Assembly (NCBI RefSeq): GCF_014267175.1
Contig: NZ_JACMTR010000002.1
Coordinates: 756,001 to 820,000, forward strand
DNA: 64,000 bases
Origin: Pseudonocardia sp. C8
GTDB taxonomy: Bacteria; Actinomycetota; Actinomycetes; Mycobacteriales; Pseudonocardiaceae
Direction of reading: 5' to 3'
Below the pieces are notes generated by a model, which was not told the DNA's origin, searched no databases, and worked only from the letters and a program-made list of their open reading frames with translations. Shown piece after piece: positions 1-64,000 of this stretch. A program made the position numbers and the translations under genes. Every line of letters starts with the position of its first letter. Position 1 is the stretch's first letter.

Positions 1-1
1 C

Positions 2-2248
2 AAGGCCGTCGCGTACTGGTTCGACCGGTACGACCTGCTGTGGTCGAACCGCAACGCCCCGACGTTCTACGGGGCCACCTACACCGACCTCAACGCGGTG
101 CTGCCCGCCAAGCTGATCCTGCTGATCATCGCGGTGGTCTGCGCGCTGGCCTTCTTCGTCGCCGCGTTCCGGCAGAACCTGCAGATCCCGGCCGTCGCCG
201 TCGTCATGCTGCTGATCTCGTCGATCCTGGTCGGCACGGCGTTCCCGCTGGTCCTGCAGCAGTTCGTGGTCGCCCCGAACGCGAACGAGCGCGAGGCGCC
301 CTCGATCGAGCGGAACATCGCCGCGACCCGGGACGCGTTCGGCATCGGGCGCGACAAGGTCGACATCCGCCCGTACGCCGGCGAGTCGCAGGCGACGCCC
401 GGCCAGGTCCGGGCGGAGACCGACACCATCCCGAACATCCGGCTGCTCGACCCGGGCAAGCTGAACCGCACGTTCACCCAGCTCCAGCAGCGCCGCAACT
501 TCTACGGCTTCGCGCCGAACCTGGACATCGACCGCTACTCGATCGACGGCCGGACCCAGGACTACATCGTCGCGGCCCGCGAGATGGACGCCAACGCCCT
601 GGTCGGCAACCAGCAGGACTGGATCAACCGGCACCTGGTGTACACGCACGGCAACGGGATCGTCGCCGCGCCGGCCAACCAGATCAACGCCGCGCTCGAG
701 GACGCGGGCGGGCAGGGCGGCCTGCCGCGGTTCACCGTCTCGGACACCCAGACCCGGGGCCGGATCCCGGTCCAGCAGCCCCGCATCTACTACGGCGAGC
801 TGCTGGACAACCAGTACTCGATCGTCGGCGCCGAGCCCGGCACCGCGCCCCGCGAGTACGACTCCGACGAGGCGCAGTACACCTACACCGGTGCGGGCGG
901 CGTCCCGATCGGCGGGATCTTCGACCGGGCCGTCTTCGCGCTGGCCTACGGCGAGCGGAACATCCTGTTCAACAGCTCGATCAACGACCAGTCGAAGATC
1001 ATGTACGTCCGGAACCCGCGGGACCGGGTGCAGGCCGTGGCCCCGTGGCTGAAGCTGGACAACGACCCGTACCCGGCGGTCGTCGACGGCCGGGTCCAGT
1101 GGATCGTCGACGGCTACACCACGCTGCAGGACTACCCGTACGCCGAGCGCGTCCCGCTGGGGGAGACGACCGCCGACTCCCGGATCGGGCCGGGCGGCCA
1201 GCAGCTGCCGAACGAGACCGTCAGCTACCTGCGCAACTCGGTCAAGGCCACGGTCGACGCCTACGACGGCACCGTGAAGCTCTACGCCTTCGACGAGTCC
1301 GACCCGGTCCTGCAGACCTGGCAGAAGGCCTTCCCGGGCACCGTCGAGCCGCGCTCGGCGATCACCCCGGCGCTGCAGGCGCACCTGCGGTACCCGGAGG
1401 ACCAGTTCAAGGTCCAGCGCGAGCTGCTGACCCGCTACCACGTCGACAACCCGGGCGAGTTCTTCTCGACCGTCTCGTTCTGGGACGTCCCGTCCGACCC
1501 GACCGTGCAGGGCGGCAACGGCGGCACGCAGAACGCGCAGCCGCCGTACTACGTCTACGCCGGGCTCCCCGGCCAGCAGGGGCCCTCGTTCCAGCTCACC
1601 AGCGCCCTGGTGAGCCTGCGGCGGCAGTTCCTGGCGTCCTACGTCTCGGCCAGCTCCGACCCGGACACCTACGGGAAGATCACCGTGTTGGAGTTGCCGA
1701 ACGAGACGCAGACGCTCGGCCCGCAGCAGGTCCAGGCCCAGTTCCTCGGCTCGCCCGAGGTGTCCCAGGAGCTGAACCTGCTCCGGCAGAACCAGACCAC
1801 GATCGACTACGGCAACCTGCTCACCCTCCCGGTGGCCGGCGGGCTGCTCTACGTCGAGCCGGTCTACATCGAGCGGGCCGGGCAGGACTCGTCGTACCCG
1901 CAGCTGGCCCGCGTCCTGGTGAGCTACGGCGGCCGGGTCGGCTACGACGCCGGCCTGTCCGCAGCCCTGGACGAGGTGTTCGGCGCCGGTGCCGGTGCGG
2001 CCGCCGGCGGCGCGGCCCCGTCGCCGGGTGCCCCGGCCCAGCCGACGACGCCGCCGGCCGCCGGTGGCACCCCGGCCCCGGGCACCCCGGCGGCGCCGAA
2101 CGCGGCCCAGTCGGCCGCGGCCCAGCAGATCCGCCAGGCGCTGAACGACCTCAAGGCGGCCCAGCAGGCCGGTGACTTCGCGCGGCAGGGCGAGGCGCTG
2201 GCCGCGCTGGACCGCGCGGTCGCGGCGTTCCAGAGCGCCGGCGGCTGA
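2..2248 (+). CDS. UPF0182 family membrane protein, C-terminal part (5' end outside window)
   Basis: The frame is open from the window edge, so the true start lies upstream. The visible 748 residues begin inside the cytoplasmic or periplasmic part that precedes a pair of hydrophobic segments (about residues 36-75 of this fragment), followed by a large soluble domain rich in Asn, Gln and Pro. The tail, roughly the last 90 residues, is a low-complexity Ala/Gly/Pro linker and then an Ala/Gln-rich helix. This matches the layout of actinobacterial UPF0182 proteins, which are usually close to 1000 residues with seven N-terminal membrane helices. The function of the family is unknown to me. A hairpin at 2268-2296 ends the gene. 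Confidence 0.9.
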   Translation, partial: KAVAYWFDRYDLLWSNRNAPTFYGATYTDLNAVLPAKLILLIIAVVCALAFFVAAFRQNLQIPAVAVVMLLISSILVGTAFPLVLQQFVVAPNANEREAPSIERNIAATRDAFGIGRDKVDIRPYAGESQATPGQVRAETDTIPNIRLLDPGKLNRTFTQLQQRRNFYGFAPNLDIDRYSIDGRTQDYIVAAREMDANALVGNQQDWINRHLVYTHGNGIVAAPANQINAALEDAGGQGGLPRFTVSDTQTRGRIPVQQPRIYYGELLDNQYSIVGAEPGTAPREYDSDEAQYTYTGAGGVPIGGIFDRAVFALAYGERNILFNSSINDQSKIMYVRNPRDRVQAVAPWLKLDNDPYPAVVDGRVQWIVDGYTTLQDYPYAERVPLGETTADSRIGPGGQQLPNETVSYLRNSVKATVDAYDGTVKLYAFDESDPVLQTWQKAFPGTVEPRSAITPALQAHLRYPEDQFKVQRELLTRYHVDNPGEFFSTVSFWDVPSDPTVQGGNGGTQNAQPPYYVYAGLPGQQGPSFQLTSALVSLRRQFLASYVSASSDPDTYGKITVLELPNETQTLGPQQVQAQFLGSPEVSQELNLLRQNQTTIDYGNLLTLPVAGGLLYVEPVYIERAGQDSSYPQLARVLVSYGGRVGYDAGLSAALDEVFGAGAGAAAGGAAPSPGAPAQPTTPPAAGGTPAPGTPAAPNAAQSAAAQQIRQALNDLKAAQQAGDFARQGEALAALDRAVAAFQSAGG

Positions 2249-2267
2249 CCTCGCAGCGCACACCGGA

Positions 2268-2296
2268 ACCGGCACCCCCCCTGCGCGGGTGCCGGT
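2268..2296 (+). terminator. hairpin after UPF0182 gene
   Basis: Perfect 10-bp arms (ACCGGCACCC at 2268-2277 and its complement at 2287-2296) with a 9-nt loop, 19 nt after the stop codon. There is no T tract, as is usual in high-GC actinomycetes. The right arm lies inside the segment that is duplicated again at 2588. Confidence 0.55.
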
Positions 2297-2438
2297 CCCG
2301 GGCGTGTACGGTGGTGACACAACACAGAGACGGGACGCGGTTGAACCGACCAGGTCCCGTCCGGCGCGGGGTGGAGCAGCTCGGTAGCTCGCTGGGCTCA
2401 TAACCCAGAGGTCGCAGGTTCGAATCCTGCCCCCGCTA
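2287..2438 (+). repeat. first copy of a tandem duplication carrying promoter region and tRNA-fMet
   Basis: This segment recurs at 2588-2724 with few substitutions. It includes a candidate extended -10 (GTG followed by TACGGT at 2307-2312) and the whole tRNA. The first copy has a 15-nt insertion (about 2340-2354) between the leader and the tRNA that the second copy lacks. Confidence 0.85.
2365..2438 (+). tRNA. tRNA-Met(CAT), initiator type, copy 1
   Basis: A cloverleaf can be drawn: acceptor CGCGGGG with CCCCGCT, D arm, anticodon stem CTGGG/CCCAG around CTCATAA, and T arm GCAGG-TTCGAAT-CCTGC. The unpaired first acceptor position and the three consecutive G:C pairs at the bottom of the anticodon stem are hallmarks of initiator tRNA. 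No CCA is encoded (the gene is followed by CT). A strong hairpin terminator follows. Confidence 0.95.
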
Positions 2439-2442
2439 CTCC

Positions 2443-2477
2443 TCAGGCCCGGGATTCCTCGTGAATCCCGGGCCTGA
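2443..2477 (+). terminator. terminator of tRNA-fMet copy 1
   Basis: Perfect 15-bp inverted repeat with a 5-nt loop at 2458-2462, starting 5 nt after the tRNA end. Confidence 0.8.
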
Positions 2478-2587
2478 CTCGTGGGAGAGCCGGCCAGCGG
2501 GCCGTGGAGCCGTGGCGCGTCGCGCCCGGCCCGGGCGGCGTCGTTCGACGCGTGGCGGGGAACCCGCAGGACCGGGCCCCCGTGCAC

Positions 2588-2724
2588 GGGTGCCGGTCCC
2601 GGCCGTGTACGGTGGTGACACAACACAGAGACGGGATGCGTCCCGTCCGGCGCGGGGTGGAGCAGCTCGGTAGCTCGCTGGGCTCATAACCCAGAGGTCG
2701 CAGGTTCGAATCCTGCCCCCGCTA
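2588..2724 (+). repeat. second copy of the promoter plus tRNA-fMet duplication
   Basis: Near-identical to 2287-2438 apart from scattered substitutions and the absence of the 15-nt insertion. The candidate -10 TACGGT is at 2608-2613. Confidence 0.85.
2651..2724 (+). tRNA. tRNA-Met(CAT), initiator type, copy 2
   Basis: The sequence is identical to copy 1 over the mature tRNA. Unlike copy 1, the genome encodes CCA immediately after the discriminator base (2725-2727). A 17-bp terminator hairpin follows at 2732-2768. Confidence 0.95.
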
Positions 2725-2731
2725 CCACGCA

Positions 2732-2768
2732 GACGACGGCCCCCGGACACGGTCCGGGGGCCGTCGTC
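2732..2768. terminator. terminator between tRNA-fMet copy 2 and the convergent methyltransferase
   Basis: Perfect 17-bp stem with a 3-nt loop (2749-2751). It lies between convergent transcription units, so it can serve both. Confidence 0.85.
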
Positions 2769-2779
2769 GTGCGGGCGTC

Positions 2780-3385
2780 TCAGCGCTCCCGCGGCGCCAC
2801 TTCCAGCACCCGGTACCCCTTCTCCGAGGTCAGCCGGGTCGTCGGGAACCCCTGCTCGGCCTCCAGCCACCGGTGCAGCGAGTCCGACCCGAGGTTCTTG
2901 GCGACCACCAGGTACGCCCGCCCGCCCGGCAGCAGCCGCTGCAGCCATCGCAGCAGCAGCCCGTGCAGCGCGGGCTTCCCGGAGCGGATCGGGGGGTTCG
3001 AGTAGATGCCCGCGAACGCCAGGCCGGCCGGCACGTCGTCCGGGTGGCAGGCCGTCACGTTCCCCAGCCCGGCCGCGGCGGCGTTGTCCCGGGTGAGCCC
3101 CAACGCGCGCTCGTTGAGGTCCACCGCCCACACCGGCAGCCGCCTGCGCCGGGCGGCGAGGGTCAGCGCGATCGGCCCGTAGCCGCACCCGACGTCCAGC
3201 AGCGGCCCCCGGATCGGCGGCATCGGCGCGGCGTCGAGCAGCACCTTCGTCCCGCGGTCGATCCGGCCGTGCGAGAACACGCCGGTGTCCGTCGCCAGTT
3301 CCAGGTCGACGCCGGACGTGTGCAGCCGGACCGTGCCCGGGCGGCTCGCGACGGACGGGGAGGCGCTGAAGTAGTGGTCACCCAC
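2780..3385 (-). CDS. class I SAM-dependent methyltransferase, RsmC-like (MTS domain)
   Basis: The 201-residue protein starts VGDHYFSASP and has the small-methyltransferase motifs LLDVGCGYGPIAL (SAM-binding loop, about residues 55-67) and YSNPPIRSG. The latter is the NPP(F/I) motif of N-specific methyltransferases of the 16S rRNA RsmC/RsmD group. It probably methylates a guanine base in rRNA, but the substrate is not proven. The GTG start at 3385 is chosen because HYFS begins the family and because a TAGCAT -10 box (3394-3399, reverse strand) ends 8 nt upstream, which suggests leaderless translation. The open frame extends upstream to 3616 without homology and would overlap the divergent gene. 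Confidence 0.85.
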   Translation of the reverse strand: MGDHYFSASPSVASRPGTVRLHTSGVDLELATDTGVFSHGRIDRGTKVLLDAAPMPPIRGPLLDVGCGYGPIALTLAARRRRLPVWAVDLNERALGLTRDNAAAAGLGNVTACHPDDVPAGLAFAGIYSNPPIRSGKPALHGLLLRWLQRLLPGGRAYLVVAKNLGSDSLHRWLEAEQGFPTTRLTSEKGYRVLEVAPRER

Positions 3386-3418
3386 GCCCGACGATGCTAC
3401 GGCGCGCAGAATGGCCCC

Positions 3419-3634
3419 ATGGCCACCCCACAGGACGTGCCGATCGCGAGCGAGCCGATCCGGATCGGACAGTTCCTCAAGCTCGCGAACCTCGCCGAGG
3501 ACGGCGGGCACGCCCGCGAGCTGCTCGAGTCCGGCCTGGTGACGGTGAACGGCGAGCCCGAGCACCGCAGGGGCGCCCGGCTGCACCGCGGTGACGTCGT
3601 CACCGTCGACGGCCACAGCGCCCGTCCGGCGTAG
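3419..3634 (+). CDS. small S4-domain RNA-binding protein
   Basis: A 71-residue protein of which almost all is one S4 fold: IRIGQFLKLANLAEDGGHA, then ARELLESGLVTVNGE and a GDVVTVDG end. It belongs to the YbcJ/RqcP-like single-domain S4 group. Such proteins bind structured RNA; some act in ribosome quality control, but the role here is inferred only from the family. ATG at 3419 is the only start that leaves a complete S4 domain without overlap of the divergent methyltransferase promoter. The gene is convergent with the acyltransferase, whose stop codon is 4 nt away. Confidence 0.85.
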   Translation: MATPQDVPIASEPIRIGQFLKLANLAEDGGHARELLESGLVTVNGEPEHRRGARLHRGDVVTVDGHSARPA

Positions 3635-3637
3635 GGG

Positions 3638-5701
3638 TCACCAGCCCAGCCGGTCGGCGAAGTGGTCGGCGAACAGCGGCGCCATCGTCTCGGCGTAGGT
3701 CGCGGTCAGGTGGTTGTCGTCCATGTAGACCAGCACGTTGCCGACCTCGGCCGGGCAGGTCTCCGGGCCGCAGACGGCCGGTGCGACGTCGACGAACGAG
3801 ACGTTCGGCGGGACGTCCGGCAGCTCCGCGTACGGCGGCGGGGACGGGTAGACGTCGTGCCGCGGCAGCGCGCACGCGTCGGCGTGCCGGCCCTCCCGGC
3901 CGACGCACTCGGGCACCGGGAACTGCGGCCGCGGGTTGTCCCGTACCGCGACGACGGGCACCCCGGCGTCGTGCAGCTTCCACCAGGCCTCGACGAAACC
4001 GGCCGGGGTCACCTCGGTGAGCCCGGGGCGGACGTCGCGGGTGGCGAGGGTCAGCACGGCGTCCGGCCGTCGCTCGGACAGCTCGCCGGTGACGGCGGCG
4101 TTCCAGGCGGTGCAGCCCTCGTCGGCCGGGTCGGTCTCCGACACCGTGGAGAGCGGGCAGGCGCCCCGGAACAGCCCGAGGATCTCCCAGTTCCGCTGCG
4201 CGGCGACCGGCAGGAGCGCGGCGACGTACTGCTGGGCGTGCGAGTCCCCGGCGACGGCGACGGTCCGCTCGGGCGGGGCGTCGCCGGGCGGCGGGATGGT
4301 GCAGGCCTGGAGCTCGACCCCGTCGCGCTGGACCGGCTCGCAGTTCCAGGTGCCGCGGTGGTAGCTCCAGTCGTCGGGCGCGCCGGCCAGCGAGGGCGTG
4401 AGCTCCACCTCGAGCCCCGGGTCGGCGAGGGCGGCGGGTTCGACGTCCGGCTGCAGGGCACCGGCACCGGGATGGCTCGGCGAGCCCGCCGCGACCGGGA
4501 CCGACGCCCGCGCGGTAGCCACCCCGAACCAGCCGGCCGCGCCGACGAGCACGACCAGGGCGAGCACGCCCCCGGTGCGCAGCGCCCGCCGGACGCCGAG
4601 GTCGGCGATCGGCCGCTCGACGCACCGGTGGGTGAGCCAGGCGAGCACGAACGAGACGCCGATGACCGCGGTGCCGGCGCCGAGCGAGAGCTGCGACTGG
4701 CCGGTGTGCACCAGCGTGAGCACCAGGACCGGCCAGTGCCACAGGTAGAGCGGGAACGAGATGTCGCCGACGGTGCGCAGCACCGGGCCGGACAGGACAC
4801 GGTCCACGCCGAGCCGGTGGCCGGAGCGGCCGGCGACCAGCACCGCGGCCGCGGCGAGCGTCGGCCACAGCGCGGCCCAGCCCGGGAACGCCCGGTCCAC
4901 CTGCAGCAGCAGGCCGCAGGACACCAGGGCGAGCACGCCGGCCCAGCCCAGCGCGGCCCGCACCCCGGCCGTCAGCTCCGGCCGGTCCTCGACCCGCGAG
5001 ATCCACAGCGCCAGGAGCCCGCCGAGCGCGAACTCCCAGGCCCGGGTCGACGAGTGGAAGTAGGCGAGCGGCTGGTTGGCCAGCGTCAGGTACACCGAGT
5101 AGGCCAGTGACGCCCCGCCGATCGCGAGCAGCGTGCCGGTGAGGCGGGCGTGCAGGTCCGCGCGGTCCCGCCGGGCCGCGAGCGCCACGCCCGCCACGAC
5201 CAGCGGTGCCACCAGGTAGAACTGGCCCTGGATGGACAGCGACCAGAAGTGCTGGACGATGCTGGCCGCGTCGTTGCGCGCGGCGTAGTCCACCGCGTTC
5301 GCCGCGAGCTCCCAGTTCTGCACGAACAGCAGCGACGCCACGACCTCGCGGATCGTGGGCGACCAGCGGCTCTCCGGGAGCAGCACCGGCCCGGCCACGA
5401 GCCCCGCGGCGAGCACCACCGTGACGGCCGGCAGCAACCGGGACAGCTGGCGCCGCCAGGTCGCGACGACGTCCACGCCGCCCCGCAGCCCGGCCCGGTA
5501 CAGCCCGCCGACGATGAGGAACCCGGTGATCAGGAAGAACACGTCGACGCCGCCGGAGACCCGGCCGACCCAGACGTGGTAGACGATCACCAGGAGGACC
5601 GCGAGCGCGCGCAGCCCCTGCAGTTCGGGCCGGAAGGGTGCCCGGGCACCGCTCGGGGCGGCACCGGTGCGGGCCGACGGCGCTCCACCGGGGGGCGTCA
5701 C
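3638..5701 (-). CDS. OafA/YrhL-type acyltransferase with C-terminal SGNH domain
   Basis: The 687-residue protein has a cytoplasmic N-terminus, then FRPELQGLRALAVLLVI, the typical opening of acyltransferase family 3. About ten membrane helices follow up to roughly residue 390, with an extracytoplasmic SGNH-hydrolase-like domain after that (VAVAGDSHAQQY near residue 485, TYAETM near the end). Such enzymes O-acetylate or acylate cell-envelope glycans. GTG at 5701 is preferred to the ATG at 5761 because AGGAG lies 9 nt upstream of it. The upstream region carries a 20-bp palindrome (5728-5747) that would sit in the promoter or leader. The acceptor is unknown. Confidence 0.88.
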   Translation of the reverse strand: MTPPGGAPSARTGAAPSGARAPFRPELQGLRALAVLLVIVYHVWVGRVSGGVDVFFLITGFLIVGGLYRAGLRGGVDVVATWRRQLSRLLPAVTVVLAAGLVAGPVLLPESRWSPTIREVVASLLFVQNWELAANAVDYAARNDAASIVQHFWSLSIQGQFYLVAPLVVAGVALAARRDRADLHARLTGTLLAIGGASLAYSVYLTLANQPLAYFHSSTRAWEFALGGLLALWISRVEDRPELTAGVRAALGWAGVLALVSCGLLLQVDRAFPGWAALWPTLAAAAVLVAGRSGHRLGVDRVLSGPVLRTVGDISFPLYLWHWPVLVLTLVHTGQSQLSLGAGTAVIGVSFVLAWLTHRCVERPIADLGVRRALRTGGVLALVVLVGAAGWFGVATARASVPVAAGSPSHPGAGALQPDVEPAALADPGLEVELTPSLAGAPDDWSYHRGTWNCEPVQRDGVELQACTIPPPGDAPPERTVAVAGDSHAQQYVAALLPVAAQRNWEILGLFRGACPLSTVSETDPADEGCTAWNAAVTGELSERRPDAVLTLATRDVRPGLTEVTPAGFVEAWWKLHDAGVPVVAVRDNPRPQFPVPECVGREGRHADACALPRHDVYPSPPPYAELPDVPPNVSFVDVAPAVCGPETCPAEVGNVLVYMDDNHLTATYAETMAPLFADHFADRLGW

Positions 5702-5727
5702 TGCGACGGGCTCCTCTCGGGGCAGGC

Positions 5728-5747
5728 AGGTAAAGATCAGTTTACCT
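5728..5747. promoter_or_regulatory. palindrome upstream of acyltransferase, candidate operator
   Basis: AGGTAAA (5728-5734) and TTTACCT (5741-5747) are perfect 7-bp arms around a 6-nt centre. The site is A/T-rich in a GC-rich background and lies 26 nt upstream of the chosen GTG start. The size suits a TetR- or DtxR-like dimer. No regulator gene is adjacent. Confidence 0.45.
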
Positions 5748-5823
5748 TTGCCGGGACGCAACGACGGCGGCGGCCGGCAGGTGTGCCCTGCCGGCCGCCG
5801 CCGAGGTGGTGTAGCGGTGCGGG

Positions 5824-6717
5824 TCAGTACCCGAGGTAGCCGCCGCTCGCGCTCGACCGGCCACCGGCCTCGAGCGTCTCGACGCCGTAGCGGTCGATCA
5901 TGTAGCGGACGCCCGCGGTGATGTTCGCGACCGGGTCGGTGATGTCCCGGTCGGCGAAGTCCGGGTGCACGTAGGCCTCGAACGTCGAGGGGATGACCTG
6001 CATCAGGCCCTCGGACGGGTTGCCGGACAGGGCGTTGGTGTCCCAGTTGTTGATGGCGTCCGGGTCGCCGTTGGACTCCTTCATGATGATCTTCTTCACA
6101 CCGGGCGCGTACGACTGGGACAGTCCCATGTGGTCCAGGGCCTCGGCGATCCAGGCGTCCACGCCGCCCTTGGCGACCAGCGCGTCCAGGCGTGCCCGCT
6201 CGGCCTGGCGCTTCTGCGCGGCCTCGGCCGCCTTCCGGTGCTCCGCGGCGATCTTCGCGGCGATCTCCTGCGCCTTGCCGAGCGAGGCGAGGTCGGCGTC
6301 CCGCGCGGGCGAGGCGGCCTGCAGCGCGCCGGCGGCGGCCCCGGTGTGCTGCGCGAACGAGACCGGGCTGAAGTAGCCCGACGGGCTGCCGTCGGCCGCC
6401 GGTGCCGACGACGGGATGGGCGCGGTGAAGGCGGCCCGGGTGGTCGCGGCGGTGGTCTCCTCGGCGTCGGCCCGGGACTCGCCGTCCTGCGAGGTCGGGA
6501 CGACGGCGGCGAACGCGCCGGAGGCGATGACGCCGAAGGCGGCGCCGGTCGCCGCCGTGCGGGTCCCGGCCCGGCGCGCGGCGCTGACCGGCGGCGGGAG
6601 TGCGGTGGCGCGGGCGCCACGGGAGCCGGCGGTCGGGGCAGCGGTCAGTGCTGCTGGTGCGGTCGCCACGGGCCGGGGGAACACGTGGCGGCCACCGGGG
6701 GAGCGGTGTCCTGGCAA
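5824..6717 (-). CDS. secreted lytic transglycosylase (SLT domain)
   Basis: The 297-residue protein has a long basic N-terminus and a hydrophobic stretch around residues 55-80 that could be a signal or anchor segment. A low-complexity linker, a charged Ala/Lys/Glu helix (EIAAKIAAEHRKAAEAAQK) and a C-terminal SLT fold of about 100 residues follow. KKIIMKESNGDPDAINN carries the catalytic Glu, and SEGLMQVIPSTFEAY is the second SLT motif. It should cleave peptidoglycan glycan strands outside the membrane. The TTG at 6717 is preceded by GAAAGGG at 8-nt spacing; the GTG at 6684 is an alternative. It ends GYLGY, a common tail in actinobacterial members. Confidence 0.8.
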   Translation of the reverse strand: MPGHRSPGGRHVFPRPVATAPAALTAAPTAGSRGARATALPPPVSAARRAGTRTAATGAAFGVIASGAFAAVVPTSQDGESRADAEETTAATTRAAFTAPIPSSAPAADGSPSGYFSPVSFAQHTGAAAGALQAASPARDADLASLGKAQEIAAKIAAEHRKAAEAAQKRQAERARLDALVAKGGVDAWIAEALDHMGLSQSYAPGVKKIIMKESNGDPDAINNWDTNALSGNPSEGLMQVIPSTFEAYVHPDFADRDITDPVANITAGVRYMIDRYGVETLEAGGRSSASGGYLGY

Positions 6718-7081
6718 GGGGGTAGCCCTTTCGCGATCAACGGACGGCTCCGCCGCGAGCGGCCGGGTCGGGGGTCCCGGGCGAGCCGGTCGGGGGGTCC
6801 GGCTCCTGGCCCGCTCGTGATCGGGCCGTGATGACTTGCCCAGGAACCGTAGATGCCCTGCTCGGGCGGGTCCAGCCCCGGGGGTGCCCGTCGCCGCGCG
6901 GGGGACACCGCTCACCGAGAACTCGATCTTGTGACGACCGGTCGCGAGTCCGGCGGACGGCCGATCGGTGCCGGTGGACGGTGATCCCCGCAGGTGGCGG
7001 CCCCGGTGCTGCGGCATGATACTGAAGTAAGCTTCAGGGTCCGTGGGTGTGGTCCGCGGGCGGAGGGAGGTGCCGGGGCGG
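6718..7081. other. intergenic region between divergent transglycosylase and soxR
   Basis: A 364-bp stretch with no convincing gene on either strand. It contains the SoxR-like palindrome at 7022-7037 and the presumed long leader of the transglycosylase. I looked for the conserved core of the ydaO (cyclic di-AMP) riboswitch that often precedes such genes in actinobacteria and did not see it. Confidence 0.6.
7022..7037. promoter_or_regulatory. candidate SoxR operator
   Basis: CTGAAG and CTTCAG form perfect 6-bp arms around TAAG. The form (dyad with CTTNAG-type arms, A/T centre) resembles SoxR boxes, and the site sits 45 nt upstream of the soxR start codon. Autoregulation is inferred. Confidence 0.6.
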
Positions 7082-7552
7082 ATGGAGACGAGCGATCTCC
7101 TCACGATCGGCGAGATCGTCGAGCGGAGCGGGTTCCCGCACTCCGCGCTGCGCTACTACGAGCGCGAGGGGCTGATCCGGGCGAGCCGGACGTCCGGCGG
7201 CCAGCGTCGCTACCGGCGCAGCGTCCTGCGGAGGCTCGCGTTCATCCGGGCGGCCCGGTCGATCGGCATCGGGCTCGACGAGGTCCGGTCCGCACTGGAC
7301 TCGCTGCCCGCGGAGCGGACGCCGACCAAGGCGGACTGGTCGCGCCTGTCGAAGGCCTGGCGCGGCCGGCTGGACGAGCAGATCGAGGCGCTGACCGCGC
7401 TGCGCGACGGCCTGGACGGCTGCATCGGGTGCGGCTGCCTGTCCATGACGACCTGCAAGCTCGTCAACCCGGACGACGCCGCCGCCGTGCAGGGCGACGG
7501 GGCCCGCCGCCTGCCCGCTGCGCTGCGCAGGACCCCCGCGCACGACCGGTGA
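7082..7552 (+). CDS. soxR: redox-sensitive MerR-family activator SoxR
   Basis: A 156-residue MerR protein: winged helix at residues 7-50 (LTIGEIVERSGFPHSALRYYEREGLI), dimerisation helix at about 80-110, then the [2Fe-2S] ligand set CIGCGCLSMTTC with Cys at 114, 117, 119 and 125. The spacing C-x2-C-x-C-x5-C is that of SoxR. It senses redox-cycling compounds by oxidation of the cluster and remodels promoters with a long spacer. ATG at 7082 is chosen because the domain starts just after it and a GGAGGGAGG tract lies 11 nt upstream; a GTG at 7043 is also in frame. A palindrome at 7022-7037 suggests autoregulation. No obvious target gene is next to it. Confidence 0.93.
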   Translation: METSDLLTIGEIVERSGFPHSALRYYEREGLIRASRTSGGQRRYRRSVLRRLAFIRAARSIGIGLDEVRSALDSLPAERTPTKADWSRLSKAWRGRLDEQIEALTALRDGLDGCIGCGCLSMTTCKLVNPDDAAAVQGDGARRLPAALRRTPAHDR

Positions 7553-7604
7553 GTCCCGTCTCGGGCCGCAGCGGTCCGCCCCCGCGGCCTCCTAGGCTGG
7601 GAGC

Positions 7605-8363
7605 GTGACGGATCTGGTGCCGGATCGCTGGTTGACCTTCGACGGTCTCGTCAACGCCCGTGACGTGGGCGGCCTCCCGCTCGAGGGCGGCGGCCGGGTC
7701 CGGCGGGGCGTCCTGCTCCGGACCGAGGCGCTGGAAGGTCTCAGCCCCGGCGACGTCGCCCGGCTCACCGGGGAGTACGGCGTCGTGCAGGTGCTGGACC
7801 TGCGCAAGGACGAGGAGATCCTCGTCCACGGTCCCGGCGCGCTGGCCGACGCCGGGATCACCGTGCACCGGCTGAGCTTCATCCCGGAGACCGGCCGGGG
7901 CCTGCCCGAGATCGACGACGACGCCGACCCCATGGTCGGTCACTACCTCGCCTACCTGGGCGACCGCGCCGGGAACGTGGTCGCGGGCGTGCGGCGGCTC
8001 GCCGAGCAGGAGACCGGGGCGACGGTCGTGCACTGCGCCGCGGGCAAGGACCGGACCGGCGTGCTCGTCGCGCTGGTCTGCTCGGCCGTCGGCGTCCCGC
8101 GGGCCGACGTCGTGGCCGACTACGCGCTGTCCGCGACCCGGATCGAGGCGCTGTTCCGGCGCTGGACCGCGGGGCGCGGGGAGCCGATGCCCCCGTCCGC
8201 CGACCTCGACCGGCACCGGCCGCGGGCCGAGGTCATGGAGACGTTCCTGCGCCTGCTCGACGAGCGGCACGGCGGCCCGGTGGGCTGGCTGCAGGAGAAC
8301 GGCCTGACCGGCGACGAGCTGGCCCGGCTGCGTTCCCGGCTGCGCGACGAGGACGCGGACTGA
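7605..8363 (+). CDS. tyrosine/dual-specificity protein phosphatase (PtpB/Y_phosphatase3 family)
   Basis: A 252-residue protein with N-terminal FDGLVNARDVGGLPL, typical of the family, and the phosphatase loop HCAAGKDRTG with catalytic Cys144 and Arg150. The Lys and Asp after the Cys (C-x2-G-K-D-R-T-G) point to the lipid/tyrosine dual-specificity group related to mycobacterial PtpB. It should be cytoplasmic or secreted without a classical signal. The GTG start at 7605 lies 6 nt after a TAGGCT -10 box (7593-7598), so the mRNA is probably leaderless. The substrate is not evident from its neighbours. Confidence 0.88.
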   Translation: MTDLVPDRWLTFDGLVNARDVGGLPLEGGGRVRRGVLLRTEALEGLSPGDVARLTGEYGVVQVLDLRKDEEILVHGPGALADAGITVHRLSFIPETGRGLPEIDDDADPMVGHYLAYLGDRAGNVVAGVRRLAEQETGATVVHCAAGKDRTGVLVALVCSAVGVPRADVVADYALSATRIEALFRRWTAGRGEPMPPSADLDRHRPRAEVMETFLRLLDERHGGPVGWLQENGLTGDELARLRSRLRDEDAD

Positions 8364-8372
8364 CCGCGGCCG

Positions 8373-8765
8373 CTAGGGCAGCTCCTCGATCGGGACCATC
8401 GGGTCCAGCTTGCGCAGCGTCCCCGGGTCACCGGTGACGGCGGGCCAGCCCCGCCGCAGCGCCGCGGTGACCACCTGGCCGCTGACGATGTCGTCGAGCC
8501 CCTGCGAGGCGAGCAGCAGCCCGGCCTCCTGGGCACTCTCCGGGGACAGCTCGTGGATCACGGTGTTCGGCAGGCCGAGCAGCACCTGCAGGGCTGCGTG
8601 GTGCTCGGCCTCCACCATCGACCAGGCGCGGCCGAGTGCGGCGCTGGGCACCGCGAGCACGATGTTCTCCTCCACCGCGGCCCAGACGAGGGCACGCATG
8701 TAGACCGGGCGGCCGGTGGCGAAGGCCGCCAGCGCCGATGAGTCGAGGACGCGTCCGCCGATCAT
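8373..8765 (-). CDS. PIN-domain toxin of a VapBC-type pair
   Basis: A 130-residue protein with the start of a PIN fold (VLDSSALAAF, first metal-binding Asp at residue 8) and the terminal ...AVTGDPGTLRKLDP motif with the last acidic site. It is probably a magnesium-dependent RNase. It lies 8 nt downstream of a ribbon-helix-helix antitoxin gene on the same strand, the normal toxin-after-antitoxin order. ATG at 8765 is the start that leaves a complete PIN domain; the frame is open far upstream without homology. The middle acidic residue is less clear than in classical VapC, so activity should be called probable only. Confidence 0.78.
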   Translation of the reverse strand: MIGGRVLDSSALAAFATGRPVYMRALVWAAVEENIVLAVPSAALGRAWSMVEAEHHAALQVLLGLPNTVIHELSPESAQEAGLLLASQGLDDIVSGQVVTAALRRGWPAVTGDPGTLRKLDPMVPIEELP

Positions 8766-8773
8766 CGCGCGGC

Positions 8774-9016
8774 TCAGCCGACGGCCACGGGCGGGGCCGG
8801 GCGCAGGGAACGCCGCGCCGCGTCCAGCTCGTCGGCCGGCGGCGGTCCGCCGTAGAGGCTCGCCAGGGTGGCCAGGGAACGGTCCCGGTCCTGCCGGGAC
8901 TTGACGGCCTCCGCCACGTAGGCGGACAGGCTCGCCGCTGATCCTCGGGACACCGCGTCCCGCGCTTCCGCCACCAGCTCGGCCGGCAGCGTGACCGTCA
9001 CTCGCTCGCTGCGCAT
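8774..9016 (-). CDS. ribbon-helix-helix antitoxin (VapB/CopG type)
   Basis: An 80-residue protein. MRSERVTVTLPAELVAEARDAV is the beta strand and first helix of an RHH DNA-binding domain; the C-terminal half is Ala/Pro-rich and probably wraps the toxin. The ATG at 9016 lies 6 nt after a TAGCAT -10 box (9023-9028, reverse strand), so translation is probably leaderless. Two direct copies of CCGGTATGC (reverse strand, at 9035-9043 and 9013-9021) bracket this -10, the expected place for autoregulation by the antitoxin-toxin complex. Confidence 0.82.
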   Translation of the reverse strand: MRSERVTVTLPAELVAEARDAVSRGSAASLSAYVAEAVKSRQDRDRSLATLASLYGGPPPADELDAARRSLRPAPPVAVG

Positions 9017-9043
9017 ACCGGAATGCTACTCCCTGCATACCGG
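9013..9043 (-). promoter_or_regulatory. direct-repeat operator and -10 box of the toxin-antitoxin operon
   Basis: CCGGTATGC occurs twice, 22 nt apart (two helical turns), with the -10 TAGCAT between the copies and the antitoxin start codon inside the downstream copy. A further GTATGC is at 9083-9088. Confidence 0.6.
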
Positions 9044-9101
9044 TTGCTCCACGCGCCACGCCGCCTAGGCAGTTACCGGTGAGTATGCAAGGCTGCCACG
9101 C

Positions 9102-10274
9102 ATGGACCTGACCTTCACCGCGGCCGAGGAGGAGTTCCGCTCCGAGCTGCGCTCGTGGCTGTCCGCGCACATCCCCGGGGAGTGGACGCGTCCCGGGTTC
9201 TGGGAGTCCCTCGACGACGACGAGAGCTTCCGGCTGCGCCGCGACTGGGAGCGCGAGAAGGCCGACGCCGGGTTCGCCGGCATCGAGTGGCCGACCGAGT
9301 ACGGCGGTCGCGGCGGGACGCCGGGCATGAAGGCCATCTACGACGAAGAGATGGTCCGTGCGCGGGCCCCGCGCACGGTGAACCCGCTCGGGCTCGCCTT
9401 CCTGGCGCCGACGGTGATGGCGATCGGCACCGACGCGCAGCGCAAGGAGATCATCGGCCCGCTGCTGCGCAACGAGGTCATCTGGTGCCAGGGCTTCTCC
9501 GAGCCCGGCGCCGGCTCCGACCTCGCGGCGCTGTCCACCAAGGGCGTCCGGGACGGCGACGAGTTCGTCGTCAACGGGCAGAAGGTGTGGACGACCAACG
9601 CCGTGCACGGCGACAAGATCTTCACGCTGGTGCGCACCGAGCCCGGCTCACAGAAGCACCGCGGGATCAGCATGCTGCTGATCGACATGAACCAGCCGGG
9701 GGTGACCGCCCGCCCGCTCAAGCAGATGAGCGGGGCCAGCGAGTTCGGCGAGGTGTTCTTCGACGACGCCCGGGTCCCGGTGTCGGACTGCCTCGGCGAG
9801 ATCGGCGACGGCTGGCGGACGGCGATGCTGCTGCTGTCCTTCGAGCGCGGCGCGTCGGGCATCTCCCAGTACACCGAGTTCCGCCGGCAGTACGACGAGA
9901 TCGCCGCCGTCGCGCGGAAGCTCGGCCGCGACACCGACCCGGTGATCCGCGACGACCTGGCCCGCGTGCTCACCGAGCTGGAGTGCCTGCGGCTGCACTC
10001 GATGCACGTCCTCACCCAGGTCGAGCAGGGGCGGGACCTCGGCTTCGAGGCGTCGATGACCAAGCTGCAGTGGTCGGAGACGTTCCAGGACCTCTGGGAG
10101 GTCTACGACCGGATCCTCGGCGAGGACGCGACCCTCGACGCGCTGCCGGACGGCACCGACCTGCGGCCGCTGCACGCCCAGGCCATGTGGTCCCGCTCGG
10201 TCACGATCTGGGGCGGCTCGTCCCAGGTCCAGCGCACCATCACCGCCGAGCGCGTGCTCGGCCTGCCCCGGTAA
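9102..10274 (+). CDS. acyl-CoA dehydrogenase, larger subunit of a pair
   Basis: A 390-residue flavoprotein of the acyl-CoA dehydrogenase fold. It has an N-terminal helical domain, the FAD-contacting middle domain (WCQGFSEPGAGSDLAAL, about residues 126-142, and GQKVWTTNAVHGD) and a C-terminal helical domain ending in WGGSSQVQRTITAERVLGLPR. It catalyses alpha-beta dehydrogenation of an acyl-CoA. A second dehydrogenase gene begins 10 nt downstream, which matches the heterotetrameric FadE pairs used by actinobacteria on steroid side chains or rings and related bulky CoA esters. The actual substrate is not visible from the context. Confidence 0.9.
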   Translation: MDLTFTAAEEEFRSELRSWLSAHIPGEWTRPGFWESLDDDESFRLRRDWEREKADAGFAGIEWPTEYGGRGGTPGMKAIYDEEMVRARAPRTVNPLGLAFLAPTVMAIGTDAQRKEIIGPLLRNEVIWCQGFSEPGAGSDLAALSTKGVRDGDEFVVNGQKVWTTNAVHGDKIFTLVRTEPGSQKHRGISMLLIDMNQPGVTARPLKQMSGASEFGEVFFDDARVPVSDCLGEIGDGWRTAMLLLSFERGASGISQYTEFRRQYDEIAAVARKLGRDTDPVIRDDLARVLTELECLRLHSMHVLTQVEQGRDLGFEASMTKLQWSETFQDLWEVYDRILGEDATLDALPDGTDLRPLHAQAMWSRSVTIWGGSSQVQRTITAERVLGLPR

Positions 10275-10284
10275 GGAGTCGATC

Positions 10285-11310
10285 GTGTTCTTCGCACTCA
10301 CCGAGGAGCAGCAGGAGTTCGGCGCGGCCGTCCGCGACTACCTGGCCGAGCGGTTCGACCTCGCCGCCGTCCGGGACGTCGTCGAGGCCGGACCCGGCGA
10401 CGACGGCAACCCGGCCGCACTGTGGACGGCCGCCGGGGAGCAGGGCTGGACGGCCGTCACCGTGCCCGAGGAGCACGACGGCCTGGGGCTGGGCCTGGTC
10501 GAGGCCCAGGTGATCGCCCGCGCACTCGGGGCGGGCGTCGCGCCCGGGCCGTGGCGCGGGACCGTGCTCGCCGCGGACGCGATCCGGCTCACCGGCTCCG
10601 ACGAGCAGCGCGCCGCCTGGCTGCCGCGGCTGGCGGCCGGCGAGGCGGTCGGCGCGTTCACCACCCGGGGCAGTGCCGCCGACGGCCTGCCGGTGGTGGA
10701 GTACGGCGCGATCGCCGACGTGGTCGTCGCACCGTCCGGACCGGATGCCCCGGGGCTGTGCCTGGTCACCGGCGCGAGCGCCACCCCGGCCGGCTCCTAC
10801 GACGGCACCACCCGGCTCGCCACGCTCGCCGGCGGCACCACCGAACCGCTGCCCGGCGCCTCGGCCGGGCTGCGGCGGCAGCTGACCGACCGGGCCACCG
10901 TGCTCGTCGCCGCGGACCTCGTCGGGATCGCCAGGGAGGCGCTGACCCGCACGGTCGCCTACGACCGCGACCGTGAGCAGTTCGGCGTCCCGGTCGGGTC
11001 GTTCCAGGCGGTCAAGCACGCCCTGGCGGACCTGCACGTCGGCGTCACGATGGCCGCGCACGCCGTGCTCTACGCCGCGCACGCGGCCGACACCGGGGCG
11101 GACGACGCCGAGTTGGCCGTCGCCGTCGCGAAGGCCAAGGCGAGCGAGGTCGCGCTGCAGGCGACCGCCGCGATGATCCAGTACCACGGCGGGATCGGCT
11201 ACACCTGGGAGCACGAGGCGCACTTCTTCTACAAGCGCGCCAGGCGGCTCGCCGGGCAGTACGGCGACGTCGCGTCCCAGCGCGAGCGGATCGCGGCCCT
11301 GACCGTGTGA
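10285..11310 (+). CDS. acyl-CoA dehydrogenase, smaller subunit of a pair
   Basis: A 341-residue protein with ACAD N-terminal (FALTEEQQEFGAAVRDYL) and C-terminal helical domains (FGVPVGSFQAVKHALADLHV, YHGGIGYTWEHEAHFFYKRA). Its middle domain is short and lacks a clear FAD-binding SEPGAGSD-like segment, as is usual in the partner subunit of alpha2beta2 FadE enzymes. A good Shine-Dalgarno site, AAGGAG, precedes the GTG start. It should assemble with the product of 9102-10274; the pair is probably co-transcribed. Confidence 0.88.
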   Translation: MFFALTEEQQEFGAAVRDYLAERFDLAAVRDVVEAGPGDDGNPAALWTAAGEQGWTAVTVPEEHDGLGLGLVEAQVIARALGAGVAPGPWRGTVLAADAIRLTGSDEQRAAWLPRLAAGEAVGAFTTRGSAADGLPVVEYGAIADVVVAPSGPDAPGLCLVTGASATPAGSYDGTTRLATLAGGTTEPLPGASAGLRRQLTDRATVLVAADLVGIAREALTRTVAYDRDREQFGVPVGSFQAVKHALADLHVGVTMAAHAVLYAAHAADTGADDAELAVAVAKAKASEVALQATAAMIQYHGGIGYTWEHEAHFFYKRARRLAGQYGDVASQRERIAALTV

Positions 11311-11361
11311 GGGACGACTGCACACAGTGGATCCCCCACATGCGCCGTCAACAGGGCGAAT

Positions 11362-11382
11362 GTTCGCTGTGGACTCGCGAAC
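11362..11382. promoter_or_regulatory. small inverted repeat before padR-like gene
   Basis: GTTCGC and GCGAAC arms with a 9-nt spacer, 28 nt upstream of the PadR-family start. The position suits an autoregulatory site, but such short arms can occur by chance. Confidence 0.25.
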
Positions 11383-11409
11383 CGGCGTGGACCGTGGGAC
11401 CGTCGCAGC

Positions 11410-11919
11410 ATGGCCTCCGTCACACCGGTGAACGCCACCGCCGCCGCCCTGCTCGGCCTGCTGCACGGCGGCCCGATGACCGGCGGGCAGCTGGTCACCG
11501 CGGCCGGCGAGCGGTTCGGACTGTTCTTCTCGGTCACCCGCAGCCAGGTCTACCGGGAGCTGCCCGCCCTCACCGAGGAGGGGCTGCTCCGGCTGGGCAA
11601 GCAGGGGCCGCGGGCGAGCCAGCAGTACGTCATCACCGCCGCGGGCAAGCGCGCGTTCAAGGCGTGGCTCGCCTCCGGCGGCGAAGCCGACGCGGTACGC
11701 AGCCCGCTGGTCCTGCGCCTGCTGCACGCCGGGATGCTCACGGTCAAGCAGCGCACCGAGCTGCTCCGGTCGGCGAAGGAGGCCTACACCGAGCGGCTCG
11801 CCGAGGCCCGCGCGGCCGCCCGGGCCACCGACGACCCGTACGCCCGGCCGGTGGCCGACTTCGCCGTCGCCCACACCCGCGCGATGATCAAACTGATCGA
11901 CGCCGTCCCGGAGGAGTGA
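11410..11919 (+). CDS. PadR-family transcriptional regulator
   Basis: A 169-residue protein with an N-terminal winged helix (ALLGLLHGGPMTGGQLVTAA, then SQVYRELPALTEEGLLRL) and a C-terminal helical Vir_act_alpha_C-like domain ending near residue 165. PadR proteins are usually repressors released by small hydrophobic or phenolic ligands. It follows the acyl-CoA dehydrogenase pair by 99 bp on the same strand and could regulate it. ATG at 11410 begins the first helix; no strong ribosome site is visible. Confidence 0.85.
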   Translation: MASVTPVNATAAALLGLLHGGPMTGGQLVTAAGERFGLFFSVTRSQVYRELPALTEEGLLRLGKQGPRASQQYVITAAGKRAFKAWLASGGEADAVRSPLVLRLLHAGMLTVKQRTELLRSAKEAYTERLAEARAAARATDDPYARPVADFAVAHTRAMIKLIDAVPEE

Positions 11920-11967
11920 GGCGGGGGCCGGTGGGCCCGCGCCGCACCGCGCGTACCCTCGATCGAT

Positions 11968-13074
11968 GTGACTCCCGACGTCCAGGCCGACCTGAAGGAC
12001 CTCGACACCACGCTCTCCAGCATCGAGGCCGTCGCCGACGTGCCCGCGCTGCGCCAGGAGATCGAGGAGCTCTCCGAGCAGGCGGGCCGGCCGGACCTCT
12101 GGGACGACGTCGAGGCCGCGCAGAAGATCACCAGCCGGCTCGCGCACGCCCAGGGTGAGCTGCGCCGGCTCGACGACCTGCGCCGCCGCCTCGACGACGT
12201 CCCCGTGCTCTACGAGCTCGCCGAGGACGAGGGCGACACCTCCGCGGTCGCCGACGCCGACGCCGAGCGCGAGCGCCTGCGGTCCGAGATCGCCTCCCTG
12301 GAGGTCCGGACCCTGCTGTCCGGCGAGTACGACGCCCGCGACGCCCTGGTGACCATCCGCGCCGAGGCCGGCGGTGTCGACGCCGCCGACTTCGCCGAGA
12401 TGCTGCTGCGGATGTACCTGCGCTGGGCCGAGCGGCACGGCTACGGCACCGACGTCTTCGAGACGTCCTACGCCGAGGAGGCCGGCATCAAGTCGGCCAC
12501 GTTCGCCGTCCACGCGCCGTACGCGTTCGGCACGCTGTCGGTCGAGGCCGGCACGCACCGGCTGGTGCGGATCTCGCCGTTCGACAACCAGGGCCGCCGG
12601 CAGACGTCGTTCGCCGGCGTCGAGGTGGCGCCGGTCGTCGAGTCGTCGGACCACGTGGAGATCGACGAGAAGGACCTGCGCGTCGACGTGTTCCGCGCCT
12701 CCGGCCCGGGCGGCCAGGGCGTCAACACCACCGACTCGGCGGTCCGGCTGACCCACATCCCGACCGGCATCGTCGTGGCCTGCCAGAACGAGCGCTCGCA
12801 GCTGCAGAACAAGGCGTCGGCGATGACGGTGCTGCAGGCCAAGCTGCTGGAGCGGCGCCGGCAGGAGGAGCGCGAGCTCATGGACTCCTTCAAGGACGCC
12901 GGCTCGTCCTGGGGCAACCAGATGCGCAACTACGTCCTGCACCCGTACCAGCAGGTGAAGGACCTCCGGAACGGGCACGAGGTCAACAACCCGTCGGCGG
13001 TGCTCGACGGCGAGATCGACGACTTCATCGAGGCCGGCATCCGCTGGCGCCGTCAGCAGGCCGACGCGTCGTGA
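11968..13074 (+). CDS. prfB: peptide chain release factor 2
   Basis: A 368-residue class I release factor. It has the SPF tripeptide (residues 203-205) that reads UAA/UGA and GGQ (248-250) for peptidyl-tRNA hydrolysis. The order of domains and length match RF2. No programmed frameshift is present: the frame is continuous from the GTG start, unlike E. coli. The start follows a TACCCT -10 box by 8 nt, so it is probably leaderless. The stop codon overlaps the next start as GTGA. Synteny with ftsE, ftsX, smpB and ssrA is typical of actinobacteria. Confidence 0.97.
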
Positions 13075-13766
13075 GGGCCGCGCTGCTCGCGGCGCTCCTC
13101 GCCGTCGTGCTGTGCGCCTGCACCGGTGCCGGACCCGTCGCGCCCGCCGGCCCGGCCGCCGCCGTGCCGCCCCCGCCGCAGGACGTCGTGGCCGGGGCCG
13201 TGCGCGCGCTCGCCGGCGCCGGGTCGGCCCGGGTGAGCGCCGCGCTCGACGGCGGCCCCACGGGCCCGGTCCGGGCCTCGGGCCCGGTCCGGCTGCAGCC
13301 GTTCGCCGCGGACCTCACGGCCACGCTCGGCACCCGCGGGGCGCAGGTGCGGGTGGACGGCGACGCAGCATGGCTGCGGCTCGGCGGCTCCGGGAACTGG
13401 CAGCGCCTGCCCGCCGGCGCGGTCCCGGTCGGGGCGCTGACCGGTGCCCTGCATGCCGCACCGGGCCTGCGCGACGTGGCCGAGCAGCCCGGCCGCGAGG
13501 ACGTCGACGGGGTCCCGGCCGTCCGCTACACCGGCACCGTCGACCTCGCCGCCGCGCGGGCGGCCGCCCCCGGCCCGGACGCGGCGACCCGGCTGGACGA
13601 GCTGGCCGGGCTGGTCTCGCCGGCGCCGCGGTTCACCGCCTGGCTCGGGGCACCGGACGCCGCGGGCGCCGACCGAGGACGGCTGCTGCGCCTGCGCCTC
13701 GAGCCGGCCGGCGGGGCGGGCGCGCTCACCGTCGGCTTCGCCGAGCCCGGCCTGCCGATGCCCTGA
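13071..13766 (+). CDS. putative lipoprotein, LppX/LprG-like size class
   Basis: A 231-residue protein with a short signal peptide and lipobox L-C-A-C (lipidated Cys17), then a Pro/Ala-rich tether. The remaining 190 residues show alternating hydrophobic and polar strands ([34 protein letters not shown]), compatible with the beta-sandwich of LppX/LprAFG lipid carriers. That assignment is tentative because no diagnostic motif is visible. It overlaps prfB by 4 nt and should be co-translated. A hairpin at 13772-13815 ends this unit before ftsE. Confidence 0.7.
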
Positions 13767-13771
13767 CGGGC

Positions 13772-13815
13772 CCGTGAGTACTTGGGAGGGCCAGGGCCCT
13801 CCGAAGCACTCACGG
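13772..13815 (+). terminator. imperfect hairpin with GTGAGT/ACTCAC ends
   Basis: Arms of about 20 bp with two mismatches and a 4-nt loop (13792-13795), six nt after the lipoprotein stop. Its outer sequence (GTGAGT ... ACTCAC) resembles the outer ends of the palindrome at 55413-55463. Confidence 0.6.
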
Positions 13816-13863
13816 CGTGTCGTCACGGCCGGTGCACGCCGGGCGGCGGTACCGTCCCGCTCC

Positions 13864-14553
<690 letters not shown>

Positions 14554-15456
14554 ATGCGCCCCGCCCTGCTCACCCGCGAGGTCTCCGAAGGCCTGCGCCG
14601 CAACGTGACGATGACCGTGGCGATGGTGCTCACCACCGCCGTCACCCTGATGTCGGTCGGGGCCGGGCTGCTCGTGCTGCGCACGATCGACGACATCTCC
14701 GCGCTGTACGCGAGCCGGCTCGAGATCCAGGTCGCGCTCACCCCGGACGTCTCGGAGTCCGACCGGGACTGCTCCGGGCCGACGTGCGCCTCGCTGCACG
14801 CGGCGCTGTCCTCGGCGCCCGGCGTCGGCGCGGTGACCTTCGAGTCCCAGGAGCAGGCCTACACCCGGTTCCGGGAGCTGTTCGCGGGGCAGTCCGTGGC
14901 CGACGTCGCCCGCCCGCAGTCGCTGCCCGCGACGCTGCGGGTGACGCTCACCGACCAGCAGGGGGGCGCGGCCGCCGCGGCGGCGGCCGTCGAGGGCCGC
15001 CCCGGCGTGCGCGGGGTGATCGACCAGCGCGACCTCGTCGGGAAGCTGTTCGACTTCCTCGACGGCGTGCGGAACGTGGCGTTCGCGCTGGCCGTGGTGC
15101 AGGCGCTCGCGGCCGTGCTGCTGATCTCCAACACGGTCCAGGTGTCGGCGTTCACCCGGCGCACCGAGGTCGCGGTGATGCGCCTGGTCGGCGCGACCCG
15201 ATGGACCACGCAGCTGCCGTTCCTCATGGAGGCGGCCATCGCGGGTGCGGTCGGCGGGGCGCTGGCCGGGGCCGGCCTCGTCGCCGCGAAGTACGCCGTC
15301 GTGGACGACCTGCTCGCCGCGATCGGCCGGGCGGGGGTGATCCCGCCGGTCCGGCTGTCCGACGTGCTGGTCGTGTCGGTGCTGCTCGTGCCGGTCGGCG
15401 GGATCGTCGCCGGTGTCACCGGCTACGCGACGCTGCGTGCTTATGTGAAGGTCTGA
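14554..15456 (+). CDS. ftsX: cell division protein FtsX
   Basis: A 300-residue membrane protein: one helix at residues 20-45 (VTMTVAMVLTTAVTLMSVGA), a large extracytoplasmic loop (about 50-165) that in the family docks a hydrolase or its activator, then three C-terminal helices. The cytoplasmic FLDGVRN and ATRWTTQLPFLMEAA segments are usual for FtsX/MacB-like permeases. It partners FtsE, whose gene ends at the base before. smpB follows 27 nt later from its own promoter. Confidence 0.95.
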   Translation: MRPALLTREVSEGLRRNVTMTVAMVLTTAVTLMSVGAGLLVLRTIDDISALYASRLEIQVALTPDVSESDRDCSGPTCASLHAALSSAPGVGAVTFESQEQAYTRFRELFAGQSVADVARPQSLPATLRVTLTDQQGGAAAAAAAVEGRPGVRGVIDQRDLVGKLFDFLDGVRNVAFALAVVQALAAVLLISNTVQVSAFTRRTEVAVMRLVGATRWTTQLPFLMEAAIAGAVGGALAGAGLVAAKYAVVDDLLAAIGRAGVIPPVRLSDVLVVSVLLVPVGGIVAGVTGYATLRAYVKV

Positions 15457-15483
15457 CGACCGGGCGGCGGGTAGGCTGGTGGG

Positions 15484-15969
15484 GTGAAGGAACAGGGCCG
15501 GAAGGTGATCGCGCAGAACCGCCGGGCCCGGCACGACTACTCGATCCTGGACACCTACGAGGCCGGGGTCGCGCTGAAGGGGACCGAGGTGAAGAGCCTC
15601 CGTCTGGGCCGGGCCTCGATGGCGGACGCCTTCGCCACGATCGACGAGGGCGAGATCTTCCTGCGCAACCTGCACATCCCGGAGTACGTCCGGGGCAGCT
15701 GGACCAACCACGAGCCCCGCCGCACCCGCAAGCTGCTGCTGCACCGCGACGAGATCGACCGGCTGATGGGCAAGACCCGCGAGGGCGGGCTGACCCTGGT
15801 GCCGCTGTCGCTGTACTTCAGCGACGGCAAGGTCAAGTGCGAGATCGCGCTGGCCCGCGGCAAGAAGGACTACGACAAGCGCCGCGACCTCGCGAAGAAG
15901 GACGCGGAACGGGAGATGGCCCGGGCCGTCGGCCGCGCCGCCAAGGGCCGCGCCCGCAGCCTGCGCTGA
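15484..15969 (+). CDS. smpB: SsrA-binding protein SmpB
   Basis: A 161-residue protein with the conserved opening [21 protein letters not shown] and [11 protein letters not shown], then a basic C-terminal tail ([22 protein letters not shown]) that mimics the missing anticodon arm. It delivers tmRNA to stalled ribosomes. The GTG start lies 6 nt after TAGGCT (15472-15477), so the mRNA is probably leaderless. The tmRNA gene is only 2.3 kb downstream. Confidence 0.96.
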
Positions 15970-15990
15970 TCCCGGCCTAGGGTGGGTGGC

Positions 15991-16914
15991 GTGGATCTTC
16001 CCGCGCCACCCCGCGACGACGCCGACGTCCCGCGCTGGACCGCCGAGCTGGGCCTGCCCGGCCTGGTCGACGTGCACGTGCACTTCCTGCCCGACCGCAT
16101 GCTGCGCAAGGTCTGGGCCTACTTCGACGCCGCCGAGACGCACTACGGCGTGGCCTGGCCGGTGCAGTACAAGCTGCCGCAGCACGAGCGGTACGCGCGC
16201 CTCGAGGAGCTCGGCGTGCTGCGGTTCGCCCCGCTCACCTACCCGCACAAGCCGGGGATGGGGGAGTGGCTGACCGGCTGGGCCGGCGAGTTCGCCGCGG
16301 AGCACCCGCGCGCCGTGCGCACCGCGACGCTCTACCCGGAGCCGTCGGTGACCGGCTACCTCGGCCGGGCCGTCGACGACGGTGCCCGCGTGGTCAAGGT
16401 GCACGTCCAGGTCGGCGCGTTCGACCCGCGCGACCCGCTGCTGCACGACGCCTGGGGGCTGCTGGCCGAGGCCGAGGTCCCGGCCGTCGTGCACTGCGGG
16501 GACGGGCCGATCCGCGGCGCCCACACCGGACTGGGGATCTTCGCCGAGGTCCTCGAGGCCCACCCGACGCTGCCCGTCGTGCTGGCGCACGCCGGCATGC
16601 CGGACTTCCGCGGCGCGGTCGAGCTCCTCGAACGGTTCCCGAACGTCGTGCTGGACACCACCATGGTCGGCACCGCGTTCAGCGAGCGGATCGCGCCCCT
16701 GCCCGCGGACTGGCCGGCCCGGCTCGCGGAGTTCCCCGGCCGCGTCGTGCTCGGCACCGACTTCCCGAACATCCCCTACCCGTACGCCGAGCAGCTGGCC
16801 GCGATCCACGGCTGGGCGGCGGCCGAGCCGCGCCTCGGCCGGGAGTTCCTCCGCTCGGTGCTGTACGACGCCCCGGCCCGGCTGCTCGGGGTCCGCGACC
16901 AGCTCCCCGCCTGA
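15991..16914 (+). CDS. amidohydrolase-family metal-dependent hydrolase
   Basis: A TIM-barrel protein of about 307 residues. The first strand motif VDVHVHFLP supplies two metal-binding His; later KVHVQVGAFDP, VVHCGD, LAHAGMPDF and LGTDFPNIPYPY supply further barrel residues including the terminal Asp. It belongs to the amidohydrolase-2 group, which includes decarboxylases and lactonases; the substrate is unknown. GTG at 15991 lies 7 nt after a TAGGGT -10 box, so I prefer it to the in-frame GTG at 15982. Confidence 0.82.
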   Translation: MDLPAPPRDDADVPRWTAELGLPGLVDVHVHFLPDRMLRKVWAYFDAAETHYGVAWPVQYKLPQHERYARLEELGVLRFAPLTYPHKPGMGEWLTGWAGEFAAEHPRAVRTATLYPEPSVTGYLGRAVDDGARVVKVHVQVGAFDPRDPLLHDAWGLLAEAEVPAVVHCGDGPIRGAHTGLGIFAEVLEAHPTLPVVLAHAGMPDFRGAVELLERFPNVVLDTTMVGTAFSERIAPLPADWPARLAEFPGRVVLGTDFPNIPYPYAEQLAAIHGWAAAEPRLGREFLRSVLYDAPARLLGVRDQLPA

Positions 16915-16947
16915 CCCCGCCCGTCCGACCTCGAGGAGGCAGCGTCC

Positions 16948-18210
16948 GTGGCCCACCCCCCGAACGACCCGGCCGAGCCGGTCGACATCGCGCTCTACGG
17001 CGCGACCGGATTCGTCGGCACGCTCACCGCCCGGCACCTCGCCGAGCACGCCCCGCCCGGCGTCCGGATCGCCCTCGCCGGCCGGTCCGCGGACAAGCTC
17101 GCCGCCACCCGTGCCACCCTGCCCGAACGGGCCCGGGACTGGCCGCTGATCGTCGCCGATGCGTCCGACCGGGCCGCGACCGACCAGCTGGCCGGCGCCG
17201 CCCGCGTCGTCCTGACCACGGTCGGGCCGTACGCGCGGTACGGGCGGCACCTCGTCGAGTCCTGCGCCCGGGCGGGCACCCACTACGCCGACCTCACCGG
17301 CGAGGTGCTGTTCGTGCGGGACGCGATCGACCGCTGCCACGGCGTCGCCGAGTCGACCGGCGCCCGGATCGTGCACTCGTGCGGCTACGACTCGATCCCG
17401 TCGGACCTCGGGGTGTGGCTGGCGCACACCGCAGCCGCGGCCGACGACGCCGGCGGGCTCACCGAGGTCCGGACCGTCGCGACGTTCCGGGGTGGTGTCT
17501 CCGGCGGCACGATCGACTCGATGCGCGGGCAGATCGACGCGGTCCGGACCGACCCGGCGGCCCGCCGGCAGGCGTTCGACCCGCACGCGCTGAGCCCGGA
17601 CCGCGCGGGCGAGCCGACGCCGTCCCAGCCGCCGGACGCCGGGCCGCCCGCCCGGCTCGAGGACGGGACCTGGACGGCGCCGTTCGTGATGGCGTCCTAC
17701 AACACCCGGATCGTGCGCCGCTCGAACGCGCTGCTCGGCCACGCCTACGGTGCCGGCCTGCGGTACGGGGAGGTGCAGGGATGCGGGTCCGGCCCGGCCG
17801 GTGCCGCCGCCGCGGCCGCCGTCACCGGCGGGCTCGGCGCCCTGGTCGGCGCGTTCACGCTGCCGCTGGTCCGGCCGCTGCTCGACCGGGTGCTGCCCGC
17901 GCCGGGGGCCGGACCGTCGGAGCGGACCCGGGCGAACGGGTGGTTCCGGATGGACGTCCACGCGGCCACCGGGTCCGGGCGCCGTTACCGGGCCCGCGTG
18001 TCCGGCCCGGGCGACCCCGGGTACGCGGCCACCGCCGTCATGCTGGGGGAGAGCGGGCTGGCGCTCGCGCTGGGCGGGACGGCCCTGCCGGACCGGGCGG
18101 GCTCGCTGACCCCGGCGACGGCGATGGGTGAGGTCCTGGTCGACCGGCTGCGGGCGGCGGGCCACACCTACGACGTGACGGCCGTCGCACGCTCCGGGGA
18201 ACCGGGATGA
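16948..18210 (+). CDS. saccharopine-dehydrogenase-like / trans-acting enoyl reductase family protein
   Basis: A 420-residue protein with an N-terminal Rossmann motif (IALYGATGFVGTLTARHL, residues 12-29) and GRSADKLAATRATL, followed by a C-terminal domain with HSCGYDSIPSDLGVW. This is the pattern of actinobacterial proteins related to the PDIM trans-acting enoyl reductase (Rv2953). They reduce or handle lipid-linked substrates at the membrane. A hydrophobic Ala/Gly stretch lies around residues 280-305. GAGGAGG precedes the GTG start. The true substrate cannot be told from the sequence. Confidence 0.82.
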   Translation: MAHPPNDPAEPVDIALYGATGFVGTLTARHLAEHAPPGVRIALAGRSADKLAATRATLPERARDWPLIVADASDRAATDQLAGAARVVLTTVGPYARYGRHLVESCARAGTHYADLTGEVLFVRDAIDRCHGVAESTGARIVHSCGYDSIPSDLGVWLAHTAAAADDAGGLTEVRTVATFRGGVSGGTIDSMRGQIDAVRTDPAARRQAFDPHALSPDRAGEPTPSQPPDAGPPARLEDGTWTAPFVMASYNTRIVRRSNALLGHAYGAGLRYGEVQGCGSGPAGAAAAAAVTGGLGALVGAFTLPLVRPLLDRVLPAPGAGPSERTRANGWFRMDVHAATGSGRRYRARVSGPGDPGYAATAVMLGESGLALALGGTALPDRAGSLTPATAMGEVLVDRLRAAGHTYDVTAVARSGEPG

Positions 18211-18236
18211 ACCGGGCGCCCCGGTGGCGTTATGCT
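18208..18236 (+). promoter_or_regulatory. ssrA promoter
   Basis: TGAACC (18208-18213) and TATGCT (18231-18236) are separated by 17 bp, a good vegetative -35/-10 arrangement. Transcription would start near 18243, leaving a leader of roughly 48 nt to be removed from the mature tmRNA 5' end at 18291. Confidence 0.6.
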
Positions 18237-18290
18237 GGTCGTCCGCGCGGGAACGCCCGTGTGGAGCACAGGTGAAGGACGGCCTGACCA

Positions 18291-18674
18291 GGGGGTGAAC
18301 GGTTTCGACTCCGATCGCCGATCGAGGGGAAGCGTGCCGAGGAAGGCGACGATGATCTCGGAAACCATGCGTCGCAAAAAAATAAGTGCCGACAACAGTC
18401 GCACTGCCCCGCAGAGCGCCTACGCGCTCGCTGCCTGATAACAGGTAGGGGCTGTCGGGCCGGAGGCGTCCCCGCTCCGGTTCCCGGCATCAGCTAGGGG
18501 ACTCACCCTGCGGTTCGGCCGCGGAAGCGCAGGGGACATCGCACAGCGGCTGGGATCGTCACACCGGCTTGTTCGCGTGACCGGTGGATCCGAGCAGAGG
18601 CAGAGCGGACTGCGCACGGAGAAGCCCTCGTGAGTCGACGGAGGACCCGGGTTCGATTCCCGGCACCTCCACCA
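18291..18674 (+). ncRNA. ssrA: transfer-messenger RNA (tmRNA)
   Basis: The tRNA-like ends pair: GGGGGTG at 18291-18297 with CACCTCC at 18664-18670 (one G-U pair), then discriminator A and an encoded CCA. The 5' part has the AACGGTTTCGACT segment and the 3' part the T arm CGGGTTCGATTCCCG. The tag reading frame starts at 18388 and encodes ADNSRTAPQSAYALAA before TGA (18436-18438). The terminal ALAA is the protease-recognition end. The length, 384 nt, is normal. smpB is nearby. Confidence 0.96.
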
Positions 18675-18682
18675 CCTCGCAC

Positions 18683-18714
18683 CGACGGCCCCGCCCATCC
18701 GGGCGGGGCCGTCG
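18683..18714. terminator. tmRNA terminator
   Basis: Perfect 14-bp stem with loop ATCC (18697-18700), 9 nt after the tmRNA CCA. It also faces the convergent transporter gene. Confidence 0.85.
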
Positions 18715-18742
18715 TCGTGTCCGGGCTGCGTGTCCGGGGCTG

Positions 18743-19480
18743 CTACCCGACGCTCACCCCGATGAGCATCCCGACCAGGTAGGTGGCCCCGGCCGCGAGC
18801 GCGCCGAACGCGAGCTGGCGCAGCGCGGCGCCCCACCAGGTCCGCACGGTGAACCGGGAGGTCGCCGCGCCCGCGAGGAGCAGGCCGAGCCCGCCGACGG
18901 CCAGGCCGAGCGGCAGCGACGAGAAGCCGAGCAGGAACGTCACGAGCGGCACGATCCCGCCGACGGCGAACGCCGCGAACGACGACACGGCCGCGGTCCA
19001 CGGCGACGGCCGGTCGTCCAGGCTCACGCCGAGCTCCTGGCTCAGATGCACCCGCAGCGCCACGTCCGGGTGCGCGTGCAGCTCCCGGGCCACGGCCTCG
19101 GCGGTCGGGGCGGTCAGTCCCATCGCGCGGTAGCGGCGGGCCAGCTCCGCCTGCTCGGCGCGCGGGTGGATCGTCAGCTCGTGGCGCTCCAGGGCGGCCT
19201 CGGCGTCGACGGCGTCGTTCTGGGTGCCGACCGAGGCGAACTCGCCCAGCGCCATCGAGAACGCCCCCGCGACGACGCCGGCCAGGCCGGTCAGCACGAT
19301 CATCTCGCGGTCCGCCCCGCCGCCGCCGACCCCCGCGATGAGCGCGATGGTCGTGACCAGGCCGTCCATCGCGCCGAACGTGGCCGCCCGCAGCCAGCCG
19401 CCGGACACGTCGTGGTGCTGGTGGTCGTCGGCGTGCGCGGCGAGCTCCGCGTCCGTCTCCGGATCGTTCACACGAGCCAC
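18743..19480 (-). CDS. VIT1/CCC1-family iron/manganese transporter
   Basis: A 245-residue membrane protein. Residues about 28-75 contain the characteristic LRAATFGAMDGLVTTIALIAGV and the second helix GVVAGAFSMALGEFASV. A charged cytoplasmic region with Glu-rich helices (metal-binding domain, about 85-160) follows, then three more helices. Family members move Fe(II)/Mn(II) out of the cytosol. The GTG at 19480 is the annotated start; a GTG three codons later (19471) lies 5 nt after a TATCGT box and is an alternative leaderless start. Confidence 0.88.
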   Translation of the reverse strand: MARVNDPETDAELAAHADDHQHHDVSGGWLRAATFGAMDGLVTTIALIAGVGGGGADREMIVLTGLAGVVAGAFSMALGEFASVGTQNDAVDAEAALERHELTIHPRAEQAELARRYRAMGLTAPTAEAVARELHAHPDVALRVHLSQELGVSLDDRPSPWTAAVSSFAAFAVGGIVPLVTFLLGFSSLPLGLAVGGLGLLLAGAATSRFTVRTWWGAALRQLAFGALAAGATYLVGMLIGVSVG

Positions 19481-19605
19481 GATAGGCCGGTGACCAGCAC
19501 GGACCCAGCCAGCGCAGGCTGGGCTCGGCCCCGCTGAGCCGATCCTGGCCCGGCCGGCCGGGTGACCCGACCGGGTCGTCGATGCACGTCCTAGGCTTTC
19601 CCCTC

Positions 19606-20118
19606 GTGACGCGTACCCGCCTGACGGACCTCGCGGGTACCGCCGTGCGGATCGCGCTGGCCGCCGTCTGGCTGGTGTCGGGCGGGGTCAAGGTGGCGGA
19701 CCAGATCGGGTCCGCGGTCGCCGTCGACGCCTACCAGGTGCTGCCCGCCGCCGCGGTCCCGCTGGTGGCATCGGTGCTGCCGCTGCTGGAGCTGGCGCTG
19801 GGCGCGTTGCTCCTGGTCGGGGCCGGGACCCGGCTGGCCGCCGTGGTCAGCGCGCTGCTCCTGGTGGGGTTCGTCGCCGGGCTGCTCCAGGCGTGGGCGC
19901 GCGGGCTGTCGATCGACTGCGGGTGCTTCGGTGGCGGGGGACCGGTCCCGCCGGGCGAGGAACGGTACCCGCTCGTCCTGCTGCGCGATCTCGGCTTCCT
20001 GGCGCTCGCGCTGTGGCTGTCGGTGCGGCCGCGCACGCTGCTGGCCGTCGACCGGATCGGGGACGCGCCTGCCGAACACGACGACGTCCGGCACCAGCCG
20101 GCGGAGGGGACCCGGTGA
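19606..20118 (+). CDS. MauE/DoxX-like membrane protein
   Basis: A 170-residue protein with four predicted helices (AVRIALAAVWLVSGGVKVAD, VPLVASVLPLLELALGALLLVG, AVVSALLLVGFVAGLLQAWA, LVLLRDLGFLALALWL). It carries a Cys pair in SIDCGCFGGGGPV, typical of the MauE group that helps form disulfides in exported proteins. Its stop overlaps the start of a DsbA-like gene by one base, so the two are translationally coupled and probably form a membrane redox pair. The GTG start follows TAGGCT (19592-19597) by 8 nt. Confidence 0.85.
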   Translation: MTRTRLTDLAGTAVRIALAAVWLVSGGVKVADQIGSAVAVDAYQVLPAAAVPLVASVLPLLELALGALLLVGAGTRLAAVVSALLLVGFVAGLLQAWARGLSIDCGCFGGGGPVPPGEERYPLVLLRDLGFLALALWLSVRPRTLLAVDRIGDAPAEHDDVRHQPAEGTR

Positions 20119-20849
20119 TGGGACGCAGCGAACGGGAGCGGCGCCAGGCCGCCCAGGCCAGGCTCCAGGCGGCCGGGATCACCCCGCCGCGGAGGTCGGG
20201 TGCGCGGCGCGGGCTGGCGATCGCCGGGATCGTGCTGGCCGCCGCGCTCGCCGTGGGCGCCTACCTGGCCTGGCAGAACTACAGCGCCCCGGTCGAGCCG
20301 GCCTACGCCGTCGCCCGCGACGGTGTCGTCGTCACCGCCGGGAACCCGGCCGCACCGGTCACCGTCGACGTCTACGAGGACTACCTCTGCCCGGCCTGCA
20401 AGCAGTTCGAGCGGATCTACGGCGACGAGATCACGGCCGCGCTCAACGACGGCAAGGTGAAGGTCAACTACCACCACATCGCGATCCTCGACGACCGGTC
20501 GAACCCGCCCGGCTACTCGACGCGCGCCGGCAACGCGGCGCTCTGCGCGGCCGACGCGGGGATCTTCCCCGCGTTCCACGCCCGGCTCTACACCGACCAG
20601 CCGGGCGAGGGTGCCGGGCGGACCGTCGAGGAGCTGACCGCGTGGGGCACCGAGCTCGGGGCGACCGGGGACTTCGCGGGCTGCGTCGCCCGCCAGGAGA
20701 ACACCCGGGGGATCGCCGACGCGACGGCCGCGGCCGCGGCGGACCCGGCCGCCGCACCCGGTGGGCGGTTCGGCACCCCGACCGTGCTCGTGAACCGCAC
20801 CAAGATCGACGTCAACGACTCGGCCTGGCTGTCGAAGGCGGCCGGCTGA
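20118..20849 (+). CDS. membrane-anchored DsbA-family thiol oxidoreductase
   Basis: A 243-residue protein: cytoplasmic basic N-terminus, one anchor helix (residues 33-52), then a thioredoxin-fold domain exposed outside. The active site is CPAC (Cys91, Cys94) and the cis-Pro loop is GTPTVLVN. It resembles actinobacterial Thioredoxin_4 proteins that introduce disulfides in secreted proteins. The partner MauE-like gene is directly upstream and may recycle it in the way VKOR or DsbB does. Its 3' end overlaps the convergent yczE-like gene by 38 bp. Confidence 0.9.
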   Translation: MGRSERERRQAAQARLQAAGITPPRRSGARRGLAIAGIVLAAALAVGAYLAWQNYSAPVEPAYAVARDGVVVTAGNPAAPVTVDVYEDYLCPACKQFERIYGDEITAALNDGKVKVNYHHIAILDDRSNPPGYSTRAGNAALCAADAGIFPAFHARLYTDQPGEGAGRTVEELTAWGTELGATGDFAGCVARQENTRGIADATAAAAADPAAAPGGRFGTPTVLVNRTKIDVNDSAWLSKAAG

Positions 20850-21462
20850 CCGGCGCGACGGTGACCCGGGGCAGGAACCACTGGATCAGCGGCCCCACGC
20901 CGAGCGCGTAGGCCACCGTCATGACCCCGAAGGTGCCGCCGAGCAGCCAGCCGGTGAGCACCACCGTCACCTCGATCGCGGTCCGGACCGCGCGCACCGA
21001 CCAGCCGGTGCGGGCCGCGAGCCCGGTCATCAGGCCGTCCCGCGGACCGGGGCCGAGGCCGACGCCGATGTAGGCCGCGGTCGCCGCCGCGTTGAGCACG
21101 ATGCCGGCGGCGGCGAGCGCGACCCGGGCCGCGAGCGCGTCGACCTCCGGCAGGACCGCCAGGGCGAGATCCACCGTCAGCCCGATGACGACGACGTTCG
21201 CCACCGTCCCGATGCCGGGGCGCTCGCGCAGCGGGACCCACAGCAGCAGCACGACGGCGGCGACGAGCATCGTCAGCGCGCCGATCGACAGGCCGGTGTG
21301 CACGGCCAGCCCCTGGTGCAGCACGTCCCACGGCATCGAGCCCAGGCCGGCGCGCATGATCGCCGCCATGGAGAACGCGTAGGCCACCAGGCCGAGCAGG
21401 AGCTGGGTGAGCCGCCGGCCACGTCGCGGCATGCCGGTCAGCGACCAGCGGGAGAGCGTCAT
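20812..21462 (-). CDS. YczE/YyaS-family integral membrane protein
   Basis: A 216-residue protein of about five or six helices with the family pattern LGLVAYAFSMAAIMRAGLGSMPWDVLHQGLA, then IGALTMLVAAVVLLLWVPL and AAYIGVGLGPGPRDGLMTGLA. Function is not established. Members often sit next to a MocR regulator, as here (divergent, 67 bp apart). ATG at 21462 was chosen over the in-frame ATG at 21531 because the latter would overlap the regulator start. Confidence 0.85.
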   Translation of the reverse strand: MTLSRWSLTGMPRRGRRLTQLLLGLVAYAFSMAAIMRAGLGSMPWDVLHQGLAVHTGLSIGALTMLVAAVVLLLWVPLRERPGIGTVANVVVIGLTVDLALAVLPEVDALAARVALAAAGIVLNAAATAAYIGVGLGPGPRDGLMTGLAARTGWSVRAVRTAIEVTVVLTGWLLGGTFGVMTVAYALGVGPLIQWFLPRVTVAPVSRPPSTARPSR

Positions 21463-21487
21463 GGAATGGCATGCTTCCCGAGGAACC

Positions 21488-21506
21488 GGCCCGATGTCAT
21501 CGGGCC
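21488..21506. promoter_or_regulatory. 19-bp palindrome in the yczE-mocR divergent promoter
   Basis: GGCCCGAT and ATCGGGCC flank GTC. The site is central in the 67-bp gap between two divergent starts, ideal for a regulator of both genes, presumably the MocR protein. Confidence 0.6.
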
Positions 21507-21529
21507 AATCCTGCAGAAGTGGACTGATC

Positions 21530-22972
21530 ATGACCGGTATCGGAGCGCCCCGGCTGGCCGCGCTGTGCGGTGACGTCCGGGGCGGGCGCGGCCCGGCCTA
21601 CCGCACGCTGTCCGACGCGATCCGGGTGCTCGTGGGTGACGGCAGGCTGCCGTCGGGCACCCGGCTGCCGGCCGAGCGGGCGCTGGCGGCCGAGCTGCGG
21701 ATCAGCCGGGTCACCGTCACCCACGCCTACCGCGACCTGCGCGACGGCGGCTGGGCCGAGGCCCGGCAGGGCGCCGGGACCTGGGTGCGGCTCCCGGCGG
21801 GCCAGGGCGGGGTGGACGGGGTGTGGGCGCCCGGGCCGGCGCGGGGCGGGGTGATCGACCTCGCGCACGCCGCGCCGGCGGCCCCGGACGCGATGTCCCG
21901 GCTCGTCCGCCGGGCCACCGACCGGCTCGACGCCGAGCTCGCCGGTCACGGCTACGGCCCGGGCGGCCTGCCCGCGCTGCGCGAGCGCATCGCCGACCGG
22001 TTCACCGCCCGGGGCCTCCCGACCGCACCGGACCGGATCGTCGTCACCGGCGGGGCGCTGCACGCCATCCATCTCGCGGTCGCCGAGCTGGCCGGGGCCG
22101 GGGACCGGGTGCTCGTGGAGCACCCCACCTACCCGGCCGCGCTGGACCTGCTCGCCGACGCGGGTGCCCGTCCGGTCCCGGTGGCGGTGGGCGCCGAGCC
22201 GGCGGAGACCGCGCTGCCGCGGGCGGCCCGGCAGACGGCGGCGCGGGCGGCGTACCTCATGGCCGACTTCCAGAACCCGACCGGCCGGTTCCTCGACGAC
22301 GGCGCCCGCGCCCGGCTGCTGGACCGGCTGGCCCGTCACGGCACGGTCGCCGTCGTCGACGAGACGTTCGCCGAGCTGGCACTGGGCGGGGCCGGCCGGC
22401 AGGTGCTGCCGTGCGCGGCGCACGCCCCGGCCGACGACGGCGTCGTCACCGTCGGCGGGCTCAGCAAGATCGCCTGGGGTGGGCTGCGGGTGGGCTGGAT
22501 CCGGGCCGCCCGGGATCCCGCGGCCCGGATGCGACGGCGGCTGGCCCGTTCCCAGATCGCGCCGCCGGTGCTGGAGCAGCTGGTGGCCGTCGAGGTGCTG
22601 GACGCGATCGAGGAGATCCGCGCCGAGCGGACCGGGCGGCTGCGTGCCCGGCGCGATCACCTGGCCGCGGAGCTGGCCGCCGTCCTGCCGGAGTGGCGGT
22701 GCACCGTCCCGGACGGCGGGCTGGCCCTGTGGTGCGACCTCGGCGCGCCGGTGTCCACCGCGCTGGCCGCCCTCGCCCCGCGGCACGGCCTGGTCCTCGC
22801 GCCGGGCCCGCGGTTCGGGGCCGGGCACGCGTTCGACGACCGGCTGCGGGTCCCGTTCACCCATCCCGAGCCGGTGCTCACCGACGCCGTGCGGCGGCTG
22901 CGCCGGGCCGCGGACGACGTGGCCGGGTCCGCGGAGGTCGCGGACCCGGCCCGGGCCGAGGTCGTGGTGTAG
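21530..22972 (+). CDS. MocR-family regulator (GntR winged helix fused to aminotransferase-like domain)
   Basis: A 480-residue protein. Residues 20-85 are a GntR winged helix (YRTLSDAIRVLVGDGRLPSGTRLPAERALAAEL). Residues about 110-470 are a class I aminotransferase fold with the PLP lysine in VGGLSKIAWGGLRVGW and the DFQNPTG motif that positions PLP. MocR proteins sense PLP or amino acids; several control transport genes, which fits control of the divergent YczE protein. The ATG at 21530 follows the palindrome by 23 nt. Confidence 0.92.
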   Translation: MTGIGAPRLAALCGDVRGGRGPAYRTLSDAIRVLVGDGRLPSGTRLPAERALAAELRISRVTVTHAYRDLRDGGWAEARQGAGTWVRLPAGQGGVDGVWAPGPARGGVIDLAHAAPAAPDAMSRLVRRATDRLDAELAGHGYGPGGLPALRERIADRFTARGLPTAPDRIVVTGGALHAIHLAVAELAGAGDRVLVEHPTYPAALDLLADAGARPVPVAVGAEPAETALPRAARQTAARAAYLMADFQNPTGRFLDDGARARLLDRLARHGTVAVVDETFAELALGGAGRQVLPCAAHAPADDGVVTVGGLSKIAWGGLRVGWIRAARDPAARMRRRLARSQIAPPVLEQLVAVEVLDAIEEIRAERTGRLRARRDHLAAELAAVLPEWRCTVPDGGLALWCDLGAPVSTALAALAPRHGLVLAPGPRFGAGHAFDDRLRVPFTHPEPVLTDAVRRLRRAADDVAGSAEVADPARAEVVV

Positions 22973-22978
22973 CGCCGG

Positions 22979-24442
22979 TTACAGGACCAGGTCGAGCAGC
23001 AGCACCAGCACCAGGCCGCTCACCGAGATCAGCGTCTCCATGATCGACCAGGTCTTGATGTTCTGCCCCACCGTCAGCCCGAAGTACTCCTTGACCAGCC
23101 AGAACCCGGCGTCGTTGACGTGCGAGAAGAACAGCGAGCCGGCGCCGATGGCGAGCACCAGCAGCGAGGTCTGGGCCGGGTCCAGGGTCGGCAGCAGCGG
23201 GACCAGGATGCCGGCGGCGGTCACCGTCGCCACGGTCGCCGAGCCGGTCGCGAGCCGGATCGCGACCGCGACCAGCCAGCCCAGCAGCAGCGCGGAGATG
23301 CCGGCCCCGGTGGCCCAGCCCGCGATCATCGCGCCGATCCCGGTGTCGACGAGGGTCTGCTTGAACCCGCCGCCCGCGGCGACGATCAGCACGATGCCGG
23401 CGATCGCGGGCAGCGAGGCCTCGACCGAGCCCATGACCGTCCGGCGGGTCATCCCCGAGCCGATGCCCAGGGTGAACACCGCGACCAGCACCGACAGCAG
23501 CAGCGCGATCAGCGGGGTGCCGGCGAAGTCCAGCACGGTGTGCGCCGGGTGGCCCTCGGCGAACGCGATGTCGCCGATCGCCTTGCCCATCATCAGCACG
23601 ACCGGCAGCAGCACGGTGAACAGGGTCGCCGCGAACCCGGGACGGCGGGTGGCGCCCTCCGGCTCGGGGGCGTCGTCCGTGGCCGTGCCACCGCCTCCAC
23701 CGCCGGAGCCTGCCCCGGCGGCGACCTTCGTCTCGAACAGCGCGGGCGGGGCCACGTTCACCCAGCGGGCCGCGACCTTCGCGAACACCGGGCCGGACAG
23801 CACGACCACCGGGATCGAGACCAGCACACCCAGCATCAGCGTGATGCCCAGGTCGGCACCGAGGATGCCGATCGCGGCGAGCGGGCCGGGGTGCGGCGGA
23901 ACGAGGCCGTGCATGGCGGACAGGCCGGCGAGCGCCGGGATGCCGACGGCGACCAGCGACATCTGGGCCCGGCGCGCCACCAGGAAGATCACCGGCATCA
24001 GGATGACCAGGCCGATCTCGAAGAACATCGGCAGGCCGATCAGCGCGCCGACGGCGGCCATCGCCCACGGCAGCGAGCGCGGCCCGGAGCGCGCGACGAT
24101 CGTGTCGACCAGGCGGTCGGCGCCGCCGGAGTCGGCGAGCAGCTTGCCGAACATCGCGCCGAGCGCGATGAGGGTGCCGACGCTGGCGGCCGTCGAGCCG
24201 AAGCCGTCGGAGAACGCCTCGACGGCGTCGCCCATCGACATCCCGGCGACGCCCGCGACCAGCAGCGAGCCGATGGTCAGGGCCAGGAACGGGTGCAGCG
24301 AGAACTGCGTGATGAGCAGGACCAGGGCCAGGATGCCGGCCAGCGCGGCGACGAGCAGCCGGCCGGGGCCGGCGACCGGCTCGGCCTGTTCGGCGGCGAG
24401 CACCACGGCGGGGTGGGTGAGCAGAGACGTCATCGTCGTCAT
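22979..24442 (-). CDS. gntP: gluconate:H+ symporter, GntP family
   Basis: A 487-residue membrane protein with about twelve helices. Family signatures include FFEIGLVILMPVIFLVAR, PPHPGPLAAIGILGAD and, near the C-terminus, SHVNDAGFWLVKEYFG. A Gly/Thr-rich cytoplasmic loop lies around residues 245-275. It imports gluconate or a close aldonate. The start overlaps the gluconokinase stop (ATGA), so the two are coupled; GGAGG lies 10 nt upstream of the ATG at 24442. Confidence 0.92.
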   Translation of the reverse strand: MTTMTSLLTHPAVVLAAEQAEPVAGPGRLLVAALAGILALVLLITQFSLHPFLALTIGSLLVAGVAGMSMGDAVEAFSDGFGSTAASVGTLIALGAMFGKLLADSGGADRLVDTIVARSGPRSLPWAMAAVGALIGLPMFFEIGLVILMPVIFLVARRAQMSLVAVGIPALAGLSAMHGLVPPHPGPLAAIGILGADLGITLMLGVLVSIPVVVLSGPVFAKVAARWVNVAPPALFETKVAAGAGSGGGGGGTATDDAPEPEGATRRPGFAATLFTVLLPVVLMMGKAIGDIAFAEGHPAHTVLDFAGTPLIALLLSVLVAVFTLGIGSGMTRRTVMGSVEASLPAIAGIVLIVAAGGGFKQTLVDTGIGAMIAGWATGAGISALLLGWLVAVAIRLATGSATVATVTAAGILVPLLPTLDPAQTSLLVLAIGAGSLFFSHVNDAGFWLVKEYFGLTVGQNIKTWSIMETLISVSGLVLVLLLDLVL

Positions 24443-24981
24443 CGGGAGCAGGCCTCCGTGCCCGTCACGGCCGCGGCGCCGGTGGCGACCAGCTCGGCGA
24501 CCGGGCGGGCGGTGTCCAGGGTGGTCCCGGCCTCGTCGGCGGCCAGGGGTTCGAGGGTGTCGATCTGGGAGTCGAGCAGCGCGGGCGGCATGAAGTGCCC
24601 CTCGCGGCCGGTCATCCGGTCGGCGAGGACGGCGCGGTCCCCGGCCAGGTGCAGGAACACGGTGGCGGGCGCGTGGCCGCGCAGCCGGTCCCGGTAGGCG
24701 CGGCGCAGCGCGGAGCAGGCGACGACCAGGCCGGTGCGCGCGTGCCCGGCGAGCTCGGCGCCGACGGCGTCCAGCCAGGGCGCGCGGTCGGCGTCGGTCA
24801 GCGGGATCCCGGCGCGCATCTTGGCGACGTTGGCGGCGGGGTGCAGCCCGTCGGCGTCGGTGAACGGGACGCCGAGGTCGGCGGCGAGGGCCGCGCCGAC
24901 GGTGGACTTGCCGGACCCGGACACCCCCATCACGACGACCAGGGGAGGGGCGGGGGGCGGCGGGCTGGGCTGGTGCGTCAC
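24439..24981 (-). CDS. gntK: gluconokinase, GntK family
   Basis: A 180-residue P-loop kinase: Walker A GVSGSGKST at about residues 19-27, GLHPAANVAKMRAGIPLTDADRAPWL (substrate site) and CSALRRAYRDRLR. It phosphorylates gluconate to 6-phosphogluconate for the pentose phosphate route. It is the first gene of the operon with gntP and lies divergent to a FadR-type GntR regulator. Confidence 0.95.
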   Translation of the reverse strand: MTHQPSPPPPAPPLVVVMGVSGSGKSTVGAALAADLGVPFTDADGLHPAANVAKMRAGIPLTDADRAPWLDAVGAELAGHARTGLVVACSALRRAYRDRLRGHAPATVFLHLAGDRAVLADRMTGREGHFMPPALLDSQIDTLEPLAADEAGTTLDTARPVAELVATGAAAVTGTEACSR

Positions 24982-25053
24982 TGCATCGGCTCCTCGTGGG
25001 GTGGCGGCTCCGGCACGGTTGCCGGGGTGGCCCGGCTGCGAACATCGTGCGGG

Positions 25054-25068
25054 ATAAGTACTACTTAT
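25054..25068. promoter_or_regulatory. candidate GntR operator in gntK-gntR gap
   Basis: ATAAGT and ACTTAT arms around ACT, an A/T-rich palindrome between divergent gntK and the regulator gene. A second dyad, ACACA-GA-TGTGT, is at 25083-25094. Both are placed to control both promoters. Confidence 0.55.
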
Positions 25069-25136
25069 TCAAGACCTGGCTGACACAGATGTGTGAAATG
25101 CCCCCGGTCGGCCCAACAAGTGCGAGGATCGAGGGC

Positions 25137-25859
25137 GTGACCGAGACCGGTGGTGCTGGCCTGCACGCAGACGTCCTCGACCGGATCGGCGCGCTCGTCG
25201 CCGGCGGCGAGTTCGCACCGGGCACGGTGCTGCGGGCCGACGAGCTCGTCGACCGCTTCGGCGTGTCCCGGACCGTGGTCCGCGAGGCCGTGCGGGTGCT
25301 CGAGTCGATGGGGCTGGTGCAGAGCCGCCGCCGGGTCGGGACGACGGTCGCCCCGCTCGAACGCTGGAACGTGCACGATCCCCGGGTGATCCGCTGGCGG
25401 CTCGACGGGCCGGACCGCGACGACCAGCTGCGGTCTCTGTCCGAGCTGCGCCAGGGGGTCGAGCCGGTGGCCGCGATGCTGGCCGCGACCCGGGCGACGC
25501 CGGAGCAGTGCGGGGCGCTCGTCGGCGCGGTGATGGACATGGCGGTGCACGGCCGGTCCGGCGACCTGGAGGCCTACCTGGAGGCCGACGTGCGGTTCCA
25601 CCGGACGTTGCTCGCCGCGTCCGGGAACGAGATGATCGCGGCGCTCGACGGCGTCGTCGCCGAGGTGCTGGCCGGCCGCACGCGGCACCACCTCATGCCG
25701 GCGCGTCCCGAGCCCGCGGCGATCCGGCTGCACGGTGACGTCGCCGACGCCGTCCGCTCCGGGGACGCCGTCGCGGCCGAGGCCGCGATGCGGGCCATCC
25801 TCAGCGAGGCGGCCGCCGCGATGCGGGAGGTGACGGGCGACCGGGCGTCCCCCTTGTGA
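25137..25859 (+). CDS. GntR-family regulator, FadR/FCD subgroup, probable gluconate repressor
   Basis: A 240-residue protein: winged helix at residues 12-80 (DVLDRIGALVAGGEFAPGTVL, FGVSRTVVREAVRVLESMGLV), then an all-helical FCD domain with the metal-site pattern EADVRFHRTLLAASGN and HGDVADAVRSGD. Divergence from gntK-gntP indicates that it represses them and is relieved by gluconate or its phosphate; this is an inference from position. GTG at 25137 is the start nearest the domain. Confidence 0.88.
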   Translation: MTETGGAGLHADVLDRIGALVAGGEFAPGTVLRADELVDRFGVSRTVVREAVRVLESMGLVQSRRRVGTTVAPLERWNVHDPRVIRWRLDGPDRDDQLRSLSELRQGVEPVAAMLAATRATPEQCGALVGAVMDMAVHGRSGDLEAYLEADVRFHRTLLAASGNEMIAALDGVVAEVLAGRTRHHLMPARPEPAAIRLHGDVADAVRSGDAVAAEAAMRAILSEAAAAMREVTGDRASPL

Positions 25860-25886
25860 CGTCTGGCCGGATACTCCGTTGCATTC

Positions 25887-25932
25887 GGTAGGTCACGATC
25901 GATTCACTGCCCGGGGGCCGTGGTAGGTCACG
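25887..25932 (+). promoter_or_regulatory. 11-nt direct repeat before TrmB-like gene
   Basis: GGTAGGTCACG occurs exactly at 25887-25897 and 25922-25932. An 11-bp palindrome, GAGATGATCTC, follows at 25958-25968 just before the start codon. These may be binding sites for the product of 25972-26826. Confidence 0.45.
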
Positions 25933-25971
25933 GCCCGGAAGAGCGTGTCTACCGAGTGAGATGATCTCGCA

Positions 25972-26826
25972 ATGTCCGTGCTGCGCGTGACCGAGGAGCT
26001 GCAACACCTCGGGATGTCCGGCTACGAGGCCAAGGCCTACGTCGCTCTCGTCGTGGCCGGCGAGCCGGTGAACGGCTACGAGGTGGCCAAGCGATCCGGG
26101 GTGCCGCGCAGCACCGTCTACGAGACCCTCGGCAAGCTCGTGGGGCGCGGTGCGGCCTACGAGGTCCGGACCGACGACGGCGGTGTCGGCTACGTCCCGC
26201 TGCCGCCGGAGTCGCTGCTGGAGCGGATGCGCCGTGACTTCGACCGCACGCTGGGCACCCTGGAGGCCGAGCTGCCCCGGCTGGGCTCCCCGCAGCAGGT
26301 GCGGCTGGTGCACTCGCTGGCCGAGCGCCGGACCCTGACCGAACGGGCGGAGGACGTCGTCGCCGCCGCGCGGTCCGCGCTGTTCCTGTCCGGCTGGCCG
26401 GAGGACCTGGACCAGCTCAAGCCGGGTGTCCGCCGAGCCGAGGAGATCGGCGTCGCCGTCTCGACGGTCGTCTTCGGGCGGGATCACGACCCGGTCGGCT
26501 GGACCACCGAGCACCGCTACTCCAGCCCGGAGGTGGTCGAGGCCAGCCTCGGGCGCCGGCTGCTCGTCGTCGTCGCCGACCGGGCACAGGCCGTGATCGG
26601 CGGGCTGTCCGGGGACCACGCCTGGGGCCTCTACACCGACGACCCGGCCGCCGTCCTGCTCGCCCTCGACTACGTGCGGCACGACATCGCGATGCACCTG
26701 GTCGCCGAGCGGTTCGCCGACCACGGGTTCGACGAGTTCTGGACCGGCGACCCGGGGCTGCGGCGGCTCCGCGAACTGCTGTGGCTCAGCGGCGACCGGG
26801 ACGACCAGGAGTGGCGCACCGGGTGA
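25972..26826 (+). CDS. TrmB-family winged-helix transcriptional regulator
   Basis: A 284-residue protein. The N-terminal helix-turn-helix (LGMSGYEAKAYVALVVAGEPVNGYEVAKRSGVPRSTVYETLGKL) is the TrmB/Sugar-specific type. A coiled segment follows, then a C-terminal ligand domain (about 110-284) containing LFLSGWPEDLDQLKPGVRRAE, a phospholipase-D-like TrmB regulatory fold. Ligands of bacterial members are mostly unknown; in archaea they are sugars. No obvious target operon lies beside it; it is the last protein gene before tRNA-Ala. Confidence 0.82.
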   Translation: MSVLRVTEELQHLGMSGYEAKAYVALVVAGEPVNGYEVAKRSGVPRSTVYETLGKLVGRGAAYEVRTDDGGVGYVPLPPESLLERMRRDFDRTLGTLEAELPRLGSPQQVRLVHSLAERRTLTERAEDVVAAARSALFLSGWPEDLDQLKPGVRRAEEIGVAVSTVVFGRDHDPVGWTTEHRYSSPEVVEASLGRRLLVVVADRAQAVIGGLSGDHAWGLYTDDPAAVLLALDYVRHDIAMHLVAERFADHGFDEFWTGDPGLRRLRELLWLSGDRDDQEWRTG

Positions 26827-26873
26827 TCGGGCCCGGAGGGCACCCCCCTGTGAGTGCCGGTGAACGGGCCGTG

Positions 26874-26879
26874 TACTGT
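26874..26879 (+). promoter_or_regulatory. -10 box of tRNA-Ala
   Basis: TACTGT preceded by GTG, the same extended form as the TACGGT boxes before both tRNA-fMet genes. It ends 14 nt before the mature tRNA. Confidence 0.45.
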
Positions 26880-26893
26880 TCCTCCTGTCGCAA

Positions 26894-26968
<75 letters not shown>

Positions 26969-26978
26969 CTTCCTCACC

Positions 26979-27008
26979 AGCCAGGACTCCGGTCCTGGCT
27001 TTCTTCTT
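26979..27008 (+). terminator. Rho-independent terminator of tRNA-Ala
   Basis: Perfect 9-bp stem (AGCCAGGAC and complement) with loop TCCG, followed by TTCTTCTT. It is the only terminator in the window that I noticed with a real T-rich tail. Confidence 0.85.
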
Positions 27009-27079
27009 GCCCGAGTCGGGCGCCGGTGAGTGACTAATTGAGTGTCTATCGTTCCGGCCCCGCGTGGCCCGCATGCGCG

Positions 27080-28175
27080 TCAGCCCCGGTCGTCGTCGGC
27101 GGGGAAGATCTCATCCATCGCGGTGGCGCCGTGCTCCAGCACGGGCCGGAGCTGCTGTCGGTAGACCGCCTCTGTGACGGCGGTGCCGCTGTGCCCGACG
27201 AGCCGCGAGATGTGCTCCAGCGGGACGCCGGAGTCGGAGAGCAAGGAGACGAAGCTGTGCCGTAGTTCCCCGGGGCGTCCATTCAGTGGCGTTCAGTCCT
27301 GCGGCCGCGACGACCCGGCGGAACGACCGCCGAACGTTGTGCGCGTCCAGTTCGGTCCCGTTCCGGCTCGCGAACACAAGGCCATGGGGCGACGTCGAGA
27401 CGTCAGGACGGTCGGCGTGGGCCTGGAGTGCGCGAACGGCACGGGTCGGCATGGCGAGCCGACGGCGGGATCGGCGTGTCTTCGTGTCGCCGTCCATCCG
27501 GACCGAGCGCAGGACGGCGATCGACGGCGGTACCGGCGGTTCCTCGTCCGGAGCGCCGATCAAGTCGACGTCCTGCCACCGCAGCGCACGCAGCTCCTCG
27601 GTTCGGGCGCCGGTCAGCAGCGACAGGACGATGTAGGCACGCAGCGAGCTGGCCTCGGCCGCCCGGAGCAACTTCTCGGCCGGGTGAACGTCAACGACTT
27701 GGACCGGCGACCTGCTCGTCCGGTCGGTACCGAGCACAGCTCGACGACGTTGCGCATCACCTTGTCTCGCGCCATCGCGTGCCGGACCGACCGGTTCAGC
27801 AGCGAGTGCATCAGACGGAGAGTCCGGGTGCTCACTGAGCGGGCCTCCGTGCGCAGCCAGCGATCGACGTCGTCCGCGGTCAGGTCTCGTAGCTTCCGTG
27901 CGCCGAGCTGGCCATCGATGTGCTTCTCCGCGATCGTTGCGTAGTTCGACATGGTGGCGGGGGAGCGGCCGGTCAGCCCGTACGCGAGCCAGTCGTGGAC
28001 GGCATCGCCCACTGTGTACTTGCCGGTCGTTACCGGGGTGCCGTTCTCCCGTTCGCGGAGGATCTCCCGCAGCTTGGCTTTGGCAGCCGTCTTGGTGGTA
28101 CCGCTGGCCTTGCGGGTGATCCGCTTGCCCCGGCCGTCGAACCCGATCGTGGCGGTGGCGATCCAGCGTCCTGCG
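27080..28175 (-). pseudogene. tyrosine recombinase (phage/ICE integrase), truncated and frameshifted
   Basis: Reading the reverse strand with two frame changes gives an almost complete integrase. The arm and core-binding part is ITRKASGTTKTAAKAKL to RTLRLMHSLLNRSVRHAM; the catalytic part is SLLTGARTEELRALRWQDV, ELRHSFVSLL, HISRLVGHSG and the nucleophile in TEAVYRQQ. Frame changes lie near 27690 and at the C/G run around 27268. The first 30 or so residues are missing: homology stops at GRW(I)ATATIG near 28170, where enoyl-CoA hydratase sequence begins on the other strand. The stop codon is 113 nt from tRNA-Ala. If the shifts are sequencing errors the gene would still lack its N-terminus. Confidence 0.85.
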
Positions 28176-28195
28176 GGACGGTCGTCGAGACCGGC

Positions 28196-28693
28196 TCCCA
28201 CCGACGCACCGGTCCCGGTGGTGGCCGCGGTCCACGGTGCCGCGATCGGGGCCGGCACCCAGCTCGCGATCGCTGCGGACTTCCGTGTCGTCGGCCCCGC
28301 GGCACGTTTCGCCGTCCCCACCGCGCGGATCGGGCTCGCGGTCGACCCCTGGACCATCCGCAGGCTCGCGCTACTGGCCGGAACGGCACCGCGCGCCGCC
28401 TGCTGCTCGCCTGCGACCAGGTGGACGCCGAGCCCGCCCTCATATGCGGGCTCGCCGACCGTCCGGGCAGCCTCGACGAGGCGCTCGAGTGGGCCCACGG
28501 GATGGCCGAGTTGGCACCCCTGACCGTCGGTTACTCCAAGCGCGTGCTCAACGAGGTGTTCGAGCCCGAGCTGGACGACTCCGTGGCCAAGGAGCTCGTC
28601 GCGGCGTTCGAGGCCTGCTGGGCCAGTGACGACTTCGCCGAGGGGCGTCTCTCCCGTGTGGAGAAGCGCTCCCCGGTGTTCCGAGGGAGGTGA
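28196..28693 (+). pseudogene. enoyl-CoA hydratase/isomerase, 3' part only, frameshifted
   Basis: The fragment begins in the middle of a crotonase fold at PVPVVAAVHGAAIGAGTQLA, which carries the oxyanion-hole Gly segment. It continues to RRLALLAG, changes frame near 28380, and resumes with TARRLLLACDQVDAEPALICGLAD to the normal C-terminus and TGA at 28691-28693. The first 80-100 residues are gone, replaced by the truncated integrase. The downstream coxM-like gene starts 5 nt later, so it probably belonged to an operon now beheaded. Confidence 0.8.
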
Positions 28694-28697
28694 GCGC

Positions 28698-29522
28698 ATG
28701 AAATGCGCCCCGTTCGACTACGTCCGCGCCAGCAGCGTCGAGGAGACCGTGAAGATCCTCGGCGAGTCCGACGGAGACGGCAAGATCCTGGCCGGCGGGC
28801 AGAGCCTCGTCCCGGTGCTCGCGCTCCGGATGGCCAGACCGGCCGTGCTGGTCGACGTCAACCGTGTCCCCGGCCTGTCGTCGATCCGCCGGGTCGACGA
28901 CACCGTCGAAGTCGGAGCCACCGTGCGGCACAGCCGGCTGGTCGAGCAGACCGAGCACCCGCTGCTGGCCGAGGCCGCCCGCTGGATCGGACACACCGCG
29001 ATCCGTTCGCGAGGCACGACCGGCGGCAGCATCGCCCACGCCGACCCGTCCGCGGAGCTCCCGGTCGTCGCCGTCGCCACCGGCGCGAGCGTGACGGTCG
29101 CCGGCCCCGGTGGGGTCCGGGAGATCGACACCGACGAGCTGTTCGTCGGTGCGCTGATGACCTCGCTCGCCGACGACGAGATGATCATCGCGGTGCGGTT
29201 CCCGCGTCCGTCCCGGTGGGGCTTCGCCGAGTTCGCCCGCCGACACGGCGACTTCGCACTCGTGACCGTCATCGTGGCCGAGGTAGGCGGTCGGTGCCGC
29301 ATCACACTCGGTGGTGTCGGGTCCGTTCCCCAACGCGCCACCGCAGCCGAGCGGGCACTCGAGCTGGGCCGCCCCGCAGCCGAGATCGCACAGGTCGTCG
29401 CCGACGAGATCGAGCCGACCGCGGACCTGCACGGCTCGGTCGAGTTCAGGCGCGCCGTCGCCGCCGAGATGACCCGCCGCGCGCTCATCCAGTTCGCGTC
29501 CGAGCAGGAGCAGAACCGATGA
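28698..29522 (+). CDS. FAD-binding medium subunit of a molybdenum hydroxylase (CoxM type)
   Basis: A 274-residue protein with the two FAD motifs of the xanthine oxidase/CO dehydrogenase family: AGGQSLVPVLALRMARP (about residues 33-49) and TTGGSIAHADPSAELPVV (about 109-126). It passes electrons from the iron-sulfur subunit to FAD. The ATG at 28698 follows GGGAGG. The next gene (CoxS type) overlaps it by ATGA. The catalytic large subunit is absent from the window, so the complex cannot be complete as encoded here. Confidence 0.92.
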   Translation: MKCAPFDYVRASSVEETVKILGESDGDGKILAGGQSLVPVLALRMARPAVLVDVNRVPGLSSIRRVDDTVEVGATVRHSRLVEQTEHPLLAEAARWIGHTAIRSRGTTGGSIAHADPSAELPVVAVATGASVTVAGPGGVREIDTDELFVGALMTSLADDEMIIAVRFPRPSRWGFAEFARRHGDFALVTVIVAEVGGRCRITLGGVGSVPQRATAAERALELGRPAAEIAQVVADEIEPTADLHGSVEFRRAVAAEMTRRALIQFASEQEQNR

Positions 29523-30025
29523 AGACCAGCTTCAGTGTCAACGGCGAGCGGGTCGACCTCGATGTCGAACCGCGCCGCACCCTCGCCGACGCGCTCCGCG
29601 ACGACTGCGGGCTGACCGGGACCCATCTCGGATGCGAACACGGGGTGTGTGGTGCGTGCACGATCCTCGTCGACGGCGAGCCAGCCCGGGCCTGCCTGAT
29701 GTTCGCCGTCCAGGCCGACGGGACCTCGGTCAGCACCGTCGAAGGACTCCAGGGCACGGATGAGCAGCTCCACCCCGTACAAGAGGCGTTCGTGACCTAC
29801 CACGGTCTGCAATGCGGCTTCTGCACACCGGGCATGCTGATGACCGCATGTCATCTGCTCGACACGAAGCCCGATGCCGATCGCGAGACCATCCGTGCCG
29901 AGATGTCGGGCAACATTTGCCGATGCACCGGTTACCAGGGCATCGTGGACGCCATCGAATCCGCTCGGGAGCGGCTGGTCGGTCCGCAGTGTGCTCCGGA
30001 ACCGGAGTGCGGCGGACGTCCCTGA
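29519..30025 (+). CDS. [2Fe-2S] small subunit of a molybdenum hydroxylase (CoxS type)
   Basis: A 168-residue protein with a ferredoxin domain (CEHGVCGACTILVDG, residues about 42-56) and a second cluster domain (LQCGFCTPGMLMTA and GNICRCTGYQGIVDAI). It is complete and carries all eight Cys ligands. It overlaps the FAD-subunit gene by 4 nt. The usual next gene, the molybdopterin large subunit, is missing; IS fragments follow instead, suggesting it was lost by insertion and deletion. Confidence 0.94.
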   Translation: MKTSFSVNGERVDLDVEPRRTLADALRDDCGLTGTHLGCEHGVCGACTILVDGEPARACLMFAVQADGTSVSTVEGLQGTDEQLHPVQEAFVTYHGLQCGFCTPGMLMTACHLLDTKPDADRETIRAEMSGNICRCTGYQGIVDAIESARERLVGPQCAPEPECGGRP

Positions 30026-30123
30026 CGCACGGGATTGCTCGGTCGGCTGTCCTGGAACTTCACGCGCGTCCGGCCCCGGGGAGATCATGGCGGTCGAGAA
30101 GCCGGCGCGGAGGGCATCCCGGT

Positions 30124-30265
30124 GGCGTCGAGATCGCCACCGCCGAGCACGTCGACTGGTTCACCCACCGACCCCTACTCAGCGCAGCGGGGGATACCCC
30201 GTCCGCTGCGCTCGAGGCGGACCACCACGTTCAACGAGCACCCCAACCGCAGCCTCAGCGTTCAA
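30124..30265 (+). pseudogene. IS3-family transposase C-terminal fragment
   Basis: One frame reads VEIATAEHVDWFTHRPLL and then GDTPSAALEADHHVQ. This is the end of an IS3-type DDE transposase, where the family consensus is close to VEIATAEYVDWFNHRRLH and PPAEFEAHHY. Nothing else of the element is recognisable. Confidence 0.65.
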
Positions 30266-30291
30266 CCGACGGCCGGACACGCCGGGGTGGT

Positions 30292-30981
30292 TCAGGCCGC
30301 TCTGTCGGGTGTCACGGGACTGCGATGTCCCGCACGGATGTGGGGGATCAGACCCCCGGCAAGCAGCACGGCACGCTCTCCGGAGGTCAGATCGAGGCCG
30401 AGGGAAACTGGACGTGGACCGATCCTGGCGGGGACGGAATCGGCGGCATTGCGCAGCCCGTCGACCAGATTGGGCACCACAATCTGCTCACCGCGTACGG
30501 CGTGTGCCGTGTCCGGGAGCAGCAGAGGGACGATGCCGACGGCGGGTCGATGCGGCGGAACATGAACCGCGCGCACTCGGCGATGTTGGACCAGATCGAC
30601 ATGGCGATGGCCCCGTCGGGAGCCATGTCGCCGGTGGAGATGTCGTCGCCCACGGTGATGAGCACCTCGGCGACGAGATCGGCGGGCAAAGGTTCGGCCA
30701 GCGGGGGCGAGACCAGGTTGTCTCCCCGCTCGCCCTCGATGTCGTGGCGCTGCTCGAGTGGCCGAGCCGGGGTGATGTGCCGATCGTGCAGGTCGGTGTT
30801 CGGCTCGACCGGAGGTCGCCGGGCGGGGCCAGTCCGGCAGGGTACGCGGGTCGGTGATCGATCCGGTCAGCGCGCTGGCCGCGGCGGTCGAGGGTGAGCA
30901 CAGGTAGACCTGGTCCTCGACGGTGCCGCTACGGCCGGGGAAGTTGCGGTTGAAGGTCCGCAGGGACGGCTTGTTCTTGAC
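30292..30981 (-). pseudogene. aconitase-family hydratase remnant, several frameshifts
   Basis: Fragments in different frames of the reverse strand line up in order. [14 protein letters not shown], then [16 protein letters not shown] and SITDPRT form the family's cluster-proximal segment. VEPNTDLHD and [25 protein letters not shown] belong to the swivel domain. [22 protein letters not shown] and [19 protein letters not shown] form the C-terminus. At least three frame changes are needed (near 30838, 30808 and 30548). The N-terminal two-thirds are missing, including the cluster cysteines. It resembles the aconitase/isopropylmalate dehydratase group used in organic-acid catabolism. Confidence 0.75.
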
Positions 30982-30990
30982 CGGGGCTTG

Positions 30991-31080
30991 TCAGGCCTGA
31001 CAGCGATCGCGGTCGAAGCGTACGGCGATGCAGGAGTGGGTCGTGGAGGTGCGGCCTGCGCGTCTACCGGATTTCGGGCA
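30991..31080 (-). pseudogene. possible IS1182-type transposase fragment
   Basis: A 29-residue reading ending IAVRFDRDRCQA before TGA looks like the region around the Cys motif of IS1182-family transposases. It is short, so the call is weak. Confidence 0.35.
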
Positions 31081-31086
31081 TCTGCT

Positions 31087-31127
31087 CGGTCCTGCGAGGG
31101 CGGCTCGTGACGGCCCTCGCAGGACCG
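31087..31127 (-). terminator. terminator of the flavin/CoA catabolic operon
   Basis: Perfect 15-bp arms with an 11-nt loop, 80 nt after the aldehyde dehydrogenase stop. Confidence 0.75.
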
Positions 31128-31206
31128 TCGCTGCCACGATCGTGGTGGCGGCGTCCAGAAGGCAGCCGTGCGCGCCGGTCGGCGCCAGCTCCTGTGCGGG
31201 CCGGGC

Positions 31207-32679
31207 TCAGCCCAACGTGAACGGGTCGCGGGTGCCACCGGTCAGCTCGACCCACACGGACTTCGTCTCGAGGTAGGCGTCGAGGGACGCGGTGCCGTTC
31301 TCGCGGCCGAGTCCGGACTGCTTGTAGCCGCCGAACGGGACGCTGGGCGCGACGACGCGGTAGGCGTTGATCCACACCGAGCCGGCGCGGATCTTCCCGG
31401 CGATGCGGTGGGCCCGGTGGACGTCCTTGGTCCACACGGCTCCGGCGAGGCCGTAGGGAGTGTCGTTGGCCAGCGTGACTGCCTCGTCCTCGTCGGTGAA
31501 GGTGACGGCGGACAGCACCGGCCCGAAGACCTCCTCCCGGAAGACGGTGTCGGTGGGTTTGACCGACAGGACCGTGGGCTGGATGAAGTACCCGCCAAGG
31601 GAGTCCTCGGTGGCTCCGCCGTAGGCGATGGTGGCGCCTTCCTCGCGTGCGGTGTCGAGGTAGCCGCGGACCTTGTCGTACTGGGGGCCGTTCGCGACCG
31701 GGCCCATCTCGGTGTCGGCGTCGAACGGGTCGCCCAGCTTGATCTGGGACGCGCGTTCGGCGACGAGACGAACGAGCTCGTCATGGACGTCGCGGTGCAC
31801 GATGAGCCGCGAACCGGCCATGCAGGTCTGGCCGGAGGCGGCGAACACTCCTGCGACGAGCCCGTTCGCCGCGGCCTGGAGGTCGGCGTCGGGGAAGACG
31901 ACCTGCGGGGACTTCCCGCCGAGCTCGAGCGTCGCGGGGATGAGCCGGTCGGCGGCCGCCTTCGCGACGGCCCGGCCGGTGGCGGTCGATCCGGTGAAGG
32001 CGACCTTGTCGACGCCGGGGTGGGTGGACAGGTGCTCGCCGACCTCGCGGGAGAGTCCGGTGACGACGTTGACGACACCGGCCGGAATGCCGGCCTGCTC
32101 GATGAGCTGGGCGAAGCCGAGGGTCGAGGCGGGTGCGTGTTCGGAGGGCTTGACGACGATCGTGCATCCGGCGGCGAGGGCGGGGGCGAGCTTCCAGGTC
32201 ATCAGCAGCAGGGGCGAGTTCCACGGGGTGATCGCCGCGACCACGCCGACCGGCTCACGCCGGGTGTAGACGAGGTAGTTCGGGTTGGGGGCCGGGATCT
32301 GGCGGCCCTCGATGGTCTGGGCGAGTCCGGCGTAGTAGTGGTACCAGGATCCGAGGCCGTTGAGTTGTCCGAGCATCTCCCGGTAGAGCTTGCCGGAGTC
32401 GTTGACCTCCTGGCGGGCGAGGGTCTCGGCGTTGGCGGTGACCAGGTCGCCGAGCCGGCGCAGGCATGCGGCGCGCTGGAAGCCGGTCATCGAGCCCCAC
32501 TCGCCGTCGAGTGCGGCCCGGGCGGCCGCGACCGCTGCATCGATGTCCTCGGGACCGCCGTCGGAAATCGTGGCCCACGGCGTCCCGGTGTAGGGATTCT
32601 GGGATTCGAAGGTCTTCCCGGAGATCGCGTCGACCGGCTTGCCGCCGATCAGCAGCCGGAACTGCTCCTGCTCGGGCAT
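31207..32679 (-). CDS. NAD(P)-dependent aldehyde dehydrogenase
   Basis: A 490-residue ALDH: oxyanion Asn in ITPWNSPLLL, cofactor segments KPSEHAPAS and FTGSTATGRAVAKAAA, catalytic Glu in TLELGGKSPQ and nucleophile Cys in ASGQTCMAGS. It oxidises an aldehyde to the acid. It is the last gene of a six-gene operon after an HMG-CoA-lyase-family gene and a CoA-transferase. One scheme is aldehyde to acid, acid to CoA ester, then carbon-carbon cleavage. ATG at 32679 has AGGAG 7 nt upstream; a GTG eight codons earlier is less likely. Confidence 0.92.
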   Translation of the reverse strand: MPEQEQFRLLIGGKPVDAISGKTFESQNPYTGTPWATISDGGPEDIDAAVAAARAALDGEWGSMTGFQRAACLRRLGDLVTANAETLARQEVNDSGKLYREMLGQLNGLGSWYHYYAGLAQTIEGRQIPAPNPNYLVYTRREPVGVVAAITPWNSPLLLMTWKLAPALAAGCTIVVKPSEHAPASTLGFAQLIEQAGIPAGVVNVVTGLSREVGEHLSTHPGVDKVAFTGSTATGRAVAKAAADRLIPATLELGGKSPQVVFPDADLQAAANGLVAGVFAASGQTCMAGSRLIVHRDVHDELVRLVAERASQIKLGDPFDADTEMGPVANGPQYDKVRGYLDTAREEGATIAYGGATEDSLGGYFIQPTVLSVKPTDTVFREEVFGPVLSAVTFTDEDEAVTLANDTPYGLAGAVWTKDVHRAHRIAGKIRAGSVWINAYRVVAPSVPFGGYKQSGLGRENGTASLDAYLETKSVWVELTGGTRDPFTLG

Positions 32680-32725
32680 GGTGGGTGCTCCTGTCTGTGG
32701 CACGGTGTGCTGGATTCTGGACCGA

Positions 32726-33628
32726 CTACGGCGTCGCGGGACGGGAGCCGAGCGTGCCGGCTCGTGGGAGGAGGCTGGGCGGTCTGGCGCCGAGCGCCTC
32801 GCTGAGGAAGCCGGCCGTGTCGATCAGTGTGTCGAGGTCGAGGCCGGACCCGTACCGCATGCGGTCGAGCATGTAGACGAGATCCTCCGTGGCGATGTTG
32901 CCGGTGGCGGCCGGCGCGAACGGGCAGCCACCGATGCCCCCGATCGAGGAGTCGAGCCAGTCGATGCCGGCACCGACGGCGGCGAACGCGTTGGCGTAGC
33001 CGGTGTTGCGTGTGTTGTGGAAATGTGCGCGCAGCACGGGCTCGGGTGCGACGTCGCGGATTCCGTGTACGAGCGTGCGGACCTGGGTCGGCACCCCGAC
33101 GCCGACGGTGTCCGCGATGGCGATCTCGTCGGCCCCTGCCCGCGCCGCCCGGTGCGCGATCTCGATGACCCGTTCGGTCGCGACCTCGCCGTCGAAGGGG
33201 CATCCGAACGCGACCGCCACGGTCACGGTCGAGTAGATGCCGTGTGCGCGGGCCTGCGTGACCAGGTCCTCGGCGAGCTCGGTCAGGGCGTCGGTGGTCG
33301 AGTTCTGGTTGGCCTTGGCGAACCCGTCGGTTGCCGGGACCACGATGTTGATCTCGTCCACCCCGGCCTCACGAGCCCGTTCGAATCCGCGGCCGTTGAG
33401 GACGAGGCCGATGTAGCGGACCCCGGCGTTCCGGTTCACCCCGGCCATGACGGCTTCGGCGTCGGCCATCGCCGGGACCAGGCGGGGGTGGACGAACGAC
33501 ACGGCCTCGATCCGACGCGCACCGGCATCGACGGTCCGGCGGATCAGCTCGAGCTTCTGTCCGGTGTCGAGCAGGACCTTCTCGTTCTGGAGCCCGTCGC
33601 GGGGGCTGACTTCGACGATTCCGACCAC
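32726..33628 (-). CDS. hydroxymethylglutaryl-CoA lyase family protein
   Basis: A 300-residue HMGL-like TIM barrel: VEVSPRDGLQNE (metal and substrate site, residues 5-16), RAHFHNTRNTGYANA (two metal-binding His) and the catalytic Cys loop GIGGCPFAPAATGN. Such enzymes split 3-hydroxy-3-methylglutaryl-CoA, or a related tertiary hydroxyacyl-CoA, to a ketone or keto acid and acetyl-CoA. The gene follows a CaiB-type CoA-transferase by only 9 nt, which suggests that the transferase makes the CoA ester that this enzyme cleaves. AGGAG lies 5 nt before the GTG start. Confidence 0.9.
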   Translation of the reverse strand: MVGIVEVSPRDGLQNEKVLLDTGQKLELIRRTVDAGARRIEAVSFVHPRLVPAMADAEAVMAGVNRNAGVRYIGLVLNGRGFERAREAGVDEINIVVPATDGFAKANQNSTTDALTELAEDLVTQARAHGIYSTVTVAVAFGCPFDGEVATERVIEIAHRAARAGADEIAIADTVGVGVPTQVRTLVHGIRDVAPEPVLRAHFHNTRNTGYANAFAAVGAGIDWLDSSIGGIGGCPFAPAATGNIATEDLVYMLDRMRYGSGLDLDTLIDTAGFLSEALGARPPSLLPRAGTLGSRPATP

Positions 33629-33637
33629 TCGAGCTCC

Positions 33638-34897
33638 TCAGATCGTGCCCGCGGCGCGCAGCTCGCGGATGTCGTCAGCGGAGAGGCCCAGCACGTCGCC
33701 GAACACCTCGTCATTGTGCGAGCCGGGCGCGGCCGGTCCCGCCCACCGGACGGCACCCGGCGTCGCGGAGAACCTCGGCACGACCCCCGGCCCCAGCACG
33801 TCCTCGCCGATGCGTTCGTCGTGGTGTGCGACCAGCATGCCACGTGCCTGGAAGTGTGGGTCGGCGACGATGTCGGCGGCGGTGTAGATCGGCCCGACGA
33901 CGACGCCTGCGTCGTCGAGCAGCCGTTGAACGTCGTCGCAGGAGTGGGAGGCGATCCATTCGCCGACGATCGCGTCCAGCTCGTCCTGGTTCTCCCCGCG
34001 AGCGATGTGATCGTGAAAGCGGGGGTCGTCGGCCAGCTCCGGTCGGCCGATCACCGCGCACAGCCGGCGGAACACGGAGTCCTGGTTGGCGGCGACGACC
34101 ATCCAGGTGTCGTCCTCGGTGCGGTAGATGTTCGAGGGGGCGATGCCGTCCAGTCGGGTGCCGCCCGGCTGCCGAACCCGGCCCAGCTTGTCGAACTCCG
34201 GGATCGTCGACTCGAGCAGGGAGAAGCAGGCTTCGGTGAGGGCGACGTCGACCACCTGTCCCTCGCCGGTGACCGAGCGTCTGTGCAGGGCAGCCAGCAC
34301 GCCCTGAACGGCGACCATCCCGGCGAGTGAGTCACCCAGTGATACGGCCATACGCGGAGGTGCCTGTCCCGGATAGCCGTTGATGGCCCGTAGACCGCTC
34401 ATCGCCTCGGCGACCGAGGCATAGCCCGGCTTGTCGGCGTAGGGGCCGGTCTGGCCGTACCCGCTGACGCGTCCCAGGATCAACCCGGGATTGTGCTGGC
34501 GGAGCCGGTCGTATCCGAGGTTCCAGCGCTCTAGTGTCCCGGGGCGGAAGTTCTCCACGATGATGTCCGCTGTCGCGACGAGCTCGAGGAAGAGTTCCTG
34601 GCCGGGTCCCGAGCGGAGGTCGATGGTGATGCAGCGCTTGTTCCGTGCGTGCACGGTCCACCACAGGCGATGCCCCTTGTAGGATTCCTGGCCCCAGTCA
34701 CGGAGGGGGTCGGCACGCTCCGGCGCCTCGATCTTGATCACGTCGGCGCCGTAGTCGGCGAGCAGCCGGCCCGCGAACGGGCCGGCGACGATGGTGCCGA
34801 GTTCGAGGACCCGCAGGCCGGCCAGTGGCCCGGTGGTGTCGTCACGCGGTTCGGGCGTGGCCGGGTTCGTCACCGATGGATTCGTTGTCGTGGACAC
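33638..34897 (-). CDS. CaiB/BaiF-type (family III) CoA-transferase
   Basis: A 419-residue protein with the typical opening LAGLRVLELGTIVAGPFAGRLLADYGADVIKIE and GHRLWWTVHARNKRCITIDLRS, and VSGYGQTGPYADKPGYASVAEAMSG, which is the substrate/CoA segment of the family. It moves CoA between carboxylic acids. Its position between FMN reductase and the lyase ties it to the same pathway. The GTG start at 34897 is 17 nt after the preceding stop. Confidence 0.92.
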   Translation of the reverse strand: MSTTTNPSVTNPATPEPRDDTTGPLAGLRVLELGTIVAGPFAGRLLADYGADVIKIEAPERADPLRDWGQESYKGHRLWWTVHARNKRCITIDLRSGPGQELFLELVATADIIVENFRPGTLERWNLGYDRLRQHNPGLILGRVSGYGQTGPYADKPGYASVAEAMSGLRAINGYPGQAPPRMAVSLGDSLAGMVAVQGVLAALHRRSVTGEGQVVDVALTEACFSLLESTIPEFDKLGRVRQPGGTRLDGIAPSNIYRTEDDTWMVVAANQDSVFRRLCAVIGRPELADDPRFHDHIARGENQDELDAIVGEWIASHSCDDVQRLLDDAGVVVGPIYTAADIVADPHFQARGMLVAHHDERIGEDVLGPGVVPRFSATPGAVRWAGPAAPGSHNDEVFGDVLGLSADDIRELRAAGTI

Positions 34898-34914
34898 GAC
34901 GTCCTCTTTTCGGT

Positions 34915-35475
34915 CTAGATCAGGGGCCGCAGGCTCGTGATGGCCGGCGCGGTTCGTATGGCGTGGGTGAAGTGCGCGAAGGCGCGACCGTGCGCAGCGG
35001 CGAGGCCGGCGGCGTCGTCGGTGAGCTGCGTGGTGCCGGAGTAGTCGGCGGTCTCGAAGTACAGCCCGGGGGAGAGGACCTGGGCGGCGAAGAACCCGGC
35101 CAGGACCGATCGGAGGTCGTCGACGGCCAGGAAATGGTGTGCGCTCGCCCCGGTGTGGACGAGGGCGGTGGCCTTTCCCCGCAGTGGTGAGCGTGACTCG
35201 CCGCGAGCGCCGCGTTGGGTGTCTTCGAGAAGGTTCTTGATGAGGCCGGTCGATCGCGCTCGATAGGTCGGAGAGGCGAAGAGGATTCCGTCGGCGGCTT
35301 CCATCTCGTTCTGGACGAACTCGGGGTCGGGCGCAGCGGCGAGTTCGAGGGTGCGAACCCGTGCACCTTCCGCCTCGGCGCCCCGGAGGACCGCCTGGGC
35401 CGCGGTCACGGTGCGACCCCCTGCCGTGGGCGAACCGACGATCGCCAGGAGTGCGGGACCGACAACGAGCGTCAT
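34915..35475 (-). CDS. NAD(P)H-dependent FMN reductase (flavodoxin-like)
   Basis: A 186-residue protein with the SsuE/MsuE-like opening LLAIVGSPTAGGRTVTAAQAVL and ADGILFASPTYRARSTGLIKNLLEDT, which bind FMN phosphate and the isoalloxazine ring. It supplies FMNH2 to a two-component monooxygenase; the LLM-type enzyme at 39559-40701 is the obvious candidate. It lies 22 nt downstream of a second, unrelated flavin reductase gene. Confidence 0.87.
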   Translation of the reverse strand: MTLVVGPALLAIVGSPTAGGRTVTAAQAVLRGAEAEGARVRTLELAAAPDPEFVQNEMEAADGILFASPTYRARSTGLIKNLLEDTQRGARGESRSPLRGKATALVHTGASAHHFLAVDDLRSVLAGFFAAQVLSPGLYFETADYSGTTQLTDDAAGLAAAHGRAFAHFTHAIRTAPAITSLRPLI

Positions 35476-35497
35476 GGCTGATCCTCCGGTGAAATGA

Positions 35498-35986
35498 TCA
35501 GGAGCCGAGTGCGGCCGTTCCGGCATACGAGCCGCGGTGGTACAGCAGCGGGCGGCTGTCGGGTGTTGCGGCGAGGTCCTGGACCACGCCGACGACGATG
35601 TGGTGGTCGCCTCCGGGGTGGACACCGTCGACCGTGCAGTCGATCCAGGCGCAGGCGCCCTCGAGGATCGGCTGCCCCATGGGGGAGTACTCCCAGGTCA
35701 CGTCGGCGAACTTGTCGGTCCCGGACCGGGCGAAGGTGGTGCTGATCCGGTCCTGGTGCTCGGCGAGGATGTTGACGCAGAACCGTCCTGTCTCACCGAT
35801 CCTCGGCCAGCTCGTCGACGACGTGCTCGGCAGGACCAGCACGAGGGGTGGGTCCAGCGACAGCGACGAGAAGGACTGACAGGTGAATCCGGCGGGTCCG
35901 TCCGGTGTCATGCCTGTGATGATCGTGATGCCGGACGCGAAATGCCCGAGCACCTCGCGGAAGGCGTCGGCCTGTCGGATGGCCAT
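35498..35986 (-). CDS. flavin reductase, HpaC-like
   Basis: A 162-residue flavin-reductase-like domain: FREVLGHFASGITIITGMTPDGPAGFTCQSFSSLSLDPPLVLV, then INILAEHQD-like FCVNILAEHQDRISTTFA and HHIVVGVVQDL. It reduces free FMN or FAD for a monooxygenase. ATG at 35986 is preferred to the open frame beginning 5 codons upstream because AAGGAG lies 6 nt before it. Two different flavin reductases and RibBA in one operon is unusual. Confidence 0.9.
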   Translation of the reverse strand: MAIRQADAFREVLGHFASGITIITGMTPDGPAGFTCQSFSSLSLDPPLVLVLPSTSSTSWPRIGETGRFCVNILAEHQDRISTTFARSGTDKFADVTWEYSPMGQPILEGACAWIDCTVDGVHPGGDHHIVVGVVQDLAATPDSRPLLYHRGSYAGTAALGS

Positions 35987-36070
35987 GCTCGTCTCCTTCA
36001 CGGACGGATGTCGTCGACGTGGCCCGCGCCGAGGTGGGCCGGTTCGCCGTACGGGCTGTGCGCGCCGGTC

Positions 36071-37306
36071 CTACTGTGCGACATCGAGGGCGTGTCCCAT
36101 CCGGTCCTGTTTGGTCCGCAGGTAGCGCACGTTGTGCCGGTTCTCCACGGTCGGAAGTCCGACCCGGTCGACGACCGTGAGGCCGTGCCCGTCGAGCCCG
36201 CCGTACTTCGCCGGGTTGTTGGTGATCAGCCGCAGTCGCCGGACACCGAGGTCGCCGAGGATCTGGGCGCCGACGCCGTAGCTGCGTGAGTCGACCGGGA
36301 GCCCTTGGGCGGTGTTGGCATCGACCGTGTCCAGGCCGGTCTCCTGCAGGGCGTAGGCGCGGATCTTGTGCGCGAGGCCGATCCCGCGGCCTTCCTGGCC
36401 TCGCAGGTAGACCACGGCACCGCAGCCCTCGGCGGAGATCGCCTTCATCGCCTGTTCGAGCTGGGCGCCGCAGTCGCACCGGAGCGAGCCGAGGATGTCG
36501 CCGGTCAGGCATTCGCTGTGTACGCGGACCAGCGCTCCGCGGTCGGACCTGCCGGCCGTCGCGACGTCGCCCATGACCAGGGCGAGATGCTCGGTGTCGT
36601 CCAGCGGTGACCGGTAGGCGACGGCGCGGAACTCGCCGAATACGGTGGGCATGGTCGAGGTCGCGACGTGCTCGATGAGCTGTTCGGTCGCTCGGCGGTA
36701 CCGTACGAGGTCGGCGATCGACAGGATCGGGAGGCCGTGCTCGGCGGCGAAGCGCTCCAGCTGCTCACCGCGGGCCATCGAGCCGTCCGGGGCGACGATC
36801 TCGCTGATGACCCCGACCGGTTGCCGGCCCGCGAGGACCATCAGGTCCGTTGCGGCCTCGGTGTGGCCGGCCCGCACCAGCACACCCCCGTCACGGGCGC
36901 GCAGCGGGAAGACGTGGCCAGGGCGGCGCAGTTCGTCGGGGCGCAGGTCGTCCCGGGCCAGCGCGGACAGGGTGAGCGCGCGGGCCACGGCGGACACGCC
37001 CGTGCCGCTGTCGAGGTGGTCCACGCTCACGGTGAAGGCCGTGCCGTGGTTGTCGCTGTTCTCCGAGCCGGCCACCATCTGGGGGAGCTGGAGTGCGTCC
37101 ACTCGGTGCCCGGGCATCGGGGCACACACGATTCCGGTGGTGTGCCGGACCATGAACGCGATCTGTTGTGGGGTGACTGCGTCGGCGGCCATGACGAGGT
37201 CGCCTTCGTTCTCCCGGTCGGCGTCGTCGACGACGACGACCATCCTGCCAGCGGCGAGGGCCGCGACGGCCTGTTGTACCGCGACCGCTCCGTTGAGACC
37301 GCTCAT
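36071..37306 (-). CDS. ribBA: bifunctional 3,4-dihydroxy-2-butanone-4-phosphate synthase / GTP cyclohydrolase II
   Basis: A 411-residue fusion. Residues 1-205 are the DHBP synthase (VVVVDDADRENEGDLVMAAD, then RAGHTEAATDLMVLAG). Residues 206-411 are GTP cyclohydrolase II, with zinc ligands in HSECLTGDILGSLRCDCGAQ and RGQEGRGIGLAHK. Together they make both precursors of riboflavin. As first gene of a catabolic operon with two flavin reductases, it probably raises flavin supply during catabolism and is unlikely to be the only copy. ATG at 37306 has GGAGG 8 nt upstream. No FMN riboswitch is evident. Confidence 0.93.
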   Translation of the reverse strand: MSGLNGAVAVQQAVAALAAGRMVVVVDDADRENEGDLVMAADAVTPQQIAFMVRHTTGIVCAPMPGHRVDALQLPQMVAGSENSDNHGTAFTVSVDHLDSGTGVSAVARALTLSALARDDLRPDELRRPGHVFPLRARDGGVLVRAGHTEAATDLMVLAGRQPVGVISEIVAPDGSMARGEQLERFAAEHGLPILSIADLVRYRRATEQLIEHVATSTMPTVFGEFRAVAYRSPLDDTEHLALVMGDVATAGRSDRGALVRVHSECLTGDILGSLRCDCGAQLEQAMKAISAEGCGAVVYLRGQEGRGIGLAHKIRAYALQETGLDTVDANTAQGLPVDSRSYGVGAQILGDLGVRRLRLITNNPAKYGGLDGHGLTVVDRVGLPTVENRHNVRYLRTKQDRMGHALDVAQ

Positions 37307-37382
37307 CTCGGACACCTCCGACCCATCGTGGGGCCCGTTCGTGACCCACACCGCGATCGTGGCCCCGAGAATGTGGCCGGCA

Positions 37383-37417
37383 CTATCCGCGATCCGAACG
37401 GCTCTATCCGTGATCCG
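37383..37417. promoter_or_regulatory. direct repeats in the ribBA-gntR divergent promoter
   Basis: CTATCCGCGATCCG (37383-37396) and CTATCCGTGATCCG (37404-37417) are 21 nt apart, two turns of the helix, between the divergent ribBA operon and its GntR neighbour. Confidence 0.55.
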
Positions 37418-37437
37418 CTCGCGGCCGGCCCGGACCG

Positions 37438-37464
37438 TGTTCCGGTCCGCCTACACTCGGAACA
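37438..37464. promoter_or_regulatory. inverted repeat over the -10 of the GntR gene
   Basis: TGTTCCG and CGGAACA arms with a 13-nt spacer that contains TACACT (37452-37457), a good -10. Binding here would block the regulator's own promoter. Confidence 0.5.
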
Positions 37465-37509
37465 TCACGTTCCCGGCGGGCGCCCGAACGGCGCCGAGCG
37501 GAGGTTGGG

Positions 37510-38253
37510 GTGACGGCCAACCGGTCGAAGGGCTTGAGCACTGGCGCGCGCGGAGCCGCCTACAACTGGATCCGGCAAGGGATCGCCGTCGGCATGCTGA
37601 CCCCCGGTGAATGGATCCGGGAAGGGACACTGGCCGAGGCACTCGGGGTCAGCCGGACCCCGGTCCGCGAAGCGCTCTACGCCCTGGCGGCCGACGGCGT
37701 GGTCGAGATCGTGCACAATCGAGGTGCTCGGGTCGCGGAATGGACCCTCAAGGACGTCGACGAGGTGTACAGCCTGCGGGCCCTGCTCGAGGGCGAGGGC
37801 GCGCGCCTGGCCGCGTCGAACCCCACACCGGCCGTCCTCGAGCAGCTCCGGCAACACGATCGCGCGTTCGCCGAGGCGGGGGACCGGCTGTCCGCGTTGC
37901 GGAGATCAGGGAAGGCGGCCACGGCCGACGCCGAGGAGGCCTTGGACGCCGCGGTCGAAGCCAACGGCGCGTTCCACCGGCTCGTGATCGAGGCGTCCGG
38001 TAGCCCGAGGCTGGGGGCGCTGCTCGCCTCCATCTCCTCGACACCGCTCGTGACGCGGGCCTTCCACCACTACTCGGACGCCGACCTGCGCCGAAGCACG
38101 GCCGGTCACCACGACATCGTGCTCGCCCTCGAGCGAGCGGACCCCGTCCTCGCGGAGTCGGCGATGCGGACCCACATCCTCGGTGCGCGCCATGCCGCTG
38201 CTCACACGGCGACAGACTCGCCCGGTGGTGAGGAGCGGCCGCGGCAAGGGTGA
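37510..38253 (+). CDS. GntR-family regulator, FCD subgroup
   Basis: A 247-residue protein: winged helix (YNWIRQGIAVGMLTPGEWIREGTLAEALGVSRTPVREALYALAADGVVEIVHNRGARVAEW) and helical FCD domain with NGAFHRLVIEASGSPRLGAL and HHDIVLALERAD. It is divergent to the ribBA operon and is its likely local regulator; the effector would be a pathway acid. The GTG start has GGAGG at 5 nt. Two candidate sites lie in the shared promoter (37383-37417, 37438-37464). Confidence 0.88.
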   Translation: MTANRSKGLSTGARGAAYNWIRQGIAVGMLTPGEWIREGTLAEALGVSRTPVREALYALAADGVVEIVHNRGARVAEWTLKDVDEVYSLRALLEGEGARLAASNPTPAVLEQLRQHDRAFAEAGDRLSALRRSGKAATADAEEALDAAVEANGAFHRLVIEASGSPRLGALLASISSTPLVTRAFHHYSDADLRRSTAGHHDIVLALERADPVLAESAMRTHILGARHAAAHTATDSPGGEERPRQG

Positions 38254-38355
38254 GAAAGCGAGAGGATCGTATGCAGTTCGGCGTCCCGATAGGGGGCGTC
38301 CCGCTCAACACCGCTGCTCACCTCCAATGAGCCAGGCTTTGCGCGACCGATCGCA

Positions 38356-38374
38356 TGCACCGTACTGTGGTGCA
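38356..38374. promoter_or_regulatory. inverted repeat over the -10 of the AraC gene
   Basis: TGCACC and GGTGCA around a 7-nt centre that includes TACTGT (38363-38368), a TANNNT -10 box, 30 nt upstream of the GTG start. Confidence 0.4.
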
Positions 38375-38403
38375 GCGCACCCCCGTAGCAAGGGAGCACC
38401 GAG

Positions 38404-39408
38404 GTGAGCACACTGCACGCTCCGGCGTTCGACGAACCGCTTGCACGACACTCGGTGATGAACACCGAGGACGTCGACGTCGCCCGACACGTCGTGACCG
38501 AGGTCTATGTTCCGCACGACCTCGACTCGTCGAACGGCCGCCCGCTCGATGCCCGGCTGAACTGCGTCGCGTCGCCGCGGATGACGCTGGGTTATCTCGT
38601 CTACGGCGCCGACGCCATGTTGACGCTTCCCCCGCTGCAGCACTGTTACCACGTGAACCTGACGCTCAGCGGGCGGACGAAGGTGACTCGGCGCGGGGGG
38701 CGCGACATCGCGCTCACCAGGGGTGGGGAGAGTGGCGCCGTCCTGTTGCCGACCGAGGACTCCACGGTGACATGGACCCCGGAGGCCACTCAGTACGCGA
38801 TGAAGTTCCCCCGCGGCCCGCTCGAGGAACACCTCGGCGGTATCCTCGGCCGGCCGGTCGGCGAGCCGTTGCAGTTCGCGGCCTCGATGGACCTGCGCTC
38901 CGGTCCGGGTGCGGCATTGCTCTCGGCCGTACGGTTCCTGCAGACCGAGATCGATCGGCCGGGCGGGATCTCCGAGGCACCGTTGGCGCGTGCACAGCTC
39001 GAGACCTACGTGATGACCGCTCTGCTGCACGGTGTCGCGCACCAGTACTCCCAGAATCTGCTCGCACCGGCGGACAAGCAGCATCCGACGGTCGTCCGTG
39101 ACGTCATGGACTACGTCGAGGCCAATGCAGACCGCCCCCTGTCCGTGCCGCAACTGGCACGTCATGTCGGGGTGTCCGCACGCTCCCTGCAGGTCACCTT
39201 TTCCCGGCACCTGGGGATGAGCCCGAGCGAGTACGTCCGCGACGTACGCCTCGCACGAGTTCACGCCGACCTGCTCGCCGCAGACCCCGCCGACACCTCC
39301 GTGACCGAGAAGGCGACTGCCTGGGGGTTCGTGCACTTGAGCCGGTTCTCCGAGCAGTACCGGCGCAAGTACGGCGAGCTGCCCTCGCAGACCCTGCGGT
39401 CGGGCTGA
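38404..39408 (+). CDS. AraC-family activator with AraC-binding-like N-terminal domain
   Basis: A 334-residue protein. Residues about 25-200 match the AraC-binding-like domain seen in actinobacterial and proteobacterial regulators of aromatic and nitrile catabolism (YHVNLTLSGRTKVTRRGG). Residues 225-330 are the double helix-turn-helix (LSVPQLARHVGVSARSLQVTFSRHLGMSPSEYVRDVRLARVHADLL, ending RFSEQYRRKYGELPSQTLR). It lies 150 bp upstream of the LLM monooxygenase gene on the same strand and is its probable activator. AGGGAG precedes the GTG start. Confidence 0.88.
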   Translation: MSTLHAPAFDEPLARHSVMNTEDVDVARHVVTEVYVPHDLDSSNGRPLDARLNCVASPRMTLGYLVYGADAMLTLPPLQHCYHVNLTLSGRTKVTRRGGRDIALTRGGESGAVLLPTEDSTVTWTPEATQYAMKFPRGPLEEHLGGILGRPVGEPLQFAASMDLRSGPGAALLSAVRFLQTEIDRPGGISEAPLARAQLETYVMTALLHGVAHQYSQNLLAPADKQHPTVVRDVMDYVEANADRPLSVPQLARHVGVSARSLQVTFSRHLGMSPSEYVRDVRLARVHADLLAADPADTSVTEKATAWGFVHLSRFSEQYRRKYGELPSQTLRSG

Positions 39409-39558
39409 CGCCTCGGCAGCGGGTTCGGCAATCGGGCAGTCGCCTGCGCGAAGCGGATGTTGCCGGGCCGCTCGTCTTCCTAGCGTGGTGGCGATCACGG
39501 AACGCGGAGGCTCGACCCCTGCGACCCCTCTCACCACCGCTGCTGGAGGTAGAACCCC
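39409..39558 (+). promoter_or_regulatory. upstream region of the LLM monooxygenase
   Basis: Contains TCGGCAATCGGGCAGTCG near 39426-39443, two closely spaced GGCA-type half-sites that could suit an AraC regulator, and a TAGCGT -10 candidate at 39481-39486. The ribosome site GGAGG is 8 nt before the ATG. Confidence 0.35.
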
Positions 39559-40701
39559 ATGGTCCAGACCATCACCTACGGACGCGAGCAGACCCTGCCG
39601 CTCGAGCACCCGCGCACCGGGCCGTCCATCTTCAACGACCAGAAGATGAAGCTCGGCCTGTTCGGCTCGAACTGCTCCGGCGGGCTGTGCATGACCGACG
39701 CCGACACCTCCTACGAGATCACCTGGGAGCACACGAAGTCGATCGCGCAGAAGGCCGACCGCCTGGGCATGGAGGCGATGGTCCCCGTCGCGCGCTGGAA
39801 GGGCTTCGGCGGGAACGTCAATTTCAACGGCACCAATTTCGAGACCTTCACCTGGGCGGCGGGCCTGGCCGAGGCGACCGAACAGATCACCATCTTCACC
39901 ACCACTCACATCCCGACCGTGCACCCCATCGTCGCGGCCAACATGGCCGTCACCAACGACCACATCGCGGCCGGCCGGTACGGGCTCAACCTGGTCATGG
40001 GGTGGTTCACCCCCGAGATGCAGATGTTCAACCCCAAGCAGCTCGAGCACGACGAGCGCTACCGCTACGGCAGTGAGTGGCTGGAGTTCGTCGAGCGGCT
40101 CTGGACCGCCGAGGGTGAGTTCGACTTCGACGGGAAGTTCTTCCAGTCGACGCTGTGCGAGTCCGAGCCTAAGCCGTTCCAGAACCCGCGCCCGGTGCTG
40201 ATCAACGCCGGGAACTCACCCTCTGGGACCGATTTCTCGGCGAAGTACTGCGACATCAACTTCGCCTCCCTGGACATCGACAAGATGCCCGACTACACCC
40301 GGTCGATCAAGAAGAAGGCCAAGGACGACTACCGGCGCGAGATCTCGACGATGACCTACGGTCTCGTCGTCTGCCGAGACACCGAGGCCGAGGCAAAGCG
40401 GGTGCACCAGGACATCATCGACAAGGGCGACTGGCCGGGCGCACGTAACCTGATGTCGATCATCGGTATGGAGAGCCAGTCGTTCAACGAGCAGATCGAG
40501 AAGTTCCAGGAGCGGTTCATCGCCGGCTGGGCCGGGATGCCGCTCGTCGGCACCCCCGAGCAGGTCGTCGAGGGATTCCAGCAGCTCTCCGACGCCGGCA
40601 TGGAGGGCATGATCATGGGATTCCTGGACTACAACGAGGAGATCGACTACTTCGGCGAGGCGGTCATGCCGCTCATGCGGGAGGCAGGTCTCCGGCACTG
40701 A
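39559..40701 (+). CDS. LLM-class FMNH2-dependent monooxygenase
   Basis: A 380-residue luciferase-like TIM barrel of the type I two-component flavin monooxygenase group: KMKLGLFGSNCSGGLCMT, ITIFTTTHIPTVHPIVAANMAVTNDHIAAGRYGLNLVMGW, FQNPRPVLINAGNSPSGTDFSAKYCD and a C-terminal GTPEQVVEGFQQLSDAGMEGMIM. The middle motifs are shared with RutA, SfnG, SsuD and related enzymes, which oxidise pyrimidines, sulfones or sulfonates. The exact substrate cannot be told. It needs reduced FMN, which the two reductases at 34915-35986 can provide. Confidence 0.9.
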   Translation: MVQTITYGREQTLPLEHPRTGPSIFNDQKMKLGLFGSNCSGGLCMTDADTSYEITWEHTKSIAQKADRLGMEAMVPVARWKGFGGNVNFNGTNFETFTWAAGLAEATEQITIFTTTHIPTVHPIVAANMAVTNDHIAAGRYGLNLVMGWFTPEMQMFNPKQLEHDERYRYGSEWLEFVERLWTAEGEFDFDGKFFQSTLCESEPKPFQNPRPVLINAGNSPSGTDFSAKYCDINFASLDIDKMPDYTRSIKKKAKDDYRREISTMTYGLVVCRDTEAEAKRVHQDIIDKGDWPGARNLMSIIGMESQSFNEQIEKFQERFIAGWAGMPLVGTPEQVVEGFQQLSDAGMEGMIMGFLDYNEEIDYFGEAVMPLMREAGLRH

Positions 40702-40715
40702 CCTGGGAGCTCCGA

Positions 40716-40742
40716 CCGGGGGTGGGCAACACCCACCCCCGG
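40716..40742. terminator. hairpin between convergent monooxygenase and Fis-type regulator
   Basis: Perfect 11-bp stem with loop CAACA, 15 nt after the monooxygenase stop and 45 nt from the end of the convergent gene. Confidence 0.75.
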
Positions 40743-40786
40743 ATCCCTGGTGCCAGCCGTTGGTCCGCGTCCGCCAGGGATCGATC

Positions 40787-41854
40787 TCAGCCCAGGCCGT
40801 ATCGACGCAGTCTCTGGTAGAGCGTGGCGCGAGAGATTCCCAGCTCTGCGGCTGCGGCCTTCTTGTTGTTCCCGTTGGCGACCAACACGTCGGCAATGAC
40901 CTGGCGCTCCGCTCGCTCCAGCGGAGTCAATCTGTTCTCGAGATCTAGTTGGGGTGCGGCAGGGGTATTACCGGAAACGGAGGCCGGCCGCCGGTGGAGG
41001 ACGAGGACGGCTCCGTCGGCCAGGGTGTGGTCGGTGACGGGGTAGACGGTTCCGATGTACTCGCTGGTCACGGAGACGGAGGCGCCGGAGGGGCCGGCAG
41101 CGAGCACGGCGTCCCAGAGCGCTGGTCGGTCGAGTTCGAGAGCTGCTGCAGCGTCGTTGACGATCAGTGTGTGGCGGTCGAGAGCGATGACCGGAGCGTG
41201 GGCGGCGTGGCGAAAGCGGGTGTGGGCGTCGACGAGTCTGTGCTCACGGGTTGTCGCGGTGTCCCGGAGTGCGCTGCGGATGCCGTCGCCGAGGGAGCGG
41301 AGTACGACGAGGAGCAGATGGTTGGCGTCCTCGGCCCGGCAGGCGACGTTGACGGCCCCGCAGATGCGCCGGGTGACCGGGTGTACGACCGGTGTTGCGG
41401 CGCAGGCCCACTGGTGCCACGGCTCCTTGTAGTGTTCGGCACCGATGACGGTGACCGCACGCCGCTCAGCGACCGCAATGCCGATGCCGTTGGTTCCGGC
41501 GGCGAGCTCGTCCAGGGATGACCCGATCTCGACCTCGGTTCGGTCGAGTTGACGAGCGATCGTGGGTTCAGACTCCCAGCGCCATGTCACGACCCCGGTG
41601 GGATCGGTCAGGGCCAGGGACGTGGACGTGCCGACAAGGAGATCCGCCATGTTCAGCAGGACTGGAGCTCCGACCCGGACGAACGCCGAGTCGGTGTCGA
41701 TCTGTTCGCGCGAGATCGACAGTTCGTGCGGGTCCACGCCGCTGAAGCGCGAACGCCGCCAGGACTCGAGGATCTCGGGACGGACCTTGTCCACTCCCTC
41801 CTGCGGGGAACCGTCGGCCAGATGGAACATCTCCCACGGATGCGTGGACGGCAT
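40787..41854 (-). CDS. GAF-domain regulator with Fis-type helix-turn-helix, no AAA+ domain
   Basis: A 355-residue protein. The N-terminus (VRPEILESWRRSRFSGVDP) and GAF-like region (GTNGIGIAVAERRAVTVIGAEHYKEPWHQWACAATPVV) match the sensor part of AcoR/MimR-type activators. The C-terminus ERQVIADVLVANGNNKKAAAAELGISRATLYQRLRRYGL is the Fis HTH. The sigma-54 AAA+ domain between them is absent, as in many actinobacterial members, so it must act with an ordinary sigma factor. It is divergent to the cupin dioxygenase gene and probably controls it. RBS GGAGG lies 5 nt before the ATG. Confidence 0.87.
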   Translation of the reverse strand: MPSTHPWEMFHLADGSPQEGVDKVRPEILESWRRSRFSGVDPHELSISREQIDTDSAFVRVGAPVLLNMADLLVGTSTSLALTDPTGVVTWRWESEPTIARQLDRTEVEIGSSLDELAAGTNGIGIAVAERRAVTVIGAEHYKEPWHQWACAATPVVHPVTRRICGAVNVACRAEDANHLLLVVLRSLGDGIRSALRDTATTREHRLVDAHTRFRHAAHAPVIALDRHTLIVNDAAAALELDRPALWDAVLAAGPSGASVSVTSEYIGTVYPVTDHTLADGAVLVLHRRPASVSGNTPAAPQLDLENRLTPLERAERQVIADVLVANGNNKKAAAAELGISRATLYQRLRRYGLG

Positions 41855-41916
41855 CGGGACCTCCTCTCCTGAGCCTCGGTCCAGTATCGGACCTGTAGTG
41901 GGCTGCGCAGGGCCGG

Positions 41917-41935
41917 CGTGTTCAAGTTCTGGACA
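41917..41935. promoter_or_regulatory. imperfect dyad between Fis-type regulator and cupin gene
   Basis: GTGTTCA and TGGACAC (one mismatch) with a 5-nt centre in the 159-bp divergent gap; a good size for a Fis-type HTH dimer. Confidence 0.4.
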
Positions 41936-42013
41936 CCGACCTTGTTCGTGTCGGCGGTCACGCCGGAGCGTAGTGGTCGTTCACGGACGAACGGCCCCTG
42001 CGAAGGAGTGACA

Positions 42014-42535
42014 GTGACGGCGACGATGCCCCCCACCACGGCCGAGGACAACATGAGCGAGCTCGATCGGGCCGAGCTCGCGGTGGTCGACCAGTACGCG
42101 GCGGAGGACCGCTACATCTCCGGCGACGAGCTTCCCTGGTTCCCGTGGGTTGGACCGATCGAGATCAAGGTTGTCCGTGCCGACAACCGCACCGGGCAGT
42201 ACGTGCTCGGGCTGCGTTCTTCGGAAGAGGCGGTGCTGGGCAAGCACCGCCACCGTGGGGTCGTGTCCGCGGTGACGGTGAGCGGGGCGTGGGAGTACTT
42301 CGAGTACGACTGGGTCGCGCGGCCTGGCGATTACGTCCGGGAGAACCCTGGCACGATCCACACCCTGCACATCTTCGAGAACACCGAGATCGTGTTCACC
42401 GTCGACGGGACCATCGAGTTCCTCAACGACGACAACACACTGAACAACACGATGGACGTGTGGAGCTTCGTGCACCTGTACCTGGAGCACTGCAAGACCC
42501 AGGGACTCGACGTCAACGAGCGGATCTTCTTCTGA
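42014..42535 (+). CDS. cupin dioxygenase of the 2,4'-dihydroxyacetophenone dioxygenase type
   Basis: A 173-residue single-domain cupin. Metal-binding motif 1 is seen in LGKHRHRGVVSAVTVSGAWEYFEY, motif 2 in GTIHTLHIFENTEIVFTVDG. Sequence and length are like the family of acetylacetone-cleaving or 2,4'-dihydroxyacetophenone dioxygenases, Fe(II) enzymes that cut a C-C bond next to a carbonyl. It may prepare or finish the substrate of module A. GTG at 42014 has AAGGAG 5 nt upstream; GTG 42008 and ATG 42026 are alternatives. Confidence 0.8.
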   Translation: MTATMPPTTAEDNMSELDRAELAVVDQYAAEDRYISGDELPWFPWVGPIEIKVVRADNRTGQYVLGLRSSEEAVLGKHRHRGVVSAVTVSGAWEYFEYDWVARPGDYVRENPGTIHTLHIFENTEIVFTVDGTIEFLNDDNTLNNTMDVWSFVHLYLEHCKTQGLDVNERIFF

Positions 42536-42544
42536 GTTCAGCCA

Positions 42545-42581
42545 CCGACGGGCCCCGTGACTGGTTCGCGGGGCCCGTCGG
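42545..42581. terminator. terminator between convergent cupin and membrane-protein genes
   Basis: Perfect 13-bp stem (CCGACGGGCCCCG and complement) with an 11-nt loop, 9 nt after the cupin stop. Confidence 0.85.
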
Positions 42582-42660
42582 CGCTTCGTGGCGGTCGCTC
42601 CCGGGATCCGGTGATTTCACCGGCCGGTGCGGTCCGTCGTGCGACCCTCTGTTCCTGCGG

Positions 42661-43740
42661 TCACGGCGTGACGGCGGCACTCTCGTGAATCTCGTCCGTC
42701 CGTTGCGCAGTGGTCTCATATCGGCGCAGCTTCCGGTGCACCAGCAACGCGTAGAGCACGCTCACCGCGATGATCAGGGTCGGGACGACGAACTGATCCT
42801 TGAACGCGCCCACCGCCGTCAAACCGACGTTGACGACGACGGAGCCGACGAAGATGATCGCGGCCGGCGGATCGACGTATCCGTGCCCGAAGGTGTTGAA
42901 CGTGCGCGACAGGAATTCGCCACCGACTGCGCCGACGATACCGAAAGCCAGCCCCCAGAGGATGCTGACACTGGTCGGATACACGGCGTGGCTTTGCACC
43001 ACTGCAATCGCCCCGACCATTCCGACGTGATGGGTGACGGGGATCTTCAGCCCCGAGATGAAGAAGAAGAACGACACGACTCCGATCGCCCAGGCGGGGA
43101 TGATCGCGAGGCTCTCCGTTGCCGGGTTCTGGAGCAGGATCCATGCGATCCAACCGCCGAGCCCGCCGACCACCAGGCCGATCGTGACGAGCATCGGTGC
43201 GGTCGCCTGCCAGGGGAGCCAGACGACCGGATTGCGGCAGTCGTAGCGGCCACCGGCTGCCGCGACCTGGGGCGGTACTGTGCCGATGATCTCCCGCATT
43301 CCACGCCTGCCGAAGAGCTTTGCCGCGATGCACAGCACGACCACGGTGAGTGCAATGGTGTCGATGGAATCGCCGAACACCCGTGACAGTCCGGTCTGCA
43401 TCACGTATCCGACGGACCCGAACACGCCGCCGACGAGGAGCGGCGTCACGCGTTGGGTACTGATCAGGGGAGTGAGGATGTCCTTTCCGTCCTCGGCAAG
43501 GTAGCGTTTGCGGCCCGCGTACGCCGCCGCGACGATGGCAGGGGCGAACGAGACGTGCGGGCCCAGGTACAGCCCGAACGCGTACACCCCCAGGAAGTCG
43601 ACATGGCCCGCTCCAGGGGCTACGAGGAGCGCGACGAATGCTGCCAGACCGGTCAGCGTAACCGCGCCTACCGCGCCCAGAGCAGCTCCGAAGGCACCGG
43701 CGCAGAACGCCACCACGATGCCGATTACCAGGGTCTCCAT
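42661..43740 (-). CDS. integral membrane protein of unknown function, candidate transporter
   Basis: A 359-residue protein with about nine or ten hydrophobic segments, beginning METLVIGIVVAFCAGAFGAALGAVGAV. It has a positively charged cytoplasmic C-terminus (LLVHRKLRRYETTAQRTDE) and a Cys in GGRYDCRNPVVWLPW. I do not recognise the family. Position matters: it is the last gene of an operon after a DeoC-like aldolase, an SDR and an FGGY kinase, 45 nt after the kinase, and no other transporter is in the module. It may therefore import the sugar or polyol substrate. Confidence 0.75.
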   Translation of the reverse strand: METLVIGIVVAFCAGAFGAALGAVGAVTLTGLAAFVALLVAPGAGHVDFLGVYAFGLYLGPHVSFAPAIVAAAYAGRKRYLAEDGKDILTPLISTQRVTPLLVGGVFGSVGYVMQTGLSRVFGDSIDTIALTVVVLCIAAKLFGRRGMREIIGTVPPQVAAAGGRYDCRNPVVWLPWQATAPMLVTIGLVVGGLGGWIAWILLQNPATESLAIIPAWAIGVVSFFFFISGLKIPVTHHVGMVGAIAVVQSHAVYPTSVSILWGLAFGIVGAVGGEFLSRTFNTFGHGYVDPPAAIIFVGSVVVNVGLTAVGAFKDQFVVPTLIIAVSVLYALLVHRKLRRYETTAQRTDEIHESAAVTP

Positions 43741-43785
43741 TGTTTCCGCCTTTGTTGGTCGGAGGGCTGCCGCCGGCGAGGCCGG

Positions 43786-45348
43786 TCAGAATCCCTGCAC
43801 CTTGGAGATGGCCGGGTACACCTCGCCGCTCAACGCGTGGTAGGTGCCGTCGAAGATCTGGTACATGTCGTCGTACAGCCGCACGTTCTTGTCGATCGGC
43901 TCCCACCGGCCCGTCACGTGGACCATCGACTCGACGGCCTCGTTCAGGTCGGCGAACAGACCCACGCCGACGGCGCCGATCATCGCGGCGCCGAGTGCGG
44001 TGGCTTCGGGGACCCGGACCGTCTCGACCGGTCGGCCGTAGATGTCGGCCGCCATCTGGTTCCACATGGGTGAGCGAGCCGCTCCACCCGAGACGCGGTA
44101 GAGCTCGAAGGGCGGAAGATCGACCTTCCCGAGCGCCTCGAGCATGGCGCGCATCTCGTAGCAGACACCTTCCATCGCGGCGCGTACGATGTCGTTCTTG
44201 CTGTGGCCGAGCGTCAGGCCGACGAAGGCCCCTCGGGCGTCGGCGTTGTAGTGGGGGCAGGCGGCTCCGGCGAGCCAGGGAACGAAGACCAGGCCCTGGG
44301 CCCCGGCGGGGGAGCGCTCGGCCTGCTTGGTGAGCAGGTCGTAGCAGTCGATGCCGGTGAGAGTCTGGGTGCTCATCTCGAGCTGGCCAAAGGTGCTGCG
44401 CACCCATTTGAAGCTGCTGGCCGCGGCGCTGGCGTGCCCCTCGATCTCCCACTTGTGCAGCGCCGAGCCGATGACGTGGGCTCGGCGGTTGGGGTCTCGG
44501 ACGGGCTTGCTCGACTGCGCGACGACGACGCCGGCGGTGCCGAGGACGATCGAGGCCATCCCCTCGGCGATGTTGCCCAGCCCGACTGCTGCGCTCTGGT
44601 GGTCGCCGCTTCCGACGATCAGCGGTGTTCCCTCGGCGAGGCCGGTTCGATCGCTGACGGCGCGGGTCACCTTACCGATGTTCGTGCCGGACGGCACGTT
44701 CCGAGAGTACTTCTCGGCGTCCACTCCGAACACTTTCGCGAGTTCGTGGTCGTATTCGAAAGTGTCCGCGTCGACAATCTGCCACCAGCCGGCGTCGTCG
44801 GTGTCATCCACGTAGCCCTCTGCCCCGAAAGCCTCCATCACGAGCGCGTGGATGCTGTGGATGGCCGCGGTGCGGTCGTACTGATCGGGATGATGCTTCT
44901 TGACCCAGTAGATCTTCGACGAGGGCCAGACCTGCCCGAGGGGAAAGCCCGTGCGATCGTAGAGATCGTCCGCGGTCATCCCGTGCGCGGCCAGTTGCTG
45001 ATCCATCCACGGCAGCATCTCGGCATTCCGCAGGTCCTGCCACATGATGATGTCGCGGACGAACCCACCTTTGGCGTCTCGCATGACGAAACTCGACCGC
45101 ATCATGGTGAAGCAGACCGAGGCGATTTCGTGGGCATCGATACCGCTGCGGCCGAGAGCGTCTCGAACCGAGTCGTAGCAGTTGTCGATGATCGCCTGGG
45201 GGGAGCACTCCACCCATCCGGCCTGGGGGTAGCTCAGGGGGTTCTCTCGGTATCCTGCCGCAATTTCGTTCCCTGAGAGGTCGAAGATGACGGCACGGCA
45301 CCCGGTGGTTCCGGCGTCGATTCCTACAACGAACTTCTGAGCGTCCAC
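43786..45348 (-). CDS. FGGY-family carbohydrate kinase
   Basis: A 520-residue sugar kinase: ATP/phosphate motif VVGIDAGTTGCRAVIFDLSG at residues 6-25, IMWQDLRN with the catalytic Asp region, GSGDHQSAAVGLGNIAEGM and RVSGGAARSPMWNQMAADIYGRPVETV near the C-terminus. It resembles xylulokinase-like members, but the substrate may be another ketose, polyol or aldonate. GTG at 45348 has AAGGAGG at 7 nt; the frame is open upstream but non-homologous. It should yield the phosphate cleaved by one of the nearby aldolases. Confidence 0.9.
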   Translation of the reverse strand: MDAQKFVVGIDAGTTGCRAVIFDLSGNEIAAGYRENPLSYPQAGWVECSPQAIIDNCYDSVRDALGRSGIDAHEIASVCFTMMRSSFVMRDAKGGFVRDIIMWQDLRNAEMLPWMDQQLAAHGMTADDLYDRTGFPLGQVWPSSKIYWVKKHHPDQYDRTAAIHSIHALVMEAFGAEGYVDDTDDAGWWQIVDADTFEYDHELAKVFGVDAEKYSRNVPSGTNIGKVTRAVSDRTGLAEGTPLIVGSGDHQSAAVGLGNIAEGMASIVLGTAGVVVAQSSKPVRDPNRRAHVIGSALHKWEIEGHASAAASSFKWVRSTFGQLEMSTQTLTGIDCYDLLTKQAERSPAGAQGLVFVPWLAGAACPHYNADARGAFVGLTLGHSKNDIVRAAMEGVCYEMRAMLEALGKVDLPPFELYRVSGGAARSPMWNQMAADIYGRPVETVRVPEATALGAAMIGAVGVGLFADLNEAVESMVHVTGRWEPIDKNVRLYDDMYQIFDGTYHALSGEVYPAISKVQGF

Positions 45349-45445
45349 TGTTATTCCTCCTTGAATACAGCAGATCAGTGGCGACGTAGATCGCGCGAAA
45401 GCCCCTGATCGGGGCGACCCTGGAGTCGAAAAGTGTGGCGAGTCC

Positions 45446-46210
45446 TCAGTTTCCGTACATGTACCGGCCGCCGGTGACATCGACAGTGATACCGGTGATG
45501 TAGCGGCTCTCGTCCGACACCAGGAACAGCGCGACGCCTGCCGTGTCCTCCGGGGTGCCGATGCGACCCATCGGAACACCGCTGACCTGCTGGGCCCGGG
45601 TGGCAGCGGTGTGCTCGCCCTGGTCGGTCAACGGGGTCTCGGTGACACCGGGACAGATCGCGTTGACCCGGATCCCGTCTTTGACGAAGTAGCCGGCGGC
45701 ATACTTGGTGAGGCCGATGAGACCGGCTTTGGACGCGACGTAATGGGGGCCCGCCCAGCTGCCGCCGCTCTTGCCGGAGGTCGAGGAGATCTGCACGATC
45801 CGGCCTCCGGTGCGGCTCATGTACGGGTGGACCGCGCGCAGGCAGCGGAACGCGCCGGTCAGGTTGATGTTCATGACGAAGTTCCACTCCTCGTCGCTGC
45901 ACTCCGGCAGCTGGGAGAAGCGGGTCACGGCTGCACCATTCACCAGGACGGTGATCTTCCCTGTGCGGTCGAAGACCTCGGCAAACGCTCGATCGACCGA
46001 CGCCGCGTCGCCGATGTCGATGTGTACCCCGAATGCCTTCCCGCCGGCTTCGGTGATCTCGTCGACGGTGCGGGTGCAGCCCGTGTCGTCCAGGTCGGCA
46101 CAGGCGACGACCGCGCCATGCCGGGCGAGCTCGATGGCTATGGCCCGGTCGATGCCCGATGCGGCGCCCGTCACGACAGCAACGTCACCGGTGAGCCTGT
46201 CACTCTTCAT
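45446..46210 (-). CDS. short-chain dehydrogenase/reductase with altered glycine motif
   Basis: A 254-residue SDR: catalytic Ser in VQISSTSGKSGG and YxxxK in HYVASKAGL; NNAG is present as NGAA (VLVNGAAVTRFS). The cofactor motif, normally TGxxxGIG, reads TGAASGID, with Asp21 in place of the third Gly. ADLDD after the second strand suggests NAD. It probably oxidises a polyol or hydroxy acid to the ketone taken by the kinase. RBS GAGGAGG. The gene lies between deoC-like and kinase genes. Confidence 0.88.
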   Translation of the reverse strand: MKSDRLTGDVAVVTGAASGIDRAIAIELARHGAVVACADLDDTGCTRTVDEITEAGGKAFGVHIDIGDAASVDRAFAEVFDRTGKITVLVNGAAVTRFSQLPECSDEEWNFVMNINLTGAFRCLRAVHPYMSRTGGRIVQISSTSGKSGGSWAGPHYVASKAGLIGLTKYAAGYFVKDGIRVNAICPGVTETPLTDQGEHTAATRAQQVSGVPMGRIGTPEDTAGVALFLVSDESRYITGITVDVTGGRYMYGN

Positions 46211-46240
46211 CAGTCGGCCTCCTCATTCCCGCCTGGACGC

Positions 46241-46972
46241 TCATCGGGACGGCTGGAACTCGATCTGTGAGAAGATCTCCTCGAACAGCGGCAGCTCACG
46301 GATGATCTGGTCTCCGGCCCGGGTTCCAACGATATCGGCCCCGGCTGCCACACAACCGAGGGCGACCGCCGTGGTCCAGAACCGACCGGTGCCAGCGAGC
46401 TTGATCTTGACGTCACTGCCGTCCAGGGTGTCGCGCATCAGTTTCATGACCGACATGTCGGGCCCGCCCTCGCGGCCGGTGGACGTCTTCACGTAGTCGC
46501 CGCCGCCTTCGGCGACGGCGTTGCACGCGGCGACGATCTCGTCGCGGTTGAGATAGGACACCTCGACGATGAACCGGGTCTCGCGGCCTTCTGCGGCCTT
46601 CACCAGATCGCTGACCTCGCTGGCGACCTTGTCGTAGTCGCCGTTCTTGAGCGCACCGAACTCGACCACGGGGTCGATCAGCTGGGCGCCCCGGCGGACC
46701 GCGTCCTCCACTGCGGCGATCTTCGTGGCGCGAGCGCTCGTGCCGAACGGGTAGTCGGTGACGACGTTGGGCTTGACGTCGGTGCCCTCGAGCTCCTTGA
46801 CGATGTAGTCGAGGTAGTTGGGGTTCACGCAGCAGGCATTGACGTCGTGCTCGCGGCACACGCCGACGAGCTCGTCGATGGAGGCCAGAGCGGTGTCTGG
46901 ATGGACGAGCGAGATGTCCAGCATCTTCGCGAACGAGCGAGCGGTGATCTCGCGGCCTCGGATCACGATCAT
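46241..46972 (-). CDS. deoxyribose-phosphate aldolase-like class I aldolase (DeoC/LacD barrel)
   Basis: A 243-residue DeoC-type barrel: ARSFAKMLDISLVHPDTALASIDELV, CCVNPNYLDYI, VVTDYPFGTSARATKIAAVEDAVRRGAQLIDPVVEFGALKNGDYD and the Schiff-base Lys in GGDYVKTSTGREGG. The catalytic set is intact. DeoC splits 2-deoxyribose 5-phosphate, but in this setting it may cleave another phosphorylated sugar acid or deoxy sugar. It is first in a four-gene operon. GAAGGAG lies 8 nt before ATG 46972, and a CCGGTATATACCGG palindrome lies 48 nt upstream. Confidence 0.88.
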   Translation of the reverse strand: MIVIRGREITARSFAKMLDISLVHPDTALASIDELVGVCREHDVNACCVNPNYLDYIVKELEGTDVKPNVVTDYPFGTSARATKIAAVEDAVRRGAQLIDPVVEFGALKNGDYDKVASEVSDLVKAAEGRETRFIVEVSYLNRDEIVAACNAVAEGGGDYVKTSTGREGGPDMSVMKLMRDTLDGSDVKIKLAGTGRFWTTAVALGCVAAGADIVGTRAGDQIIRELPLFEEIFSQIEFQPSR

Positions 46973-47308
46973 GGTGTGGGCTCCTTCGAGGGCGACAGTG
47001 ACCGTACCAGCTTGACAGCTCCGGTATATACCGGTCCAGGTGGCTGTGGACGCTACTGGCCGAGGTGGCACACGTCAACGATCAACTTCTAGTGCGTCTC
47101 GGGCGGCAGCCACGGGGTGCGAAGCGTTGATGGTTCGACGAGTCTGCCCTGGTCAGGGCTTCGAGCGGGCGCCAGACGAGGCTGGCGCGGCACTCCTCGG
47201 GCTCTCGCAGCTTGACGGACGCTGAACTGCAGCCTACCGTACCGGTATATACCGGCTGCCCACTGGGTCTGCCGCTTTCAGGTTAGCTCGGCGTACGAAC
47301 GGTGGCGA
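46973..47308. promoter_or_regulatory. divergent control region with two identical palindromes
   Basis: CCGGTATATACCGG occurs at 47021-47034 and again at 47242-47255, one near each divergent start (deoC-like and transaldolase-like). A TACGGT -10 candidate for the minus operon lies between the first site and its gene. No ORF in this 336-bp stretch looks real. The sites probably bind the GntR/UTRA protein encoded at 49955-50725. Confidence 0.75.
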
Positions 47309-48667
47309 ATGATGGTGCACGTCAACTACAGGTCGGCAGGCGAAGGCGCCGCCGGTGTTCACTTCACCCTGGGTGCGCTCGGGAAGTCGCCCGCGCGGGG
47401 CCACGAGAGCGACGTTCGGCGCGTCGCGGGGCTCACCATCGGCCGGGCGGACTTCGAGACGTTGTCCGCCGCTGCCTGCGCCGTCGGGGTGACCGACCGG
47501 TTCCGGGACGTGATCAGGACATTCGGTCGTGACCACGCCGGGATCCCGGCCGGGTTTCGGGTGGAGACCTCGCTCGCCGAGGACGGTCTTCTCTCGGTCG
47601 ACCTCGTACGCGATATCGGGTACGACCGCGACGGAGTCAAGCGGCCGAGTGGGATGCTGTTCTCGGCCGACTCCGCGAATCCCTACGAGATCGAGCCCGT
47701 CGCCGGCGTCCTGGCCAACCTCACCTGTAACCCGGGCATCGTCTACGACCTGTTCCTCAACGATCCGGCAGCCAACGTCGGTCAGAAGTTCGGGAGCCTG
47801 GAAGAGGTGATGCAGGAGATCGGGGCCCTGCTGGGGCCGGGCTGCGACATCAGCGTCGAGATCGAGGACCCGTTCGCCGAACTCGACGTGATTCTCGACC
47901 AGATGGCACGGTATCGGGAGATCCTCTCGGAGTATCGGCTCGTCGTGAAGGTGCCCCACACCGGCCCGGTCAACGGCGGCAACGCCACCGAACTGTTGCA
48001 CGGGGACCGCCGGCTGCGCGCTCACTTCGCCCGCCCGTCCGTCGAGGACGCGTTCCGGTCGCACACGCTGGCGCTCGCCCTCCGCGAGCACGGATACCGG
48101 GTCAACTACACGTTGATGTTCGAACCCCATCAGACCGCGCTGGCGCTGCAGGCCAAGCCGTACTTCATCAACAGCTTCGTCCGGCACCGGCTCGGCGAGT
48201 CGCGGTGGATCGCGCATGCGGTCGAGGCGTACCGGACGACACGCGACGTGCGTCACCTCGAGGCGCTGCGGTCCTACCTCGTCGACCACGATCATCTCTC
48301 CTCCACGGAGGCGGACACGGATCTGATCGAGGTGCTGGAGTACGCCGAGGATCTCGTCGCCTATCGACGGATCGAAGACCCGGAGGGACACGACGGCCTC
48401 GACGGTGTCCGCCACAACCTGCGGCTGTTGAAGGCGACCAACCTCCCCGACACCCGCCTCATCGTCTGCAGCATGGAGGGCCGCAACTACCGCGACCTCG
48501 ACAAGCTGGCCACGGAACCCGAGTTCGCCGACGTGGTCGACCGGCTGGTCGTCACCGCCGAGCCTGCCTATCTGGCGCGCTTCACCTCTGCCAGCCAGGT
48601 CGTGAGCTACCAGCGCCGCTTCCTGAACGCGGTACCGAGTTCCGGAACGCTCCTCGACTCAGCATGA
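47309..48667 (+). CDS. transaldolase-like protein with extra C-terminal domain
   Basis: A 452-residue protein that I do not recognise as a named family. The central part has transaldolase features: CNPGIVYDLFLND (second strand of the barrel), DISVEIEDP, YRLVVKVPHTGPVNGG with a Lys at the Schiff-base position, and GYRVNYTLMFEPHQTALALQAKPYFINSFVRHRLGE, like the NVTLLFS...ISPFVGR segment of transaldolases. The first 95 residues and a charged tail (residues about 345-452) are additional. It may exchange or cleave a ketose phosphate. It starts an operon with an old yellow enzyme. The start (ATG 47309, also ATG 47312) has only a weak ribosome site. Confidence 0.7.
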   Translation: MMVHVNYRSAGEGAAGVHFTLGALGKSPARGHESDVRRVAGLTIGRADFETLSAAACAVGVTDRFRDVIRTFGRDHAGIPAGFRVETSLAEDGLLSVDLVRDIGYDRDGVKRPSGMLFSADSANPYEIEPVAGVLANLTCNPGIVYDLFLNDPAANVGQKFGSLEEVMQEIGALLGPGCDISVEIEDPFAELDVILDQMARYREILSEYRLVVKVPHTGPVNGGNATELLHGDRRLRAHFARPSVEDAFRSHTLALALREHGYRVNYTLMFEPHQTALALQAKPYFINSFVRHRLGESRWIAHAVEAYRTTRDVRHLEALRSYLVDHDHLSSTEADTDLIEVLEYAEDLVAYRRIEDPEGHDGLDGVRHNLRLLKATNLPDTRLIVCSMEGRNYRDLDKLATEPEFADVVDRLVVTAEPAYLARFTSASQVVSYQRRFLNAVPSSGTLLDSA

Positions 48668-48711
48668 CGGTTTCGTGCCTGCCCTGACCATCCGACCGGA
48701 AGACTGATGAC

Positions 48712-49809
48712 ATGCCTCTGCTGTTCGAACCGTTCCGCCTTCGCGACGTGTCCTTCCCCAACCGCATCTGGCTTTCCCCGATGTGCCAGTACTCCTGTGA
48801 GGCCCAGGACGGCATGCCGCACGACTGGCATCTGGCGCATCTCGGCGCCCGCGCCCAGGGCGGATTCGGCCTGGTCATGTCCGAGGCCGTCGCCGTGACG
48901 GCGCAAGGCCGTATCACTGCCCAGGATGCCGGGTTGTGGTCGGACGAACAGGCCGAGGCGTGGACCCGGATCGTCGACTTCGTGCACGCGCAGGGAGCGA
49001 GGTTCGGTTTCCAGATCTCACACGCCGGGCGCAAGGCATCCACCTATCGTGGATTTCCCGGGGAGCCGAAGGGCGCGGTCCCCGCGACCGCGGACGGATG
49101 GACCACGGTGGCACCGTCGGCGATCCCGCATCACGGCAATCCGCCGCCCAAGCCGCTGACCCACGATGAGATGGACGAGGTGCGTGATGCGTTCGTCGCG
49201 GCGGCGCACCGGGCCGATCGGACCGGCGCCGACGTGCTGGAGATCCACGCCGCTCACGGCTACCTCCTCCACGAGTTCCTCTCACCGATCGCGAACGACC
49301 GAGACGACGACTATGGCGGATCCTTCGAAGGGCGAATCCGGTTTCCCCTGCAGGTGGTCGACGCCGTGCGTGCAGCGTGGCCGCAGGGCAAGCCCTTGTT
49401 CGTGCGTGTGTCGGCGACCGACTGGATCCCCGGTGGCTGGGACCTCGAGCAGACCAGCCGCCTCGCCGGGTTGCTGAAGGCCCGGGGCGTCGACCTGATC
49501 GACGTCTCCAGCGGCAGCATCGGGCCGGCCGACATTCCAGTCGGACGCAACTACCAGGTGCCGTTGTCCGCACGTATCCGCGCGGACAACGGCATCCCCA
49601 CCGCGGCGGTCGGCCTGATCCTCGAACCCAAACAGGCCGAGAACCTCCTGGAAGCCGGCGACGCCGACGCGGTGTTCCTGGCCCGCGTCGCATTGCGGGA
49701 GTCGGCCTGGCCGCTGCGCGCGGCCTGGGAACTTGGTCTGAGCTGGGAAGACGCCCCGTACCCCGGACAGTACGTCCGGGGCCGCTGGGATGCGGTCCCT
49801 CGAGACTGA
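48712..49809 (+). CDS. old yellow enzyme, YqjM-like NADH:flavin oxidoreductase
   Basis: A 365-residue FMN barrel: LSPMCQYSCEAQDGMPHDWHL carries the redox-tuning Cys of thermophilic-like OYEs, HAGRKAST the FMN site, EIHAAHGYLLHEFLSPIANDRDDDYGGSFEGRIRFPL the catalytic and substrate region, and VGLILEPKQAENLLEAGDADAVFLARVALRE the phosphate site. It reduces alpha,beta-unsaturated carbonyls with NAD(P)H. It lies 44 nt after the transaldolase-like gene. In a sugar pathway such an enzyme could reduce a dehydrated keto intermediate; this is only inference. Confidence 0.93.
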   Translation: MPLLFEPFRLRDVSFPNRIWLSPMCQYSCEAQDGMPHDWHLAHLGARAQGGFGLVMSEAVAVTAQGRITAQDAGLWSDEQAEAWTRIVDFVHAQGARFGFQISHAGRKASTYRGFPGEPKGAVPATADGWTTVAPSAIPHHGNPPPKPLTHDEMDEVRDAFVAAAHRADRTGADVLEIHAAHGYLLHEFLSPIANDRDDDYGGSFEGRIRFPLQVVDAVRAAWPQGKPLFVRVSATDWIPGGWDLEQTSRLAGLLKARGVDLIDVSSGSIGPADIPVGRNYQVPLSARIRADNGIPTAAVGLILEPKQAENLLEAGDADAVFLARVALRESAWPLRAAWELGLSWEDAPYPGQYVRGRWDAVPRD

Positions 49810-49829
49810 CCGACCGCCACCGTCCCCTG

Positions 49830-49869
49830 AGCCCCGGTGTGCGCGAACGCTGACGCGCGCACCGGGGCT
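49830..49869 (+). terminator. terminator after OYE gene
   Basis: 16-bp stem with one G-U pair and an 8-nt loop, 20 nt after the stop codon. Confidence 0.8.
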
Positions 49870-49893
49870 TCGCACTGCCATCGGCATGGCTGA

Positions 49894-49922
49894 TACTCTG
49901 TACCTGTACCTGTACATACCTG
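49894..49922 (+). promoter_or_regulatory. promoter and repeat operator of the GntR/UTRA gene
   Basis: TACTCT (49894-49899) is a candidate -10. It is followed by tandem TGTACC, TGTACC, TGTACA (49899-49916), including the dyad TGTAC-CT-GTACA, then TACCTG. The sites overlie the likely transcription start, consistent with autoregulation. Confidence 0.55.
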
Positions 49923-49954
49923 TTGCCGACATCGGTCGGCCGTGATCGGTCCTG

Positions 49955-50725
49955 GTGAGGTGGATGCTCGACCGTCATAGCCCCACGCCGCTCCATGTCC
50001 AGCTCGAAGAGGCCATCAAGGATCGCATCGCGAACGAGGAGTGGCGCCCCAACTCGCAGATCCCGTCCGAAAACGAGCTCAGCGGGACCTACGGGCTCAG
50101 CCGCATGACCACGCGCGGCGTCATCACCCGGCTCGCCCACCAGGGCCTCGTCTATCGGGTACCGGGCAAGGGAACGTTCGTGGCGGAACCGAAGGTCGCC
50201 AACCGGCCACATCTGCCGATCGGAATCCAAGGCCAGCTCGACGAGCTCGGCATCGAGAGCCGGATCATCCTCGTCGGCGCTTCGCAGCAGGAGGCATCGG
50301 CACGGCTGCGCAAGCAGCTGGACCTCGCCGAGGGGCAACGGGTGCACAGGATCGAGCGGCTCCGCACCATGAACGGTGCGCCGCTGAGCATCCACCTGTC
50401 GTTCGTCCCGGTCGAGCGGTGCCCGGACCTCGACACGAAGGACCTCGAGAGTGGTCAGCTGCGCCGCATCCTGGAGGAGAGCTACGGTCTCCGTCCGGCT
50501 CGTGTGGTGGAGTCGGTGGAAACGGCGCTGGCCAGCGAACGTGACGCGCAGCTACTGCAGGTGAAGACCGGGTTCACCCTGCTGCAACTGCAGGAGACGA
50601 ACTACACCGAGGTGGGGAATCCGTTCGAGTTCTGCCATGTCTTGTTCCGCGGGGACAAGATGAAGATCACGTTCGAGTTCCACAACCCGACGCCGAAGGC
50701 GGCCGGGGGCCCGCGAGCCACGTGA
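49955..50725 (+). CDS. GntR-family regulator, HutC/UTRA subgroup
   Basis: A 256-residue protein: winged helix at about residues 5-75 (PLHVQLEEAIKDRIANEEWRPNSQIPSENELSGTYGLSRMTTRGVITRLAHQGLVYRVPGKGTFVA) and a UTRA ligand domain (residues 90-245) with RIERLRTMNGAPLSIHLSFVP and VETALASERDAQLLQV. It is the only regulator inside module B and presumably controls both divergent operons; the effector would be a phosphorylated sugar. GTG 49955 and ATG 49964 are both possible starts; neither has a strong ribosome site. Confidence 0.88.
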   Translation: MRWMLDRHSPTPLHVQLEEAIKDRIANEEWRPNSQIPSENELSGTYGLSRMTTRGVITRLAHQGLVYRVPGKGTFVAEPKVANRPHLPIGIQGQLDELGIESRIILVGASQQEASARLRKQLDLAEGQRVHRIERLRTMNGAPLSIHLSFVPVERCPDLDTKDLESGQLRRILEESYGLRPARVVESVETALASERDAQLLQVKTGFTLLQLQETNYTEVGNPFEFCHVLFRGDKMKITFEFHNPTPKAAGGPRAT

Positions 50726-50749
50726 CGGGCGCAGGCCGGTCTCGCGTCA

Positions 50750-51520
50750 CTACGCGAACAGGGTCTTCTCCAAGGTTGCCAGGTCGACGACGCCGTCGCT
50801 GTTGCGCACGTCGGTGCCGCTGACGAGCCGTGCCGGGGCGCCCACGTCGCCCAGATCGGAGAGCACGGCGCTGGCCGCGGGGAACGTATCGTCGACGGTG
50901 AAGTGGCTCAGGGTGACCACGTGGCGAGTGCCGGACCGGGCGGCGGCCGTCGCGCCGGCTCCGGAGTCCTCGATGATGACCGAATCCTCGGGGGACCTGC
51001 CGAGTTCTCGTAGCGCGAGCTCGTAGATGTCCGGAGCAGGCTTCTTGGCGGCGACGACGTCGCCTGCGAAGATTCCGGCCATCCGGGCTCGCAGTCTCGG
51101 TCCGACGACGGCGCCCAGTACCGCCTCGACACTGGCCGGGGCCGACGTCGACGCCACGGCCACCTGCCAGCCGGTGTCCAGCGCCTCGGCGATCAGTCGT
51201 CGAACCCCGGGCCGGGCGGGAAGCGCACCGTGTCGGACGCGTTGGACGTACAGTTCGCTCTTGAGCCTGTGCACCCGCCCGATCAGCCCCTGGCGGTCGC
51301 CGTCGGACGCAGGAGCTTCGTCCGGATGGGCATTCAAGAATGCCGCGAGCCGCTCTTTGCCGCCACCCACGGCCAGCAGTGAGTGGTACTGCTCAGGGGT
51401 CCAGTGAAGAGTGAGGCCAAGCTTCTCGAACGCCTCGTTGAACGCGGGAAGGTGTCCCTCGAGCTCGGTGTCGGCCAGTACACCGTCACAGTCCAGGAGG
51501 AGAGCACGTGGGTGCTTCAT
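50750..51520 (-). CDS. HAD-superfamily phosphatase, CbbY/beta-phosphoglucomutase-like
   Basis: A 256-residue HAD protein: motif I LLLDCDGVLADTE (nucleophile Asp in DCDGV), motif II ASTSAP, motif III Lys in AAKKPAPDIYELAL and motif IV VIIEDSGAGATAAARSG. A helical C1 cap lies between motifs I and II (LPAFNEAFEKLGLTLHW). It hydrolyses a small phosphorylated sugar. ATG at 51520 overlaps the stop of the upstream class II aldolase gene (ATGA), so the two are coupled and the aldolase product is a likely substrate. Confidence 0.9.
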   Translation of the reverse strand: MKHPRALLLDCDGVLADTELEGHLPAFNEAFEKLGLTLHWTPEQYHSLLAVGGGKERLAAFLNAHPDEAPASDGDRQGLIGRVHRLKSELYVQRVRHGALPARPGVRRLIAEALDTGWQVAVASTSAPASVEAVLGAVVGPRLRARMAGIFAGDVVAAKKPAPDIYELALRELGRSPEDSVIIEDSGAGATAAARSGTRHVVTLSHFTVDDTFPAASAVLSDLGDVGAPARLVSGTDVRNSDGVVDLATLEKTLFA

Positions 51521-52392
51521 GCGGCGCTCCAGTGCTGGTCGGCTCCATGTCCGCCGAACACTCCGATGTGCCATCCGACGACCGCGGTGACGGCTTCGGC
51601 CACCTGATCGAACAGGGCCGTGGGTTCCCACCTGCGCCGACGTTCGGCCTCCTCGAGGTGCTCGCGGGCAGCGTTCATGTAGGCGTGCTTGAGCGCCGTC
51701 GAGATATTGATCTTGGAGATGCCGGCCTCGACGAACCGGCGGAAGTCCCGGTCGGACAGGCCCGTCCCGCCGTGCAGGACCACGGGCCGATCGGTCAGTG
51801 AGACGAGCTTCGCGACCCGGTCGAACCGTAGCTGCGGTGCTGCGGAGTACATGCCGTGAGCCGTCCCGACCTGTGGTGCGATCATGTCAGCGCCGCTGAC
51901 CCGCGCAGCCTCCGCGAGTTCTTCCTCGGTGTACGAGTGCAGAGCCTCGTCGGACCCGATGCCGTCCTCGACCCCGATGATGTTCTCGATCTCCGATTCG
52001 ACGGTCACGCCGTGAACGTGCGCCTCCCGGACCACCTCGCCGGTCTGACCGACGGCCTCGTCGAAAGGGAGCGCTGACGCGTCGAAGAGCACCGAGCTCC
52101 ACCCGTGTGTGACGACCTCGCTGATCAGCGCCCGGTCGGGGCAATGGTCGAGATGCAGCGCGACCGGCACCGAGGCCCCTGTGGCAATCGTGCGCAGCAT
52201 GCTCGACATGAGCGACACCCCGGCACGGCGGAGGGTTTTCACCGAGGTCTGCAGGATGATCGGCGACTCTGCCTGCTCGGCGGCGAATACCGCTGCCCGC
52301 GCCGACAGGTCGTCGACGACGTTGACAGCGGCCACGGCGAAGCCCTCCCGACGAGCGACCGTGGTCAGGTCAAGTGTGTTGACGAGTGACAT
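51517..52392 (-). CDS. class II fructose/tagatose-bisphosphate aldolase family protein (GatY/KbaY-like)
   Basis: A 291-residue barrel: AVNVVDDLSARAAVFAAEQAESPIILQTS, zinc-site VALHLDHCPD (His-x-x-His-like HLDHC), SVLFDAS, VTVESEIENIIGVEDG, MIAPQVGTAHGMY, VLHGGTGLSD (zinc His and GGTG phosphate loop) and KINISTAL. It splits a ketose phosphate to dihydroxyacetone phosphate and an aldehyde. It is in a two-gene operon with a HAD phosphatase on the strand opposite to the UTRA regulator. A TATATA-containing dyad (52422-52441) lies at its promoter. Confidence 0.9.
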   Translation of the reverse strand: MSLVNTLDLTTVARREGFAVAAVNVVDDLSARAAVFAAEQAESPIILQTSVKTLRRAGVSLMSSMLRTIATGASVPVALHLDHCPDRALISEVVTHGWSSVLFDASALPFDEAVGQTGEVVREAHVHGVTVESEIENIIGVEDGIGSDEALHSYTEEELAEAARVSGADMIAPQVGTAHGMYSAAPQLRFDRVAKLVSLTDRPVVLHGGTGLSDRDFRRFVEAGISKINISTALKHAYMNAAREHLEEAERRRRWEPTALFDQVAEAVTAVVGWHIGVFGGHGADQHWSAA

Positions 52393-52421
52393 CCCGTTTC
52401 CCTTCGTCCGACGGGAGCACT

Positions 52422-52441
52422 GTACTTGTATATATCAGTAC
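52422..52441. promoter_or_regulatory. dyad at the class II aldolase promoter
   Basis: GTACT and AGTAC ends around an A/T-rich centre containing TATATA. The TATATA core and GTAC half-sites recall the palindromes at 47021 and 47242 and the TGTAC repeats at 49899, so it may belong to the same regulon. Confidence 0.45.
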
Positions 52442-52561
52442 TGCCAAGCGCTGTCTGGGTAGGGCCGGCCGACCTGCCGGCGAGATCGACGGTGACGGAT
52501 GCGGGGATCGGCTTCCCGTCGCGCAGAACCGGTGGTGGGAGGGCTCAGCTGGGCCGGCAGC

Positions 52562-52918
52562 TCACTCCGTCGAGGCGGGAAAGCGATGGATGTTCTCCTC
52601 GACCCAGCGACGCAGTCCCAACAGCGGGAGGTTGGCGTCGCGCCCCAGTCGGGTCAGGGAGTACTCGACCCGTGGTGGCACCTCGGCGAACACCTCCCGT
52701 TCGATCAAGGCGTGCTGTTCGAGTCGGCGAAGCGTCTGCGTGAGGACCTTGGGGCTCACGCCTTCCAGGCGCGCGCGGAGGGAGCCGAATCGCTGTGGTC
52801 CGTCCTCGAGGGCGCCGAGGATCATCGCGCTCCACTTGTTCGCCAGGAGGTCGAGCATGTCGCGGCAGGGACAGGCTGCTGCGTAGACGTCGTGTGCAGG
52901 GGAATCGGAGATGGGCAC
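52562..52918 (-). CDS. HxlR-family transcriptional regulator
   Basis: A 118-residue winged helix of the HxlR type: CPCRDMLDLLANKWSAMILGAL (with the N-terminal Cys pair region often used as a thiol sensor), PQRFGSLRARLEGVSPKVLTQTLRRLEQHALIEREVF and VEYSLTRLGRDA. GTG at 52918 is chosen because TATCAT (reverse strand, 52925-52930) ends 6 nt before it, so the mRNA is leaderless, and because an upstream start would put a 27-bp operator inside the gene. It is divergent to a zinc-free MDR oxidoreductase and probably senses electrophiles or quinones. Confidence 0.85.
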   Translation of the reverse strand: MPISDSPAHDVYAAACPCRDMLDLLANKWSAMILGALEDGPQRFGSLRARLEGVSPKVLTQTLRRLEQHALIEREVFAEVPPRVEYSLTRLGRDANLPLLGLRRWVEENIHRFPASTE

Positions 52919-52943
52919 TTCCCAATGATACCCATTGGGAAGT
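52917..52943. promoter_or_regulatory. HxlR operator covering the -10 box
   Basis: ACTTCCCAATG and CATTGGGAAGT are perfect 11-bp arms around ATACC. The site includes the regulator's own -10 and start codon and lies 46 nt from the divergent start, so it can control both genes. Confidence 0.75.
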
Positions 52944-52988
52944 TGTCGCCGTTGCAGGTAACTGGGACTGCATCGATACCGTCGGGTC

Positions 52989-54002
52989 ATGCCCATCCCA
53001 CCGACCATGGCAGCGGTCGCCTACCGCCGGCCGTTACCGATCACCGAGCCGGCCGCACTGGAGGACGTCACGCTGCCGACGCCCACGCCGGGCCCTCATG
53101 ACCTGCTCGTGGATGTTCGAGCAGTGTCCGTGAACCCGGTCGACACCAAGCAACGGCGCGGCACCGACCCGAACGGCGAGCCGAAGGTCCTCGGCTACGA
53201 CGCTGCCGGTGTCGTGGTCGGGGTCGGCAGTGAGGTGTCGATGTTCGAGGTCGGCGCCGATGTCTACTATGCGGGGTCGATCGCACGGCAGGGGACCAAC
53301 GCCGAGTACCACGTGGTCGACGAGCGGATCGTGGGGCCGAAGCCGGTCTCGCTGAGCTTCTCGGAGGCTGCAGCTCTGCCACTGACGACCATCACCGCGT
53401 GGGAAACCCTTTTTGACCGTCTGCGCCTCGGTACCGACGACACGGGGACGATGCTCGTGCCGAGCGCGGCGGGTGGCGTGGGCTCGATGATCCTCCAGCT
53501 GGGCCGCGTGCTGACCGGCCTCGAGTTCGTGGGGACGGCCTCGCGGGAGGAGTCCCGGGCGTGGGCGGCAGAGCTCGGTGCCCACCATGTGATCGGCCAC
53601 GACGACCTGCCGTCCTCGATCGATCGGATCACCGGATCGGGCCTGGACTACATCTTCTCTCCACGCACCGCAGGAATGATCCCTACCTACGCCGAGATCC
53701 TCCGGCCAGGAGGGGCGATCGTCGCCGTCGACGAGCCCGAGGGGCTCGACATCCTGCCGCTGAAGGCGAAGAGCATCACATTCCACTGGGAGATGATGTT
53801 CACTCGTCCGCTGTTCCAGACCAACGACATGATCAATCAGCACCACCTCCTTGCCCGCGTCGCCACCCTGGTCGACGAGGGAAAGCTGAAGTCGACCATG
53901 ACCACAGAGCTGTCCGGCCTGGACGCCGGAAGCGTTCGCCGGGCGCACGAGATGATCGAAGACGGTCACATGGTCGGAAAGGTCGTCATCGGCCGCGCCT
54001 GA
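52989..54002 (+). CDS. zinc-binding-type alcohol dehydrogenase family / quinone oxidoreductase (MDR)
   Basis: A 337-residue MDR protein: GroES-like N-terminal domain (HDLLVDVRAVSVNPVDTKQR, LGYDAAGVVVGVGSEV) and Rossmann domain with SAAGGVGSMILQLGR. It lacks the structural zinc Cys cluster, as in quinone oxidoreductases. It probably uses NADPH to reduce quinones or enals, which fits control by an HxlR sensor. The ATG lies 6 nt after TACCGT (52977-52982), so it is probably leaderless. Confidence 0.88.
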   Translation: MPIPPTMAAVAYRRPLPITEPAALEDVTLPTPTPGPHDLLVDVRAVSVNPVDTKQRRGTDPNGEPKVLGYDAAGVVVGVGSEVSMFEVGADVYYAGSIARQGTNAEYHVVDERIVGPKPVSLSFSEAAALPLTTITAWETLFDRLRLGTDDTGTMLVPSAAGGVGSMILQLGRVLTGLEFVGTASREESRAWAAELGAHHVIGHDDLPSSIDRITGSGLDYIFSPRTAGMIPTYAEILRPGGAIVAVDEPEGLDILPLKAKSITFHWEMMFTRPLFQTNDMINQHHLLARVATLVDEGKLKSTMTTELSGLDAGSVRRAHEMIEDGHMVGKVVIGRA

Positions 54003-54127
54003 CCGGTTCGCGCGACATCCCGCGCATGCCCCAGCACAGGTGGCCCCTGGGACGGTTCCTCCACTGCAAGGCACGCCACCATGCCGAGCCACGAACTTCA
54101 GCACGCCACGAAGATTGGTGATCCTCC

Positions 54128-55114
54128 ATGGCCAAGACCGTCCGATTCCACCAGATCGGCGGACCCGAGGTGCTCGTTCTCGACGACGTCGACATCCCCG
54201 AGCCCGGGCCCGGCGAAGTGCGCATCCGGGCCCGAGCACTCGGCGTCAACCGCGCCGAGGCGATGTTCCGCAGCGGCGCGTACGTCCACGACCCCGTACT
54301 GCCGGCCGGGATCGGCTACGAAGTCGCGGGGGAGGTCGATGCCGTCGGTGCCGGGGTCGACCTCGCGAACGGAACCCCGGTCAGCGTCGTCCCGGCGTTC
54401 GGGATGAACGACTACCCGGTACACGGCGAACTCGTGATCGCACCCGCTCACGCGGTCGTCCAGCACCCCGAGAACCTGACCTGGACCGATGCCGCCGCGG
54501 TCTGGATGCCGTTCGTCACCGCCTACGGCGGGCTCATCGCCCGTGCCGGCCTCACCCGCGGCGACACCGTCCTGATCACTGCTGCATCCAGCAGCGTCGG
54601 TCTGGCCGCGATCCAGATCGCGAACATGATCGGCGCTCGTCCCGTTGCGCTCACCCGCTCGTCGCGTAAGCAGCAGGCCCTGCTCGACGCCGGCGCCGCC
54701 GAGGTCATCGCCACCTCCGAACAGGACACCGCGGCCGAGGTGCGCCGTCTCACCGGCGGGGCAGGCGCCAGGGTCGCCTTCGACCCGGTCGGCGGGCCGG
54801 GACTGGCCGACCTGACCGCCTCTCTCGCGCCGGAAGGAATTCTGATCGTCTACGGCGCACTCAGTGAGGAGACGACCCCGCTTCCGGTCATGGACGTGCT
54901 TGGCAAGCACCTGACCCTCCGGGGCTACGAGCTCTTCGAGATCACCACCGACCCCGAACAACTCTCCGAAGCAGTCGCGTTCGTCCGCGACGGCCTGCAG
55001 CGTGCAGCTCTCAAGCCGATGCTGGCGAAGGTCTTTCCCCTCGACCAGGTCGTCGAGGCCCACCAGTACATGGAGTCCAACGAGCAGTTCGGAAAAATCG
55101 TCATCACGGTCTGA
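54128..55114 (+). CDS. NADPH:quinone reductase-like MDR oxidoreductase
   Basis: A 328-residue MDR protein: VRFHQIGGPEVLVLDDVDIPEPGPGEVRIRARALGVNRAEAMFRSG, GYEVAGEVDAVGAGVD, and the cofactor motif TAASSSVGLAAIQIANM, where SSS replaces the usual SGG/GGV pattern. No zinc ligands are visible. It probably belongs with the preceding MDR gene, 125 nt upstream, but not necessarily in one operon. It is the last clear gene of the accessory region. Confidence 0.88.
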   Translation: MAKTVRFHQIGGPEVLVLDDVDIPEPGPGEVRIRARALGVNRAEAMFRSGAYVHDPVLPAGIGYEVAGEVDAVGAGVDLANGTPVSVVPAFGMNDYPVHGELVIAPAHAVVQHPENLTWTDAAAVWMPFVTAYGGLIARAGLTRGDTVLITAASSSVGLAAIQIANMIGARPVALTRSSRKQQALLDAGAAEVIATSEQDTAAEVRRLTGGAGARVAFDPVGGPGLADLTASLAPEGILIVYGALSEETTPLPVMDVLGKHLTLRGYELFEITTDPEQLSEAVAFVRDGLQRAALKPMLAKVFPLDQVVEAHQYMESNEQFGKIVITV

Positions 55115-55546
55115 TTCGAACCTGTCGTCCCAGGGCGAAGCAACGGCGCTGCGCCCCGGCGTCGAGTGCCGGACCTGCTCCCGCTGAGCCCGGGGGCGAG
55201 CCCTCGGCCAACGCGGGCTCGCGACAGGTTTCACAGGGTGCTCCTCATTCCTGGGGGCGAGCGTCGTCAAAATTGCCGAAGGAAGTATCGACTGGTTCGG
55301 GCGGTCGTGACGACAAAGCGACGATTATGGTTTCGCTGCACGTGATCCCAGTCGGGGTGCGTCGCGAAGCCCGCCACCACGGGCGCGTCCCGCCCCTGCA
55401 CGACGACCGCACCCACTCATGGAGCTTTAGTCCTGTGCCACAGGACTAAAGCTCCATGAGTGGCACCCGGGGGGCGGGCCGCGCAACCTGTGCTCGGCGG
55501 GCTGGTCGCGGCCCGCGCCGGCAGAGCCCGGGTCGCGTGGTGAGGG
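55115..55546. other. intergenic region at the right end of the accessory island
   Basis: A 432-bp gap between convergent genes with no convincing ORF. It holds the long palindrome at 55413-55463. I searched it for a copy of the tRNA-Ala 3' end as an att repeat and found none. Confidence 0.6.
55413..55463. repeat. 51-nt perfect palindrome, likely bidirectional terminator or mobile repeat
   Basis: 25-bp perfect arms with a single C at the centre (55438). The outer sequence is CCACTCATGG and the inner part is A/T-richer than the surroundings. It lies between convergent transcription units, 299 nt and 83 nt from their stop codons. The arm length and perfection exceed the other terminators in the window. 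Confidence 0.8.
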
Positions 55547-56740
55547 TCAGGTGAACGCCCCGACGCCGGTGATGTCCCGCCCCACGATCAACGTCTGCAT
55601 CGTCTCGGTGCCTTCGAAGGTGTGCACGGACTCGATGTCGGCCATGTGCCGCATCACGTGGAAGTCCAGCAGGATGCCGTTGCCGCCGAGCAGGTCCCTG
55701 GCCTCGGCGAGCACCGTGCGGGCCTTCGACGTGTTGTGCAGCTTGGCCAGGCCGGCCAGGGTGTCGCTCAGCTTGCCGGCCTCGGCCAGCCGCGCGATCT
55801 GCAGGCAGTACAGCTGCATGGCGGTGACGTCGGCGAGCATCCGGACCAGGCGCTGCTGGATGATCTGGGAGTGCGCCAGCGTCCGGCCGAACTGGCGGCG
55901 GCGGTGGGCGTAGGTCAGCGCCGCCTCGAAGCCGGCGACGGCGTGGCCGAGCGCCATCCAGGCGCAGGAGCTACGGGTCGAGGCGAGCACCCGCCCGGTG
56001 TCCTTGAACGAGCGGGCGCCGGGCAGCCGGTCGGCCTCGTCCACGCGGACGCCGTCCAGCGCGATCTCGGCCTGCCACACCGCGCGCAGCGAGGCCTTGC
56101 GCTCGATCACGCGTGCGTCGTAGCCGGGCGTGCCCTTCTCCACGAGGAAGCCCTTGACCTGCCCGTCCTCGGTGTCCCGGGCCCAGACCACGACCACGTC
56201 GGCGATGCTGCCGTTGCCGATCCACTTCTTGGCACCGTCGAGCACCCACCCGTCCCCGTCGCGGCGCGCCGTGGTCTCCAGCGCGACCGAGTCCGAGCCG
56301 TGGTCGGGTTCGGTGAGCGCGAACGCCCCGATCTTCTCCAGGCGCGCCATCGGCGGCAGCCACCGCCGCTTCTGCACCTCCGAGCCGCAGTAGGCGATCG
56401 CCCGCATGGCCAGGCCCGCCTGCACACCGACGAACGTGCCCAGGCTGCCGTCACCGCGGGAGAGCTCCATGGTGACCAGCCCGGCCGAGAGCGGATCCAT
56501 GGCCGGGCAGCCGTACCCCTCGATGCCGTCGCCGACCAGCCCGGCCGCCCCCAGCTTCTCGACCATCGGCCAGGGGAACTGCGCGGCGTCCCAGTACTCG
56601 TTGATGGTGGGCAGGACCTCGTCGTCGACGAACTGGCGTGCCCGGGTCAGATAGCCGAGCTGGTCGGCGGTGAGCTGGTCCCGGATGAAGAAGTAGTCGG
56701 TGCCCAGGGCATCACCGATGCCCACCTGCAGGTCGGTCAT
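55547..56740 (-). CDS. acyl-CoA dehydrogenase, glutaryl-CoA dehydrogenase-like
   Basis: A 397-residue ACAD: DQLTADQLGYLTRARQFVDDEVLPTINEYWDAAQFP, FALTEPDHGSDSVALETTARRDGDGWVLDGAKKWIGNGSIADV (FAD region) and HTFEGTETMQTLIVGRDITG (catalytic Glu in the FEGT segment). The GCDH-like group acts on short or dicarboxylic acyl-CoAs. It is the last gene of the operon with acyl-CoA ligase, PHA synthase and PhaZ-like genes; its ATG overlaps the hydrolase stop (ATGA), and GAGGAGG precedes it. Confidence 0.92.
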   Translation of the reverse strand: MTDLQVGIGDALGTDYFFIRDQLTADQLGYLTRARQFVDDEVLPTINEYWDAAQFPWPMVEKLGAAGLVGDGIEGYGCPAMDPLSAGLVTMELSRGDGSLGTFVGVQAGLAMRAIAYCGSEVQKRRWLPPMARLEKIGAFALTEPDHGSDSVALETTARRDGDGWVLDGAKKWIGNGSIADVVVVWARDTEDGQVKGFLVEKGTPGYDARVIERKASLRAVWQAEIALDGVRVDEADRLPGARSFKDTGRVLASTRSSCAWMALGHAVAGFEAALTYAHRRRQFGRTLAHSQIIQQRLVRMLADVTAMQLYCLQIARLAEAGKLSDTLAGLAKLHNTSKARTVLAEARDLLGGNGILLDFHVMRHMADIESVHTFEGTETMQTLIVGRDITGVGAFT

Positions 56741-57588
56741 GAGGTGTCCTCCTCGGAGTGGGTGTGGAACGCGGTCGGTGCGGGGCGGAGGAACTCGTCG
56801 ATCACCGGAGCGAGGAGCTCCGGCCGGGCGACCAGCTCGAGGTGGCCGCCGGGGTAGACGTGCAGCCGTGCGCGGGGGATGAGCGCCGCGAGCAGGTGGC
56901 CGTTGAGCAGGGGGATGATTGGGTCGTCGTCGCCGGCGAGGACGAGCGTCCGCTGCCGCAGCAGCGGCAGGAACGGCAGGCTCGTCCAGCCGGCCGCGGC
57001 GAGCAGCTGACACGCGTACCCGCGCGCCGAGCCGGTCTGCCCCTTCGGGGCGAGCAGCCGCGCGGCCAGCTCCGGGTCGGTGCGGGCCGTACCGCCGTAG
57101 ATCTCGGGGGCGACCCGCCGCAGGTACTGCGGGTCCAGGTGCCGGCGCGGGGTCGTCATCCGGGCGAGCACCCGGGGCCTCGCGGGCACCATCACCGCGC
57201 CGGTGCCGGTGGCCACGAGCACCAGCGTGCGGCAGCGGCGGCGAGCGGTCCAGGCGAACTGCTGGGCCAGCGCGCCGCCCCAGGAGATGCCCAGGACGTC
57301 GACCTGCTCGTGGCCGAGCCGGTCGAGCACGGCGACGAGGGTGCGGGCCAGACCGGGGAGCCGGTAGGGCCGACCGGCCGGCGGCGACCCGCCGATCCCC
57401 GGCGGGTCGAAGCGGATCACCGGGCGGGCCGGGTCGAGCCGGTCGAGCAGGGGGTCGAAGGACTCCAGCCGGCTCCCGATCCCGTTGACCAGCAGGAGCG
57501 GCGTCCGGTCGGGCTCGCCCGCCCGCACCGCGACCCGCAGCGTCCGGCCGCCGGCCTCGACGATCCGGGTGGTGCCGCCGGTCGTCAT
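56737..57588 (-). CDS. phaZ: alpha/beta hydrolase, probable poly(3-hydroxyalkanoate) depolymerase
   Basis: A 283-residue alpha/beta hydrolase: oxyanion region LLLVNGIGSRLESFDPLL, lipase box GISWGG with Ser102, Asp in VLAGDDDPIIPLLNGHLLAALIP and His in YPGGHLELVARPE. These features and length match intracellular PHA depolymerases of the PhaZ type. The gene is coupled to the PHA synthase gene by an ATGA overlap. It would mobilise stored polyester in the cytoplasm. The symbol rests on family and context, not on a proven activity. Confidence 0.82.
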   Translation of the reverse strand: MTTGGTTRIVEAGGRTLRVAVRAGEPDRTPLLLVNGIGSRLESFDPLLDRLDPARPVIRFDPPGIGGSPPAGRPYRLPGLARTLVAVLDRLGHEQVDVLGISWGGALAQQFAWTARRRCRTLVLVATGTGAVMVPARPRVLARMTTPRRHLDPQYLRRVAPEIYGGTARTDPELAARLLAPKGQTGSARGYACQLLAAAGWTSLPFLPLLRQRTLVLAGDDDPIIPLLNGHLLAALIPRARLHVYPGGHLELVARPELLAPVIDEFLRPAPTAFHTHSEEDTS

Positions 57589-59261
57589 CGGTCCAGGACG
57601 TAGGTGCCGGGCGCCGCGTCGAGCGGGACCAGACCGGCTCCGCCGAGCCCGGCCGGGGCGTCCCGCTCCGGCCCGCTGCGCTCGCCGAGCCAGTGCAGGA
57701 AGTCGGGCCACCACGAGCCCTGCACCATCGGGGTGGTCCGCTGCCACTGCCCGGCCTCCGCGCCGAGGTCCTCGGAGACCTGGTGGGTGGCCTTCCGGTT
57801 GGACGGCGGGTTGACGATCGCCGCGATGTGCCCGCTCGTGGACAGCACGAACCGGGTCGTGCCGCCGAACAGTGCAGCACTGCGGTAGCAGCTCTCCCAC
57901 GGCGAGATGTGGTCGGCGACGCCGGCGACGACGTACCCGTCGACGGTGATCGACGAGAGGTCGACCGCCCGGCCGAGCATGCTCGCCTCCCCGGGCTTGG
58001 TCAGGGCGTTGCTCTGCGCGAGGCCGAGGAAGTCGTGGTGCAGCCGCGCGGTCATCCGCGTGGTGTCGGCGTTCCAGGCCAGGATGTCGAACGGCGCGGG
58101 GTCGCGACCCTGCAGGTAGTTGTTGACCCAGTAGCTCCAGACGAGGTCGTCCGGCCGGAGCCAGGCGAACACCTCGGCCAGGGTCCGGCCGTCCAGGTAG
58201 CCGCGCGCCCGGGACGCGGCGGCGGCCGCCGTGGCCGTGTCCTCGTCCAGCAGCGCGCCGGCCACGCCCGCCCGGTGCTGGTCGAGCACGCACACCGCGA
58301 GCGCGAAGCCCGCGACCCGTTCGGCGAGCCGTCCGTCCCGTTGCAGTGCGGCGAGCACCATCGACTGCAGCGTGCCGCCCGAGCAGAAGCCCAGCACCCC
58401 GGCGGCGTCGGCACCGGTGACCGCCAGCGTCGCGTCGAGGGCTTCGATGATCGCCTGCCCGTAGTCGTCGATGCCCCGGTCCCGGTGCCGGGCGTCGGGG
58501 TTGCGCCAGGAGATCATGAAGACCTGCTGGCCGCCCTGCACCAGGTACTCGACGAGGCTGCGGCCGGGGGCGAGGTCGGCGACGTAGAACTTGTTGATCA
58601 CGGGTGGGACGACCAGCAGCGGCCGGCTGCGCACCACCGGCGTCTGCGGCGTGTACTGGATCAGCTCGAACATCTCGGTGCGCAGCACGACCGCCCCCGG
58701 CGTGACGGCCAGGTCGAGGCCGACCTGGAACGCGTCGGCAGGGACCATCGTCGGCACCCGCGGCGCGCCGGCCAGGTCCGTGACCAGGTTGCGCACGCCG
58801 CGGACGACGTTGCCACCCCCCGAGTCGATCAGCGCCTTCCAGGCGACCGGGCTGATCAGCGGGTTGTTGCTCGGCGCCAGTGCCGCGACCAGGTTGTCGA
58901 CCGCGAGCTCGAGGCGGTTGCGGTCCCGCCAGTCGAGTTCCGCGTCGGACAGCAGCGCCCGCGCGGTGTCCGCGGCGACCAGGTACGACTGCACGACCCG
59001 GCGCAGCACCGGGTTGTGTCGCCAGGCCTCGTCGGCGAAGCGGCGGTCGCGGGCGTCCGGGGACGCGGTGGAACGGCCCAGCAGGACCTGGCCGAGCTCG
59101 CCGGTGAGGTCACGGGCGCGGCGGGCGACCGTGCCCGGCCTGCGGGCGAGGTCGGTGGCCAGCCGCAGGCCGGGTCCGCCGGGCAGCAGGCTGTGCAGCG
59201 GTCCGAGCGCGCCGTCCGCGAGGAGCATGTCCAGCGGGGCGGCAGTACTCGTGGGATCCAT
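57585..59261 (-). CDS. phaC: poly(3-hydroxyalkanoate) synthase
   Basis: A 558-residue PHA synthase: N-terminal PhaC_N domain (RDRRFADEAWRHNPVLRRVVQSYLVAAD at 71-98), VVPPVINKFYVADLAPGRSLVEYLVQGGQQVFMISWRNP, lipase-like box GFCSGG with nucleophile Cys293, VDGYVVAGVADHISPWESCYRSAAL with catalytic Asp, and STSGHIAAIVNPP with catalytic His. A single subunit of this size is class I or II. It links the acyl-CoA ligase to polymer storage. The stop and start overlap both neighbours by 4 nt. Confidence 0.94.
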   Translation of the reverse strand: MDPTSTAAPLDMLLADGALGPLHSLLPGGPGLRLATDLARRPGTVARRARDLTGELGQVLLGRSTASPDARDRRFADEAWRHNPVLRRVVQSYLVAADTARALLSDAELDWRDRNRLELAVDNLVAALAPSNNPLISPVAWKALIDSGGGNVVRGVRNLVTDLAGAPRVPTMVPADAFQVGLDLAVTPGAVVLRTEMFELIQYTPQTPVVRSRPLLVVPPVINKFYVADLAPGRSLVEYLVQGGQQVFMISWRNPDARHRDRGIDDYGQAIIEALDATLAVTGADAAGVLGFCSGGTLQSMVLAALQRDGRLAERVAGFALAVCVLDQHRAGVAGALLDEDTATAAAAASRARGYLDGRTLAEVFAWLRPDDLVWSYWVNNYLQGRDPAPFDILAWNADTTRMTARLHHDFLGLAQSNALTKPGEASMLGRAVDLSSITVDGYVVAGVADHISPWESCYRSAALFGGTTRFVLSTSGHIAAIVNPPSNRKATHQVSEDLGAEAGQWQRTTPMVQGSWWPDFLHWLGERSGPERDAPAGLGGAGLVPLDAAPGTYVLDR

Positions 59262-60748
59262 CAGGCCCGGACCTCCGCCGGGATCGTCACCTCACGGCGG
59301 AGGATCTTGCCGGTGGGGCCCTTCGGCAACGAGTCGACGACCCAGACCTTCCGCGGGTACTTGTAGGCCGCGACCCGTTCCCGCACGAACTCGCGGATCT
59401 GTTCCGGTGTGGACTCGGCGCGCAGCGCGACGGCGGCGCCGACCTCCTCGCCGAGCTCGGCGTGCGGGACGCCGACGACGGCGGCCTCGGCGACGGCGGG
59501 GTGCTGGTAGAGCACCTCCTCGATCTCCCGCGGGTACACGTTGTAGCCGCCGCGGATGATCAGGGACTTCTTCCGGTCGACGATGAAGAAGTAGCCGTCG
59601 TCGTCCTGCCTGGCCAGGTCGCCGGTGCGGAACCAGCCGTCCGGGATCGCCTCGCGGGTCGCCTCCGGGCGGTTGTGGTAGCCGCGCATGACGTTCAGCC
59701 CGCGCACGGCGATCTCACCCACCTCGCCGGTGGCCACGTCGTTGCCGGTGTCGTCGACCAGGCGCATCTCGACACCCTGGACCGGGGTGCCGATGGAGCC
59801 GGCCTTGCGCTCGCGGCCGGGGTGGTTGAACGACGCGACCGGCGAGGTCTCGGAGAGGCCGTAGCCCTCGAGGATCAGGGCGCCGAACCCGGACTCGAAC
59901 TCCTCGAGCACCTGCACCGGCAGGGCCGCCCCGCCGGACACGCCGAGCCGCAGCGACGAGGTGTCGGCCGGCCCGCCGTGCTGCAGGAGCGCGGAGAACA
60001 TCGTGGGCACGCCCTCGAACACGGTCACCCGGTCACGTTCCATCACCGCGAGCGCGGTCCGCGGGTCGAACCGCGGGACGAGAGTGAGGCAGGCGCCGCT
60101 GGACACCGCCGCGTTCAGGCCGCAGGACTGGCCGAACGCGTGGAACAGTGGCAGGCAGCCCATCACGACGTCGTCCGGGCTCAGCGACAGCAGCGTGGTG
60201 GCGGTGATCCACGCGTTGTGGCGCAGGTTCGCGTGCGTGAGCTGCGCGCCCTTCGGCTGGCCGGTCGTGCCCGAGGTGTAGAGCAGCACGGCCAGGTCGT
60301 CGTCGGCGCGGGCGACCGACCGGGGCGCCGGCTGCTGCTGGCCGAGCAGGGCCGAGAAGTCGCCGTCGACGAGGACGGTCTCCGCGCCGGCGGCACCGGC
60401 CCCGGCGGTCGCGTGCGGCTCCGAGGCGGCGGTGGCGAACAGCAGCGCCGCCCCGGAGTCGGACAGGTAGTACTCGACCTCCCGCTCCTTGAGCAGCGGG
60501 TTCATCGGCACGACCACGCCGCCGGCACGGAGGATGCCGTAGTAGAGGACGGCGAACTCGGGAACGTTGGGCAGCATCAGCCCGACCGGCGAGCCGGGGG
60601 AGACGCCGCGCGCGGCGAGCAGCGCGGCGACGCGGCCTGCAGCCTCGTCGAGCGCCGCGTAGGTCAGGATCCGGTCGTCGTGGCGGACGGCGGGGCGGTC
60701 GGGGTACTGCGCTGCGGACTCGTCGAGGAGCACGGCGAGGCTGGTCAT
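59261..60748 (-). CDS. long-chain fatty-acid-CoA ligase family protein
   Basis: A 495-residue ANL ligase: P-loop LLYTSGTTGQPKGAQLTHANL (about residues 157-177), GYGLSETSPVASFNHPG, DGWFRTGDLARQDDDGYFFIVDRKKSLIIRGGYNVYPREIEEVL and the catalytic Lys in LPKGPTGKILRRE. It forms acyl-CoA with ATP. It is the first gene of a four-gene operon and would supply hydroxyacyl or acyl-CoA to the PHA synthase or dehydrogenase. The ATG at 60748 has GGAG upstream; a GTG-open extension is not homologous. Confidence 0.93.
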   Translation of the reverse strand: MTSLAVLLDESAAQYPDRPAVRHDDRILTYAALDEAAGRVAALLAARGVSPGSPVGLMLPNVPEFAVLYYGILRAGGVVVPMNPLLKEREVEYYLSDSGAALLFATAASEPHATAGAGAAGAETVLVDGDFSALLGQQQPAPRSVARADDDLAVLLYTSGTTGQPKGAQLTHANLRHNAWITATTLLSLSPDDVVMGCLPLFHAFGQSCGLNAAVSSGACLTLVPRFDPRTALAVMERDRVTVFEGVPTMFSALLQHGGPADTSSLRLGVSGGAALPVQVLEEFESGFGALILEGYGLSETSPVASFNHPGRERKAGSIGTPVQGVEMRLVDDTGNDVATGEVGEIAVRGLNVMRGYHNRPEATREAIPDGWFRTGDLARQDDDGYFFIVDRKKSLIIRGGYNVYPREIEEVLYQHPAVAEAAVVGVPHAELGEEVGAAVALRAESTPEQIREFVRERVAAYKYPRKVWVVDSLPKGPTGKILRREVTIPAEVRA

Positions 60749-60822
60749 GGCGACTCCGTTGTCGATTTCGCGTCGGTACGAAGAGGGTCCCCGCGCTGCG
60801 CCCGCATCCCTAGGTTCAGGGA

Positions 60823-60848
60823 AACAAGGCTCGCCGGTCCGGCTTGTT
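60823..60848. promoter_or_regulatory. AACAAG/CTTGTT dyad in the divergent ligase-regulator promoter
   Basis: 6-bp arms with a 14-nt spacer in the 128-bp gap between the PHA operon and the PucR/CdaR-type gene. It lies just upstream of the regulator's TAGGCT -10. Confidence 0.35.
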
Positions 60849-60876
60849 CCCGGTGACAACGCCGTAGGCTGCCGTG

Positions 60877-62079
60877 ATGGTCACGCCGATCCCGAGGCCG
60901 GAGCGGTCGGCCGCGGAGCTGATCGTCGACAGCGTGCGCGCGGACCTGCCGGCCCTGCTCGACACGGTCGTGCAGCGGATCGTCGACGAGGTACCGATGT
61001 ACGCGCGGGACGACGTCGTCCCGGCCGACGACCTGTACCGCTCGGTCCGGACCAACGTGGAGTACATCTTCGACGGCCTCACCGGTGCCGCCCCGGTGGA
61101 TGCCCGCGCCCCGGCCGCGACGGGGAGGGCGCGCGCGGCCCAGGGAGCTCCCCTGGTCGAGGTGCTCTCGGCGTACCGGGTCGGCTTCGGCGAGGTGTGG
61201 GCGCGGCTCGTCGCGACCGCACGCCGGCTACCGGGGGTGCCCGAGGACGCCGTCATCGACCTCGCCGGTTCCGGCTTCGCCCTCCACAACGCCTACTGCG
61301 ACGCGGTGATCGAGGCCTATCGCGACGAGGCCCGGCTGCTGCTCCGCGCGCGCGAGCGCGAGCGCGCGGTCCTGGTCGGGGCGATCCTCACCGGTTCCGC
61401 GGAGAAGGGGACGGTCTGGGAGGTGGCCGAGGCGCTCCGGCTGCCGGTCGAGGGGGCGTTCATGGTGGTCGCGGCGACGGCCGAGCTGGGCCACGACCCG
61501 ATGCCGCGGGTGGAGAGCGCCCTGGCCGCCTGCGACGTCACCTCCGTCTGGCGCCTCGAGAACGACCTGTCGCTCGGCGTGCTCTCGCTCGCCGACCGCT
61601 CCCGGAGCGAGGAGGCGATGGGTGTGCTGGACCGGCACGCCGGCGGCCCGGTCGGCGTGAGCCCGGTCTTCGGTGAGCTGCGGCAGGCCGCGTGGGCGTT
61701 GCGCCTCGCGCGCCTGGCGCTGCAGAACCTGCCACCGGACGGCGGTGTCGAGCAGTTCCGGGACCAGCCGCTCAGCGTGCTGCTCGCCGCCGCCCCGCAT
61801 GCCGCGCTGGAGACCGCCCACGTGGTGCTGGGCGGCCTGCTCGAGCTTCCGCCCGACGACCGCGACCTGCTGCTGGCCACGTTCGAGGCCTGGGTCGAGG
61901 CGGGCGGATCGGCGCAGGCGGCCGGCACCATCCTGTTCTGCCACCCCAACACGGTCCGGTACCGCCTGCGTCGCATCGCCACGGTGACGGGTCGGGACCT
62001 CGGCGCCCCCGCCGACATCGCCGAGCTCGTCGCCGCAACCCGCGCGTGGTTCCAGCTGCCGCACCGGGCGACGTCGTGA
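60877..62079 (+). CDS. PucR/CdaR-type transcriptional regulator
   Basis: A 400-residue protein. N-terminal RsbRD-like helical region (residues 20-150, DTVVQRIVDEVPMYARDD), a GGDEF-like middle domain (about 165-280) and a C-terminal PucR HTH (GTILFCHPNTVRYRLRRIATVTGRDLGAPADIAEL). Such actinobacterial regulators often control lipid or PHA genes next to them; here it is divergent to the ligase-phaC-phaZ operon. ATG 60877 follows TAGGCT (60865-60870) by 6 nt, so a leaderless start is favoured over GTG 60874. Confidence 0.85.
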   Translation: MVTPIPRPERSAAELIVDSVRADLPALLDTVVQRIVDEVPMYARDDVVPADDLYRSVRTNVEYIFDGLTGAAPVDARAPAATGRARAAQGAPLVEVLSAYRVGFGEVWARLVATARRLPGVPEDAVIDLAGSGFALHNAYCDAVIEAYRDEARLLLRARERERAVLVGAILTGSAEKGTVWEVAEALRLPVEGAFMVVAATAELGHDPMPRVESALAACDVTSVWRLENDLSLGVLSLADRSRSEEAMGVLDRHAGGPVGVSPVFGELRQAAWALRLARLALQNLPPDGGVEQFRDQPLSVLLAAAPHAALETAHVVLGGLLELPPDDRDLLLATFEAWVEAGGSAQAAGTILFCHPNTVRYRLRRIATVTGRDLGAPADIAELVAATRAWFQLPHRATS

Positions 62080-62158
62080 TCGCTCGCCCGTCCGCTCGGG
62101 ACCGCGCCGGAACGGGTCGATCGTCCCGGCGTCCGCGGCCGTCGCGGGACGCTCGCGT

Positions 62159-62986
62159 TCACGGCCGGTGGGCCGCGTGGTGCGGCGCCGGGTACAGGTC
62201 GGGCCTGCGGTCGGCGAGGTACGGGTTCTCCGCCCGGGCGCGCTCGACGACGCCGGCGCTCACGTCGGCGACGACCAGGCCGGTGCCGTGCACGACGCGG
62301 TCCAGCACCTCCCCGGACGGTGCGACGATGCTGCTGCGCCCGACGTAGGTCAGGGAGCCCTCGGCGCCGTCGTGGTTGACGTAGGCGATGTAGACCTGGT
62401 TCTCCCAGGCCCGCACGCGGACCAGGTGGTCGGCGACGAAGTCGAACGGCGTCATCTGGGCGGTCGGCACGGCCAGGAGATGGGCACCCGCGAGGGCGGC
62501 CGCCCGGACCGGCTCCGGGAACTCGACGTCGTAGCAGACGAGCAGGGCGATGCGCAGGCCCGCGAAGTCGACGACGTGCACGAGGTCGTCGCCCGGGGTG
62601 AACAGCGCCCGGTCGAGGTCGCCGTACAGGTGGGTCTTGCGGTAGCGGCCGCGCAGCCGGCCGCGGTCGTCGAGGAAGAACGCCGAGTTGTAGTAGCGGC
62701 CGTCGTCGTGTTCCGGGGCGCCGAGCACGATCGCGATCCCGGCCGCGGCGGCGATCTCCGCGGCCGGACCGAGAAGATCGTGGCGGGCGAGGGCGTGCAC
62801 GGCGTCACCGATGTCGTAGCCGGTGACGAAGAGCTCCGGGGTCACGAGCAGCCGCGCCCCGCGGCGGGCGGCGTCGTGGGCGGCACGGTCCAGCTCGGCG
62901 AGGTTGGCCGGGACGTCCGCGGGCGTGCCGGGGGACTGCAGGCCTGCGATCCGTACCGGGCCCGGCTGCGGTGGCGGCTCGGTCAT
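62159..62986 (-). CDS. carbon-nitrogen hydrolase (nitrilase superfamily amidase)
   Basis: A 275-residue protein with the Glu-Lys-Cys triad: TPELFVTGYD (Glu), YRKTHLYGDLDRALFTPGDD (Lys) and LLVCYDVEFPEPVRAAALAG (Cys). AWENQVYIAYVNHDG and GRSSIVAPSGEVLDR are also usual in amidase members. It hydrolyses an amide or omega-amide such as ketoglutaramate or a similar small substrate; the exact one is not known. ATG at 62986 leaves a 14-residue lead before the domain. Confidence 0.88.
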   Translation of the reverse strand: MTEPPPQPGPVRIAGLQSPGTPADVPANLAELDRAAHDAARRGARLLVTPELFVTGYDIGDAVHALARHDLLGPAAEIAAAAGIAIVLGAPEHDDGRYYNSAFFLDDRGRLRGRYRKTHLYGDLDRALFTPGDDLVHVVDFAGLRIALLVCYDVEFPEPVRAAALAGAHLLAVPTAQMTPFDFVADHLVRVRAWENQVYIAYVNHDGAEGSLTYVGRSSIVAPSGEVLDRVVHGTGLVVADVSAGVVERARAENPYLADRRPDLYPAPHHAAHRP

Positions 62987-63037
62987 CCCGACACGGTGCT
63001 CGCCGCCGGACGGGGGCGCAACGGCCTGCTCCCCGGC

Positions 63038-63697
63038 TCAGCCTTCTCGGTTCACGAGCCGGTCGATGGCGTCGTGGTCGCCGATCGCGAGGATGACGTC
63101 GTCGTGGGTCAGCACGGTGTCCTGGCTCGCGTAGGTGAACCCCGAGCCCGGCGACTTGACCGCGACCACGGTGATCCCGTGGCGGGCCCGCAGGCCGGTC
63201 GTCCCCAGGGGCTTCCCGACGGCCTCGTAGGGCGGGTGGAGCTTGGCGACGGCGAAGTCCGGTTCGACCTGGAGGTAGTCGAGCATCCGGCCGGAGAGCA
63301 GGTGCGCGACCCGCTCACCCATGTCGAACTCGGGGAAGACGACGTGGTGGGCGCCGACGCGTTCCAGGATGTTGCCGTGCCGTCGGCTGGTCGCCTTGGC
63401 CCAGATGTCGTCGACGCCGAGCTCGACGAGCAGCGAGGTCGTGAGGATGCTGGCCTCGATGTGGCCCATCGCCACGACCGCGCGGGTGAAGTCGCCGATG
63501 CCGAGCTGGCGCAGCGCCTCGAGGTCGGTGCTGTCCGCCGTGACGACCTGGGTCAGCTCGCTCGCCCAGGCCTGCACCTCGCGGGGATCGCGGTCGACGG
63601 CGAGGACCTCCGCGCCCTGCCGGGTGAGCTCCTGTGCCAGTGCGCTGCCGAACCGGCCCAGGCCCAGCACGGCGACGGGTTCGTGCCGGTCAGCCAA
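63038..63697 (-). CDS. TrkA/KtrA-type potassium channel regulatory subunit
   Basis: A 219-residue RCK protein: Rossmann motif VAVLGLGRFGSALAQELTRQGAEVLAVDRD (residues 8-37), VVAMGHIEASILTTSLLVELGV and a C-terminal RCK_C domain (HPPYEAVGKPLGTTGLRARHGITVVAVKSPG). It gates the membrane subunit in response to nucleotides. Its start overlaps the upstream TrkH-type gene by 8 bp. The start is a TTG at 63697 with AAAGGA upstream, which is rare but the only one in range. Confidence 0.9.
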   Translation of the reverse strand: MADRHEPVAVLGLGRFGSALAQELTRQGAEVLAVDRDPREVQAWASELTQVVTADSTDLEALRQLGIGDFTRAVVAMGHIEASILTTSLLVELGVDDIWAKATSRRHGNILERVGAHHVVFPEFDMGERVAHLLSGRMLDYLQVEPDFAVAKLHPPYEAVGKPLGTTGLRARHGITVVAVKSPGSGFTYASQDTVLTHDDVILAIGDHDAIDRLVNREG

Positions 63698-64000
63698 TGA
63701 TCGTCCTTTCCTCGGGGCGGCGGTAGTGACGCTGCCGGGTGCGGAGGGCCAGCGCGGAGGCGACGGTGAGCGGCCCGAGCCGGCCCAGGAACATCAACAG
63801 GACCAGCACGACCTGCGCCGGTGCCGGCAGGGTGGCGGTGATGCCGGTCGAGAGCCCGACGGTGCCGAGCGCCGAGACGCACTCGAACAGCACCCGGTCG
63901 AGGTCGAGGTCGGTCGTGGCCTGCAGCACGAGGGTGGCGATCGCAGTGATCCCCACACCGAGCAGCACGACGGCCAGCGCCTGGCGCTGGTTCTCCGCGG
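63690..64000 (-). CDS. TrkH/KtrB-type potassium transporter membrane subunit, C-terminal part
   Basis: The reading frame is open to the right edge, so the N-terminal part is outside. The visible 103 residues hold the last pore repeat (FECVSALGTVGLSTGIT with the selectivity-filter Gly segment) and the final helix VVLVLLMFLGRLGPLTVASAL, both typical of KtrB. It pairs with the RCK subunit encoded directly after it. Together they import potassium. Confidence 0.9.
   Translation of the reverse strand, partial: AENQRQALAVVLLGVGITAIATLVLQATTDLDLDRVLFECVSALGTVGLSTGITATLPAPAQVVLVLLMFLGRLGPLTVASALALRTRQRHYRRPEERTIIG

Follow-up and report, generated by a model that had tools for sequence, protein, structure and literature searches.

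A candidate GntR/UTRA-controlled regulon for a short polyol, with three carbon-bond enzymes, in Pseudonocardia sp. C8

The operons for erythritol/threitol and apiose combine the uptake of a polyol or branched sugar with a kinase, a dehydrogenase and sugar phosphate enzymes, and to our knowledge they contain neither a DeoC-like enzyme nor a divergent transaldolase. Characterized FGGY kinases use ketoses, polyols and acids as substrates. The gene cbbY typically, if not by definition, lies beside the Rubisco (cbb) genes of autotrophs, and xylulose 1,5-bisphosphate is a known Rubisco inhibitor. In the excerpted text of Anderson et al. (2011, PMC3102087), a haloarchaeal membrane protein family, encoded beside glycerol kinase in haloarchaea and, in its bacterial homologues, close to genes for glycerol or propanediol, is predicted to consist of glycerol transporters, and excerpts of another paper (PMC11659671) describe Sulfo-TAL/TK sulfoquinovose clusters, in which transaldolase and split transketolase genes lie together in anaerobes.

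Here, we compared with these systems a set of nine genes at positions 42661-52392 of the window, that is, the whole 64,000-nucleotide stretch of Pseudonocardia sp. C8 DNA that was analyzed. All the named genes are intact open reading frames at the positions given below, and together they probably serve the jointly regulated import and breakdown of a small sugar alcohol.

Genes and operators of the module

Four genes lie on the minus strand at one end of the module, encoding a DUF7973 (PF25928) membrane protein (42661..43740, 359 aa; precomputed domain, relatives' neighbors and hydrophobic segments), an FGGY carbohydrate kinase (43786..45348, about 520 aa, GTG start; profile matches), an SDR oxidoreductase (45446..46210, 254 aa; domain match 2e-63, Tyr-x3-Lys present) and a DeoC-like class I aldolase of a GTR clade (46241..46972, 243 aa; profile, alignment and tree). 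The longest frame of the kinase starts at 45579, and its likely start is at about 45348. The plus strand carries a transaldolase-like protein of a divergent TAL_FSA family (47309..48667, 452 aa; Pfam and conserved residues), an old yellow enzyme (OYE) family flavoprotein (48712..49809, 365 aa; Oxidored_FMN match 1e-69 in the Pfam/NCBIfam search), which begins 44 bases past the end of the transaldolase-like gene, and a GntR/UTRA regulator (49955..50725, 256 aa; GntR and UTRA domains). Back on the minus strand, a CbbY-like HAD phosphatase (50750..51520, 256 aa, likely start about 51520; 4uav match 3.7e-54) and a class II aldolase (51517..52392, 291 aa; Pfam 1.5e-74) are encoded with a 4-base overlap. 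The initial annotation had listed the same genes, including two class I-type enzymes and one class II aldolase; two lysine-type (class I) enzymes and a class II aldolase were confirmed and every listed gene is present, but the OYE and SDR are local additions rather than recurring partners. Its claim that the UTRA domain indicates a phosphorylated-sugar effector is not retained, since UTRA alone does not prove such an effector.

Motif and inverted-repeat scans together with a genome count predicted an operator, CCGGTATATACCGG, both upstream of the deoC operon (47021..47034) and upstream of the transaldolase-like gene (47242..47255). Within the 6.24-Mb genome, the sequence GGTATATACC has only two occurrences, which fall in the gap separating deoC from the transaldolase-like gene, about 50 bases ahead of each of them, while GTATATAC was observed twice in the window versus 0.02 times expected. 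The motif and inverted-repeat scans also revealed an operator-like palindrome related to GGTATATACC, GTACTTGTATATATCAGTAC (52422..52441), 29 bases ahead of the class II aldolase gene and overlapping a weak promoter-like match (2 such matches found versus 0.9 expected). A possible operator, GTACATAC (49912..49919), weak in that it has one mismatch to GTMTAKAC, was seen in the sequence 35 bases ahead of the GntR start. The module genes look like one regulon, given that GGTATATACC is confined to this gap and that the class II aldolase gene is preceded by a related palindrome. Inverted repeats with 16-nt arms lie between the OYE and GntR genes (49830..49869), a possible terminator that was not among the predictions of the terminator scan, and at the boundary of the cupin gene and the module (42545..42581), possibly a shared terminator.

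Related loci and the neighbors of the membrane protein

Genes for DeoC, FGGY, GntR, class II aldolase and transaldolase-like proteins co-occur repeatedly in Bacillota, and in two loci with such overlapping sets this operator motif likewise lies between genes. In 21 kb of Pseudoramibacter alactolyticus, GTMTAKAC is present three times versus 0.24 expected (0 of 100 shuffles reached three), the sites lying ahead of the genes for the class II aldolase, a DeoC and the transaldolase-like protein. One site precedes gntR in a Clostridiales MAG; the GntR/UTRA relatives in three Bacillota loci show 41-43% identity. The recurrence in Bacillota and the repeated GTATATAC place this gene grouping beyond chance, and the coherent module proposed at the outset is thus borne out by recurring partners and a repeated operator. 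Against a common regulon, GTMTAKAC was absent (10) or intragenic only (2) in 12 of the 14 related loci scanned.

Gene labels at related loci come from BLAST searches with reference proteins whose domain or annotation was known; the references for Dak, Aldolase_II, transaldolase and dehydrogenase complexes were first assigned by inspection and later verified with Pfam. Of the proteins scored, 1,717 are related to the 450-residue transaldolase-like family at E 0.001. Among 32 transaldolase-like loci outside the window, 16 have DeoC, 18 have FGGY, 19 have transketolase-type genes, at least 14 have a class II aldolase and 10 have GntR/UTRA, counts that overstate independence since a single bacterial order supplies 19 of these loci. 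OYE (none of 32) and SDR (2) do not recur, and DUF7973 is present in only 3 and so absent from most; these gaps, like the overstated independence, speak against the regulon. The HAD and class II aldolase genes accompany the transaldolase-like gene in Georgenia, in a second actinobacterium and in a Clostridiales MAG, and two actinobacterial loci (L008 and L148) hold transaldolase-like, class II aldolase, CbbY-like HAD, Dak1 and Dak2 genes together. The module is rare and patchy in Actinomycetota, given the low match counts in genome samples. Among 200 genomes of the family the DUF7973 protein matched only its own, and its alignment matched 16 of 396 phylum genomes; the DeoC protein (E 1e-40) likewise matched only its own among 394 genomes of the class, and 2 of 346 phylum genomes had a match to the transaldolase-like alignment. 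The latter alignment matched in 18 of 67 genomes in the order of Pseudoramibacter and in 1 of 176 in the order of an Erysipelotrichaceae locus.

The membrane protein, described as unfamiliar in the initial annotation, has indeed no match in the Pfam profile search, but its precomputed domain is PF25928, called DUF7973 in several relatives and borne by all 100 proteins among the matches listed, and this family, which has haloarchaeal members, has informative neighbors. FGGY kinase, dihydroxyacetone (DHA) kinase or propanediol genes lie within 6 kb in 17 of 24 distinct DUF7973 loci (18 of 25 if one plasmid is counted twice; five of six plasmid records with a match were examined), and some loci hold RpiB, FGGY and Aldolase_II genes. 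The kinase and propanediol neighbors therefore favor a polyol, so that from the original suggestion of a sugar or polyol pathway the second term is kept and the first loses ground, and the protein is predicted to be a small-polyol permease. A polyol is further supported by the loci L008 and L148 and by two dehydrogenases at L009 and L159 (see below). On the other side stand 7 of 25 loci with none of these genes within 6 kb (in three of which the ORF itself was undetected) and an unannotated haloarchaeal plasmid locus (L021) with none of the sought genes. Weak DUF7973 relatives, left out of the 24- or 25-locus count, occur in 27 of 244 genomes in the order of the Erysipelotrichaceae locus; one of them, at L112, adjoins genes for an indole-glycerol phosphate synthase and a phosphoribosyltransferase-type protein.

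The proposed pathway and its alternatives

We give roughly an even chance to the module being a catabolic regulon under GntR/UTRA control whose substrate is a short polyol, C4-C5 being the most likely size. Its observed base is the gene content, the common operator, the recurrence of much of the set and the operator positions kept in one Bacillota locus, and the reactions and substrate are inferred from family membership and neighbors. The polyol would be taken up by DUF7973 and then phosphorylated by the FGGY kinase and oxidized by the SDR, in either order, after which a Schiff-base retro-aldol cut by the DeoC-like enzyme would yield two short products, an aldehyde and an aldehyde phosphate. 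The class II aldolase would carry out an aldol reaction with dihydroxyacetone phosphate, the CbbY-like phosphatase would then irreversibly remove the C1 phosphate, and this pair, together with the transaldolase-like enzyme, would convert the phosphorylated product to pentose phosphates and hexose phosphates. In a specific C2-phosphate version, which we consider rather unlikely, the enzymes of the DeoC clade, whose phosphate pocket is altered, would split a C4 polyol derivative into a C2 aldehyde and glycolaldehyde phosphate, the class II aldolase would condense this glycolaldehyde phosphate with dihydroxyacetone phosphate to form xylulose 1,5-bisphosphate, and the phosphatase would perform the productive step to xylulose 5-phosphate.

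The transaldolase-like protein scores 28.4 bits with TAL_FSA (PF00923), just above the cut-off of 27, and has transaldolase-type Asp, Asn, Glu and Lys in order, invariant in 24 of 24 family rows, which we take to be the Schiff-base Lys and the catalytic Asp, Asn and Glu of transaldolase. Its Glu/Lys stretch aligned weakly with the genome's canonical transaldolase (hhalign P 0.0098, probability 4%), and its best solved-structure match reached E 0.01 only.

No gene pins the substrate, a point against the short-polyol regulon: the FGGY kinase (FGGY_N 4e-44, FGGY_C 4e-37 in Pfam/NCBIfam) exceeds no NCBIfam specificity-model cut-off. It was rejected as LsrK of the Lsr (AI-2) operon (220.4 versus 528 bits), and its best score is for XylB (285.8 bits, below the cut-off of 380). 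The SDR, whose solved matches contain many FabG along with dehydrogenases for glucose/ribitol and sorbitol, is probably an NAD-linked polyol or hydroxy-aldehyde dehydrogenase, substrate and cofactor being deduced. The XylB score and the SDR matches, as well as the RpiB and transketolase genes of some related loci, are consistent with a pentitol or pentose operon, in which the SDR would convert a pentitol to a pentulose, the FGGY protein would be a pentulose kinase, the other aldolases would be pentose phosphate auxiliaries and the DeoC-like enzyme would represent a side activity. We regard this as unlikely, because a side activity leaves unexplained the frequent partnering of DeoC-like genes, up to four per cluster, the window module itself has no isomerase or transketolase gene and the DUF7973 neighbors suggest smaller polyols.

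Assimilation of glycerol or dihydroxyacetone, with the kinase and SDR feeding trioses and the class II aldolase, phosphatase and transaldolase only building hexoses and pentoses, would agree with the associations of DUF7973, DHA kinase and glycerol dehydrogenase (at L009 and L159, two iron-dependent dehydrogenases encoded next to Bacillota modules exceed the NCBIfam glycerol dehydrogenase cut-off) and with loci in the order of Pseudoramibacter that join a GlpK-like FGGY kinase to transketolase, transaldolase-like and class II aldolase genes. It is quite improbable, however, since the kinase was rejected as a glycerol kinase (GlpK score 211.6 versus a cut-off of 590), reads MRSS where a GlpK-like row of the alignment reads QRET, whose Arg-Glu pair presumably has a functional role, and DeoC would be left without a role.

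The DeoC protein scores above the NCBIfam deoC (TIGR00126) cut-off (136.6 versus 117.3 bits), and its K162, K191 and D100, presumably the Schiff-base Lys, second Lys and active-site Asp of DERA, are invariant in 23 of 23 alignment rows. This score, together with two Clostridiaceae loci that combine transaldolase-like and DeoC genes with Metalloenzyme-family, amidohydrolase and BMP-type transporter genes, could point to scavenging of deoxyribose or deoxynucleosides, the FGGY kinase phosphorylating 2-deoxyribose and DeoC being an ordinary DERA. That is very doubtful, as no nucleoside genes lie within the module, the window DeoC and all DeoCs from 14 related loci form a tree group apart from classical DERA (100/99 support) with the GG and SS loops replaced, and known FGGY kinases take the substrates named above.

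The HAD is nearer to CbbY (xylulose-1,5-bisphosphate phosphatase) than to beta-phosphoglucomutase, with 187 bits to 4uav, 148 bits to 4uar and at most 42 bits to solved beta-phosphoglucomutases, and its gene lies 3.7 Mb (contig coordinates) from a RuBisCO_large gene (461 bits; a second match has 179 bits). That it is the genome's Rubisco repair phosphatase, in the module by accident, is highly improbable: the genome does have RuBisCO_large, with no BLAST relative of the HAD within 59 kb around the first such gene, but the HAD gene overlaps that of the class II aldolase behind one operator-like site, and by gene neighborhood this pair goes with the transaldolase-like gene in three other loci.

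Comparison with described systems

A search of the open-licence literature found no description of this operon, in agreement with the initial annotation, which had raised a possible undescribed pathway and called for a neighborhood analysis; the recurring neighborhoods match each other and not a known erythritol or deoxyribose operon. The carbon sources of two Eubacteriaceae, in the excerpted part of PMC12029686, single out no one substrate. The erythritol, deoxyribose, Lsr, sulfoquinovose and glycerol systems were set aside, unmatched by cut-off scores or in the papers searched. If right, the short-polyol regulon would suggest a function for three orphan groups (DUF7973, the 450-residue transaldolase family and the DeoC group split from DERA), explain gene clusters of Bacillota and Actinomycetota so far seen as separate enzymes and make available new class I aldolases whose phosphate sites are altered. 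A catabolic CbbY-type phosphatase, for which we know of no precedent, would likewise be new.

In general make-up, the erythritol/threitol and apiose operons share with the window module uptake, a kinase, a dehydrogenase and sugar phosphate enzymes; unlike them, as far as is known, the module has a DeoC-like enzyme and a divergent transaldolase. The DeoC-like protein belongs to the same family as DERA, with the two lysines and the aspartate aligned, yet in alignment A3 it shares 35-36% identity with the six rows of classical DERA, its clade has AGTG(R/K/Q)FWT and GTR in place of the GG and SS phosphate loops, and Arg replaces Ser in its phosphate site. The transaldolase-like protein has the ordered Lys, Asp, Asn and Glu motifs of transaldolase and fructose-6-phosphate aldolase but is about 450 aa long, being extended by about 110 residues at the N-terminus and about 150 at the C-terminus. 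The HAD keeps the DxDGxLxxTE, GGKER and KKPxPxIY stretches of CbbY, its closest solved relative, whereas its gene is paired with a class II aldolase in the proposed catabolic regulon. What the Sulfo-TAL/TK clusters of PMC11659671 share, by gene content, is the pairing of transaldolase with split transketolase genes in anaerobes, while the profile search assigned no gene of the window module to sulfoquinovose breakdown. Finally, DUF7973 resembles the family described in the excerpts of PMC3102087, which includes rrnAC0550, in its haloarchaeal members and its bacterial glycerol/propanediol-type neighbors, and by this description is presumed to be the same family; its partner here is another FGGY kinase, and its context includes aldolases.

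Gene organization and probable joint control of the module

The initial annotation had placed three different carbon-bond enzymes in one module, and genes for a DeoC-like aldolase, a transaldolase-like protein and a class II aldolase are indeed all present among the nine protein genes at 42661-52392 of the window. On the minus strand, the genes for a DUF7973 membrane protein (family PF25928), an FGGY kinase, an SDR and the DeoC-like aldolase are separated by 45, 97 and 30 bases and probably form one unit. On the plus strand, the transaldolase-like gene precedes an old yellow enzyme (OYE) gene by 44 bases, followed by the GntR/UTRA regulator gene (gntR); the class II aldolase and HAD phosphatase genes, on the minus strand, overlap by 4 bases. 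There are inverted repeats at 42545-42581 and at 49830-49869, the latter separating the OYE gene from gntR.

Upstream of both deoC and the transaldolase-like gene, CCGGTATATACCGG occurs 48 and 53 bases from the respective starts, and the core of these sites, GGTATATACC, has no other occurrence in the 6.24 Mb genome. The class II aldolase gene is preceded at 29 bases by GTACTTGTATATATCAGTAC. A looser scan with GTMTAKAC gave two sites in the window versus 0.51 expected, and at least two in 6 of 100 shuffles, so that we place weight on the longer palindrome and its position. At a related locus of Pseudoramibacter alactolyticus (L009), GTMTAKAC occurs three times in 21 kb versus 0.24 expected, a count reached in none of 100 shuffles, and these matches lie in front of the class II aldolase gene, a deoC and the transaldolase-like gene. 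Across the 14 related loci scanned, matches were intergenic in two (L009 and L015, a Clostridiales MAG with one site before gntR), intragenic in two and absent from ten. Judging from these putative operators, the module genes appear to form one jointly controlled regulon.

Module G+C is 66.3%, versus 71.4% in the window, which fits acquisition without proving it; the module lies inside a longer stretch (38000-55000) of about 63-69% G+C in the 71% window. Since a canonical transaldolase and a second class II aldolase are encoded elsewhere in the genome, those in the module probably do not serve as the housekeeping enzymes. The SDR (45446-46210) carries TGAASGID, with Asp at the third-glycine position of the usual SDR motif, TGxxxGxG. 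An AcoR-like regulator and a ChrR-type cupin gene (40787-42535) adjoin the module; an AcoR-like gene is also found, with a 2,4'-dihydroxyacetophenone dioxygenase-family gene, at a Rhodococcus plasmid DUF7973 locus (L020).

Recurrence of the gene set in other bacteria

The transaldolase-like gene was found at 13 named loci in Actinomycetota, Bacillota and Synergistota; with 19 further loci, the recurrence table holds 32 non-overlapping loci outside the window, 19 of the 32 coming from one order and several lying on contigs that stop inside the cluster. DeoC is present in 16, an FGGY kinase in 18, transketolase-type genes in 19 (at several loci the beta chain of a dehydrogenase complex of 2-oxoacid or acetoin type is among these matches) and a class II aldolase in at least 14, a count that omits at least L008 and L009, both of which have the gene. 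A second-type HAD and PHP are each found in 11 loci, GntR/UTRA in 10, an Fe-dependent dehydrogenase in 9, DUF7973, a CbbY-like HAD and BMP in 3 each, and DHA-kinase type, RpiB, DeoB and SDR genes in 2 each, while OYE occurs in none of the 32. The kinase and DeoC closest to the window's among fetched loci (50-52% and 49%) come from two genomes of the order that supplies those 19 loci, next to genes for a glycerol-dehydrogenase-type enzyme and for an alcohol dehydrogenase that is iron-dependent and of unassigned type; the protein database holds closer DeoC relatives, up to 86% among the best 120 of 339 listed. Relatives of the transaldolase-like, DUF7973 and DeoC proteins are each listed on a 101,335-base contig, presumed to be a single one, which suggests that it bears the same module.

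Other gene company was also observed. At L006, L010 and L015, a GTR-type DeoC and the transaldolase-like gene are grouped with genes for BMP-type ABC transporters and amidohydrolases, which would fit a use in nucleoside breakdown; at L006 and L010 the group also includes a Metalloenzyme-family gene. L152 has its transketolase, transaldolase-like and class II aldolase genes next to those for an E1/E2/E3 dehydrogenase complex, lipoate ligase and GlpK-like FGGY kinase, and L154, L155, L156, L158 and L160 resemble it by BLAST and length only.

Taken together, the comparisons indicate that the module is genuine, recurs in other bacteria and is under joint control, and that it most likely serves the use of a short polyol. 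Neither a published description of it nor the term DUF7973 was found in the open-licence full texts searched.

The transaldolase-like and DUF7973 proteins

The transaldolase-like protein has 1,717 relatives with E < 0.001 among 7,998 scored; its PF00923 match spans 38 residues and its best solved-structure match reaches only E 0.01. Its motifs SADSANP, NLTCNP, S/C-V/I-E, VKVPH, NYTLMF and INSFVRHR follow the order seen in transaldolases, and the motif D, N, E, K and last R are invariant in all 24 aligned rows. The Glu separates transaldolase from fructose-6-phosphate aldolase chemistry, and thus suggests the former here.

Of 25 DUF7973 loci, 18 have a gene for an FGGY kinase, a DHA kinase or propanediol metabolism at a distance of 6 kb or less; this becomes 17 of 24 since two are one plasmid, and three loci were scored as misses because the ORF itself was not detected. 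In Microbacterium, DUF7973 comes after genes for epoxide hydrolase, haloalcohol dehalogenase and glycerol kinase. In Enterococcus gilvus it comes after those for an FGGY kinase and a FAD-binding oxidoreductase, and the set there also encodes glycerol dehydrogenase and an antiterminator of glycerol-3-phosphate type. In Rubrobacter its neighbors are transketolase, HAD and FGGY genes, and the Rhodococcus set is read as 1,3-propanediol or 3-hydroxypropionate breakdown. On similar evidence, Anderson et al. 2011 (PMC3102087) predicted a novel family of glycerol transporters, which is presumably the DUF7973 family.

The DeoC-like aldolase and the aldolase-phosphatase pair

Among the best 120 of 339 DeoC relatives listed, 40 proteins share at least 44% identity and the next at most 39%, one short fragment aside. 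An 86-row tree, rooted at the midpoint only and built without the DeoC-bearing loci L162 and L165, separates 71 rows from 15 DERA-type (classical deoxyribose-phosphate aldolase) rows with support 100/99. The 71 comprise the window protein and the 37 database rows nearest to it, three other database rows, and all 30 DeoC rows drawn from 14 related loci; the window protein falls in a subgroup of 39 (100/99). L009, L150, L161 and L164 have up to four DeoC-like paralogues per cluster, in separate subgroups. The residue following the GT-type loop is Arg in 66 of the 71 rows, the other five, from one subgroup, having no motif match; at this position 13 of the 15 DERA-type rows have Ser and two have no match. 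In a 23-row alignment, Lys162, Lys191 and Asp100 are invariant, so that aldolase activity is likely. STG is followed by Arg in all 16 window-clade rows of that alignment and by Leu in a further row (P0235). Where DERA has its GG and SS loops, the window clade has AGTG(R/K/Q)FWT and GTR, and this replacement suggests that the phosphorylated substrate may differ and perhaps be shorter.

The HAD phosphatase scores best against CbbY of plants and Rhodobacter (187 and 148 bits, versus at most 42 for beta-phosphoglucomutases), and its pairing with the class II aldolase is seen again, together with the transaldolase-like gene, in Georgenia (L008), actinobacterium L148 and L015, Dak1 and Dak2 genes being also present in the first two. 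Joining of dihydroxyacetone phosphate and glycolaldehyde phosphate by a class II aldolase would give exactly the CbbY substrate. This pairing and this product are the basis of a rather unlikely reading, a C2-phosphate route in which the class II aldolase would join the two and pass its product to the CbbY-like phosphatase. The route is weakened by the other phosphatases (second-type HAD, PHP) that replace the CbbY-like HAD in most Bacillota transaldolase-like loci, and by a RuBisCO_large gene in the genome (contig C2, 4541039-4541962), which leaves room for a Rubisco repair role of the HAD, a role that we consider very improbable. The 59 kb around that gene showed no BLAST relative of the HAD. 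CbbY proteins of plants and many autotrophic bacteria are described as phosphatases specific for xylulose 1,5-bisphosphate, although the plant enzymes also released phosphate from ribulose 1,5-bisphosphate (PMC10212915). In the module, the CbbY-like gene is tied to that of a class II aldolase.
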